This document shows positions 1 through 40,095 of a stretch of 40,095 nucleotides of DNA, one piece after another. The notes beneath the pieces are model-generated. The model ran no database searches. It worked only from the letters and a program-made list of their open reading frames with translations, and was not told the DNA's origin. Origin of the DNA: an uncultured Lentisphaeria bacterium (GTDB lineage: Bacteria > Verrucomicrobiota > Lentisphaeria > Victivallales > UBA1829); the NCBI GenBank assembly GCA_949282305.1, contig CASDPB010000032.1:1-40095 (forward strand), given 5' to 3'. The position numbers were made by a program, and so were the translations under genes. The first letter of the stretch is position 1; the number at the start of each line of letters is the position of its first letter.

Positions 1-2435
1 CCATTGGCACTTACGACAGACTCGCCGGACTCATTTCCCCTGAATGCAACACCGGTTTCAAGAGTGACATTTCCACCGGCACTGATTACAGACTGATTGC
101 CGGTATTCTCCGTGAAGATGCCGCCGTTCACAGTAACATTTCCATTTGCAACAACTACGGAATTACCGGATTCATTCTCACGGAAGCTGGCATCACTGAG
201 AGTGACATTTCCTTCGGAATGAATCACTGACTGATTGCCGGTATTCCCGGTGAAGCTGCCGCCGTTCACAGTAACATTTTGACCTGTAATCAAATCTCCG
301 GCATTGGTATTGTCCGTAAAGCTGGTCTCGTTAATTGTTACAATTCCGTTAGACATTACCAGAGAACCATTGCCAGTGTTGCTCTTAAATGCTCCTCCTG
401 TCACAGTCAAATCACTTTCAGAAGAAATGACGGACCGATCTGAACTGTTGTTATTGAATATGGTATCTGTAACCTTGATTACACCGGAATTTTCAATTAC
501 GGCAGCAGAACCGGCAACATTATCTTCAAATGTTGATTTTGCAATCGTCAGTTCAGCATCATTACGAACAGCGCCATTGCGGGTATTTTTTACTGTTACA
601 CCGCTCAGCTCATTTTTTCCGGTTCCGGCAAAACTGAATGCGGAAGCCATTCCATTTCCATCCACGACAATATTGGAAAGCAGAAGTGCGGCACTTCCTG
701 TTAATTTGAACATTTCCGCAGTTCCTGCCGCTTTTATGGAGACACTTTCTGAAAGGGCTTTGAGCAAATCACCGTTGATGGTTACAGTTCCGCTTGTCCA
801 GTCAATCACATTTTCCAAGATAAATTCAGCGGCTATGCCACTGTCTATTTCGTTCTGCAATGCTTCTATATCGAATTGAATCGTAATATCTCCCCAGAAT
901 TGAGCGGTTTCAATCGCTTCACGGAGAGAATATTTGTCATTCGCAAAATCCGTGTCGTCGGAAAATGTATTGACTTCTTTTATCGTTATTATAATAGAAG
1001 CCGTAAATGCTCCGATGGAATATTTGCCTTCTCCGGGAAATGCGGTACGGTCATTGCCGAGCTGGTCATAGGCATTTCCAGCAGAATCACGATAAAGAGT
1101 TCCTCCCGCCAGCGCCGGATTTTGAGCATCTGTTGAAAGGGCGATGACTCCTGTGTTTGGATCGAAAACATTTGTCCCGAAAATCAATTCCGCACTATAG
1201 CCGTTCTCTTCCGTTCCAACCAGAGAATAACCGTCATTCCCGTATGCCCCATCAATATTTTCATAACCAGTACTGCCGTTTCCAATTACAAGAGTATTGT
1301 TCAGCATGACTGTTGCGTCAGAATTAAACAAGCCATATTGACTGCCTGTATTCAATGCCAGTGTGGTATTGGTCAAAGTAAGGCTGCCTGTGTTTGTATA
1401 AATTGCAGCGCCGTTGGAAACATTCCCGGCTATCGTGGTATTGAACAGCTCGGCAGAACCTTTTTCCAGATAAAATGCTGCTCCGGTTGAAGTGGAAGTG
1501 GCAGTTACACTGTTCCCATACATGGAAAGATAAGAAAGACTGACAACTCCGTCTCCTTGATAAATGCCGCCGCCATAAGCCGCTGTATTGTTGTTCAGGG
1601 AAATGATTATCTCCGATGGCGATGTATTTGTCAGTGTGAATGTGCCTTCGTTATAAACCGCACCGCCGCGCCCGCTCATATTATTCCCGTTGATATTGAC
1701 AGGTACATTGAGGGATGTTACATATTCTGCGGTATTCGATGACAGAGTGACATTAGTCAGCGTTGCCGTTGCTCCGGATGCGACATATATGCCTCCTCCC
1801 TGTCCAGTGGTATTGTCAGACTCATTCTGGAATGTCCAACCGGTAGCGGTATTCGATGAAATATCTCCGACTGCATTCGCCGCGCCATCCATCGTAAATG
1901 TTCCTGCCGCCAGATAGACACCGCCTCCCCGGACAGCTTCGTTTCCGGTGATGGAACTACCGGCAACTTCCACTGCCGAACTATTGCCGGATGTCTTCAG
2001 TTCCGAAACAGTGATTTCCACCTTCCCTTCGGAATAAATTCCGCCGCCAGAGGATACGATATAATCAGGAACATCCGGATTGTTCCCTGTGCCGGGGCGT
2101 GTGTATTCATCGGTTGTATTGCCGGAAATCGTCACGCCTTTCAGGATAACGGAACTGCCGGAGGATACATAGATTCCACCGCCCTGAGATTCGGGAATTC
2201 CTGATGTCGGAATATTGTAGTTTGTAGATATCCCCTGTTTCAAGGTATTGCCTGAAATTGTCGCACGTTCCAAAGAAACACTGCCGGTCGTTGCAATATA
2301 AAGCCCGGCGCCGCTGACTGCGGAATTGGAGGAAACGATGAACGATTCCGGAGTGCTTAATGTCAGATAATTTTTATTTTCTACATCATAATAATAAAGC
2401 GTATGATTTCCTTTCAGCGTGGAGAACTTGCTCAC
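1..2435 (-). CDS. Giant repetitive beta-helix surface protein (CSLREA / choice-of-anchor Q type), partial at both ends
   Basis: The minus-strand frame is open from about 2477 to the window start without a stop. From its start the protein has right-handed beta-helix rungs rich in G-G-G-I-Y and S-G-N-T, like polymorphic outer-membrane and pectate-lyase-like proteins. A choice-of-anchor-Q-like block follows (G-Y-S-L-V-G, then N-V-F-D-P-N-T-G and A-L-A-G-G), then a CSLREA-like block (Y-S-L-R-E-A-I-E), then roughly 22-residue repeats of the form G-N-V-T-V-N-G-G-x-F-x-x-N-T-G. Such proteins are usually secreted or cell-surface adhesins in Lentisphaerota and Chlamydiae. The 5' end looks broken. There is no signal peptide and no ATG near the beginning; a GTG at 2435 lacks a spaced Shine-Dalgarno, and beta-helix sequence stops where another open frame begins on the plus strand. 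The 3' end lies outside the window. Function beyond an adhesin-like role is inference. Confidence 0.75.
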   Translation of the reverse strand, partial: MSKFSTLKGNHTLYYYDVENKNYLTLSTPESFIVSSNSAVSGAGLYIATTGSVSLERATISGNTLKQGISTNYNIPTSGIPESQGGGIYVSSGSSVILKGVTISGNTTDEYTRPGTGNNPDVPDYIVSSGGGIYSEGKVEITVSELKTSGNSSAVEVAGSSITGNEAVRGGGVYLAAGTFTMDGAANAVGDISSNTATGWTFQNESDNTTGQGGGIYVASGATATLTNVTLSSNTAEYVTSLNVPVNINGNNMSGRGGAVYNEGTFTLTNTSPSEIIISLNNNTAAYGGGIYQGDGVVSLSYLSMYGNSVTATSTSTGAAFYLEKGSAELFNTTIAGNVSNGAAIYTNTGSLTLTNTTLALNTGSQYGLFNSDATVMLNNTLVIGNGSTGYENIDGAYGNDGYSLVGTEENGYSAELIFGTNVFDPNTGVIALSTDAQNPALAGGTLYRDSAGNAYDQLGNDRTAFPGEGKYSIGAFTASIIITIKEVNTFSDDTDFANDKYSLREAIETAQFWGDITIQFDIEALQNEIDSGIAAEFILENVIDWTSGTVTINGDLLKALSESVSIKAAGTAEMFKLTGSAALLLSNIVVDGNGMASAFSFAGTGKNELSGVTVKNTRNGAVRNDAELTIAKSTFEDNVAGSAAVIENSGVIKVTDTIFNNNSSDRSVISSESDLTVTGGAFKSNTGNGSLVMSNGIVTINETSFTDNTNAGDLITGQNVTVNGGSFTGNTGNQSVIHSEGNVTLSDASFRENESGNSVVVANGNVTVNGGIFTENTGNQSVISAGGNVTLETGVAFRGNESGESVVSAN

Positions 2436-2479
2436 GTCCCTGTGAAGAAGACACTTCAGAACATCGGCTTGAGTTCGTC

Positions 2480-2773
2480 ATGAAGATGCCGGACTGTGTG
2501 GTCGATCCAGAGAGCAGAGAGAAAGTCATTCGTTACTTCCAGCAGGAACAGGGAGGAACGAACTGTTGGGGAGAAGTCAAGGCATTTCTGGAGACCGCAG
2601 AGTGCACCGTGGATGAGAACGGGAACCCTCACTTTTCCAATCAACTGAATACTCTGAACAATCTGACTTTGCAGGAGACGATAGGCGAGCTTGACTGGGC
2701 ATGGCGCAACTCGCTCTTTACCGTCTTCCTGCAATCAGGTATGGTCAGCTTGAATGTAAAAAAGGATAACTGA
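2480..2773 (+). CDS. Small hypothetical protein, probably a 3' gene fragment
   Basis: An open frame of 97 codons from ATG 2480 (second ATG at 2486) to TGA at 2773. I do not recognise the protein. It is acidic, rich in Q, E and W, and ends with a segment E-L-D-W-A-W-R-N-S-L-F-T-V-F-L-Q. No Shine-Dalgarno precedes either ATG, and the frame stays open upstream into the truncated beta-helix gene, so this may be the C-terminal remainder of a larger gene joined to other DNA near 2435. A perfect 30-bp palindrome begins 7 bp after the stop and could terminate it. The low-repeat, balanced codon use suggests real coding sequence rather than chance. Confidence 0.45.
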   Translation: MKMPDCVVDPESREKVIRYFQQEQGGTNCWGEVKAFLETAECTVDENGNPHFSNQLNTLNNLTLQETIGELDWAWRNSLFTVFLQSGMVSLNVKKDN

Positions 2774-3081
2774 CATTATCATCAGTTGGAGCTTGCAAGC
2801 TCCAACTGATGAACAACGGCTTTCGTTCTGATAAACGTGAATTATACCCACTGTAGCAGGGATTATGAGGAACCATACGATCAAGATTCACTGTCTCTAC
2901 CCGGTAGCCTACGACTCCGAATACGAGTTGTTGTCAGGAGCCGTATCAGATGATCTTTCATATCGGTGATCACTCCGATCCGCATCAGCAGAACCTTAAT
3001 GAATCACGAATATAAAATAGCCACAACATATTAATTACTAACATATTAAGACTTAACACCAGCAATCGGTAACACTTTTGT
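2774..3081. other. Gene-free stretch downstream of the 97-codon fragment
   Basis: About 300 bp without a credible reading frame, lying between two convergent genes. Apart from the palindrome at 2781-2810 I see no repeats, RNA gene or promoter. The last 80 bp before the convergent AAA/PD-(D/E)XK gene are AT-rich. Confidence 0.5.
2781..2810. terminator. Perfect 30-bp palindrome, probable bidirectional terminator
   Basis: Arms ATCAGTTGGAGCTTG and its exact reverse complement abut with no spacer, 7 bp after the upstream stop codon. There is no T-run on either side. It belongs to a set of long-stem, short-loop hairpins found after genes across this window, so a terminator or transcript-end stabiliser role is likely but unproven. 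Confidence 0.5.
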
Positions 3082-4641
3082 TCACGATACAACGTCTTCG
3101 GTCTGCCAGTCGATGAGCTGGCCTTTCTCCGAGTCGAAGTTGACTCCGATCATCGTGATCTTCTTCGAGGACAGAAGATACTTCTTGAAGTAGGCTTTTT
3201 CCTTGATCTGAGATAACGCGGTATCATCATCGTCGAGCTTGAACTCAAACAGATAGATGTGATCGTCCGTCTGGACAACCGCATCGATCCGACCGTCATT
3301 CGTGCAGGACTCGGCTTCGATATTGAATCCGAGCAACCGGAAGATCGCATAGAAGACAGTCTGGAATGTCGCTTCGCTCTTCTTGTGGATCGTATAAGGC
3401 ACCCCGGCAAAGAACGATTCGAGAACCTTCCTCGCCTGATTCAGATTGCCCTCCAGGAACGCGGTCGCCAGATCAGCGGAGAAGCTGCTGACCTCCCGTT
3501 GTGTTCTGCCTACGTAGCTGTTCAGCAGATAGGTACTGAAAGATTCGGCAACCTCCTCGTTCGGGAAGTCGAGCCAGAACCAGCGTTTGTTGAAACGAAT
3601 CTCGCTGGATTTGATCGTCAGATACCCTGTCTGCAACAGCAGCGTTACAGGGTCGATGTTTGGAATCTCGAACGCATCGAATGTCACGCCGGGAACCGCT
3701 CTCGATACCGCATCCTCAAAGTTGAAGTCGGTCTTCTTGGCAAGCTCCATCAGGAACGAAGGCGTTCCGGTAGCGAACCAGTAGTTGTCGAACTTGCCAT
3801 CGTTCTCAAAGAACTTCGCTATGGACACCGGGTTGTAAACCGTCTCCGAAGTCTCCTCGAAACAGTAACCGTCATACCACGCCTTGAGCTTCCGTTTCAG
3901 TTCCTCCACCGAGACCTTCTGCGCCTGTGCGGTCGCTTCGATCCGATCGCTGAAGTAGTGTTCCAGTTCCGATTGCGTATAACCGAACATGGTCGCATAG
4001 TCGCTGTGCATCGTAATATCGGTTAAATTGTTGAGGTCCGAGAACAGCGATACGTGACAGAACTTCGTCACTCCCGTGATAAACACGAACCGTAACGAGT
4101 TCTCAAAGGCTTTGATGACGGAGTAAAACGCCTTGAGCTCGTTCAGGATGTCTTGAACATGAGGAGCACTGATATTATTCAGAATCGGTTTATCATATTC
4201 ATCAATAAGAACAACCAGCTTCTGCTCTCCGGAAGACAGTGTACGAATGAGCTCCCGGAACATCTCGCAAGGCTCTGTCGCATTCAAAGCGATATGGTGA
4301 TCCTCGGCACACTCCTGAACGAGTCTGCTCAAGCTGTTCCGTGTTTCCTTCAGCCCGTGAAAGCTCCAACCGTTGAGATCAAGATGGATGACCGGATACG
4401 GTTTCCAGTCGTATTCTTTCTTCGAGATCGCCAAGCCGTCGAACAGCTCCCTGCGTCCTTCAAAGATCGCCTTGAGAGTGGAGACCGTCAACGACTTTCC
4501 GAAACGACGGGGACGTGACAGGAAGTAGAAACCTTTATACGAACGAACCAGTTTCCAGACATATTCAGTCTTATCAACATACAGGTATTTCCCTTGCCGG
4601 AGATCGGCGAATGTGTAAACACTGTCTGTGAGTTCCTTCAT
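3082..4641 (-). CDS. AAA-ATPase-like protein with C-terminal PD-(D/E)XK nuclease domain
   Basis: A 519-residue protein with the full architecture of the AAA-ATPase-like (PF09820) plus PD-(D/E)XK (DUF1703/PDDEXK_9) family. Near residues 40-52 is the atypical Walker A R-P-R-R-F-G-K-S-L, preceded by Y-V-D-K-T. The Walker B-like L-V-V-L-I-D-E-Y-D-K-P lies near residues 140-150. The C-terminus carries G-R-I-D-A-V-V followed by Y-L-F-E-F-K-L, the D...E-x-K nuclease core. The family is multicopy in Bacteroidota and Lentisphaerota, often near mobile DNA; its biological role is not established. ATG 4641 has only a weak purine-rich stretch upstream, but the N-terminus matches the family start. Converges with the fragment at 2480 and is divergent from the operon beginning near 4926. 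Confidence 0.85.
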   Translation of the reverse strand: MKELTDSVYTFADLRQGKYLYVDKTEYVWKLVRSYKGFYFLSRPRRFGKSLTVSTLKAIFEGRRELFDGLAISKKEYDWKPYPVIHLDLNGWSFHGLKETRNSLSRLVQECAEDHHIALNATEPCEMFRELIRTLSSGEQKLVVLIDEYDKPILNNISAPHVQDILNELKAFYSVIKAFENSLRFVFITGVTKFCHVSLFSDLNNLTDITMHSDYATMFGYTQSELEHYFSDRIEATAQAQKVSVEELKRKLKAWYDGYCFEETSETVYNPVSIAKFFENDGKFDNYWFATGTPSFLMELAKKTDFNFEDAVSRAVPGVTFDAFEIPNIDPVTLLLQTGYLTIKSSEIRFNKRWFWLDFPNEEVAESFSTYLLNSYVGRTQREVSSFSADLATAFLEGNLNQARKVLESFFAGVPYTIHKKSEATFQTVFYAIFRLLGFNIEAESCTNDGRIDAVVQTDDHIYLFEFKLDDDDTALSQIKEKAYFKKYLLSSKKITMIGVNFDSEKGQLIDWQTEDVVS

Positions 4642-4722
4642 CGTTCATATCCTCCAATATCTTACTATACAGCGAGTCCAGTGATTTTCAAGCTGGGACG
4701 CTGTAAGATTGCGATGAGTTCA

Positions 4723-4759
4723 GATCCCTTCTGAAGACTGCCAGTCTTCAGAAGGGATC
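4723..4759. terminator. 17-bp perfect stem with 3-nt loop
   Basis: GATCCCTTCTGAAGACT pairs perfectly with the sequence ending at 4759 around the loop GCC. It lies 80 bp upstream of the AAA/PD-(D/E)XK gene start, with no T-run. It could insulate the divergent units or end a transcript entering from the left. Confidence 0.4.
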
Positions 4760-4925
4760 GTCTATCTATCACAACGAAGCTGAAAACGCCTGCTTTTGTC
4801 CCTGCTCCAGCAGGAACTTTCGATCTTCAAAACGTCTGTTTCAGGCTCCTCTACCCTACTGCCTTCATGACCGGATATTAACCATCTCCAAGCGAACATT
4901 CTTTCAGTAATTGCAACGATGTGAT

Positions 4926-4954
4926 TTGACAAAGCTCCGAACGCCCCATATATT
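4926..4954 (+). promoter_or_regulatory. Sigma-70-like promoter of the 5.3-13.9 kb operon
   Basis: TTGACA (4926-4931) and TATATT (4949-4954) are separated by 17 bp, close to the bacterial consensus. A start near 4961 would give a leader of about 310 nt before the first gene at 5272, containing the structured element at 5053-5193. No other good promoter was seen before 5272. Confidence 0.6.
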
Positions 4955-5052
4955 ACAGATGTTCTTGTGACACTCTAACCTAACCGGAGGAATAAACAGA
5001 CCAGAGTTTCAACGATCAATCAACAATGAGATAACGTAAACTTTAAGTAGGT

Positions 5053-5193
5053 TTCACCTAAGGAAACGCCAAAAACCAGTGAATCAAACCTGCGACTTGA
5101 GTTTGCGCCCAGGCTTGGGCGCTCTCTGTTCGTATAGGTTTGATAGGCATTGGCGTGCCTCTTAGGTGAATACAGCAGAGGGCGTCTTTTTTT
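5053..5193 (+). ncRNA. Structured 5' leader, attenuator- or riboswitch-like
   Basis: Nested pairings are visible. TTCACCTAAG (5053-5062) pairs with CTTAGGTGAA (5161-5170). ATCAAACCT (5083-5091) pairs with AGGTTTGAT (5136-5144). GCGCCCA and TGGGCGC (5105-5111, 5116-5122) form an inner hairpin around GGCT. In competition with the inner hairpin, GCGCTCTCTG (5119-5128) can pair over 10 positions, including G-U pairs, with CAGAGGGCGT (5176-5185), directly followed by C and seven T (5187-5193), as in an intrinsic terminator. The overlap of the two 5' arms suggests a terminator/antiterminator switch 80 nt before the first operon gene. It matches no riboswitch class that I recognise. Confidence 0.5.
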
Positions 5194-5271
5194 ATGCCGA
5201 ATCCAAATCCATATCTGTCATATTCCGACATCCTCTGCAACTGAAACAATAGATCACACGAAGTGGAAATC

Positions 5272-5727
5272 ATGTCATCCAATTTTGATTGGGAATGGAC
5301 TGGGAACCAGAAAAGATGGACAGAAGATGAACGAAAGAAAATGCAAGAGGCATTCGATCACTTTCACCAGTCGAAAGAATGGGATATGATCTGCGTGATT
5401 TATGAAGTAGATGACTGCTTTGATATTGTTATCCGGGATGAAGAAGACATCAATTGTCGTTGTCTCCATGGTGAAGTCTGGGAAAAAGCGTATTTAACAC
5501 CGGAACAATTGAAATCTATTCAGGAAGAACAGCAAAAACTGGAACAAAAGGAAGAAGAAGTTCCCCCTGAAGAACAATCGGAAAACACCTACCAATGGGG
5601 AATGATCTGTCGAGACACGGGGCTGCGCATGGATGGAAGAATCACAGCCCGTTCGCCGGAAGAAGCTGAACGTATATTGCGACGGGATAAGTACCACATG
5701 AATACGGGAATCACGGTTTTTTATTGA
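5272..5727 (+). CDS. Small acidic hypothetical protein, first gene of the operon
   Basis: A 151-residue protein, start ATG 5272 (an in-frame GTG lies at 5263; neither has a strong Shine-Dalgarno). The first 75 residues contain W-E-W and acidic stretches. Residues 85-110 are a Q/E/K-rich helical linker. The last 45 residues form a compact unit with the pattern W-G-M-I-C-R-D-T-G, S-P-E-E-A-E-R-I-L, G-I-T-V-F. This strand-helix-strand pattern resembles the repeat in the 58-residue and secreted 142-residue proteins further down the operon. Function unknown. A run of six T at 5717-5722 sits at the C-terminal codons, and a shifted frame stays open for about 23 codons to TAA at 5795, ending in a similar G-I-T-L motif, so a frameshift, real or sequencing-derived, is possible. 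Confidence 0.6.
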   Translation: MSSNFDWEWTGNQKRWTEDERKKMQEAFDHFHQSKEWDMICVIYEVDDCFDIVIRDEEDINCRCLHGEVWEKAYLTPEQLKSIQEEQQKLEQKEEEVPPEEQSENTYQWGMICRDTGLRMDGRITARSPEEAERILRRDKYHMNTGITVFY

Positions 5728-5814
5728 AAGATGTAGAGGAATATGTTTTCTATGGCATTGAGCAACATGGATACGGAATTACATTGAATCTCTAAACAAC
5801 AAGGAGAGGGCATA

Positions 5815-6807
5815 ATGGATACCCCTGATTTCAAAGAACACTTCAGTTCGCTGCTCACCGAGAGCGAAGAGCACCTGTCCACGCTGGATCAGTTCCTGGC
5901 GGAACGTCTGGAACAAGCGGAGATCAGCGATCCGCAAACCGTCATCGCTGGCATTGACGCGGTTCTCGACTCCATCGACCGCAATCACGAGAACTTGATC
6001 ACAAGCAAACAGACCGGGACAAGCCGTACCGCCTGGCTTCAGCAGAACCTGACGGAACAGACCTCCTCCCTGAAAGAGAATCAGGCGGCAACACTGATTG
6101 ACACCATTACCAGTTCCATGACCGGAGAGACCGCGACGACCGTAAATGAAAACGGCTCTTTCTCCGGACTGGATGCTGTGGAAAAAGTGCGCAATCTGGA
6201 TCAGGCGTTGATCGCAACCACCTGTCAGGCGCAGGCCGAGCTTCAGAACGCCGTCCTCAGCGCTCCCGATGACACCATCCGGGAAAGCAGGTTGATGCAA
6301 CGGGCCATTGAAGAGAAAGACTCCGTCGCTTTTAAACAGATCAGGAAGATCGCAGCGGTCTGTCTGATGACGATGGGATTGGAGAGGCCACTGGATTACG
6401 TTTCTGCTTCCATGTTCGCAGACCGGGGCATCTTCTCCGTCCAGACTGACTTCGCGGTCGGTTCCGGTGAGTGCAATGAAACAGATGCGGTGGAACGGTT
6501 GATCGACCGTGGCGCGGCTCAACTCAAAACATGGCTTGAAGTGACTGTTCCCCGTCTGATTGATGCCGGTCTCACGGCAATTTCAACCTATGTGGTGGCG
6601 CATTGTCCTTCGGCGGCTCCGGTGATAGCCAAGGTCGCTCCCGTTGTTCGTTCTGTGTGCCAAATGGCTGCCATTCCCGCCATCCGCAAAGGAGCGGAGA
6701 AGATTCAAGCCGCAGCAAAGTCCTGGTGGCAGAAGCTGAAGAACAAGAGCAATAGCGCTTTCGTAAAGATTGTCAATACGGCAAGCAACCTTCTGTCCGC
6801 TGACTAA
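5815..6807 (+). CDS. Helical hypothetical protein with hydrophobic C-terminal segment
   Basis: A 330-residue protein, ATG 5815 preceded by AAGGAGAGGG at good spacing. I do not recognise a family. The sequence is largely helical and acidic in the first 230 residues (E/D/Q/T-rich, few prolines). A moderately hydrophobic stretch around residues 245-285 (L-T-A-I-S-T-Y-V-V-A and A-P-V-I-A-K-V-A-P-V-V) is followed by a lysine-rich tail (W-W-Q-K-L-K-N-K). The tail could associate with a membrane or pack as a helical bundle. It sits 14 bp before the propeller gene at 6822, so it is co-transcribed with it. No catalytic motif is visible. Confidence 0.65.
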   Translation: MDTPDFKEHFSSLLTESEEHLSTLDQFLAERLEQAEISDPQTVIAGIDAVLDSIDRNHENLITSKQTGTSRTAWLQQNLTEQTSSLKENQAATLIDTITSSMTGETATTVNENGSFSGLDAVEKVRNLDQALIATTCQAQAELQNAVLSAPDDTIRESRLMQRAIEEKDSVAFKQIRKIAAVCLMTMGLERPLDYVSASMFADRGIFSVQTDFAVGSGECNETDAVERLIDRGAAQLKTWLEVTVPRLIDAGLTAISTYVVAHCPSAAPVIAKVAPVVRSVCQMAAIPAIRKGAEKIQAAAKSWWQKLKNKSNSAFVKIVNTASNLLSAD

Positions 6808-6821
6808 GAGGAGAATGAAGC

Positions 6822-7790
6822 ATGAGCATAAATCTTGATCATATCAGTTTTACTTGGCAACCGATTACTCCATTCCCCAAAGGCCTTGAAACTGTTGTCT
6901 GTGACAACTCCCGATTTATCGCGTCCAGAATTGAACCGGGAAAAGGCACAGAACTTGCCATCAGCACTGACGGAATTAACTGGAATGAATTACCATGTTC
7001 AGGGTTCTTTACATCTTTCTACGCCTGTAACGGTTTGTATGCAGCAATCCGTGACAAGAAGTGTTGTTACTCCACTGATCTCGAAAGCTGGAAGGAAATT
7101 ACAGATGATCCCGTATCATTAAAGAAGTTGATCTGGACAAGTGATGAATACATCGCTCTTTGCGAGCAGGATTGCTACGATCCGCATAGCTATCCCCACA
7201 ACTACAAACAAACCGTTATCTATTCCTTGCAATCTGAGAAAAAAGTGTGGTGCAAGAACAGATTGGAACACGTAGTAAACGGAGATGTCTTTGCTGACCT
7301 CGTATACTTCAATGGTGAGTTTATTGCTGTAAGTTATAGAGATCCCGATTACGCAAGATACAATTCCAGTTTCAGTCCAGAACAAGTTTTATACAAAGGA
7401 CAAACAATCGAAGCGTTGGAGAGAGTTGAGACAGAGGATATTGAATTCTCGGAGGACAGTCGCTTATGGACCGGACTTGGGAAACTTTTCTTATGGGCAA
7501 GAGAAGACAAGACTTATGTCATTGATGACATTTGGACTTCATGGCAATCCATAGATTATAGAATCGTGGATATGGAGGAAGCCGATTCTTTTCTGATTGG
7601 GTGTCTGTCAGAGTCGCGGCAAGGTAAGTCCCGCAAAGAGCTGCATGTCTCTACGGATGGTGTTACATGGAAACCAATCAATCTTCCAGATTTCGACCTT
7701 GGGGGAAACGAGATCAAGCTTGTTTATCAAGCGGGAAGACTGATCGTTACTGATGGATGGCACGTTTGCATAGGCATCTTGACTCGTTGA
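6822..7790 (+). CDS. Asp-box (BNR-like) beta-propeller-like protein
   Basis: A 322-residue protein with GAGGAGAA upstream of ATG 6822. It contains repeats of the Asp-box form S-T-D-G-x-x-W: I-S-T-D-G-I-N-W-N-E-L near residues 45-56, Y-S-T-D-L-E-S-W-K-E-I near 78-88, and V-S-T-D-G-V-T-W-K-P-I near 280-292, with blade-like strands such as Y-F-N-G-E-F-I-A-V-S between them. Such repeats build sialidase-type or photosystem-assembly-like propellers used for binding. No signal peptide is present, so it should be cytoplasmic. It is a paralogue of the central part of the next protein (start 7817, 26 bp after this stop) and lacks that protein's N-terminal and DnaJ-like domains. Ligand unknown. Confidence 0.65.
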   Translation: MSINLDHISFTWQPITPFPKGLETVVCDNSRFIASRIEPGKGTELAISTDGINWNELPCSGFFTSFYACNGLYAAIRDKKCCYSTDLESWKEITDDPVSLKKLIWTSDEYIALCEQDCYDPHSYPHNYKQTVIYSLQSEKKVWCKNRLEHVVNGDVFADLVYFNGEFIAVSYRDPDYARYNSSFSPEQVLYKGQTIEALERVETEDIEFSEDSRLWTGLGKLFLWAREDKTYVIDDIWTSWQSIDYRIVDMEEADSFLIGCLSESRQGKSRKELHVSTDGVTWKPINLPDFDLGGNEIKLVYQAGRLIVTDGWHVCIGILTR

Positions 7791-7816
7791 GTAAAACACA
7801 ATAAGGGAGATTACAA

Positions 7817-9667
7817 ATGGCACGTTTACCATTAATCATCAATGACCAGCGTTTGAAAACACTGGAAGGGTTACGGGAGAACTTCAACCTTACGGAACTG
7901 CTTGCGCGTTTCCGTGGAGGGCAGTTAAGGGCATGGCTGAATTGCTGGGATTTCAGTTCTGAACTGGAACAGGTGGAAGCCCTATCCCCTGACTTACCGG
8001 AACAGGAGCTGCTGGAAGCCCTGTGTCGTATCTTCGGAGTCGAAGGAGATGCGAAAGATCAAGCGCTGACCGCCTTCGGAGAAGAACAGGAGAAGCAGGA
8101 GGAGCAACAGCGCGAAGTGGAACGTCAGCGAAAGTTGCGAGAGCAGGAAGAACAACGTAAAGCGGAGCAAACGAGACCTTTGACTTTGGACGAAATTGAG
8201 TTCGACTGGCAGGAGGCAGAAGGACCGAAGATAGACCTCTTAACCAGTGGTGCGGACCGTTTTGTTGCGATTGAAAGCGAAAGTGGCTATTACAGAGGCT
8301 ATTACAGTTATAATGGCATTCAATGGGAACGGGCTAATCTAAAATGCAAAAATAATTACTCTTGTCACCTCTATTGCTGCAATGGGAATTTCATTTTAGA
8401 CTATGGCAGTACTCCTTATGTTTATTCAAATTTTACTCGTTGGAATAGAATAGAAATTGGAGATGATAAAATACATATTAATAAAATTATCTGGACTGGA
8501 GATCATTACATTGCTTTAGGCTCTGAAGAATATCAAAGCAGTTACGAAACTGGAACGTTCTTTAAGAGGACAGAAACACATTGGGTTTGTAACCCCATCA
8601 TTTATACGTCTGATGAGTTGACAGGTCCCTGGCATAGAGAAACTGTTAATTTGAACGGGGCTAAATACATATCCGATGGAGTCTGGTTTAACAATAGATT
8701 GTTTGCTTTTTATGGCGCTCCTTATGAAACAATCATCTATAGCGGTTCTACATTAACGGATTTAACTCGGCATAAGGAAGAACGTTCAGGATGCGGTGTT
8801 CGTGTATGGGCTAGAATGGGAAAATGCTTCAGGGGCTGTTTTACTACAGAAGGGGTTCCCAATGACAGTACACTTGTAACAGATGATGGTATTCATTGGA
8901 AGGCCTTAAAATATGGCATAGAGCAATTTGCCGATGCTAATCGCTTTATCATTGCTCATTTATTTATACTCAAAACGATGGCTTATGCTCATGATGGAAC
9001 AAGTATCGGTTTCCATGTTTCTCTAGACGGGATCAACTGGCGAAAGCTGAATGCTCCCTTGCAGATGGGTAAGATAGCTTACCTAGATGGCAAGTTGCTT
9101 ATCGCGGATGGGAACAAGCTCGCTGTCGGAACCCTGAAGATTGCTCATAAGGATAATACGTCAAGCTGTTCGACTCATTCCAGCAATACTTCAACAGAAG
9201 ATCGTGATTTGCATTACAACGTGGAACTCAATGCAGAAGAGGCGAAAACCGGAACGATCAAGGAAGTTACTGTTACACGCTCAGAGACCTGCTCTTTATG
9301 CTCCGGTTCCGGGCGTGAGTCCGGTGCCGGAGAAAGGAGCTGCACCAACTGCAATGGATGCGGCCTGGTGCAAGGAAGCAAATCCATCAAGGTTCGGATT
9401 CCGGCTGATGTCAAATCCGGTGCCAAACTTCGGGTTCAGGGACAAGGTAATGCCGGACGTGGAGAAGCACAACCCGGAGACCTGTATGTGCATATCACCG
9501 TCAGGGAAGAGTCTTCGATTCCACCTTCACAGACAAATAGTGTAGATCATACGACCTCATTGAAAGAAATTGCTGATGCGATGAATCCGTTAAAGAATCC
9601 TTCGGTATTGATTTCTCCAACAGCCGGTGTCGCCAAAGCCGTTAGTAATATACTCAAGAACAAATAA
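7817..9667 (+). CDS. Multidomain protein: N-terminal adaptor-like domain, coiled coil, Asp-box propeller, DnaJ zinc-finger/C-terminal domain
   Basis: A 616-residue protein; GGGAGA precedes ATG 7817. Residues 1-75 form a leucine-rich helical module (L-R-E-N-F-N-L, W-L-N-C-W, C-R-I-F-G-V-E) that I recall at the N-terminus of varied bacterial multidomain proteins. Residues 85-120 are a Q/E/R coiled coil. Residues 125-435 carry Asp-box-like repeats (Y-S-Y-N-G-I-Q-W, V-T-D-D-G-I-H-W, V-S-L-D-G-I-N-W). Residues 465-570 resemble a DnaJ C-terminal region. Two C-x-x-C-x-G-x-G motifs are present instead of the usual four, enough for one zinc site. The C-terminal-domain pattern I-P-A-D-V-K-S-G-A-K-L-R and G-D-L-Y-V-H-I-T-V follows. 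There is no J domain, so it should not stimulate Hsp70 in the usual way. It may present clients to the AAA ATPase encoded next; that is inference. Confidence 0.75.
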   Translation: MARLPLIINDQRLKTLEGLRENFNLTELLARFRGGQLRAWLNCWDFSSELEQVEALSPDLPEQELLEALCRIFGVEGDAKDQALTAFGEEQEKQEEQQREVERQRKLREQEEQRKAEQTRPLTLDEIEFDWQEAEGPKIDLLTSGADRFVAIESESGYYRGYYSYNGIQWERANLKCKNNYSCHLYCCNGNFILDYGSTPYVYSNFTRWNRIEIGDDKIHINKIIWTGDHYIALGSEEYQSSYETGTFFKRTETHWVCNPIIYTSDELTGPWHRETVNLNGAKYISDGVWFNNRLFAFYGAPYETIIYSGSTLTDLTRHKEERSGCGVRVWARMGKCFRGCFTTEGVPNDSTLVTDDGIHWKALKYGIEQFADANRFIIAHLFILKTMAYAHDGTSIGFHVSLDGINWRKLNAPLQMGKIAYLDGKLLIADGNKLAVGTLKIAHKDNTSSCSTHSSNTSTEDRDLHYNVELNAEEAKTGTIKEVTVTRSETCSLCSGSGRESGAGERSCTNCNGCGLVQGSKSIKVRIPADVKSGAKLRVQGQGNAGRGEAQPGDLYVHITVREESSIPPSQTNSVDHTTSLKEIADAMNPLKNPSVLISPTAGVAKAVSNILKNK

Positions 9668-9686
9668 TACAAACCAGGAGATGCCA

Positions 9687-11201
9687 ATGAAAGAAAAGAT
9701 GTCCGATAGTCTGCTCCGCTATATTGACGCGGGCAGACCGTTAATCTATATCAACCACTTCGACTTTGAAACCGTGGATCGGATGCTTGCGGAAGCCTTC
9801 CCGAAAGCCACGATTGCGGAATACTGCGATGCGGACGGCTGGGTTGACTTCAAGACCAAGCAGCCGCACGGTTCCACCCCCTACACCCTCCCGGAATTCC
9901 TGATGCTGTTCAACAACGACCAGCTCTATCAGGATCGCAAGGAGTATCTCGTGGTGCTCAAGGAGATTCACGACTCCATCGGAGACAAGCAGGTCTATTC
10001 GCTTCTGCAATCCATTGCCCGCAGAAAGTTCATGCGCGAAGACTCCAAAGGCTACAATGTCACGGTTCTGATCGTGGACAGCAAACTGGTGATTCCTCCG
10101 GAACTGGAGAAGCTGATCACGATGGTGGAACTGCGTCCGCCGCAGGAAGAGGAGATACGGGAACTTCTGAACGGTATCGCTGCGGAAAATCTGCTGACCA
10201 TCGACGACGACTCCATGACCGAACTGGTGATGGCGTTCAGCGGCCTCTCCGTCTTTGAAATCAAACAGATCGCCAACCTTGCACTCGCCACGGATGGAGA
10301 GATCAGCAGACACAGCAAGAAGCTGATCCTGTCCGAGAAGAAACAGGCGATCCAGAAGTCGGGGCTTCTGGAACTGATCGAACCCGGAGATCTGGAAATC
10401 GGCGGATTGGAGAACCTGAAGGAGTATCTGCAAAACAACAAGGCGGTCTTCAACAATCCCGGTATCGCCGCTTCTCATGGAATCGACATGCCCGCCGGAG
10501 TCATGATCGTCGGTATGCCCGGATGCGGAAAGAGCCTGACCGCAAAGTGTATCGCCAAGGAGTTCGGGGTTCCGCTGCTGCGTCTGGACATCGGCCGACT
10601 GATGGGAAAGTATGTCGGTGAGAGCGAAGAGAACCTTCGTAAAGCCATCCGGGTCGCGGAAGCCACGACGCCCTGCATTCTCTGGATCGATGAGATTGAG
10701 AAAGCCTTTGCCGGGCTCGGTTCCGGAGGAGAGGTGACGACCCGTCTGTTCGGTCAGTTCCTCACGTGGATGCAGGAGAAGAAGAGCGCGATCTACGTGG
10801 TTGCCACTGCGAATGACATCTCCAATCTTCCCCCGGAGTTCCTGCGTCGCGGACGGTTCGATGAAATCTTTCAGGTGCGTTTCCCCAATATCAAGGAGCG
10901 GGAGGCGATCTTCAAAATCCAGTTGGAGAAACGGAACGGGAAACAGCTTCCGGACGGAGTCGATCCCCATGCTCTTGCCGCGATGCTGAAGGATCAGGAC
11001 AACTATTCCGGTGCGGACATCGAGAGTATCGTCAAGGAGGCGATGAAACGGGCGTTCGTTGACGGACAACGGAAGGTCACGCAGCAGGACTTGCAGGAGA
11101 TCATCCGAAACACGAAGTCAAGCTATCAGTCGCAGAAGGAGAAGCTGGACAAGATGCTTGAGAAACTGAACAGTCTTGGAGTCAAGCCAGCAAGCCGTTA
11201 A
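9687..11201 (+). CDS. Ycf46-type AAA ATPase
   Basis: A 504-residue protein. AGGAG at 9676-9680 is well spaced from ATG 9687, preferred over the in-frame ATG at 9681. The N-terminal 230 residues match the degenerate first domain of Ycf46-like proteins (L-I-Y-I-N-H-F-D-F-E and an L-R-P-P-Q-E-E-E-I segment). A canonical AAA module follows: Walker A G-M-P-G-C-G-K-S-L-T-A-K, pore-type G-K-Y-V-G-E-S-E, Walker B I-L-W-I-D-E-I-E-K, sensor 1 V-A-T-A-N-D-I, arginine fingers F-L-R-R-G-R-F-D-E, and the C-terminal helical lid. No protease domain is present. It is likely a hexameric remodeller working with the chaperone-like and propeller proteins upstream; substrate unknown. Confidence 0.85.
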   Translation: MKEKMSDSLLRYIDAGRPLIYINHFDFETVDRMLAEAFPKATIAEYCDADGWVDFKTKQPHGSTPYTLPEFLMLFNNDQLYQDRKEYLVVLKEIHDSIGDKQVYSLLQSIARRKFMREDSKGYNVTVLIVDSKLVIPPELEKLITMVELRPPQEEEIRELLNGIAAENLLTIDDDSMTELVMAFSGLSVFEIKQIANLALATDGEISRHSKKLILSEKKQAIQKSGLLELIEPGDLEIGGLENLKEYLQNNKAVFNNPGIAASHGIDMPAGVMIVGMPGCGKSLTAKCIAKEFGVPLLRLDIGRLMGKYVGESEENLRKAIRVAEATTPCILWIDEIEKAFAGLGSGGEVTTRLFGQFLTWMQEKKSAIYVVATANDISNLPPEFLRRGRFDEIFQVRFPNIKEREAIFKIQLEKRNGKQLPDGVDPHALAAMLKDQDNYSGADIESIVKEAMKRAFVDGQRKVTQQDLQEIIRNTKSSYQSQKEKLDKMLEKLNSLGVKPASR

Positions 11202-11216
11202 AAGAGAACAGAGTTC

Positions 11217-11579
11217 ATGGGAAAAGACAGAGTAAATAGCATAGCGTGTTGCGGATGTCTGCTGGGCTGTCTTGCAGCTATTGTGTTTACGATTATTGGA
11301 CTTGCGTCAGGATGGCGTATGAGAGACCCGCGACCGCTTCTTATTCTGATTCCTTTATTCGGACTCTTCTGTGGTAGTATTCCCATGACACTGTTCAGTT
11401 CGGACAGGGATATGCGGTGGGGGGCTGGCTGTCTTTGTTATTCCGTCCTTGGTCTTGTAAGTATTGTTTCACTCTTTGACGCAGAATCACGCTCTGTGGC
11501 ATGGTGGGGATTTGGCTTTATTGGTTTACTTGTCCTGATCGGAAGTATAGCGGGGGCAGTACGCAAAAACGATGAATAG
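11217..11579 (+). CDS. Small multi-pass membrane protein
   Basis: A 120-residue protein from ATG 11217, 15 bp after the AAA ATPase, with only a weak purine-rich ribosome-binding site. About four hydrophobic segments are visible: residues 10-30 (C-C-G-C-L-L-G-C-L-A-A-I-V-F), 40-58, 70-86 and 93-112, with the tail R-K-N-D-E. Cysteines cluster at the N-terminus. I do not recognise a family. It may anchor the operon's cytoplasmic machinery at the membrane. Confidence 0.6.
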   Translation: MGKDRVNSIACCGCLLGCLAAIVFTIIGLASGWRMRDPRPLLILIPLFGLFCGSIPMTLFSSDRDMRWGAGCLCYSVLGLVSIVSLFDAESRSVAWWGFGFIGLLVLIGSIAGAVRKNDE

Positions 11580-11586
11580 AATAGGT

Positions 11587-11615
11587 CTTACCTGTCGCTC
11601 GCAGCGACAGGTAAG
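11587..11615. terminator. 13-bp perfect stem with 3-nt loop inside the operon
   Basis: CTTACCTGTCGCT and AGCGACAGGTAAG pair around the loop CGC, 7 bp after the membrane protein stop and 30 bp before the next start. No T-run follows, so it may act as a partial terminator or as an mRNA processing or stability element rather than a full stop. Confidence 0.45.
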
Positions 11616-11644
11616 CAGATACAAAAACAAAAGGAGCATGTGAC

Positions 11645-11821
11645 ATGGCACAGTATCAGGCATTGGTGGAGTACAAGAGAATCGTCAAGGGACAGACCTC
11701 TGTTCATAACATGAGAGAAATCGTTTCGGTGGATATGAAGAATGTTCAACTTGTCAAAGGAAAGATCAAGGCCAAGTATCCGAACGACAAGATTATGTTC
11801 GTAAATGTCGGGTGGAAGTAA
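11645..11821 (+). CDS. Small hypothetical protein (58 aa), single-repeat relative of the secreted 142-aa protein
   Basis: A short frame with a strong Shine-Dalgarno (AAAGGAG) 8 nt before ATG 11645, ending TAA at 11821. The sequence shows strand-helix-strand spacing: A-L-V-E-Y-K-R, then I-V-S-V-D-M, then G-K-I-K-A-K-Y-P-N-D-K-I. The last part resembles Q-L-K-A-K-F-P-G-A-T-I-R in the secreted protein at 13191. It has no signal peptide. Likely a small folded domain of unknown role, co-expressed with the operon. Confidence 0.6.
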   Translation: MAQYQALVEYKRIVKGQTSVHNMREIVSVDMKNVQLVKGKIKAKYPNDKIMFVNVGWK

Positions 11822-11841
11822 CTGGCAGGAGGAGAACATTT

Positions 11842-12075
11842 ATGGCGGTACAAAAAACGCCTTGGACAAGAGTCAACGCCAAGGTTTGCTGCACCTGTGA
11901 ATACTGGGATGGGGAACGGGAACTGCAATTCCTTCCGGGAGTGAGGTTGAACGCGATCCTCGCCCAGTTCAATCCACAGGGGCGCTGTCAGGCAAAGATG
12001 AACTGTCTGATGTCTTACGACAACCCCGGAGCGGCATATTGCGTGACCTACAAACGGTGGCACAAGTTGCCATGA
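11842..12075 (+). CDS. Small cysteine-rich protein (77 aa)
   Basis: Start ATG 11842 follows AGGAGGAGAA with good spacing. The protein has clustered cysteines: V-C-C-T-C-E-Y-W-D-G near the N-terminus, then G-R-C-Q-A-K-M-N-C and A-Y-C-V-T-Y towards the end, a pattern fitting a small zinc-binding fold. It is basic with aromatic residues. Family not recognised. It is 13 bp upstream of the EcsC-family gene. Confidence 0.65.
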   Translation: MAVQKTPWTRVNAKVCCTCEYWDGERELQFLPGVRLNAILAQFNPQGRCQAKMNCLMSYDNPGAAYCVTYKRWHKLP

Positions 12076-12088
12076 AGGAGGTATGAAG

Positions 12089-12718
12089 ATGAGTGAAGCT
12101 GAAGAATCAAAAGCATTGCAAGTTGCAAACTGGTTGACGGAGAAAGCAGTCGGTGGAGTCGGCCCTCTTTCCAGTGCGGAAGAACTGGCGTTGGAATATC
12201 TGAATGATTCGAGTTATGAAAGTAACGATAAGCGTGTGGATAGCCTAATTAAGTGGGAAACCTCCAAAAACTTCTCTACCGGATTCATTACAGGTCTTGG
12301 AGGCTTTGCGACATTGCCTGTTGCGATCCCGGCATCCTTAGGAGCATCTTGGGTGTTACAAGCTCGAATGGCTGCTGCTATCGCTAGAATTTATGGACAT
12401 GATCTTAACGAAGATCGAGTCAAAACATTGATTCTTTGTGTTATCATCGGACAGGATATTAAAGAAGTCTGCAAACAGGCTGGCATAAAAATCGGCACCA
12501 AACTGACTTATGTTGCCATCAGGAAACTTCCCGGTGAAGTGTTGAAACGAATTAATCAGGCAGTGGGCTTTCGTCTGCTGACCAAAGCTGGTGAAAAAGG
12601 GATTATCAATCTGACCAAACTTGTTCCTGTCGTTGGCGGTGTTGTGGGTGGAACGTTCGACGCAGTTACCTGTGGAATTACAGCGAAAGCCGCTCGGGAG
12701 GCTTTTCGTCAGAAATGA
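12089..12718 (+). CDS. EcsC-family protein
   Basis: A 209-residue protein; AAGGAGG (12074-12080) is 8 nt before ATG 12089, which is better placed than ATG 12083. The core F-I-T-G-L-G-G-F-A-T-L-P-V-A-I-P-A-S and the following Q-A-R-M-A-A-A-I-A-R-I-Y-G-H-D-L, plus the C-terminal V-P-V-V-G-G-V-V-G-G-T-F-D, are the signature of the EcsC family named after the third gene of the Bacillus ecs ABC-transporter operon. The molecular function of the family is unclear; amphipathic or hydrophobic segments suggest peripheral membrane association. Its stop overlaps the next start as ATGA. Confidence 0.75.
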   Translation: MSEAEESKALQVANWLTEKAVGGVGPLSSAEELALEYLNDSSYESNDKRVDSLIKWETSKNFSTGFITGLGGFATLPVAIPASLGASWVLQARMAAAIARIYGHDLNEDRVKTLILCVIIGQDIKEVCKQAGIKIGTKLTYVAIRKLPGEVLKRINQAVGFRLLTKAGEKGIINLTKLVPVVGGVVGGTFDAVTCGITAKAAREAFRQK

Positions 12719-12939
12719 GTACCTGCTTCATACGGCTCCCCGGTTTCTTCCGGAGGAAGTCAGAACCGAGATACTACCGTGTATGCTGTTCTGAATGCAG
12801 TTATACGGAAACGGTGGAGTTAAGCAGAGAGTGCGATGAACCGGGAGAACCTCGGAAGGTAACGATACTTCCAAAGGTCTGTCCTGTATGTGGAGCTGGT
12901 GTTACATGCAGGCATATTCCGGTCTTGCTCCGTTACTGA
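12715..12939 (+). CDS. Zinc-ribbon-like small protein (74 aa)
   Basis: Translationally coupled to the EcsC-family gene through the overlap ATGA at 12715-12718. Cysteine pairs C-C-S-E-C and C-P-V-C-G, plus a later C-R-H, suggest a zinc ribbon with an intervening charged loop (E-C-D-E-P-G-E-P-R-K). No family recognised. A short terminator-like hairpin lies 35 bp downstream, so a transcript may end here. Confidence 0.6.
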   Translation: MSTCFIRLPGFFRRKSEPRYYRVCCSECSYTETVELSRECDEPGEPRKVTILPKVCPVCGAGVTCRHIPVLLRY

Positions 12940-12974
12940 CTGATCGGATGATGAAGTTGAAATAGAGGTAAAAC

Positions 12975-12999
12975 ATCCCTGTAAACACAGGGATCTTTT
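12975..12999 (+). terminator. Intrinsic terminator-like hairpin
   Basis: ATCCCTGT and ACAGGGAT form an 8-bp stem around AAAC, followed by CTTTT. It lies after the zinc-ribbon gene and would end or reduce transcription before the secreted protein gene. Confidence 0.5.
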
Positions 13000-13078
13000 G
13001 ATTCGAGATCAGGCGAAAAGCGACCGTGTAGGCATAGAGGGGTAAAGACCGTAGTTATAAGCTGTTAATTGAGTTTAG

Positions 13079-13177
13079 GACAACTCAGGGAAAACCGCTC
13101 TGGACTATGCCCGTGAGTGGAATCGTTCTGATCTCTACAAACTGTTGGAATATTATGGAAAGAAACAACATAACTGA
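13079..13177 (+). pseudogene. Ankyrin-repeat remnant
   Basis: In the frame starting after an in-frame TAG (13076-13078), 32 codons encode G-K-T-A-L-D-Y-A-R-E-W, then D-L-Y-K-L-L-E-Y-Y-G, the hallmark of one ankyrin repeat followed by a C-terminal cap, and end with TGA at 13177. There is no start codon. It looks like the last repeat of a deleted ankyrin protein left between operon genes. Confidence 0.55.
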
Positions 13178-13190
13178 AGCATAGTGGTAT

Positions 13191-13619
13191 ATGAAAAGTA
13201 CATTCACTATAGCAATCACGACGATTGCAATCTTCTTAGGCTGCATCTCGTCTGTGATGGCGGGACGGGAAATCGTTCCTGCTGATGTCACAGTCAAAGT
13301 GCAGTACCAACTGAAGATGGACGGTTACAATTCATGGACGACAACGAACGCTTCCTTGAGAGGAGCGGTCGCTGAATCCATGATGGTCGGCCAGCTTGCA
13401 GCCAGACATCCCAACGGACAGATTCGCATTCTGTCGGCATCCTATGGCAAGACTATTGCCCATACTGTCCGCTATCAGATGAAGCGGGGAAAGTCTGCCT
13501 GGACGAATGGAACCGTTACGTTGAACAACGCCCTGACTGAATCCATGGCAAAGAATCAGCTCAAAGCGAAGTTCCCCGGTGCAACCATCCGAATCCTGAG
13601 CTTCGTAAAAAAGAAATGA
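13191..13619 (+). CDS. Secreted protein with two tandem repeats
   Basis: A 142-residue protein from ATG 13191 (weak Shine-Dalgarno). Residues 1-24 are a typical signal peptide (K-S-T-F-T-I-A-I..., cleavage after V-M-A). Two copies of a roughly 48-residue repeat follow: V-K-V-Q-Y-Q-L-K, W-T-T-T-N-A-S, A-E-S-M-M, Q-I-R-I-L-S in the first and V-R-Y-Q-M-K-R, W-T-N-G-T-V, T-E-S-M-A-K, T-I-R-I-L-S in the second. The repeat is a strand-strand-helix-strand pattern, also suggested in the cytoplasmic 58-residue protein at 11645. Likely periplasmic; function unknown. Confidence 0.7.
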   Translation: MKSTFTIAITTIAIFLGCISSVMAGREIVPADVTVKVQYQLKMDGYNSWTTTNASLRGAVAESMMVGQLAARHPNGQIRILSASYGKTIAHTVRYQMKRGKSAWTNGTVTLNNALTESMAKNQLKAKFPGATIRILSFVKKK

Positions 13620-13634
13620 CTAAGGAGAGTTCCC

Positions 13635-13913
13635 ATGCGATTACCCGTAGCGGAAGACAGGAATTGTTTTACAACGAGACTCAAGTACAGACTCGAACCG
13701 AAGAAGCTGGCTCAACAGCGGTTTGACTCCTGGTGGAAAAGTGAGGAACCATATCGAATGCAGAGAAGTGTAATTACCAGTATCAATGGGTTTTATCTGA
13801 TCCACCGCATGGTAATGATTCCTTACCCGCCTCCGATATGGTTTGCCAAGTCGAAACTGCGCCCCGATCAGATCGCGTACCTTGAGAAGCGCAGAACGGA
13901 AGCTGCTGAATGA
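13635..13913 (+). CDS. Small basic hypothetical protein (92 aa)
   Basis: AAGGAGAG is well placed before ATG 13635, 15 bp after the secreted protein. The protein is basic and aromatic (F-D-S-W-W-K, M-V-M-I-P-Y-P-P-P-I-W-F) with no recognisable motif or signal peptide. It is the last gene of the rightward operon; a bidirectional terminator follows. Confidence 0.55.
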   Translation: MRLPVAEDRNCFTTRLKYRLEPKKLAQQRFDSWWKSEEPYRMQRSVITSINGFYLIHRMVMIPYPPPIWFAKSKLRPDQIAYLEKRRTEAAE

Positions 13914-13936
13914 ATCAAAAAAAGAACAGTCTGCCA

Positions 13937-13965
13937 ACCGGGACACTCGCTATGAGTGCCCCGGT
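13937..13965. terminator. Bidirectional terminator between convergent operons
   Basis: ACCGGG-CACTC pairs with GAGTG-CCCGGT around GCTAT, with one mismatched pair. A run of A on its left (13918-13923) gives a U-run for leftward transcription a short way downstream. It lies in the 57-bp gap between convergent genes. Confidence 0.55.
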
Positions 13966-13970
13966 CTGGT

Positions 13971-14282
13971 TTATGCTTTGAACCGCAGATGACACTTGGG
14001 ACAGTGGTACAATCCGATCACATTTTCGTCGATCAGTTTACCAGCCTGAGCGCCGAGCAGACCTCCGGAGGTGACACCCCAGAGAAGATTCAGAATACCT
14101 CCTGCGACAGCACCGACGGTAGTTCCAACAACTCCCAGTGCATTTCCCATACGGGCACCACGAACCATCCCGACGACAACAACAGTTCCGCCAGCAGTAA
14201 TTCCGGTTGCAGTTCCAACCGTACTAGCGCGATGAAGCGGATTCGCAATCGAGGCACATTTCGGACAAAAGACTTTCGCCAT
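13971..14282 (-). CDS. Zinc-ribbon, glycine-rich hydrophobic protein (103 aa)
   Basis: Start ATG 14282 follows AAGGAG; the frame is open further upstream but without a better start. The N-terminus has F-C-P-K-C and the C-terminus Y-H-C-P-K-C-H, which together could form a zinc ribbon. Between them is a long glycine/valine-rich stretch (G-T-A-T-G-I-T-A-G-G-T-V-V-V-V-G and G-V-V-G-T-T-V-G-A-V-A-G-G-I) typical of glycine-zipper membrane segments. Family unknown; membrane association is inferred. It is last in the leftward cluster, after a terminator-like hairpin. Confidence 0.6.
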   Translation of the reverse strand: MAKVFCPKCASIANPLHRASTVGTATGITAGGTVVVVGMVRGARMGNALGVVGTTVGAVAGGILNLLWGVTSGGLLGAQAGKLIDENVIGLYHCPKCHLRFKA

Positions 14283-14312
14283 AGTAACGACTCCTTCTTT
14301 CAGTTGATAAAA

Positions 14313-14332
14313 CCGGCGACCGAGGCCGCCGG
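14313..14332 (-). terminator. Intrinsic terminator-like hairpin after the DUF932 gene
   Basis: On the minus strand CCGGCG and CGCCGG form a GC-rich stem around an 8-nt loop, followed by TTTTATC. It would end the leftward clamp/nuclease/DUF932 transcript and separate it from the 103-residue protein. Confidence 0.45.
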
Positions 14333-14398
14333 GGTGCGAGGTACTCTGTCGTTTGCACCACTTCCGACAGAGGGCGTGCCAGGGTGAATACCCATGGA

Positions 14399-15124
14399 CT
14401 ATTTCCACAGTTCCGCCGGTTTGCCGTCCAGTCCGAACAGTCGGGTCAGACTGCGGTAGCACTGGTCGGCACGGGCAGGACTGTACTTCTTGGCGGTTTC
14501 GGTGAAGGCGTTCAAAAGACTCCACCGGGTCGGTTCCGCAAACTCCTCGTGCCGGGGATATTTGAATTCATTCCAGACAGTCAGAATATCACATGACGGA
14601 ATCGCATGACATTCCGCCGCCACCACCAGCGAAGCACGAACTTCATCATCATTGAGTTCATCGATCTTCAACTCCTCTGCTACATTTTCCAAAGTCAGAA
14701 ACTCCAGTTCCAGAGCGTTCACAGCTTCCAGAACCAGACCGTTCAGTTCGATCCGGGAGGTATGCCGACGCTTCAGAACCGTACTCCCTCCGAAGCACAA
14801 ATTACTGCACACGTGGACACTGAGCCCTGCGGACAACCCAACCGCAATCGTGCGATCATGACTGTTGCGGATGCCGATGCAACGGCTCCACTCCATGCTC
14901 GAACTTTTGTTGATCCGGATCATGCCGAACATCCGCTGTCCGTCACGGGCCAAGCCGTACTGCTCGTCAAGAATCGTCCAGCGATGCGCTTTCACGACAT
15001 CGGTTACAGCGTCGATCACTTCGCTGTGCGGAACCGGCCTCCAGCTCGCGGTAGCGGTCGGCGTCGGAACCATTGCGATCTCGTCACGCCCGACGAACTT
15101 CCCTTCACACATCGTCAGTCCCAT
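14399..15124 (-). CDS. DUF932 family protein (phage/plasmid-like)
   Basis: A 241-residue protein; GGAGGT lies 6 nt before ATG 15124 (a tandem ATG at 15127 is only 3 nt away). The sequence fits the DUF932 family found on phages and plasmids: an N-terminal W-R-P-V-P-H-S-E-V-I-D segment, Y-G-L-A-R-D-G-Q-R-M-F-G, and S-M-E-W-S-R-C-I-G-I-R-N-S-H-D-R followed by G-S-T-V. The C-terminus is helical with W-S-L-L-N-A-F-T-E. The family is thought to act in mobile-element DNA metabolism, but its biochemistry is unknown. It is coupled to the upstream nuclease gene (stop at 15129). Confidence 0.75.
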   Translation of the reverse strand: MGLTMCEGKFVGRDEIAMVPTPTATASWRPVPHSEVIDAVTDVVKAHRWTILDEQYGLARDGQRMFGMIRINKSSSMEWSRCIGIRNSHDRTIAVGLSAGLSVHVCSNLCFGGSTVLKRRHTSRIELNGLVLEAVNALELEFLTLENVAEELKIDELNDDEVRASLVVAAECHAIPSCDILTVWNEFKYPRHEEFAEPTRWSLLNAFTETAKKYSPARADQCYRSLTRLFGLDGKPAELWK

Positions 15125-15128
15125 CATC

Positions 15129-15932
15129 TCACCTCCATTTCTTCAGATGCCACTGTCTGCAACGATTCCAATACGGACACTCATTGCAGGCGAACGATGT
15201 TTCATTGGGCAGGAATACTCCTTTGTTGATCGCATCTTGCGCCCGGTTCGCCAACGCCTCGAAGCGCCGGAAATCGTGGAATCCGCGACTGGTATAGTGC
15301 GATTCACAACCCGGATTTTTCGTTTTGGTAACGACATCGAACCGGAAGAGCGGAGTCGTGCCGTTTAGCTTCTCGTAAGCATACGAAAAGACCGTTGCCT
15401 GAAGATCGCGGTCGGCTTTCCCGGCAGGCCAGCGGCTCGCCGAGGTTTTCCAGTCCACGATACAGACATCCCGCCCATCCTGAACCACCAGATCGAACTC
15501 TCCGATCAGGGGCTTGTCCAGACCGGGAACGTCGATCTTGAACGCCTGTGCCACACCCTTGACCGTATAGTAGTCCGTCCAGTTTGCCAATGCCGCATCC
15601 AGCATCTTGGTCGCAAGAGCGATCAGGGAATCAAAGTTCTCACCCTCCTTGTAGATCAGGTTCGGCGTCGCTTCGGCTTCGATCCTGAACGCCTCCGAGA
15701 AACGCTCCACAAGCTCATCCTGCCGCAGAGAGTTTCCCATCATGCACTCCCACGCCTGAGCGGTCAAGGCTGCATGAAAGGCTTTGCCGAACGGAAAGCA
15801 GACCGAAGTCCGTTCGACTTCGGCCTGATCCACGTACCGGTACATGAATTGCGCCTGACAGATATTGAGGTACGTATTCAAAGCCGAATACGACCAGTGC
15901 GGTTCCTGCCGCAGTTCGTCGATGGTCGCCAT
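15129..15932 (-). CDS. Cas4/RecB-like PD-(D/E)XK exonuclease with Fe-S cysteines
   Basis: A 267-residue protein; GGAGGG precedes ATG 15932, whose codon overlaps the upstream stop as TGATG. The motifs of the RecB/Cas4 nuclease family are in order: Y-S-A-L-N-T-Y-L-N-I-C near the N-terminus (first cysteine), F-G-K-A-F-H-A-A-L (motif I histidine), G-E-F-D-L-V-V, I-V-D-W-K-T-S (catalytic D-x-K), then Q-A-T-V-F-S-Y-A. The C-terminus has C-N-E-C-P-Y-W-N-R-C, giving the four cysteines of a 4Fe-4S cluster. No cas1, cas2 or CRISPR repeats are near, so it is a phage- or plasmid-type Cas4-like nuclease acting in recombination or replication, grouped with a clamp-like protein and DUF932. Confidence 0.82.
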   Translation of the reverse strand: MATIDELRQEPHWSYSALNTYLNICQAQFMYRYVDQAEVERTSVCFPFGKAFHAALTAQAWECMMGNSLRQDELVERFSEAFRIEAEATPNLIYKEGENFDSLIALATKMLDAALANWTDYYTVKGVAQAFKIDVPGLDKPLIGEFDLVVQDGRDVCIVDWKTSASRWPAGKADRDLQATVFSYAYEKLNGTTPLFRFDVVTKTKNPGCESHYTSRGFHDFRRFEALANRAQDAINKGVFLPNETSFACNECPYWNRCRQWHLKKWR

Positions 15933-16363
15933 CACGCAGCCCTCCATTCGTTGATCTGATTGGAACACTGCTGACGGGACAACTGACGCACATCCGGGAC
16001 CTGGAACCGGGCTGCGATCTGCTGCGGAGTCACGCCACGCTGACGGGCCAGATCAAGCAGATACGAGAGCTGTTTCGGACTTGCCGGACCATCGTTCTGA
16101 CGGTCTCCTGCTCTCCTGCCTTGAGGAGCGTTTTTCGGTCCGTTTGAAGCAGGGTAAGTGCCGTAATTACGGGGATCGTTTCCATGCAGTTCCGCTTCGA
16201 CCGAGTTCCGTACGAGGTCGAAGGTTTCATGAATCCGGGTTTGCAGCTGATCCTGCGTGAGCCCGTCCGGAAGTTCGACCTCGACCGACGCATGGAAGCT
16301 CTGGCTCGAATACTCTTCCCCGGCCGGAACCTTCTTTGAATACGACGCATTGAGTTTCAACAT
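15932..16363 (-). CDS. Small hypothetical protein of the replication cluster (143 aa)
   Basis: Tandem ATGs at 16366 and 16363 follow GGAGGTGAA; 16363 has the better 7-nt spacing. The first 65 residues read as strands and a helix (L-K-L-N-A-S-Y-S-K-K-V-P, then V-E-V-E-L-P-D-G-L). Residues 65-100 are a glycine/proline/asparagine-rich linker. The C-terminal 45 residues are helical (P-K-Q-L-S-Y-L-L-D-L-A-R-Q-R-G-V-T), resembling a small DNA-binding or SAP-like helical motif. The layout is reminiscent of single-strand-binding accessory proteins, but I recognise no family. Coupled to the downstream nuclease gene by overlap. Confidence 0.6.
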   Translation of the reverse strand: MLKLNASYSKKVPAGEEYSSQSFHASVEVELPDGLTQDQLQTRIHETFDLVRNSVEAELHGNDPRNYGTYPASNGPKNAPQGRRAGDRQNDGPASPKQLSYLLDLARQRGVTPQQIAARFQVPDVRQLSRQQCSNQINEWRAA

Positions 16364-16444
16364 CATTTCACCTCCATAAATGAGAAGAGACGGAAGCGGT
16401 CAGGCCTCCGTCCCTTCGGTTGTATGTTTGTTTTGTCGATGTGG

Positions 16445-16705
16445 TCAAATCGCCATCTTGATCCGTTCGATGGCGCGTTTGGCGAGGATGAAGTCCCGTT
16501 CTTTCTGCTTCTGTCTGAGCACAGCCTCTTTGACCTTACGGGTCAGGACACCGGTTTCATCGAGCAGCAGCTTGAGCCTGCCGCGCAGTTCGTCGATTCC
16601 GTTATTCAGCTCCTCCATCGGATCGACCGCTTCGGGAACAGGTTCCGGGTTACGAACGACCGTCTGCACAGGGGCGGACACGACTCTCATTTCATTGTTT
16701 TCCAT
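16445..16705 (-). CDS. Possible internally initiated C-terminal coiled-coil protein (86 aa)
   Basis: Within the clamp-like gene and in the same frame, ATG 16705 is preceded by GGAGGT (16713-16718) at 7-nt spacing, as good as the gene's own site. Initiation there would give an 86-residue helical protein (E-E-L-N-N-G-I-D-E-L-R-G-R-L and K-E-A-V-L-R-Q-K-Q-K) equal to the clamp's C-terminal extension. It could form a heteromer with the full-length product. That it is translated is inference. Confidence 0.4.
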   Translation of the reverse strand: MENNEMRVVSAPVQTVVRNPEPVPEAVDPMEELNNGIDELRGRLKLLLDETGVLTRKVKEAVLRQKQKERDFILAKRAIERIKMAI

Positions 16706-17803
16706 TTTAGATACCTCCGTTTGAGTTTGAATGGTTTTGGGTTCCTGGTTCTGTTTTTGTGGCTGATATAACGGTATCGTGACATAGCGTCCCGTGCCTC
16801 CGGTTGCAAGGATCGGGAAGTGTCCGTCACTCGCCTCAATCTTCGTATGCCCCTCCGACAACAGCCGAAGAAGCGCGTGCTTATTGAGTTTGATCGAAAC
16901 ATCGTTCCAGTTGCCGATAAACTCCGCTGTTATGCTGGTGTGCATCTTGCCAGCGAGAATGTTCAGATACCCCGGATCATCGCTCTGATACAACTCCACA
17001 GGATTATGTGGAGGCTGATCGGGTACGTTCTTGAGGAAGATTTCAAGCTGTTGACCACGCTCCGGCAGGAACGATACCGAACGTGCCAATGCCTTCTGCG
17101 AGGGGATGACCTGTTTCCAGTTCGGATAGTTCCCCTCCAAACCTTCCGCATACCAGACCCAGTGTTCCGTTTCGATGCGGCACATCTTCCCGGTTCTGTC
17201 CGTCCACGTGCAGAGCGTACCGGATTCCGTTGTCCTGGTCTGCATCAGAGCCAGTGGAAGCGGTATCGTGAAGTCGTCCACATTCAGCGGAACATAGATG
17301 TTCAGCAGTTCCTTGCCGTTGGTCGTAGTGATCCCCTCCCGGCACAGGTTGATTCCCTGCAAGACCTTGCGAGGGTTGTTCCGGTCCACAAGCGGAGATG
17401 CCGCAGCAAACAGGGCGACAAAGTCCTTCGGCAATTCGCTGACAGAACAGTGTTCACCCTCATCGGGAACCCGCCACTCCACACCGGACATCGGAAACAG
17501 AGTTCTTTCCCCGATTCGCAGAGTTCCTTCGTTGTCTTCGATCTCCAGCGCCTTGTTCCGGTATCCGCGCACCGCATCCCGGAACTCATCGAATCCCACG
17601 ATGCAGCGGAACTCGACTTCCTCAACACATGCCGTCCGGAACATTATCTGTTCAGACGGAGAACGGGTGCTGAAACAGACTTTGCCATCCTTGCATTCGG
17701 CCAGCAGGGCTTTATGCTCCGGAACCGGAGACATCCGACTGATCAGTTTCCCGAGCGCGATCAACGCTCTTTCCAATTCGTTTTTGTTCACTTCAATCTT
17801 CAT
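16445..17803 (-). CDS. DNA polymerase III beta-clamp-like protein with C-terminal coiled-coil extension
   Basis: A 452-residue protein; GGAGGT is well spaced from ATG 17803. The first 360 residues follow the DnaN/PCNA-like clamp pattern of repeated two-helix, sheet domains: K-N-E-L-E-R-A-L near the start, L-R-I-G-E-R-T-L-F-P-M near residue 105, L-Q-G-I-N-L-C-R-E-G-I near 155, and F-P-I-L-A-T-G-G at about 345 followed by a P-L motif. The last 86 residues are a helical, lysine/glutamate-rich extension that also has its own ribosome-binding site (see 16445-16705). It may tether the element's polymerase or nuclease to DNA. Identity with DnaN is weak, so divergence or a new clamp subfamily is likely. 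Confidence 0.65.
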   Translation of the reverse strand: MKIEVNKNELERALIALGKLISRMSPVPEHKALLAECKDGKVCFSTRSPSEQIMFRTACVEEVEFRCIVGFDEFRDAVRGYRNKALEIEDNEGTLRIGERTLFPMSGVEWRVPDEGEHCSVSELPKDFVALFAAASPLVDRNNPRKVLQGINLCREGITTTNGKELLNIYVPLNVDDFTIPLPLALMQTRTTESGTLCTWTDRTGKMCRIETEHWVWYAEGLEGNYPNWKQVIPSQKALARSVSFLPERGQQLEIFLKNVPDQPPHNPVELYQSDDPGYLNILAGKMHTSITAEFIGNWNDVSIKLNKHALLRLLSEGHTKIEASDGHFPILATGGTGRYVTIPLYQPQKQNQEPKTIQTQTEVSKMENNEMRVVSAPVQTVVRNPEPVPEAVDPMEELNNGIDELRGRLKLLLDETGVLTRKVKEAVLRQKQKERDFILAKRAIERIKMAI

Positions 17804-17833
17804 ACACAACCTCCGTGATGTTGAAAATAACAA

Positions 17834-17863
17834 GCCCCTCCGATCCCGAAAGACCGGAAGGGC
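17834..17863 (-). terminator. Hairpin in the clamp-gene leader
   Basis: On the minus strand a 12-pair stem (arms 17834-17845 and 17852-17863, two G-T pairs) encloses TTTCGG and is followed by TTGTTATTTTC. It can end transcripts from the ParB-like gene or attenuate the clamp operon, since it lies only 30 bp before the clamp start. Confidence 0.45.
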
Positions 17864-17982
17864 CGTCTGATAAGGTTCAGGCCGATCTCTTCAGCCTGCT
17901 GTCACGTGGTTATATATACGTGAAATTGGAATGAAATACACTGACTGTGTTACCTGATTTTTACTACTGGATAAGGGCAAAA

Positions 17983-18016
17983 GTGCCGCCCATGGGCGAC
18001 ACTATGAGCGACACCT
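17983..18016. promoter_or_regulatory. Palindrome and direct repeat, operator-like
   Basis: A near-perfect palindrome GTGCCGCCCATGGGCGACAC (17983-18002) overlaps two direct copies of ATGRGCGACAC with a 12-bp period (17992-18015), running into the stop codon of the ParB-like gene. Repeats like this are typical binding sites for plasmid regulators or partition proteins; the binder is unknown. Confidence 0.4.
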
Positions 18017-18752
18017 ATTCCTTTGAGCCATCGTCATTGAACAGATTATCCAAGAACTCCTCATGCCGTCTTGATAACTCTTCCTTGAGAGTATCACATG
18101 CCTCCAAGTCCAGACAATCAGCTTGAAACATCTCTTTAGCTGCTCGCAACAATACGCTGTATTTACCATCGGACTTCGTAATCAATTCTTCAACCGGATT
18201 AGACCTTGAGACAGGAGCCTTGAGACTGCGACAAAATACAAGATCAGGGGAAGCCTCCGGATTAAATTCTGCATCAGTAAGTTGCTTCTGTTCACGATAT
18301 GCTTTAACTTCATTTTCAACGGTCTGGTAAGTTGGCAACTCTCCATTTGTTATTGTTTTGATCTTATCCCAAATCTTCTGACGCTCTTCAGGCTCTTTCA
18401 CAGAGGCAAGCGCACGGATCATTCTTTCAGGTATCTTGGACTTTGCATCATCTTTCAATAAGTTCCAGACATTGCAATACGCAATCAAGCGATAACCGTA
18501 GGAACGGCTGAAGTCAAACGTCTCCTTGCAATATTCCGAGAAGGAATGATAACCACGTAGTTTGTAAAGTTTTTTATCGCTGATCTGCTGAAGCAGCATA
18601 CCTGTTTCAAAGTATTTAATGATACCAGTTTTGATTTGTACCTCCATTCTCTCAAGTTCCTTTAGAGCCGCTTTGTCAACGGTTTTAGCTACAGAAGTCG
18701 TATCTTTGTCTATAGCGGAAACCTGAGTATCTTCACTTTTCTTCTTTAGCAT
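18015..18752 (-). CDS. ParB/DUF3102-like plasmid protein
   Basis: A 245-residue protein; AAAGGAGGT is well spaced from ATG 18752. The central segment (I-I-K-Y-F-E-T-G-M-L-L, L-Y-K-L-R-G-Y-H-S-F-S-E-Y-C-K-E, F-S-R-S-Y-G-Y-R-L-I) matches a helical DNA-binding module seen in many plasmid and integrative-element proteins (D-K-x-L-Y, G-Y-x-x-F-E-x-Y-C, S-R-x-x-A-Y-x-L-I). A lysine- and glutamate-rich helical C-terminus follows. It likely regulates the replication cluster or takes part in partition. Repeats right after its stop (17983-18016) are candidate binding sites. Exact family assignment is uncertain. Confidence 0.55.
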   Translation of the reverse strand: MLKKKSEDTQVSAIDKDTTSVAKTVDKAALKELERMEVQIKTGIIKYFETGMLLQQISDKKLYKLRGYHSFSEYCKETFDFSRSYGYRLIAYCNVWNLLKDDAKSKIPERMIRALASVKEPEERQKIWDKIKTITNGELPTYQTVENEVKAYREQKQLTDAEFNPEASPDLVFCRSLKAPVSRSNPVEELITKSDGKYSVLLRAAKEMFQADCLDLEACDTLKEELSRRHEEFLDNLFNDDGSKE

Positions 18753-19146
18753 AGTGACCTCCTTTATAATCATCGTTTTACACTTCTTCCATTATAATAG
18801 CACAGGGTTTCGACAGATGCAAATCAAGTTGTACAATCTCATGAATTCGATCTATTGTCACTTACCGTAATCAGCATCCTTGATTCAGAAGAAGGGCTCT
18901 ACCGCTCTACGGGAAACATAAAGTCCTCATATGCGTATTGAATGAGTTTTAGAATAGCAACAACACTAATTAATATTAGCTGTACTGGCTTGTAATTATA
19001 CACCTATTAATTCAATCAAAGCAAACAATCAAACACTGAGTCAGGTAAAGGAAGCAATGGACATCTTACAAAGCAATATCCTATGCAGAGAATAACTCTG
19101 ACACCGTGTTTTTGAGCTCAACTAACCACGATCAAGGAGAAAAACC
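18753..19146. other. Intergenic region between divergent genes
   Basis: About 390 AT-rich bp. It holds a TATAAT box for the leftward gene (18791-18796, minus strand), but otherwise I see no gene, RNA or clear repeat. Confidence 0.45.
18791..18796 (-). promoter_or_regulatory. -10 box upstream of the ParB-like gene
   Basis: A perfect TATAAT on the minus strand about 40 bp before ATG 18752. No good -35 hexamer is at the usual distance (TTGCAT is 20 bp away), so an activator may be needed. Confidence 0.35.
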
Positions 19147-19611
19147 ATGACTGAATCCCACCCATTGCAAAACATAACCCACAACATCATTGAACGCTAT
19201 CTTGCCAGGTATGAATCCGTATCTGCTGGAATCTATCGGTTCCATGCGATAGATGGAGGTGAGTTCTCCAAATACCTGAACTCTCTCAAGATCACCTTGA
19301 GCAGAAAAGCATTCATACCGACTTACTGCTGGCATTATGATCCATACGGAGAACGCTATATCCTCTTCCTTTTCGTCTGCGATGGATACGGACGATACGA
19401 CCTTGCCGATCTTCTGTCTGTAATCAAGCGTCTCTGGAGTTGCCACTCCATGAGTCCTGTTGAACAGATGGACTGTATTCATATCACAGTAAACAACTCA
19501 ATAGAAATGATAAGACATCTGGATCAACGGATTCTGAATCTGACAGAACCACAGTTCTGTAATGAACGGATACCGCATCAGCGGAGCTACGGAGCGTCTC
19601 AAATGATATGA
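19147..19611 (+). CDS. Possible YagK/YfjJ (inovirus Gp2)-like protein
   Basis: A 154-residue protein; AAGGAG is 8 nt before ATG 19147. The pattern Y-R-F-H-A-I-D-G-G, L-K-I-T-L-S-R, I-P-T-Y-C-W-H-Y-D, then I-L-F-L-F-V-C-D-G, recalls the C-terminal domain of inovirus Gp2/YagK-YfjJ proteins, which in turn resemble replication-initiation folds. The usual histidine pair in that fold is not evident, so it may be inactive or unrelated. A stem-loop follows directly. Its position next to the tRNA-derived attachment region suggests a mobile-element gene. Confidence 0.4.
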   Translation: MTESHPLQNITHNIIERYLARYESVSAGIYRFHAIDGGEFSKYLNSLKITLSRKAFIPTYCWHYDPYGERYILFLFVCDGYGRYDLADLLSVIKRLWSCHSMSPVEQMDCIHITVNNSIEMIRHLDQRILNLTEPQFCNERIPHQRSYGASQMI

Positions 19612-19617
19612 GCTATT

Positions 19618-19653
19618 TCCCTCATCTGTTGTCGCTGGACAACAGATGAGGGA
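19618..19653. terminator. 16-bp perfect stem, 4-nt loop
   Basis: TCCCTCATCTGTTGTC pairs perfectly with the sequence ending at 19653 around GCTG, 6 bp after the stop of the 154-residue protein. The downstream flank AATCTTATTTAT is T-rich but lacks a long T-run. Confidence 0.5.
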
Positions 19654-19723
19654 GAATCTTATTTATACAGATGTATCAATGATAACAGAACGGTTCTTTA
19701 TCGCAGCTAGGACTCCTCAACGC

Positions 19724-19753
19724 TCCGGCATAGCTCAGCGGTAGAGTAGGTGG
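19724..19753 (+). tRNA. tRNA-Asn(GUU) 5' half (fragment)
   Basis: The 30 nt contain the acceptor 5' strand TCCGGCA, the linker TA, the D arm GCTC-AGCGGTA-GAGT, the base A and the anticodon-stem 5' strand GGTGG. Instead of the anticodon loop, unrelated sequence (CCCTCC) follows. It complements the 3' half on the opposite strand at 19992-20036 exactly: acceptor 7/7 pairs and anticodon stem 5/5 pairs with one G-U. As it stands it cannot make a normal tRNA. Confidence 0.65.
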
Positions 19754-19842
19754 CCCTCCTTCTGATAGAAGCGTCAGCAGGGGAGTGTCGCTGGTCATTG
19801 GAACCATACAAGACTGCCGGACTTGAAAAGAAGAGATTCCGG

Positions 19843-19886
19843 TGGTAACTTATTGGCACCTTATGGGCACCTTATAGTCCACTTAT
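19843..19886. repeat. Four tandem 11-bp repeats, arm-site-like
   Basis: TGGTAACTTAT, TGGCACCTTAT, GGGCACCTTAT and AGTCCACTTAT follow each other without gaps; CTTAT is invariant and the two central copies differ at one position. An 11-bp period fits arm-type binding sites of tyrosine recombinases or short iterons. It lies between the two tRNA halves. Confidence 0.6.
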
Positions 19887-19991
19887 TCGACCTGTTTGAG
19901 AGCATCTCATCAAGAGATGCGACAGGCTTCTAAAAGGGTAGATCAAAGCTGAATTTGAGGCTAAATCACGAGAAAAACGGAGGCAAAAAAA

Positions 19992-20036
19992 TGGCTCCGG
20001 CAGCTGGATTCGAACCAGCGACCAAGTGGTTAACAG
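19992..20036 (-). tRNA. tRNA-Asn(GUU) 3' half with CCA (fragment)
   Basis: Read on the minus strand: anticodon loop CTGTTAA (anticodon GTT), stem CCACT, variable TGGTC, T arm GCTGG-TTCGAAT-CCAGC, acceptor TGCCGGA, then G and an encoded CCA. The sequence before the anticodon loop (AACGGCTT) does not pair with CCACT, so there is no 5' half on this strand. Integrative elements typically carry tRNA 3' halves from the anticodon loop onward as attachment cores, which fits this fragment. Confidence 0.7.
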
Positions 20037-20129
20037 AAGCCGTTTTCGAACCCGGAAATACCTTATTCAGCCTGAAAGACCGTTCCTTTTGACGTTGTGA
20101 ATATATCCTTTTTCTCCTGTTTTTTCAAG

Positions 20130-20151
20130 AAAATTCTCACAAAATTCTCAC
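20130..20151. repeat. Two tandem 11-bp repeats (AAAATTCTCAC)
   Basis: Two perfect, adjacent copies of AAAATTCTCAC. With the four-copy array at 19843-19886 they flank the tRNA 3' half on either side, as arm sites flank the core of an attP. Confidence 0.5.
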
Positions 20152-20235
20152 AAGTTTTTCGGCAGGCGCAGTGATTTTCCCCCATCTAGGAAATACGGCA
20201 GCCCGCTCTTTCAACAGCGAGGCCGAAAATAAATA

Positions 20236-20253
20236 AAGTCAACATGTCGACTT
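20236..20253. promoter_or_regulatory. Palindromic operator 1 of the DUF4143 ATPase gene
   Basis: AAGTCAACATGTCGACTT is an 18-bp palindrome with one mismatched pair, embedded in AAATAAAGTCAACATGTYGA, which recurs exactly 80 bp downstream. Confidence 0.5.
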
Positions 20254-20277
20254 TTTTTAATATATCAGAAAAAATCC

Positions 20278-20305
20278 TTGACTTTTCCTGTTGACCATGT
20301 ATATT
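20278..20305 (+). promoter_or_regulatory. Promoter of the DUF4143 ATPase gene
   Basis: TTGACT (20278-20283) and TATATT (20300-20305) with a 16-bp spacer. The predicted start near 20312 falls at the edge of operator 2, so a bound regulator would block transcription. Confidence 0.5.
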
Positions 20306-20315
20306 CCGTTAAATA

Positions 20316-20333
20316 AAGTCAACATGTTGATTT
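20316..20333. promoter_or_regulatory. Palindromic operator 2 of the DUF4143 ATPase gene
   Basis: AAGTCAACATGTTGATTT, an 18-bp near-palindrome, 20 bp before the ATG and just after the promoter. It shares its left arm with operator 1, exactly 80 bp (about 7.6 helical turns) away. Confidence 0.5.
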
Positions 20334-20352
20334 AATTTAAGAGAGTGAAGTT

Positions 20353-21651
20353 ATGAGAATCAAGCGGGACAGATACTTGAATCAACTGATTGAGCGTCGC
20401 AATAATGGTTTGATCAAGGTGATAACCGGTATTCGCCGTTGCGGTAAAAGCTTTCTGCTGTTCGAACTGTTTGCGGAATATCTGAAAGAAAATGGCGTGA
20501 AGGATGAGCATATCATCTCTCTGCCGCTGGATGACGATATCAATGAAAAATACCGAGACCCGCATGAACTGTCCCTTTATGTCCGCTCCTTTGTGAAAGA
20601 CAGTTCTGCGACCTATTATATTTTGCTGGATGAGATTCAGTTTGCGATTTCGCGGGAAGAACTTAAAAATCCGGACGTCCCGGTCAGGCTGTACAGCGTG
20701 TTGAACGGACTTCTCCATCTGCCCAATGTGGACATTTACGTTACAGGGAGCAACTCAAAGATGCTCTCCAAAGATATCATGACGGAATTCCGCGGGCGTG
20801 GCGATGTCGTTGAAATACATCCTCTGACATTTCAGGAATACTACGCCTGCTGCGCCGGTATGGATAAAATTTCAGCATTTGAAGATTACGCCACTTATGG
20901 CGGCCTGCCGTTGGTATTGAGCAAGAAAACAGATACCGCCAAGATCCAGTATTTGAAAAATCTGTTTCAGGAGGTCTATTACAAGGACATTCAGGAGCGC
21001 TATCAGATCGAGGATTCGGATGTCATTGATGAAATGACCGATGTTCTATGTTCCGCTGTTGGTTCTCTGACCAATGTGTCTAAAATAACGAATACGCTCC
21101 GCAGTGTCAAAAAACGCAAAATTTCGGATGCGAAAATCGCGGAATATCTCTCCTATCTGACTGATTCCTTTCTGTTCCGCCAAGTGAAGCGCTATGATAT
21201 CAAGGGAAAGAAATATTTTGAAACACCTTCCAAATTCTATTGTGAAGATATCGGCCTCCGGAATGTCCGCCTGAACCTGCGGCAGCAGGAGGAGACTCAT
21301 ATTATGGAGAATATCATTTACAATGAATTGGCCGCGAGGGGATATGCCGTAGATGTCGGTGTGGTCAAAAACACTTCGACCGGAACGGACGGGAAGCGTC
21401 ACCAGAACAGTTGCGAGATTGATTTCATTGCGACTCTCGGACGAAAGAAATACTACATTCAATCGGCCTTGAATATCCCGGATGCGGAAAAGGAACGTCA
21501 GGAAGCCCGTCCCCTGCTGTCTGTCAATGATTTCTTTCAGAAAGTCATCATCACCAAATCAACGGCAAAACCGTGGATTGATGAGAATGGGATACACCAC
21601 ATCGGGCTTTACGACTTTCTTCTGAATGAAAACGCATTGGCTGAATTGTGA
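20353..21651 (+). CDS. ATP-binding protein, AAA_14 / DUF4143 family
   Basis: A 432-residue protein from ATG 20353 (GAGAGTGAAG upstream). The Walker A-like I-T-G-I-R-R-C-G-K-S-F-L-L lies at residues 24-36, Walker B Y-Y-I-L-L-D-E-I-Q near 90, and sensor I-Y-V-T-G-S-N-S near 130, followed by the family motif F-R-G-R-G-D-V-V-E-I-H-P-L-T-F-Q-E-Y. The C-terminal DUF4143 region has the nuclease-like C-E-I-D-F-I-A-T and K-Y-Y-I-Q-S-A-L. The family is widespread in gut anaerobes and horizontally mobile; its role is unknown, though a toxin/antitoxin or defense role has been suggested. Expression is probably controlled by the two palindromes upstream. Confidence 0.85.
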   Translation: MRIKRDRYLNQLIERRNNGLIKVITGIRRCGKSFLLFELFAEYLKENGVKDEHIISLPLDDDINEKYRDPHELSLYVRSFVKDSSATYYILLDEIQFAISREELKNPDVPVRLYSVLNGLLHLPNVDIYVTGSNSKMLSKDIMTEFRGRGDVVEIHPLTFQEYYACCAGMDKISAFEDYATYGGLPLVLSKKTDTAKIQYLKNLFQEVYYKDIQERYQIEDSDVIDEMTDVLCSAVGSLTNVSKITNTLRSVKKRKISDAKIAEYLSYLTDSFLFRQVKRYDIKGKKYFETPSKFYCEDIGLRNVRLNLRQQEETHIMENIIYNELAARGYAVDVGVVKNTSTGTDGKRHQNSCEIDFIATLGRKKYYIQSALNIPDAEKERQEARPLLSVNDFFQKVIITKSTAKPWIDENGIHHIGLYDFLLNENALAEL

Positions 21652-21724
21652 GTGGTGAAAACCCCAAAATGACTCGCAATATATAAGGAATGAAAGCGGT
21701 GTAAGGGGTATAAGGAATCGCAGA

Positions 21725-22474
21725 ATGAAGTTCTTGAAAGACTCATTTACAACACAATTCCCAAGTTCGGATAAGTCGAGAGTTTCGGCATACCCTGTTG
21801 CTGTCATTACGATCTTATTTCTCGGTTGTTTTCTCTATGTTCTCAATCCGGTCTGGGCGATTGTTACAGTTATCATTCTTCTGCAAATCGCCACCGGAAT
21901 CATGCTCTCCTTCAACCATGAACGTTTCGGGATCTCCAACCGGAAGAAGGCATGGGGGGTTGTGGGGGCTTTTGCCTTAACATATCTCATCAGCCTCTGT
22001 TTTCTGATTCGTCATGAAATGACAAGAGAAGCGATTTCCCTGAAGCTTGGAATTGGGACAGCCTTCTTGATTACCATTTTTCTGGCATATCTCTACTACT
22101 CCATGCTGAAGCATAATAATCCGGATCAGCAAAAGTTGCAGGAAATGGATCAGCATATTGCCGAAACCAAGCAGCAAAACGAACAGATTTTGGAACAAAC
22201 AGCCGCCATCCCCTATCTGGTCGATCAGGAAACCAAAGAATTTCACCGGGATCAGCAAAGATTGATTGCGGCAAGAATCGCATTCAAGTTTTCCGAGCGG
22301 GAGATCAAGATCATAGATTATCATGATAAAGGCTATACGCAGGAAATGATTGCAGATAAATTCGGGAACAGTGTTCGGACGATCCAGCGGGATGCCGCCA
22401 GAATTAACAAAATATACACAGATCGAGGTTTGCCCAAGCGTTTACTCTGGAATAACCGGAAGCACTTAGATTGA
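21725..22474 (+). CDS. Membrane protein with C-terminal helix-turn-helix
   Basis: A 249-residue protein from ATG 21725. Four hydrophobic segments are visible at about residues 26-44, 46-62, 77-95 and 107-126. A coiled-coil-like Q/E-rich stretch (Q-K-L-Q-E-M-D-Q-H-I-A-E-T-K) follows. The C-terminal 60 residues contain D-K-G-Y-T-Q-E-M-I-A-D-K-F-G-N-S-V-R-T-I-Q-R-D, a clear helix-turn-helix resembling sigma-factor region 4 or AsnC-type domains. It could be a membrane-tethered DNA-binding regulator. Its stop is 39 bp before the GajA start, in the same direction, so co-transcription with Gabija is likely. Confidence 0.65.
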   Translation: MKFLKDSFTTQFPSSDKSRVSAYPVAVITILFLGCFLYVLNPVWAIVTVIILLQIATGIMLSFNHERFGISNRKKAWGVVGAFALTYLISLCFLIRHEMTREAISLKLGIGTAFLITIFLAYLYYSMLKHNNPDQQKLQEMDQHIAETKQQNEQILEQTAAIPYLVDQETKEFHRDQQRLIAARIAFKFSEREIKIIDYHDKGYTQEMIADKFGNSVRTIQRDAARINKIYTDRGLPKRLLWNNRKHLD

Positions 22475-22512
22475 TCTCATGTAATATTCGCAAAAAAAGA
22501 AAGGGAATAATA

Positions 22513-24411
22513 ATGTATTTAGCGGAAATAAAATTATGGAATTTTAGAAAATATTCATCTGCATCAGATGAATTGGATTTGAATGCACCTCATTTTCGCT
22601 TGTTTCTAAAAAATGGACTTAACGTAATTGTTGGGGAAAATAATGCTGGAAAAACTGCTATTGTTGATGCGATTAGATATGTTTTAGGTACTCAAAGTAG
22701 AGAATATCTCCGCCCAGTAATCAATGATTTTTCTTCAAACAGAAAAAAAAACATGAATAAAATGCGTATTGAAGCCATAATGAAAGGAATTACAGAGCAA
22801 GAGGCAGGGTTATTTCTCGACTGGCTTGAATTTGAAGAAGCCGGAAAAGAACAGATTTATATATTGCGAATATCTTTGATTGCTGAAATTCGAAATCAAA
22901 ATGTTGTATATAGGATTGAAGCTGGACCCGCAAACTCAGGAAAAATAATTGATGGAGAAGTAAGAGATCTTTTGCGGGTCACATATTTGAAGCCTTTACG
23001 TGATGCTGATGCAGAGTTGACACCAGGGCGTCGTTCTCGCTTAGCTCAAATTCTTTCTTCGCACAGTCTATTCCTGCCATCCACAGAACCTCATCCACTT
23101 GAAATTTTATTAAAAAAGACCAATACAGAGATTGAAAACTATTTCTCTAAAGAAAAAGGGGGGGCTGGGCAAGAAATTTTAACAACAATAAATCAATATC
23201 TAGAAAATTTTTCTGTTGCTTCTTCTAATCCCTGTTCAACCATTTCGATTTCAGGTAGTTCTCTATCAGATATTTTGCATAGATTAGAACTCGGCCTAGG
23301 AGATATTCCAGAGGGATTAGGTTCATTAAATTTGCTTTACATTGCAACAGAATTATTGTTACTCCAAGAAACATCGCCAGTAGGACTTCATCTTGGTATT
23401 ATCGAGGAATTAGAAGCACACCTTCATCCACAAGCACAATTACGTCTGATTTCATTCCTTGAGAACAAAACAGAAAATTGTCAATTTATTTTAACTTCGC
23501 ATAGTACAACTATCGGTTCCAGTGTTGACCTGAAAAATATTATTATCTGCAAGAATAATAACGCCTTTTCTCTTAATCCCAAATACACGAAATTAGAGCC
23601 CAAACATTATGACTTTTTACGACGCTTTCTGGATGCAACAAAAGCTAATCTATTTTTTGCTAATGGATTGATCTTTGTCGAAGGTGACGCTGAAAATATT
23701 TTGCTTCCAACAATTGCTAAATTTATTAAACGTCCTTTACATAAATATGGTATTTCAATTATTAATGTTGGAAGTTTGGCGTTTGCACATTATGCAAAGA
23801 TATTTGAAAGACAAAATAATACAGAAGATATGGGGATGAAAATTTCGATTATCACAGACCGAGATATCCGCCCATTAGAATATTATGAGAAAAATCCTAC
23901 TGCAATATCAGATACAGCCCCATCACGCGAAGAAATTGATGAGCAAATCAAAAGAAGAGAAATATGTCTCTCCGACTTTAAATGTTCTCACACAAAAGTA
24001 TTCATGTCATCATATTGGACGCTTGAATATGAAATAGCCCTTTCTAGTTTTAGGAAGATTCTCTATAAAAGTATATTATGGGCAAGAAAGATTCAAAATT
24101 CGACTTCAGGATATCCGAAAAAGGAAAAACTTCCAGAAATACAAAGTAAATGTGGTTACGATTTCTATAACTGGAAAAAAGAATATTCAAATCAAGAAAG
24201 AAAAAATGAAAAAATTGCTTACAATATCTATCAACCACTGCTTGATAAAAATGTTTCAAAAGCAATAACTGCTCAGGTATTTGTTGACAAATTAGAGACT
24301 ATTGCCAAAAAATCCCCCCAAAAACAAGAACAAGTATGCAGGCGTATTTTAGAGAGTCCGACACTGAAATACCTTGTGGATGCAATTGCCTATGTAACTG
24401 AACCTTTTTAG
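22513..24411 (+). CDS. gajA: GajA-like OLD-family ATPase/TOPRIM nuclease (Gabija)
   Basis: A 632-residue protein; AAAGGG is well spaced from ATG 22513. The N-terminal ABC-type ATPase has I-V-G-E-N-N-A-G-K-T-A-I (Walker A, about residues 39-50), a signature-like L-E-L-G-L-G-D-I-P-E, Walker B I-I-E-E-L-E-A-H-L-H-P and H-loop I-L-T-S-H-S-T-T. The C-terminal TOPRIM domain has I-F-V-E-G-D-A-E and I-I-T-D-R-D-I-R. This is the class 2 OLD layout, always paired with a UvrD-like helicase, as here. In Gabija, GajA nicks DNA when nucleotides are depleted by phage. It is somewhat longer than the B. cereus GajA that I recall (about 580 residues). The gene is AT-rich compared with its neighbours, suggesting transfer. 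Confidence 0.85.
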   Translation: MYLAEIKLWNFRKYSSASDELDLNAPHFRLFLKNGLNVIVGENNAGKTAIVDAIRYVLGTQSREYLRPVINDFSSNRKKNMNKMRIEAIMKGITEQEAGLFLDWLEFEEAGKEQIYILRISLIAEIRNQNVVYRIEAGPANSGKIIDGEVRDLLRVTYLKPLRDADAELTPGRRSRLAQILSSHSLFLPSTEPHPLEILLKKTNTEIENYFSKEKGGAGQEILTTINQYLENFSVASSNPCSTISISGSSLSDILHRLELGLGDIPEGLGSLNLLYIATELLLLQETSPVGLHLGIIEELEAHLHPQAQLRLISFLENKTENCQFILTSHSTTIGSSVDLKNIIICKNNNAFSLNPKYTKLEPKHYDFLRRFLDATKANLFFANGLIFVEGDAENILLPTIAKFIKRPLHKYGISIINVGSLAFAHYAKIFERQNNTEDMGMKISIITDRDIRPLEYYEKNPTAISDTAPSREEIDEQIKRREICLSDFKCSHTKVFMSSYWTLEYEIALSSFRKILYKSILWARKIQNSTSGYPKKEKLPEIQSKCGYDFYNWKKEYSNQERKNEKIAYNIYQPLLDKNVSKAITAQVFVDKLETIAKKSPQKQEQVCRRILESPTLKYLVDAIAYVTEPF

Positions 24412-24421
24412 GAAATATGAT

Positions 24422-26332
24422 ATGCGTATTACCGATGACGATATAAAAATGGCTGAAGAACTCATTCTACCGAAAGGAGAAAGATTCAATGATGAACGTA
24501 GAACTTTTATCAAATCAACAGAATCTCGTGATGTATTGGCCTGTCCAGGAAGTGGCAAAACAACAGCATTACTTGCAAAACTTTATATTCTCGCCCAAAA
24601 AATGCCATTCCCCGATGGTCGTGGGATCTGTGTTTTGACGCATACTAACGTTGCCATAGATGAAATTCGTTCAAAAATCGGAACTGAAGCGAATATATTA
24701 TTTCAATATCCCAATTTTTTTGGAACGATACAAGCATTTGTCAACTATTTTCTTGCTATCCCCGCCTATAAAGACGAATTTCACAACAATGTTCTAAGTA
24801 TTGATTCTGATCAATATTCAAAAATATTACAATCCAGGTGCAATCCTAAATTATTGGTTTATTTACAAAAAAAACATAAAACCATTGATGACTTATCAAA
24901 TTATTGGTTTAATCCTTTTGATTTAAGCATTGTCGAATCATATAAAAGTACTCAAACACCATTGAGACTTAGGCCGAATACAGCAACATATCAGGGCATT
25001 TTACAATTAAAGAAATCTATTCTTGAGGATGGGTATTTGAATTTTAACGATGCTTACGCACTTGCATTTCGGCACTTGCAAAGGCACCCTTTATTAAAGA
25101 ATCTTTTTGTACAAAGATTTTGCTTTTGTTTTATTGATGAAGCACAAGACACTAATGACTTTCAACGAGATCTTATAAATGAAATTTTCCCACAAGACAA
25201 TCAATCAATTATCCAGCAAAGATTAGGGGACAATAATCAGGCTATTTACTCAAGTCTCGTAAAAAGTGAAAATTTATGGGTCCCTTATGGCAAGCCGCCA
25301 ATTTATTTTTCAGACACCATGAGATTTGGAAAAACAATTGTTAATTTGCTAAGAACAATCAGATATGACACTCAAATATCTTTAGAAGCCCATCCCACAC
25401 GAACATCTTTACCTCCAGTTTTATTGGTCTTTAAGAACGGAGAGCATGGTAAAGTGCTAAAAAACTTTGCGGATCTGATAAATGCTCATAGGAATAAATG
25501 GGCTTCCGTAAAGCAACCTGTTTATAAAGCAATTGGTTGGATCGGAAAAGATAAAACAGCAGAAGGTAAAGCTTGTATCCCTCTATATTATCCAGCCTTT
25601 AATCGTTCAGCCCCAAATATAACAGTATCTCTTCCAAATTTGCGATCCTTTATAGAGTATTTATATCGTTCCTCAGATAATCCAAAACTCCAAAAAGATA
25701 TATTGTTGAACGCAATTATAGAAGTTCTATTTCTTGCTCAACAGAAACATCCGATAACAGGAAAATATTTTTCAAAATCGAGTTATATCGCATATATGAA
25801 AGAAACATATCCTCTTTACCATAATATTTTTTTCATGATGATTGGACGCTGGCTTATAAAACTTGCCAATAATAAGATCAACATTGCCTTTGTTTATAAA
25901 AAAATGCGATTTTTGATAAAAAAATACATCCTGAAAAATAGGATTAGTTCTGATGTAAAAAAATTTCTGCATGATCATAGTGTTCAAATGAGTATCACTT
26001 CCAATAATAATATTCCAAGGAATCAACTGATTACGCCATATGGGGATATTATTCAGATCGCAACAGTTCATGGCGTTAAAGGAGAAACTCATACAGCAAC
26101 ACTTTATCTTGAATCCTCATACTATGAATTGGAAACAAAACGACTTTTACCTTTCATGAAAGGAGAACATCCCAATAAACTCCCCCAAAGACTCATCGAA
26201 AACCTAAAAATTGCTCATGTAGGCTTAAGTCGCGCCACTCATTTAGTTGTATTTGCATGCAACGAGGAATGCATAAAAGGAGCTGAAGAAGCTTTAAGAG
26301 ATAATGGCTGGCAAATATCTCAAGTAAAATAA
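24422..26332 (+). CDS. gajB: GajB-like UvrD/Rep-type helicase (Gabija)
   Basis: A 636-residue protein, 10 bp after gajA. Superfamily 1A motifs are complete: A-C-P-G-S-G-K-T-T-A (motif I, near residue 40), V-L-T-H-T-N-V-A-I-D-E-I (Ia), F-C-F-I-D-E-A-Q-D-T-N-D-F (II), Q-R-L-G-D-N-N-Q-A-I-Y (III), V-H-G-V-K-G-E-T-H (V) and V-G-L-S-R-A-T-H-L-V (VI). In Gabija, GajB activates on DNA ends produced by GajA and helps deplete nucleotides. The GajB I recall is about 490 residues, so this copy carries an insertion around residues 300-480 that includes a K-rich helical stretch. As AT-rich as gajA. Confidence 0.85.
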   Translation: MRITDDDIKMAEELILPKGERFNDERRTFIKSTESRDVLACPGSGKTTALLAKLYILAQKMPFPDGRGICVLTHTNVAIDEIRSKIGTEANILFQYPNFFGTIQAFVNYFLAIPAYKDEFHNNVLSIDSDQYSKILQSRCNPKLLVYLQKKHKTIDDLSNYWFNPFDLSIVESYKSTQTPLRLRPNTATYQGILQLKKSILEDGYLNFNDAYALAFRHLQRHPLLKNLFVQRFCFCFIDEAQDTNDFQRDLINEIFPQDNQSIIQQRLGDNNQAIYSSLVKSENLWVPYGKPPIYFSDTMRFGKTIVNLLRTIRYDTQISLEAHPTRTSLPPVLLVFKNGEHGKVLKNFADLINAHRNKWASVKQPVYKAIGWIGKDKTAEGKACIPLYYPAFNRSAPNITVSLPNLRSFIEYLYRSSDNPKLQKDILLNAIIEVLFLAQQKHPITGKYFSKSSYIAYMKETYPLYHNIFFMMIGRWLIKLANNKINIAFVYKKMRFLIKKYILKNRISSDVKKFLHDHSVQMSITSNNNIPRNQLITPYGDIIQIATVHGVKGETHTATLYLESSYYELETKRLLPFMKGEHPNKLPQRLIENLKIAHVGLSRATHLVVFACNEECIKGAEEALRDNGWQISQVK

Positions 26333-26516
26333 AGCCTGAAGTTTGTATTCTGCCTGCTTTATGGTAACATAACACTTGGAGTTTTGAAAAGTCGAGGAAT
26401 ATTTTTCAATTTAGAGAAAGCACGAATCAACTCCTTCTTCAAGAAGTAACAATGAGATGTGCAAGGACATCTCTGAACCATTTCCACATTATAGTGCTCG
26501 CTTGCATTTATTTCCT

Positions 26517-29500
26517 CTAAACTGCGACTCTGACGGCATTCAGGTTAATCAAGTTAATTGTGCCTTTGATGGCCGCAAAGGTGGCTAAATCCTGACCAAA
26601 AATTTCAACACAGCTGCCTTTATCAGAAAATGGACTATGCTGAAGAATACTCAGGTCTTTCATCATCCCGTTTTTGATAATATAATTGATAATCTGTTTG
26701 ACGAAATAAAGCTGGCGTGTATCCAGATTTGATTTGGCGATGAACTGCGAAAATGCCAAATTTGCGGCTTCAATATCCATTCCGGTAATAGAGCGCACCA
26801 ACTCACCCAGCGGCATATCACCATATTCCTTGGTATAATCAGCCCGGGTACCCAAGTCACTCCAGAGAATTTTTTCCAACGCCTTCATATCATTTTGTGT
26901 CAACGGCAGATTGGTTTTCAACTTTCGTATGACAGGATTATCTTCATGCTGGCGAATGTAATGGTTAACTTTCTTCTTATAGTTATCCAAATCGCAGTTG
27001 TCAAGTTCAGATTCTTTTTCCTTTATGTCGGAAATATCATCCTTGAAATTCGTGGTATAACGAGCACGCGGGTCTTTTTCAATATATTTTATCAGCTTCC
27101 GCAAGCGAGTACGGATTTCTTCAAATTCACCGATACCACCATTGCCAATGTTCTTGATGTCGTCAATTAACGCCTCAATAAAACTCTGCTCGGCTTTCAC
27201 TTCCGGGATGGTTCCATAACCAGTTAATGCTATAAGTTTACCATACAGGTCGTTTCGGGCCCGTTGATAGCCATGTCCGGCAACATATGCCAATTCCATC
27301 CCATACATCAGGGCATCAAAACGCAATGCGGTGAATTCATCTTCTTCCGGCTCTATCAGAGGAGCAACATGCTCCTGAGCTTGCAGGATGCGCTCGAAAG
27401 TCAGACCTTGGTAGGTATCCTGCTGACTGAATAAATCGATAAATTTTATGTGCTGGCGAACGGCGAAATTGTCACGATTCATCTGATGCAGTTTCTTCAG
27501 TAAATCATCAACTAATTGCTTACGAAATTCTATTAGTTCATTTGTCTGACAGGTAAACGTCTGCAACTTGAATACCAGCTCCAATTTCAAATTAAAAAGC
27601 TGTTCCTGTAAAGTAGTTACAGCAATCGCCTCCCGGCCATTCCGCTTCTCCCGGAAGAAGTCAAACACTCCACAAAAATCGAAAATGTAAAACTCTTTCT
27701 TATCTTCCCCATCAATTAAACCGGGACACAATCGAGTCCCTCGCCCAATCATCTGCCAGAACTTGGCTTTGCTCATCACTTTTTTGAAAAAGACGAGATT
27801 GAGAATCTCCGGGACGTCGATACCGGTATCAAGCATATCGACAGAAATTGCAATCTGCGGGAATTTTGCAGGACTGGAAAAATCGTCAATCAGACTTTGT
27901 ACGTAATTAGTGTTGTAATCAATGATGCGGCAATAATGCGGCGGGTAGTGAGGGTATTCTTTGTTCCAGACCTTCAAAATGGCTTCAGCGTGTTCATGGC
28001 TCTTGGCGAAAATGATGGTTTTCCCGATTTTGCTGCCGTACTCAACCTTGAGTCCTTTACTCATCAGGATACTCAATACCTGACGGATGGTATCTTCATT
28101 GAAAATCCAGTTATTAAGAGCGGTATTTTCTATCTTCTCAGGGAAGTTTCCTGACTCATCCGCAAAGTATTTTTCGTATTCCGCTTTTTCTTCGTCGCTC
28201 AAATCGGCATAGGTAATACCTTGGTCAAGAAATTTGAGCGTAGTTTCAATGGTCTGGTAGTTGACGAGATATTTGTCCTCGACGGCTCTAGCAAGGTCAT
28301 AGCCGTAATCCGGCACTCCGGATTCCAACTCAAAAATTTCATAGGTATTTTTGTCGATTTCATTTTTCGGCGTCGCGGTGAGCCCCACCTGCAAAGCGTC
28401 GAAGTAGCTGAAAATATCCTTATACTTATTGTAGATGCTGCGATGTGCCTCATCGAGAATAATCAGGTCGAAATGACCGCAGCTGAAAAGCTTTCCGCCA
28501 TCCTCATCCTCGGTAGTATCGATGCAGTTTATCATGGTCTGATATGTAGAAAATACGCCTCTTGCCCGGCTGTCACAGTCGTTTTCACACAGATTGGTGA
28601 TGGATAAATCAGGCAGAAGATTCACGAATGCCCGTTTGGCTTGCGTAACCAGACTGGTTCTGTCTGCCAGAAATAAAAAATTCTGGACCCAACCACGTTC
28701 CATCAACTTGTCCACCAGGGAAATAATAGTCCGAGTCTTGCCGCTGCCGGTCGCCATAACAAGGAGAGCCTTGCGACGATTTCGCTTTTCAAACGCTTCC
28801 GCAATGGAGATAATAGCTTCTTTCTGGTAATAACGCCCGGAAATGTCGTCGTTTATCTGCAAGTGTGAAAGCGTTGAACGGTGCTTCAATTTGTGAAATT
28901 CTTTTTCCAAGTCTTTCTTACTGTAAATGGAAGCAACCGGGCGTTCTGGATATCCGTTCGGCTGGTCAATCCAGATACGGGTATCGTAACCGTTGGTCAG
29001 AAAGATAATCGGGCGGGTCTTGAATTTTTTCTCCAGCCAATCCGCATAAAGTTTGGCCTGTTGGCGACCGACCGCGACATCGACACTGGTTTTCTTGGCT
29101 TCAACAACAGCCAGTGGCACACCGTTATCTCCAAGGAGAACGTAATCCGCAAATCCGTAACCGGAAGCATTGGGCATCTCTTCGATTCGATATTCGTCAA
29201 TCCAGTTTTTGCCGCGAATCCAGCCGCCGTCAGTTAACATGACATCAATATAGGCCTTGCGAGTTGTCGCCTCGGTGGGGTTGATGGGAATTTCGACAAA
29301 CGATTTTTCCCGCTCCTTGCGTAATTCGGCAATTTCCGTTTTTAGTGACTGATTCAGAAGCGTCAAGGTTTGCACGGTTTCCAACTGAGAAGGCGTGGGA
29401 ACTGGAGCCGTATTCTCGGAAGCAATTTTCAGGTCGAATTTCGGAATGTCGATCTGCTGCTTCGCATAACAGTGAGCGATAAAACTGAAAAAGACATGAA

Positions 29501-29837
29501 GATTTTCGAGGCAAAGCCCCGCCTGCTCCTTCGAAATATTGCGATTATTATGAACCGCCAAATTTCCCAGTTTGCGGATAAAATCCAACCTTCGGTAGAG
29601 GTCAATACCGATAAGTTTGCGAAATTCGTCCGTATTGAGCAGTGTCACCAGATTATCCTGATACGGCATAATCAAATCGCCATCGACGGAATACATCCAT
29701 TTTATCGCGAATTCCGCAGCCTTGCGGCAATTGATGACGGAAGAGGCAAAATCGATATGAAAGACCTTCTCTGCGACGATTGCAACAGCCGCAAAACTCT
29801 GAAATTTCGTATCTTTCAAAAAGTCAAAATTAGTCAT
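26517..29837 (-). CDS. hsdR: Type I restriction enzyme R subunit (HsdR)
   Basis: A 1106-residue protein whose ATG (29837) overlaps the stop of the hsdS cassette as ATGA. The N-terminal 130 residues resemble DUF4145. The HSDR_N nuclease core is G-F-A-D-Y-V-L-L and A-V-V-E-A-K-K. Helicase motifs are M-A-T-G-S-G-K-T-R-T, D-L-I-I-L-D-E-A-H-R, V-G-L-T-A-T-P-K and M-I-G-R-G-T-R-L-C-P. This is the EcoEI-type R subunit: ATP-driven translocation followed by cleavage of DNA lacking the HsdS/HsdM methylation pattern. It is the last gene of the operon, so its translation depends on the phase-variable hsdS cassette upstream. Confidence 0.92.
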   Translation of the reverse strand: MTNFDFLKDTKFQSFAAVAIVAEKVFHIDFASSVINCRKAAEFAIKWMYSVDGDLIMPYQDNLVTLLNTDEFRKLIGIDLYRRLDFIRKLGNLAVHNNRNISKEQAGLCLENLHVFFSFIAHCYAKQQIDIPKFDLKIASENTAPVPTPSQLETVQTLTLLNQSLKTEIAELRKEREKSFVEIPINPTEATTRKAYIDVMLTDGGWIRGKNWIDEYRIEEMPNASGYGFADYVLLGDNGVPLAVVEAKKTSVDVAVGRQQAKLYADWLEKKFKTRPIIFLTNGYDTRIWIDQPNGYPERPVASIYSKKDLEKEFHKLKHRSTLSHLQINDDISGRYYQKEAIISIAEAFEKRNRRKALLVMATGSGKTRTIISLVDKLMERGWVQNFLFLADRTSLVTQAKRAFVNLLPDLSITNLCENDCDSRARGVFSTYQTMINCIDTTEDEDGGKLFSCGHFDLIILDEAHRSIYNKYKDIFSYFDALQVGLTATPKNEIDKNTYEIFELESGVPDYGYDLARAVEDKYLVNYQTIETTLKFLDQGITYADLSDEEKAEYEKYFADESGNFPEKIENTALNNWIFNEDTIRQVLSILMSKGLKVEYGSKIGKTIIFAKSHEHAEAILKVWNKEYPHYPPHYCRIIDYNTNYVQSLIDDFSSPAKFPQIAISVDMLDTGIDVPEILNLVFFKKVMSKAKFWQMIGRGTRLCPGLIDGEDKKEFYIFDFCGVFDFFREKRNGREAIAVTTLQEQLFNLKLELVFKLQTFTCQTNELIEFRKQLVDDLLKKLHQMNRDNFAVRQHIKFIDLFSQQDTYQGLTFERILQAQEHVAPLIEPEEDEFTALRFDALMYGMELAYVAGHGYQRARNDLYGKLIALTGYGTIPEVKAEQSFIEALIDDIKNIGNGGIGEFEEIRTRLRKLIKYIEKDPRARYTTNFKDDISDIKEKESELDNCDLDNYKKKVNHYIRQHEDNPVIRKLKTNLPLTQNDMKALEKILWSDLGTRADYTKEYGDMPLGELVRSITGMDIEAANLAFSQFIAKSNLDTRQLYFVKQIINYIIKNGMMKDLSILQHSPFSDKGSCVEIFGQDLATFAAIKGTINLINLNAVRVAV

Positions 29838-30454
29838 TCCCCACCTGCCAACTGTAATATAATACCTCTCTGATAAGAATCAATCGTTTTCTGTTGTTGG
29901 GAAACAGAAAATTTTGATTTGTCGAGCTGTTCAATAAACGCCACAAACTCGTTTTGAAGCGCCAGTGGGGGCAATGGAACCTGAATTTTTTTCAACATTG
30001 CAATGGACAAATACGCCACAGTAGAACCTGCCAATATTTTAGCCATCTGTTTCCTGAATCTCGGCATTTGGAACAAGTAAACGAGATAAGTATTAGTTAT
30101 AGCACTATTTCGTTCCGAAAGCCAACTTATCATTCCATCCTGAAAATAAAAACGGTCTTCAGGTTGAATGACATAACAACGTCCGAGCGTCCCTCGTGAA
30201 GTAATCAAAATATCCCCAGACTTCGGAACAAGGCCATCTTTCTGAAGCTGAGCAAACATTGCTTCTGAAACAAACAGCGTCACGGTATTTTGCTTACCTT
30301 CTATTCTTTGCATCAAATCAGATATTCGTAAAAAAGGAACTCCCTGCAAAACCTGTTCCGATTGCAAAATTCTTTTGCTCGACCCAATTCTGAACAAGTT
30401 TTCTAATTTTTCTTCAGAAAATTTCTTTGTGTTGAGTTCCGGGTCTCCGAACAT
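29834..30454 (-). CDS. hsdS: Half-length hsdS cassette (one target-recognition domain)
   Basis: A 206-residue frame. It begins within the conserved central motif R-F-I-E-M-F-G-D-P; the in-frame stop just upstream means translation can only begin at ATG 30454, which lacks a Shine-Dalgarno and lies about 30 nt after the recombinase stop, so reinitiation is the likely route. It carries one TRD and ends with L-A-L-Q-N-E-F-V-A-F-I-E-Q-L-D-K-S-K-F and a coiled coil. Flanking direct repeats match the second half of hsdS at 31509. It may be a stored TRD, a half subunit that dimerises, or both. Its stop overlaps the hsdR start. Confidence 0.75.
   Translation of the reverse strand: MFGDPELNTKKFSEEKLENLFRIGSSKRILQSEQVLQGVPFLRISDLMQRIEGKQNTVTLFVSEAMFAQLQKDGLVPKSGDILITSRGTLGRCYVIQPEDRFYFQDGMISWLSERNSAITNTYLVYLFQMPRFRKQMAKILAGSTVAYLSIAMLKKIQVPLPPLALQNEFVAFIEQLDKSKFSVSQQQKTIDSYQRGIILQLAGGE
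29909..29941. repeat. 33-bp direct repeat, copy 1 (hsdS C-terminal region)
   Basis: Identical over 33 bp to 31578-31610 and in the same orientation. It encodes F-I-E-Q-L-D-K-S-K-F at the end of both hsdS segments; similarity continues with a few mismatches towards the TRD. Confidence 0.8.
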
Positions 30455-30469
30455 CTCGATAAATCGGGA
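30439..30469. repeat. 31-bp direct repeat, copy 1 (hsdS central region)
   Basis: Matches 32099-32129 at 30 of 31 positions in the same orientation and encodes S-R-F-I-E-M-F-G-D-P. It contains the 9-bp core TCCCGATTT (minus strand, 30461-30469), which also occurs in the 188-residue hsdS half at 32645-32653. Confidence 0.8.
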
Positions 30470-30485
30470 TTGTTGGCTGAAACGG

Positions 30486-31451
30486 TCAGCTTATGAATTT
30501 TCGATGTGATATTTTAACATTGGCCTGGTTTACCATCGCATATTGCAGGGTCGTATCAACACTTTGGTGTCCCAGCAATTGCTGAACCTGCTCAATTGGC
30601 ATACCCTTGTCGATCGCCATTGTAGCCAAAGTACGCCGGAATTTATGCGGATGAACTTTAGGAATATTAAGTCTGCGCCCCAGTTCGCGCAACCGAATTT
30701 CTACCCCGCTGATATTCAGGCGATTGTACGGTTTCAGCAGGGTCACGAACAAAGCTGGGTCTTCGTCGGTTCTGCCGTGAAGATAATTTTGCAGATGTAT
30801 CTTGGCCCGCGCATCAAAATAAACTTTTCGCTCTTTATCTCCTTTGCCGAAGACAATACATTCCCGATTTTCAAAATCAATGTCTTCTCGATTGAGTTTT
30901 ACCATTTCCCCCACTCGCATCCCGGTAGAAGCAAGCAAATCAATCATGGCAAGGTCGCGTATATTCTCGGCATGGTCACGCATGATTTCCAATGCCTCAT
31001 CCGAATAGGTTTCCTTGACGGTAGTTCCGGTTTTTACTTTGTGAATTCTCCTTACCGGACTTTTCAGAATGTAATCTTCATCTTCCAGCCAGGAAAAAAA
31101 GCTTGACAGTACACGTCGAATGTTGTCAATGGTCACTTTCCCTGCGTTATTGCGACGTTGGTAAAGGTCAAGATATTGACGGAGGTCGTCCGTTGTGATA
31201 TGTTTTACCGTTTTGCCAATATTTGCCAGAGCATTTGTCACGGTAGTTTCATAGTACCGCAAGGTTTTTTCCGAACAACCTTCTATTTTCTTTGCTGCAA
31301 GATAAGACGGCAATATGTCATTCTCTTTCCCCATATTGACTTGTTCTGCATCCTCGAATATGGAAAAAAGTACTCGATGCAACTGCTCCATCTGATAATT
31401 ATCCAGAAAAGCTTGCATTGCCTGTTCAATTTCTGTAATTTTGCTGTTCAT
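30486..31451 (-). CDS. Tyrosine recombinase embedded in the hsd operon
   Basis: A 321-residue XerC/D-like recombinase; AAGGAG precedes ATG 31451. The N-terminal SAM-like DNA-binding domain (Y-L-A-A-K-K-I-E-G-C-S-E-K-T-L-R-Y-Y) is followed by the catalytic domain with the full set: S-T-G-M-R-V-G-E-M (R), G-K-G-D-K-E-R (K), H-P-H-K-F-R-R-T (H-x-x-R), L-L-G-H-Q-S-V-D-T (H) and T-L-Q-Y (Y). Recombinases of this type beside hsdS genes shuffle target-recognition domains in Bacteroidota and others. Here all hsdS segments point the same way, so it would delete or swap rather than invert. A 10-bp inverted repeat (31450-31459 / 31491-31500) lies just upstream. Confidence 0.88.
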   Translation of the reverse strand: MNSKITEIEQAMQAFLDNYQMEQLHRVLFSIFEDAEQVNMGKENDILPSYLAAKKIEGCSEKTLRYYETTVTNALANIGKTVKHITTDDLRQYLDLYQRRNNAGKVTIDNIRRVLSSFFSWLEDEDYILKSPVRRIHKVKTGTTVKETYSDEALEIMRDHAENIRDLAMIDLLASTGMRVGEMVKLNREDIDFENRECIVFGKGDKERKVYFDARAKIHLQNYLHGRTDEDPALFVTLLKPYNRLNISGVEIRLRELGRRLNIPKVHPHKFRRTLATMAIDKGMPIEQVQQLLGHQSVDTTLQYAMVNQANVKISHRKFIS

Positions 31452-31500
31452 ATTTTCTCCTTGCCGTTATACCTGTCTTAAGCGAACGAAGAGAAAATAT
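31450..31500. repeat. 10-bp inverted repeat at the recombinase start
   Basis: ATATTTTCTC (31450-31459) and GAGAAAATAT (31491-31500) flank 31 bp between hsdS and the recombinase. It overlaps the recombinase ATG and Shine-Dalgarno, so it could occlude the start or bind the recombinase. Confidence 0.4.
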
Positions 31501-31508
31501 AACTCCAA

Positions 31509-32612
31509 TTAGCCAAAATACTCCTGTAACAATGCCTGATACAGCATTTCCAATTTTTCAAGACTCCTACGAATCGTAAATTTTGATTTGTCGAGCTGTT
31601 CAATAAACGCAGCGAACTCGTTCTGAAGCGCTATCGGTGGTATCAAAATATCGATATTTTGCAACTCTTGAGCATTGATATTGGCTTGTCCTACGATAGA
31701 TTTGCACATATCAAGAAGAGTTCGTTTCCCATACTTCGAGTTAAGGATAGCAGACAGATATTCCGGGTTTGCTCGTGCATTAACACGAACCCGAATAATG
31801 TATCCAGCGATAACCATCGGTATATCTTCTTTAAAGACACATGTTTTACCAACTAATTCCTTGCTATTAGTCCTATTGAATAAAACATCACCTTTTTGAA
31901 CTTGGTATTTTGCCAATTGGTCATCAGGAAGGTCTATATGCTTAAGATTCGACAAGTCCAAATACCCATCGTAAGTAATATTGTTCATCCGAAGATAAAT
32001 ATACTTTCCTCCTTCAGTAGCTGGAGAACTTGTTCCATATTTGACTTCAGAGGCGATATCACGGATTGTCCCAGATTCCCATTCCTTTGGATTTGTTACC
32101 GGGTCCCCGAACATCTCGATAAATCGGGACTTGGCAAGTACATCCAGTTGCTTTAATTGTTCTTTTTTTAGCTCAATCAGGTGGCATAATTTGTCCAGTC
32201 GGCAGATGATTTTTTCTTGTTCCCCCAAGGATGGCAAGAACATTTTTATCTGCAAAAGATTCGTCTTGGTCAGACTGGGAATCGTTACGGTAGTGTTAAG
32301 CTTTTCAAAATCAAAGCATACGCAGAAATAGAATAGATATCGAGGTAGTAAAAGGTTTCGGTTGGGTACAAGTCCAAATGCTGTATCCACATTCCAAAAT
32401 TTCCGGTCTACATAAATGGGGTTATTAATGCTCCCCTTTCTACCAATGACAACGGTATTTTCTGGGCAAATATAATCATTTGCCCATCCCATTATTCCAC
32501 CGCTACCATATATCGGGTATTGACCATCGGCCGCTTCAACCTTTTTCTGATTACGGCCATTGATGATTGACAAAACATCAGCAAAACGATAGCTCTTGGG
32601 GAACGCATTCAT
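31509..32612 (-). CDS. hsdS: Type I specificity subunit HsdS, two target-recognition domains
   Basis: A 367-residue protein, slightly short for HsdS; ATG 32612 overlaps the previous stop as ATGA. TRD 1 spans about residues 8-145, then a conserved helical spacer (R-L-D-K-L-C-H-L-I-E-L-K-K-E-Q, then L-A-K-S-R-F-I-E-M-F-G-D-P), TRD 2 about 180-330 and a second helix (F-I-E-Q-L-D-K-S-K-F). It determines the methylation/restriction target with HsdM and HsdR. Both ends of the second half coincide with repeats shared with the 206-residue cassette, so TRD 2 is exchangeable. Confidence 0.9.
   Translation of the reverse strand: MNAFPKSYRFADVLSIINGRNQKKVEAADGQYPIYGSGGIMGWANDYICPENTVVIGRKGSINNPIYVDRKFWNVDTAFGLVPNRNLLLPRYLFYFCVCFDFEKLNTTVTIPSLTKTNLLQIKMFLPSLGEQEKIICRLDKLCHLIELKKEQLKQLDVLAKSRFIEMFGDPVTNPKEWESGTIRDIASEVKYGTSSPATEGGKYIYLRMNNITYDGYLDLSNLKHIDLPDDQLAKYQVQKGDVLFNRTNSKELVGKTCVFKEDIPMVIAGYIIRVRVNARANPEYLSAILNSKYGKRTLLDMCKSIVGQANINAQELQNIDILIPPIALQNEFAAFIEQLDKSKFTIRRSLEKLEMLYQALLQEYFG
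31578..31610. repeat. 33-bp direct repeat, copy 2
   Basis: Identical to 29909-29941 and in the same orientation, lying in the C-terminal helix of the complete hsdS. Confidence 0.8.
32099..32129. repeat. 31-bp direct repeat, copy 2
   Basis: Matches 30439-30469 with one mismatch. It marks the junction between the two halves of the complete hsdS. Confidence 0.8.
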
Positions 32613-33175
32613 GCCGCCACCTCATCAGAGATGGTCCCACAGGAAAATCGGGATTTCGCAAGCAAATCCAATTGCATAATTTGTCTTTTTCGCAAAGCAG
32701 CCAGACCGCTTACATTATCCAGAATACTTGCGACGTTTTTTTGTTCCGCTAATACAGGAAGCGGAATTTGGGTCTCATGCAATGCTTTTTTGTTTATTGC
32801 TTTGAAAGTACTGCCTGTTCCTTTAGCATTGAGCTCATCATGTTTGCTTTTTATAGCATAATACAAAAACTTTGCATCAACACTATCGCAAGCGGTTAAT
32901 GCCGCTAATCCTCGCCCAATACAGCAGGTTTCGTTTGCAATATTAACCGCTCCAATAGGAGCTCTGACTGATAATAAAATATCTCCGCGATGTGCAATCT
33001 TTGTTGGATTGTCACAATAGAAACGCGTCACAGGTGTTAAAGCTCCAAAGTCCGCATTACCCTGATAAAAAGGTATCCCTCTGCCTTCATCATTATATCC
33101 AGAGGAATCCGGGGATTGTCCCATATTCAGTGAACAGGCTTCATTCAGTTTCACCATCGGCCATTGTGATTTCAT
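32609..33175 (-). CDS. hsdS: Half-length hsdS (one target-recognition domain)
   Basis: A 188-residue protein starting at ATG 33175, overlapping the stop of the 37-residue frame. It has a single TRD (S-L-N-M-G-Q-S-P-D, I-A-H-R-G-D-I-L-L-S-V-R-A-P-I-G) and the helix R-K-R-Q-I-M-Q-L-D-L-L-A-K-S-R-F. Directly after S-R-F, at the 9-bp core TCCCGATTT, the sequence departs from the HsdS pattern and ends 11 residues later. This is what remains if the second half was removed at that site. It may act as a half subunit; such halves can dimerise. Confidence 0.8.
   Translation of the reverse strand: MKSQWPMVKLNEACSLNMGQSPDSSGYNDEGRGIPFYQGNADFGALTPVTRFYCDNPTKIAHRGDILLSVRAPIGAVNIANETCCIGRGLAALTACDSVDAKFLYYAIKSKHDELNAKGTGSTFKAINKKALHETQIPLPVLAEQKNVASILDNVSGLAALRKRQIMQLDLLAKSRFSCGTISDEVAA
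32645..32653. repeat. Third copy of the 9-bp hsdS core (AAATCGGGA on plus)
   Basis: The breakpoint in the 188-residue hsdS half falls in this core. The sequence to the right in + coordinates (upstream in the gene) is hsdS-like; that to the left is not. Confidence 0.55.
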
Positions 33176-33285
33176 TTCGGCATGGCCTCCAGCTCAAATA
33201 CTTTTATCCTTCGATTCTTGGTGCTCTCAACCGCCTCGAATTCGAGGTAATTGAAATTATCGGCATTGTTAAAATTTTCGGTCAT
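33172..33285 (-). CDS. 37-residue ORF overlapping hsdM and hsdS
   Basis: ATG 33285 overlaps the hsdM stop as ATGA, and its own TGA overlaps the hsdS ATG (33175) as ATGA. The peptide is acidic at the start ([17 protein letters not shown]) and basic in the middle (S-T-K-N-R-R-I-K-V-F-E-L). No family recognised. The exact double overlap argues for translation; it may act as a coupler that carries ribosomes from hsdM to hsdS, or as a small regulator of the complex. Confidence 0.55.
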   Translation of the reverse strand: MTENFNNADNFNYLEFEAVESTKNRRIKVFELEAMPK

Positions 33286-34739
33286 TTCAACATGCCCTCC
33301 AACTCGTCAAGGCCTTTAGTTATCTCTGCTTCGATGTTTCGGATTTCAGCGAGGATTTCGTGTATCGGCGGATATTCTTCCGCCACATATTCCACTTTTT
33401 TATATTTGTTGATGGAGAGGTCGTAGCCGTTGGCGACGATTTCGGCTTTGGGCACCATGAAGGACTGTTCCGTGCGCTCCCGTTTTTCTTCCTGACCCAA
33501 GGTTTTGAAGCGGGCGATGATATCCGGGATATCACTTTCAGCAAGCGGAGTCCGCTTATCATCCAAGCTGAAGCCGTCCGACTTCATATCATAGAACCAG
33601 ACCTTATCCGTACCTCCGTGATTGGTCTTGGTAAAGATGATGATGGCGGTCGATACTCCGGCATAGGGCTTGAAAACTCCGCTCGGCATCGATATGATGG
33701 CGTCGAGCCGGTGGTGGTCGATGATTTCCCTGCGGATTGCCTGATGCGCTTGCGATGAGCCGAAAAGCACTCCGTCCGGCACAATTGCCGCACAACGTCC
33801 ACCGACTTTCAGCATCCGGACGAAAAGAGCGAGAAAAAGCAATTCCGTTTTCTTGGTTTTTACCATTTTCAACAGATTGTTTGCCACTCCATCATAATCC
33901 AAACTGCCTTTGAAAGGAGGATTGGCAAGAATCATGGAGAATTTATTCTCATCAATGTTCTGGTCGGAAAGACTGTCCCGATAAAAAATATTGGGATTCT
34001 CCACGCCATGAGTCATCATGTTCATTGCGCCGATACGGAGCATCGTACGATCCATATCGTAGCCCCAGAACATATTATTGTTGTAGTGTTCTTTATTCTG
34101 CTCGTCAAAGAAAATCTCATCATGATGATTATTTCGAAGGAATTCCCCCGCCGCCACCAGAAAGCCGCTGGTACCGCATGCAGGGTCGCAAATAGTATCA
34201 TCCGGCTTGGGAGCCAGCAGCTGAACCATCATCTTGATAATATGCCGTGGTGTGCGAAATTGCCCGTTGGTTCCGGATGTTGCAAGCTTGGATAGCAGAT
34301 ATTCGTAAACGTCCCCTTTGATATCTTTATCCTGCCAGTCAAACGAATCGAACTCCGAAACGATACTCTCCAACAAACGCGGTGTCGGAATTTTAAAAAT
34401 CGCATCAGTCATGTACTTCGAATAAGCACTGTCTTTGTCGGCATGCAGATTTTTGATGAACGGGAAGACTTTCTCCTGTACTGTAGTATACATTTTCGCC
34501 GCCTCGAAATGGCGAAAACTTGACCAACGGCAATCCTGATGTCCCGTGTCAAATATACTTTGATATTGAATATCCAACATAAGACTTTCTTTCTGTCGGA
34601 TACTGTCTAAACTATCGAGATCACGAACAAACATCAAATAAGTAATCTGTTCAATCACATCAAGCGGATTGGTGATTCCGCCAGTCCAGAACATTTCCCA
34701 CAATCTGTCGATTCTGTTTTTTAATTCACCGGTAATCAT
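33282..34739 (-). CDS. hsdM: Type I DNA methyltransferase M subunit (HsdM)
   Basis: A 485-residue N6-adenine methyltransferase; AAAGGG is well placed before ATG 34739. The N-terminal helical domain is typical ([23 protein letters not shown]). The AdoMet motif [13 protein letters not shown] lies near residue 180 and the catalytic motif I-L-A-N-P-P-F near 285. The C-terminus is helical. It is the first gene of the leftward operon and pairs with whichever HsdS form is expressed to methylate host DNA. Confidence 0.92.
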
Positions 34740-34947
34740 TGTTTCCCTTTAAATTCTAAAATGCAAATAAACTAACAGTTACAATAGCACCATGTCTGCC
34801 AATGTTCAAAGAGAGAATTCTCCTTTTAATAAATTCAATGATTCTTTAGGATGCTTTCCGTTATTGTTTTGAGGAACAAAATTATTGAAATAAACTTACC
34901 AAATTGAAAAATACGCGCGGATTGTATGGCGAGTAAGGAGGACTGAC

Positions 34948-35028
34948 ATGTCATTCACTCATCTAAAATGGAAGCGGAAAACCAAGGGAAAAAATCCTAT
35001 AATCGCTTATTGTTATACCTTGTTGTAA
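34948..35028 (+). CDS. 26-residue peptide with strong Shine-Dalgarno
   Basis: TAAGGAGGA lies 7 nt before ATG 34948; the frame ends TAA at 35028. The peptide is basic in the middle (L-K-W-K-R-K-T-K-G-K) with a hydrophobic end (I-I-A-Y-C-Y-T-L-L). It could be a leader peptide or the N-terminal stub of a deleted gene. Evidence is only the ribosome-binding site. Confidence 0.3.
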   Translation: MSFTHLKWKRKTKGKNPIIAYCYTLL

Positions 35029-35074
35029 AAAGAAAACTATTTCTATTCTTCCCGTATGTAGCACGCCTTAGTCT

Positions 35075-35154
35075 TTGTTTCGTGCAATTTTCATTGTATT
35101 TACAAATCACACGACAACTAGACAATTTCAAGCGCCAATACTGAAACGAAACAA
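35075..35154. other. oriT: Candidate oriT: spaced inverted repeat upstream of the relaxase
   Basis: TTGTTTCGT (35075-35083) and ACGAAACAA (35146-35154) form a 9-bp inverted repeat 62 bp apart, enclosing an AT-rich region with a short TTGTA/TACAA palindrome. GGCGATCGCC follows at once. MobF origins usually lie beside the relaxase gene and contain inverted repeats next to the nick site; no nick consensus could be recognised, so this is only a candidate. Confidence 0.3.
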
Positions 35155-35346
35155 GGCGATCGCCGATTTCAATCGGGGTATTGCGTTTTATTTCTGACTC
35201 CTGATTTTCTGATAGGAAAAACGACGTAGGTTTTCTCATCGCGATTTTGATTTTGCTTGCAGTTTGCAATTGCTTCTCGTAGACTATACCCGGGCAAATC
35301 TTTTTGTATGGATTTTGAATGGCAAGAGTGAGAGGAGCATAGAGCC

Positions 35347-38300
35347 ATGTTCAATATGACGAAGATTCGAGCAACGAATGGTTCGGGGAAGAGTTTCTAT
35401 GCGAATCATCTGTGCTCAAACGATTATTATTCGGAGCATGAGAAAGTTCAGGGATACTGGCGGGGAGAGCTTGCGGATGCGTTCAGTCTGCAGGATAAGG
35501 TTGTGACGAGCGAGGAGTTCAGTCTGTTTCAGCGGAATGTGAATCCGAAGACGCTGGACAGACTGACGCAGAAGAATATGCCAGGCGGTCCCCGGTTCTT
35601 TGACTTTCAGGTGGCGGCTCCGAAGTCGGTTTCAGTGATGTCGATGTTCGACGAACGGTTGATCGAGGCGCATCGGGAATCGGTTCGGATTGCGATGGCG
35701 GAACTGGAACGGCTGGCGGCGGTTCGGGTGCGCGACGGCGAGAACGTTCGGACCAACAATTGTGAAACGACCGGGAAGCTGGTTTACGCAGAGTTCATGC
35801 ACGATACGAGTCGCGCACTTGATCCTCAACTGCATACGCATAACGTGGTCTGCAATGTGACGCGGGCAGGCGACGGCAGGTACAAGGCGCTCGAAACGCT
35901 GGAGATGTGCCGGGCGATCCGTTACGCGGGCAAGGTCTATCACAACGAGATGGCGGCAAGATGCCGTGAACTGGGTTACGAAACAGTCGAAACACGGGAT
36001 CGGAAAGGCGACGTCATCTGGTACGATCTGGCATGCGTTCCGGCTGATGTGATGGAACGGTTTTCCAAGCGGCGGCAGCAGATCGAGAAGGCGGAGGCGG
36101 AGTTCATCGCGGCGCATGGCCGGAAGCCGACATTGAGCGAGAACAATTATCTTTCGACTTCGACACGCACGGATAAGATGCTGACTTCGACAAGCGGGAA
36201 AGTCCGGGAGTTCCAGATGGGTCAGTTAGGCCATCAGGAAGAGGAACAATTATATGCGGCGGCCAGGCGCGCCAAAGAGCATGGTCCGGTTACAAGCACA
36301 CTGGATCACGAAAGGACCGTGGAGGAAATCAAGAATGTGATCGATGAACTGTACGAGCGGGAGAGCGTTCTGAAGCTCGACAAGATACTGGCTGAAGCGC
36401 TGAACCGGAACCTCGGCAGGATCAAGTTGCAGGAGCTGAAAAAGGCCGTCAAAGAGATTCCGGAACTGCGGAACCTGGGCGGCAATGAGGCGAATCCGTA
36501 TTATGCTCCGCAATTTGTAATTGAGCGCGAACTGTCGGCGATCGAGCTGGTGGAACAGCAGCGGGATGTTTTCGATGCGATTGCGCCGGAGTTTCAGGCG
36601 TTTCCGGGAGATCAATCACGGGTGGCGCAGGCGATGCTGATTCACGGCCTGTTGAGCTCCAAAGACCGGTTCAACCTGTTCCGCGGCGTGGCGGGCGCGG
36701 GCAAGACTTCGACCTTGCAGGAGTTCTGCAAGGGACTGCGTTCGGGAGGCGTCACGGACATCTACCTCGTCGCGCCGACGAATTCGGCGACGGACGTGCT
36801 GAAACAGGAGGGCTTCGAACAGTCGCAGACGGTGGCGGGATTCCTGCTGTCGAAGCAGAAGCCTCCGGCGGGGGCATACGTGATCATCGACGAATCGGGT
36901 TTGAATTCGCTGCGCGAAGGCGTGGAGATCCTGAAACTGGCGCGGAAGAACAACTACCGGGTGTTGTTCGTGGGCGACGCGCGGCAGCATACCGCCGTCG
37001 AATCAGGCGACTTTTTCCGGCTGCTGGTGGATTATTCGCAGATTCAGAAGTTTTCACTAACGGAGATTCACCGTCAGCGGAATGAGGAGTATCGCCGTGG
37101 AATTTTCGAGTGTGCGATGGGGCAGCATGAACAGGCATTCGAACGGTTCGACAAACAGCACTTCATTCATGAAGGCAAGCAGAAATACTTGGAGGAGGCC
37201 GCCGGGAAATACATGGAATATACGGAACAGGGGCAGTATCTGAATCGTGCGATACTGGTAGCGCCGATGCATGAGGAGTGCGATAAGCTGACGGCTTCGG
37301 TGCGCGCAAAACTGAAGGAAGCGGAGGTAATCCGAGGTGCAGGTCGCGAAACGGAGGTGTTCCGTTCATGGAACAAACCGAAAGCATGGCTGAAGGACGC
37401 TTCGAACTTCCAGCCGGGCATGACCATCGGCTTCATCCGCAACATGAAAGGTGTCGGTAACGCCGGTGAGGTAACGCGCATTGAAGCCGTAGACGGCAAG
37501 CAGTTGGTATTGGCCAACGGCAAGCGGATTTTTGCGAAGGGAGCTTCCGATTTCATTGACGTCGGGGAACTGCGCAAAATCGAACTGTGCGAGGGTGATC
37601 TGATCCAGTTCCGGGTGAACCTGAAAGCGAAAAAAATTTACAACGGGACGCTGGCGCATGTGAGCGCCGATCCCGGCAAGGTCGAAATACTTTATTCGGA
37701 CGGCAGACCACGTGAGCTGATCGACATGCCGGAGAACTACGCGGCGTTCGATTACGGCTGGGTGACGACGTCGCACAAGTCGCAGGGACGGACTGCTGAA
37801 AACGTCGTGGTGGCGGCCGAGTCGCTGGATAGAAAAGCGTTCTATGTGGCGCTCAGTCGCGGGCGTAAAGAGCTGTCGCTTCACTGTCCGGACAAAGAAC
37901 ATTTGAAACGGAATCTTGCCAAACGGACGGGAGAACGGACAAGCATTCATGATTTGATCCGTGACCGTGAAATTCCTTCCGGGGCGATATTGCCACTTTC
38001 GGAACCGGTGCGGAAGCAGAAAGCGGAAACATTGCCGGATTTCAGTTACAAGGACATTGTGAAACGGACGAAAGTAGCGTTGCGGAAGGTCAAAGCGATG
38101 CTGAATGATACTGCGATGCTTCGGCGTATGCGGAAACATCGGGAACGTCTTTTCAATGAGTATACGCGTTTTGAAGCGGAAGAGCCTGCGGTCGGGTTGA
38201 TCGGTAAGGTTATGGGGAAAATAACGGGTTTGTTCAGGAAAGCGGAAGGTGTTCCGGAACCGACGGTTGCGACTGCGCTGGAGCGTGTGCAGGACGCAGA

Positions 38301-40095
38301 ACAGGAACAGGAGCGTGAAACGGCGCGTCTTCTGAAGCGGAAAACGTTGTGGAAGGTGTTTGAGGAAGCGTGGCGTGAGTATGTAGAAAAACGCAAGGCG
38401 TATCACGCTCTTCACGGCGGCGGGGAAGTGTTTGAACTGACGGATCGGGAAAAAACCTTCCATCAGGAACAGTTGTCGCATCGTTCCCGTGAGGAATCGC
38501 CGGAACCGCTGCCGTTCTGGATGGAGAACTGGCGTGAGACGGCGGAGTCCGAGGCCCGGAAATCGCGTGCCGTGCTGGTAAAGCGTCTGGCGGAGGAAAA
38601 ACGGCAAAAGCTTGACAAGTGCTGGGCTCTTGCGGAAAAACAGTGGGATGAACTCATTTCCTCGCGGAAGAAGTTTTATGAGGAACGGCATATGAAATCG
38701 GAGTTCCGTCTCTGGCCGGAGGAAGAGGCGTTTGTTCAGGCACAGGCGGCACGCCGTGCCGACGGTCTGGAGCCGGAGGCGATTCCTGGCGAGTTGCAGA
38801 ACTGGCAGGAACGTGCAGAGGATGAGGTCCGGCGGCTCATTGAGGAGCAGAAGCGGGAGCTGCTTGCGAAGTGGAAAGACGCCGCTCTCCGCTGGGAGAA
38901 CTATCTTGCCGAGCGTCAGGTGTATCAGGATGAATTTTATTCCGGCAGGAAATACAAACTCTCTTCGGAGGAACAGCAGTTTGTTCAGCAGCAGAAGCTG
39001 CGTCGGAAGCATGAACTGAAACCGGAAATTCCGGAATGGCTGGACAACTGGCGGGAAAAAGCCGATGCACTTCGTCAGCGGGAATATGAGGCAGAGGCAC
39101 AGTGGAAGTGGAAATGGAAAAACTTTGATGAAGTATGGGGCGTGTATCGTTCCGGAAGGGAAAAATTAAGCACCTCCGAGTCCGCTTATCAGAGGCTCGT
39201 GGAACAACGCCGGAGTGCCCATAAACTTCCTCCGGAATATCAGCAGCTTCCTGAGTGGATGCGTACAGAGGAAGTTCTGGAAATTTACCGGCGCCAGCAT
39301 ACGGTGGAGGAAATTCGCAATGCACTCGGGATTCATCCCGGCGATGAAGACCAGCCGATCAATCCTGTCCGGAAAACATATTATGAATCCCGAAAAGCGG
39401 AGCTGGCCGAACGGATTGTCGAATATGACCGGAATGTGATTCTGGAAAAACTCCCGGAATGGATGAAGGAACGGAATCCGGGCAAGGAACTCAAGGAAAC
39501 GATTCGGAACGGCATTTACCTGAAATATCGGTGTCATGTGGAGGATGAAAAATCTCTGTCTTCCATGGATTGGCTGGAATTGCAGAATCGCAAGCTGAAA
39601 GCGAAGGCGGAATATGAAACCTATGAGTATCGTTTGCTGATTCCGCCCGCTACGCAGAAACAGATCGCGGAACTGGAGGATTTTGTCAAAGCGGCATACC
39701 TCGACTCCTGTCCGGATGACTTGAATCGGGAGGAAGCGGAAAATCTGCTCCGGGAGCTTCGGGAGGAAGAAAAACGTCAGGCGTTGGAAAAGGAGCGCCG
39801 TCTGTATCCTGTGAAGAAGTGGACACTCCGCACTCTGGAAGCGTTGCATCAGGCTGGACGCCTGAAAAAGCTGCCGGAAGGAATCTGCGAACGGGAAGCG
39901 AGGGAACTCATCAATGCGATCACCGAACACGATCCGGCAAACGAGTTTGAAAAGGGACAGATTCGCCGGGCGATATGCGACGGTTTTCTCCCTTATTCCG
40001 TTGAAAAGCGTCTGGTGAATCTGACTCAAGGAGAATGTCGGGAATTGCTGGCGCAGGCACAGAATGTGAGGAAAGGCGCTGCAATTGAGCGGGCG
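35347..40095 (+). CDS. MobF relaxase with TraI-type helicase and repetitive C-terminal tail, 3' partial
   Basis: Open from ATG 35347 (GAGAGGAG upstream) to the window end, 1583 codons. Relaxase domain: tandem tyrosines Y27-Y28 and the metal triad H152, H163, H165 (P-Q-L-H-T-H-N-V-V), with the same spacing as TrwC H150/H161/H163. Helicase (SF1): R-G-V-A-G-A-G-K-T-S-T near 447-457, Y-V-I-I-D-E-S-G near 515, L-F-V-G-D-A-R-Q-H near 540, W-V-T-T-S-H-K-S-Q-G near 805 and V-A-L-S-R-G-R-K-E near 840. The tail beyond about residue 900 is charged coiled coil, with three or four degenerate 75-90-residue repeats (I-P-E-W-L-x-N-W-R-E-K-A). It nicks oriT and unwinds DNA for conjugation; no secretion genes are in view. 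Confidence 0.9.
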   Translation, partial: MFNMTKIRATNGSGKSFYANHLCSNDYYSEHEKVQGYWRGELADAFSLQDKVVTSEEFSLFQRNVNPKTLDRLTQKNMPGGPRFFDFQVAAPKSVSVMSMFDERLIEAHRESVRIAMAELERLAAVRVRDGENVRTNNCETTGKLVYAEFMHDTSRALDPQLHTHNVVCNVTRAGDGRYKALETLEMCRAIRYAGKVYHNEMAARCRELGYETVETRDRKGDVIWYDLACVPADVMERFSKRRQQIEKAEAEFIAAHGRKPTLSENNYLSTSTRTDKMLTSTSGKVREFQMGQLGHQEEEQLYAAARRAKEHGPVTSTLDHERTVEEIKNVIDELYERESVLKLDKILAEALNRNLGRIKLQELKKAVKEIPELRNLGGNEANPYYAPQFVIERELSAIELVEQQRDVFDAIAPEFQAFPGDQSRVAQAMLIHGLLSSKDRFNLFRGVAGAGKTSTLQEFCKGLRSGGVTDIYLVAPTNSATDVLKQEGFEQSQTVAGFLLSKQKPPAGAYVIIDESGLNSLREGVEILKLARKNNYRVLFVGDARQHTAVESGDFFRLLVDYSQIQKFSLTEIHRQRNEEYRRGIFECAMGQHEQAFERFDKQHFIHEGKQKYLEEAAGKYMEYTEQGQYLNRAILVAPMHEECDKLTASVRAKLKEAEVIRGAGRETEVFRSWNKPKAWLKDASNFQPGMTIGFIRNMKGVGNAGEVTRIEAVDGKQLVLANGKRIFAKGASDFIDVGELRKIELCEGDLIQFRVNLKAKKIYNGTLAHVSADPGKVEILYSDGRPRELIDMPENYAAFDYGWVTTSHKSQGRTAENVVVAAESLDRKAFYVALSRGRKELSLHCPDKEHLKRNLAKRTGERTSIHDLIRDREIPSGAILPLSEPVRKQKAETLPDFSYKDIVKRTKVALRKVKAMLNDTAMLRRMRKHRERLFNEYTRFEAEEPAVGLIGKVMGKITGLFRKAEGVPEPTVATALERVQDAEQEQERETARLLKRKTLWKVFEEAWREYVEKRKAYHALHGGGEVFELTDREKTFHQEQLSHRSREESPEPLPFWMENWRETAESEARKSRAVLVKRLAEEKRQKLDKCWALAEKQWDELISSRKKFYEERHMKSEFRLWPEEEAFVQAQAARRADGLEPEAIPGELQNWQERAEDEVRRLIEEQKRELLAKWKDAALRWENYLAERQVYQDEFYSGRKYKLSSEEQQFVQQQKLRRKHELKPEIPEWLDNWREKADALRQREYEAEAQWKWKWKNFDEVWGVYRSGREKLSTSESAYQRLVEQRRSAHKLPPEYQQLPEWMRTEEVLEIYRRQHTVEEIRNALGIHPGDEDQPINPVRKTYYESRKAELAERIVEYDRNVILEKLPEWMKERNPGKELKETIRNGIYLKYRCHVEDEKSLSSMDWLELQNRKLKAKAEYETYEYRLLIPPATQKQIAELEDFVKAAYLDSCPDDLNREEAENLLRELREEEKRQALEKERRLYPVKKWTLRTLEALHQAGRLKKLPEGICEREARELINAITEHDPANEFEKGQIRRAICDGFLPYSVEKRLVNLTQGECRELLAQAQNVRKGAAIERA

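What the first reader, a model, noticed from the sequence alone, without database searches (positions are those of the whole stretch)
19724..20036. A tRNA-Asn gene split in the anticodon loop, halves on opposite strands
The 30-nt 5' half (19724-19753, plus) and the 45-nt 3' half with anticodon GTT (19992-20036, minus) fit into a complete cloverleaf with 7/7 acceptor, 4/4 D, 5/5 anticodon and 5/5 T pairs. Inverting the 283 bp from 19754 to 20036 would rebuild the gene exactly. Seen directly: the fragments and their fit. Inference: site-specific recombination or element integration at the anticodon loop left a scrambled attachment site; an invertible segment that switches a tRNA on and off is the more exciting alternative. 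The flanks of the halves are not complementary, so trans-splicing is not suggested.
Basis: partly seen in the sequence, partly recalled or inferred. Interest (0 to 1): 0.72.

Follow-up and report, generated by a model that had tools for sequence, protein, structure and literature searches.

The report
Mobile element scar at tRNA-Asn gene
The 'split tRNA gene' is mostly the scar left where a 23.7 kb mobile element carrying anti-phage genes inserted into the anticodon loop of a tRNA-Asn gene, which the element restored intact at its other end; this is a common way for mobile DNA to enter bacterial chromosomes, and the gene is not really split.

Summary
The window is a whole contig (C32). Its right end overlaps contig C67 of the same genome by 138 identical bases, and one relaxase gene reads open across the join. 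C67 carries an intact tRNA-Asn(GUU) with a tyrosine integrase gene beside its 3' end. The minus-strand 3' half (19992-20036) is therefore the displaced tRNA fragment at the far end of a 23,664-bp integrated element. The element carries Gabija, a type I restriction system and a MobF relaxase. Same-genus relatives G001 and G002 show the uninterrupted site, with an intact tRNA at this spot.
The plus-strand 5' half (19718-19754) is a separate, older fragment. Two relatives (G001, and G133 from another family) also have it, pointing at an intact tRNA-Asn. It runs into a degraded 3' half and 11-bp repeats that look like integrase arm sites. It lacks the TATATT-like box found upstream of most tRNA-Asn genes examined. 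It is probably a relic of another element using the same tRNA target. No relative shows the inverted arrangement, so the invertible-switch idea is not supported. How this relic came to lie inverted is not settled.

The parts
19992..20036 (-). Displaced 3' fragment of tRNA-Asn (anticodon loop to CCA): distal attachment site of the integrated element. The identical repeat is 50 bp, 19987-20036.
   Evidence: identical to C67:3694-3743, where the gene is intact; relatives have an intact gene here.
20037..40095 (.). Body of the integrated element; it continues into contig C67 (positions 139-3743). Total 23,664 bp.
   Evidence: exact 138-bp overlap of window end and C67 start; length and empty-site alignment; relaxase frame stays open across the join.
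20131..20151 (+). Two copies of AAATTCTCAC at 11-bp spacing, likely integrase arm-type sites; the same pair lies beside the regenerated tRNA in C67 (3585-3605).
20100..20128 (-). Outward-facing promoter-like site TTGAAA-17-TATATT; in the circular form it would read through the joined attachment site into the integrase gene.
   Evidence: consensus match only; analogy with ICEKp1
20353..21651 (+). AAA_14/DUF4143 ATPase (PADLOC candidate PDC-S01)
22471..24411 (+). Gabija nuclease GajA
   Evidence: E 1.2e-207
24422..26332 (+). Gabija helicase GajB
   Evidence: E 2.3e-170
26517..29837 (-). Type I restriction subunit HsdR
29834..30454 (-). Partial HsdS-like specificity gene
30486..31451 (-). Tyrosine recombinase between hsdS genes (likely hsdS shuffling, not the element's integrase)
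31509..32612 (-). HsdS specificity subunit
33282..34739 (-). HsdM methyltransferase
35347..40095 (+). MobF (TrwC-type) relaxase-helicase; stops in C67 at position 198
19718..19754 (+). Orphan 5' fragment of tRNA-Asn (31 nt plus 6-nt leader CAACGC), convergent with the tRNA locus; not the partner of the 3' half
19755..19820 (+). Degraded remnant resembling the tRNA-Asn 3' half (GTCGCTGG...CTGCCGGA)
   Evidence: about 0.001 against shuffles and genomic segments
19844..19887 (+). About four 11-bp direct repeats (GGYAMCTTATN type), likely arm-type sites of a second integrase; one copy is deleted in G133
19091..19991 (.). Mosaic mobile segment beside the tRNA-Asn 3' end, shared with G001 (whole) and G133 (to about 19391)

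Best explanation
A 23,664-bp mobilizable element carrying defence genes integrated into the only tRNA-Asn(GUU) gene seen in this assembly, with strand exchange in the anticodon loop. The element brings its own copy of the 3' half, so the gene is regenerated at the integrase end (C67) and the original 3' half is pushed to the far end (window 19992-20036). This part is shown by sequence. That the tyrosine integrase in C67 did it, using the 11-bp repeats as arm sites, is inferred. The plus-strand 5' fragment is unrelated to this event. It belongs to an older mobile segment that already lay beside the tRNA-Asn gene before this element arrived, and is most likely a decayed attachment site of another element using the same target.
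For: C67 carries an intact tRNA-Asn and a tyrosine integrase starting about 190 bp from its 3' end. The window end and C67 start overlap by exactly 138 bp, and a 1602-aa relaxase frame runs across the join. The two element ends share a 50-bp identical tRNA repeat and the same pair of 11-bp repeats. Joining the two flanks gives an empty site that aligns end to end with G001 (91% over 1048 bp) and G002 (91% over 250 bp), both with an intact tRNA-Asn. The same integrase-side end, 98-99% identical, sits at tRNA-Asn genes with other 5' flanks in G132 and G133, from another family. Five of 19 relatives of this integrase have a tRNA gene just upstream. The orphan 5' fragment occurs in G001 and G133 with no element between it and the tRNA, beside 11-bp repeats.
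Against: The join of C32 and C67 is an overlap of draft contigs, not one continuous read. Reads and circular forms cannot be examined here. For the orphan 5' fragment no integrase, partner site or complete element was found, and an inverted 5' fragment is not what one ordinary integration leaves. Its 37 nt are unchanged in three genomes while neighbouring columns vary (0 of 37 against 50 of 316, Fisher P 0.005, not corrected for choosing the block), which might mean it still has a role.
Confidence: 0.93

Rival explanations
1. Invertible tRNA switch: a recombinase flips 19754-20036 and turns tRNA-Asn on and off.
For: In G001 and G133 the intact tRNA and the orphan give two 31-bp inverted copies of the 5' half flanking a segment with a true 3' half at one end and a decayed 3' half at the other.
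Against: All relatives show the same orientation. No tRNA-Asn gene examined has the orphan's 5' flank. The orphan has no TATATT-like box. In this genome the gene is intact on C67, and switching off what looks like the sole tRNA-Asn would be lethal.
Confidence: 0.02
2. Assembly chimera: the window joins unrelated sequences at the tRNA repeat.
For: It is a draft assembly of 132 contigs, and tRNA repeats are common misjoin points.
Against: The left side up to 20036 is reproduced in G001 and partly in G002 and G133. The right side carries the same arm repeats as the C67 end and closes onto C67 with an open gene. Both flanks together match the empty site.
Confidence: 0.03
3. Trans-spliced or permuted split tRNA, as in some archaea and algae.
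For: The halves fit a cloverleaf.
Against: An intact gene exists. The genome's relatives are bacterial (Victivallales), for which no such splicing is known to me.
Confidence: 0.005
4. The orphan 5' fragment plus decayed 3' half is a working tRNA-like RNA or a working attachment site of a second mobile element.
For: The 5' fragment is unchanged in three genomes of two families. The segment spread horizontally as a unit. The G000 form folds into a branched shape (z -2.3).
Against: The G001 form folds no better than shuffles. No recognisable promoter. No integrase or full element found. Copying from the neighbouring tRNA gene could also keep the 5' fragment identical.
Confidence: 0.15

Closest known systems
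tRNA-gene genomic islands with displaced tDNA fragments (Islander, PMC4383910)
   Same: Intact tRNA at one end, displaced 3' fragment at the other in the same orientation, tyrosine integrase inside, anticodon-loop crossover (the paper counts 2083 such anticodon-centred islands).
   Different: Nothing essential; the host group (Victivallales) and cargo are specific to this case.
ICEKp1 and ICEclc, state-dependent integrase promoter (PMC13023037)
   Same: ICEKp1 also uses tRNA-Asn; a promoter at the far end points outward and drives int after circularization.
   Different: Here the promoter is only a consensus match, and no conjugation machinery beyond a relaxase was identified in the parts examined.
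tRNA-dependent lysogeny (PMC10865867)
   Same: A tyrosine integrase targets a host tRNA gene.
   Different: There the host tRNA is destroyed and a phage tRNA replaces it; here the element regenerates the host tRNA.

Membership tests
tRNA-targeted integrative island | Intact tRNA gene at one end | tested here: met
   C67:3699-3773(-)
tRNA-targeted integrative island | Displaced fragment of the same tRNA at the other end, same orientation, correct side | tested here: met
   Window 19992-20036(-); after the C32-C67 join both copies are on the minus strand with the element between them
tRNA-targeted integrative island | Tyrosine integrase gene inside | tested here: met
   L006:2165-3505(-), Phage_integrase E 2.1e-13
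tRNA-targeted integrative island | Uninterrupted site in relatives | tested here: met
   G001 and G002
tRNA-targeted integrative island | Excision to a circle | not testable with these tools
   Needs reads or PCR
Mobilizable or conjugative element | Relaxase | tested here: met
   TrwC relaxase E 3.8e-64
Mobilizable or conjugative element | Type IV secretion genes for self-transfer | not tested
   None noticed among the genes searched; no dedicated search was made
tRNA-dependent lysogeny | Host tRNA not rebuilt after integration | tested here: not met
   tRNA-Asn intact on C67
5'-fragment type island (for the orphan 5' half) | 5' fragment in the same orientation as the intact tRNA, with an integrase between | tested here: not met
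   Opposite orientation; only 237 bp and no integrase between orphan and tRNA 3' end

The most novel reading that the evidence does not exclude
The inverted 5' fragment with its decayed 3' half, which has moved between bacterial families as part of a small segment beside tRNA-Asn, is a working feature: either a tRNA-like RNA or an attachment site in which an element carries the 5' rather than the 3' part of its target in inverted position.
Probability: 0.08. Interest if true: 0.5.

Novelty: new member of a known kind. Interest (0 to 1): 0.15.

Why it matters
It shows that an apparent split tRNA in a contig can be the ordinary displaced end of an element whose other end lies on another contig. 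It also precisely maps a Gabija plus type I restriction element that uses tRNA-Asn in Victivallales, and shows the same integrase end at tRNA-Asn in another family.

Tried and rejected
Phage database search of 19600-20400: no match. Rfam found no tRNA or other family at gathering score. Viral-contig pattern scans for the orphan junction and its repeats: none. Search of 137 genomes of the order for the 11-bp repeat pair: only G000 and G001. The 154-aa ORF at 19147-19611 was tested as the orphan's partner gene: its relatives occur elsewhere without a tRNA-like sequence, often just upstream of a clamp-like gene, so it is not linked to the orphan. Folding the orphan as a tRNA-like RNA gave z -2.3 in G000 but about 0 in G001. 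The match G112:C53 to the repeat region lies between ordinary genes and looks like a chance promoter match. A recombination through a palindromic GTTAAC core was considered for the orphan and rejected because GTTAAC is absent at its junction.

Full report
What was checked. The two fragments are real and at the stated coordinates. Joined, they equal an intact tRNA-Asn(GTT) gene found by ARAGORN at C67:3699-3773(-) of the same genome. ARAGORN finds none in the window. That intact gene is the only one that the search of this genome returned; the assembly is 96% complete.

The 3' half is the far end of an integrated element. The window is the whole of contig C32. Its last 138 bases are the first 138 of C67. 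A MobF relaxase gene that starts at 35347 and runs off the window stays open across the join and stops at C67 position 198, giving 1602 aa. From window 20037 through C67 3743 the element measures 23,664 bp. Its C67 end has the intact tRNA, then a pair of 11-bp-spaced AAATTCTCAC repeats, then a tyrosine integrase gene. Its window end has the same repeat pair at 20131-20151 and the 50-bp identical tRNA repeat 19987-20036. Joining the two host flanks in a script gives an empty site that aligns without a break to G001 (91% over 1048 bp) and G002 (91% over 250 bp), both of which have an intact tRNA-Asn there. This is the signature described for islands in tRNA genes: a regenerated gene at one end and a displaced fragment at the other (PMC4383910).

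Recurrence. A 275-bp stretch of the integrase-side end is 98.9% identical at a tRNA-Asn gene in G132, and 126 bp are 98.4% identical in G133, both of another family and with different sequence upstream of the tRNA. More distant relatives of the integrase lie just after tRNA-Arg, tRNA-Met and tRNA-Pro genes in 5 of 19 loci scanned. So the integrase group targets tRNA genes, and elements with this end have spread to the same target.

Cargo. Gabija GajA and GajB, an AAA ATPase listed as defence candidate PDC-S01, a type I restriction system with more than one hsdS gene and a recombinase between them, and the relaxase. Whether it can transfer by itself was not tested.

Likely mechanism. Inferred: the integrase exchanges strands in the anticodon loop between attB and an attP that carries the tRNA 3' half. 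A promoter-like site on the minus strand at 20128-20100 points out of the element. In the circle it would read across the joined site into the integrase gene, as shown experimentally for ICEKp1, which also uses tRNA-Asn (PMC13023037). Here it is only a consensus match.

The orphan 5' half. It is not the partner of the 3' half. The segment 19091-20036 is 92% identical in G001, where the tRNA is intact and no element intervenes. The part 19391-20036 is also found in G133, of another family (the record is L070, a Victivallis sp. MAG). So the fragment predates the integration, and its segment has moved horizontally. It is followed by a stretch that still resembles the tRNA-Asn 3' half (about 0.001 against shuffles) and by about four 11-bp repeats (one copy is deleted in G133). 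It lacks a TATATT-like box: 21 of 28 tRNA-Asn upstream regions match that box at 5 or 6 of 6 positions, while the orphan reaches 4. The most likely reading is a decayed attachment site or captured tRNA copy from another element using the same target. Its inverted position next to the tRNA gene is not explained. The 37 nt are unchanged in the three genomes, but copying from the neighbouring gene could produce that, and the block was chosen after looking.

Neighbouring mosaic. In this genome the similarity to G001 and G012 breaks at 19091, and the 154-aa gene unit (19091-19614) occurs elsewhere without the orphan, so the region left of the tRNA is a patchwork of mobile segments.

Verdict. The integration is strongly supported and ordinary. 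The switch idea is not supported. The orphan fragment is a small open question.

Noticed in passing
window 29834-33175: Three hsdS-like genes or gene parts around a tyrosine recombinase (30486-31451), suggesting a specificity-switching type I restriction locus; only one weak inverted repeat (32087-32110/32648-32671) was found.
   Followed up: partly
window 13971-17941: A module with a clamp-like protein, a PD-(D/E)XK exonuclease and a DUF932 protein has an 88-91% identical copy at C13 of the same genome and more distant copies in G001, G002 and G003, so it is probably a repeated mobile element.
   Followed up: partly
window 19147-19611: A 154-aa protein with no Pfam, PHROG or NCBIfam match; relatives in the family often lie just upstream of the clamp-like gene.
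   Followed up: partly
L100:1117-1144: A 28-nt sequence at the end of the shared segment in G133 recurs many times in genomes of that genus, in both orientations.
   Followed up: no
window 20230-20330: Repeated TAAATAAAGTCAACATG motifs, also as an inverted repeat, just upstream of the ATPase gene at 20353; possibly an operator.
   Followed up: no
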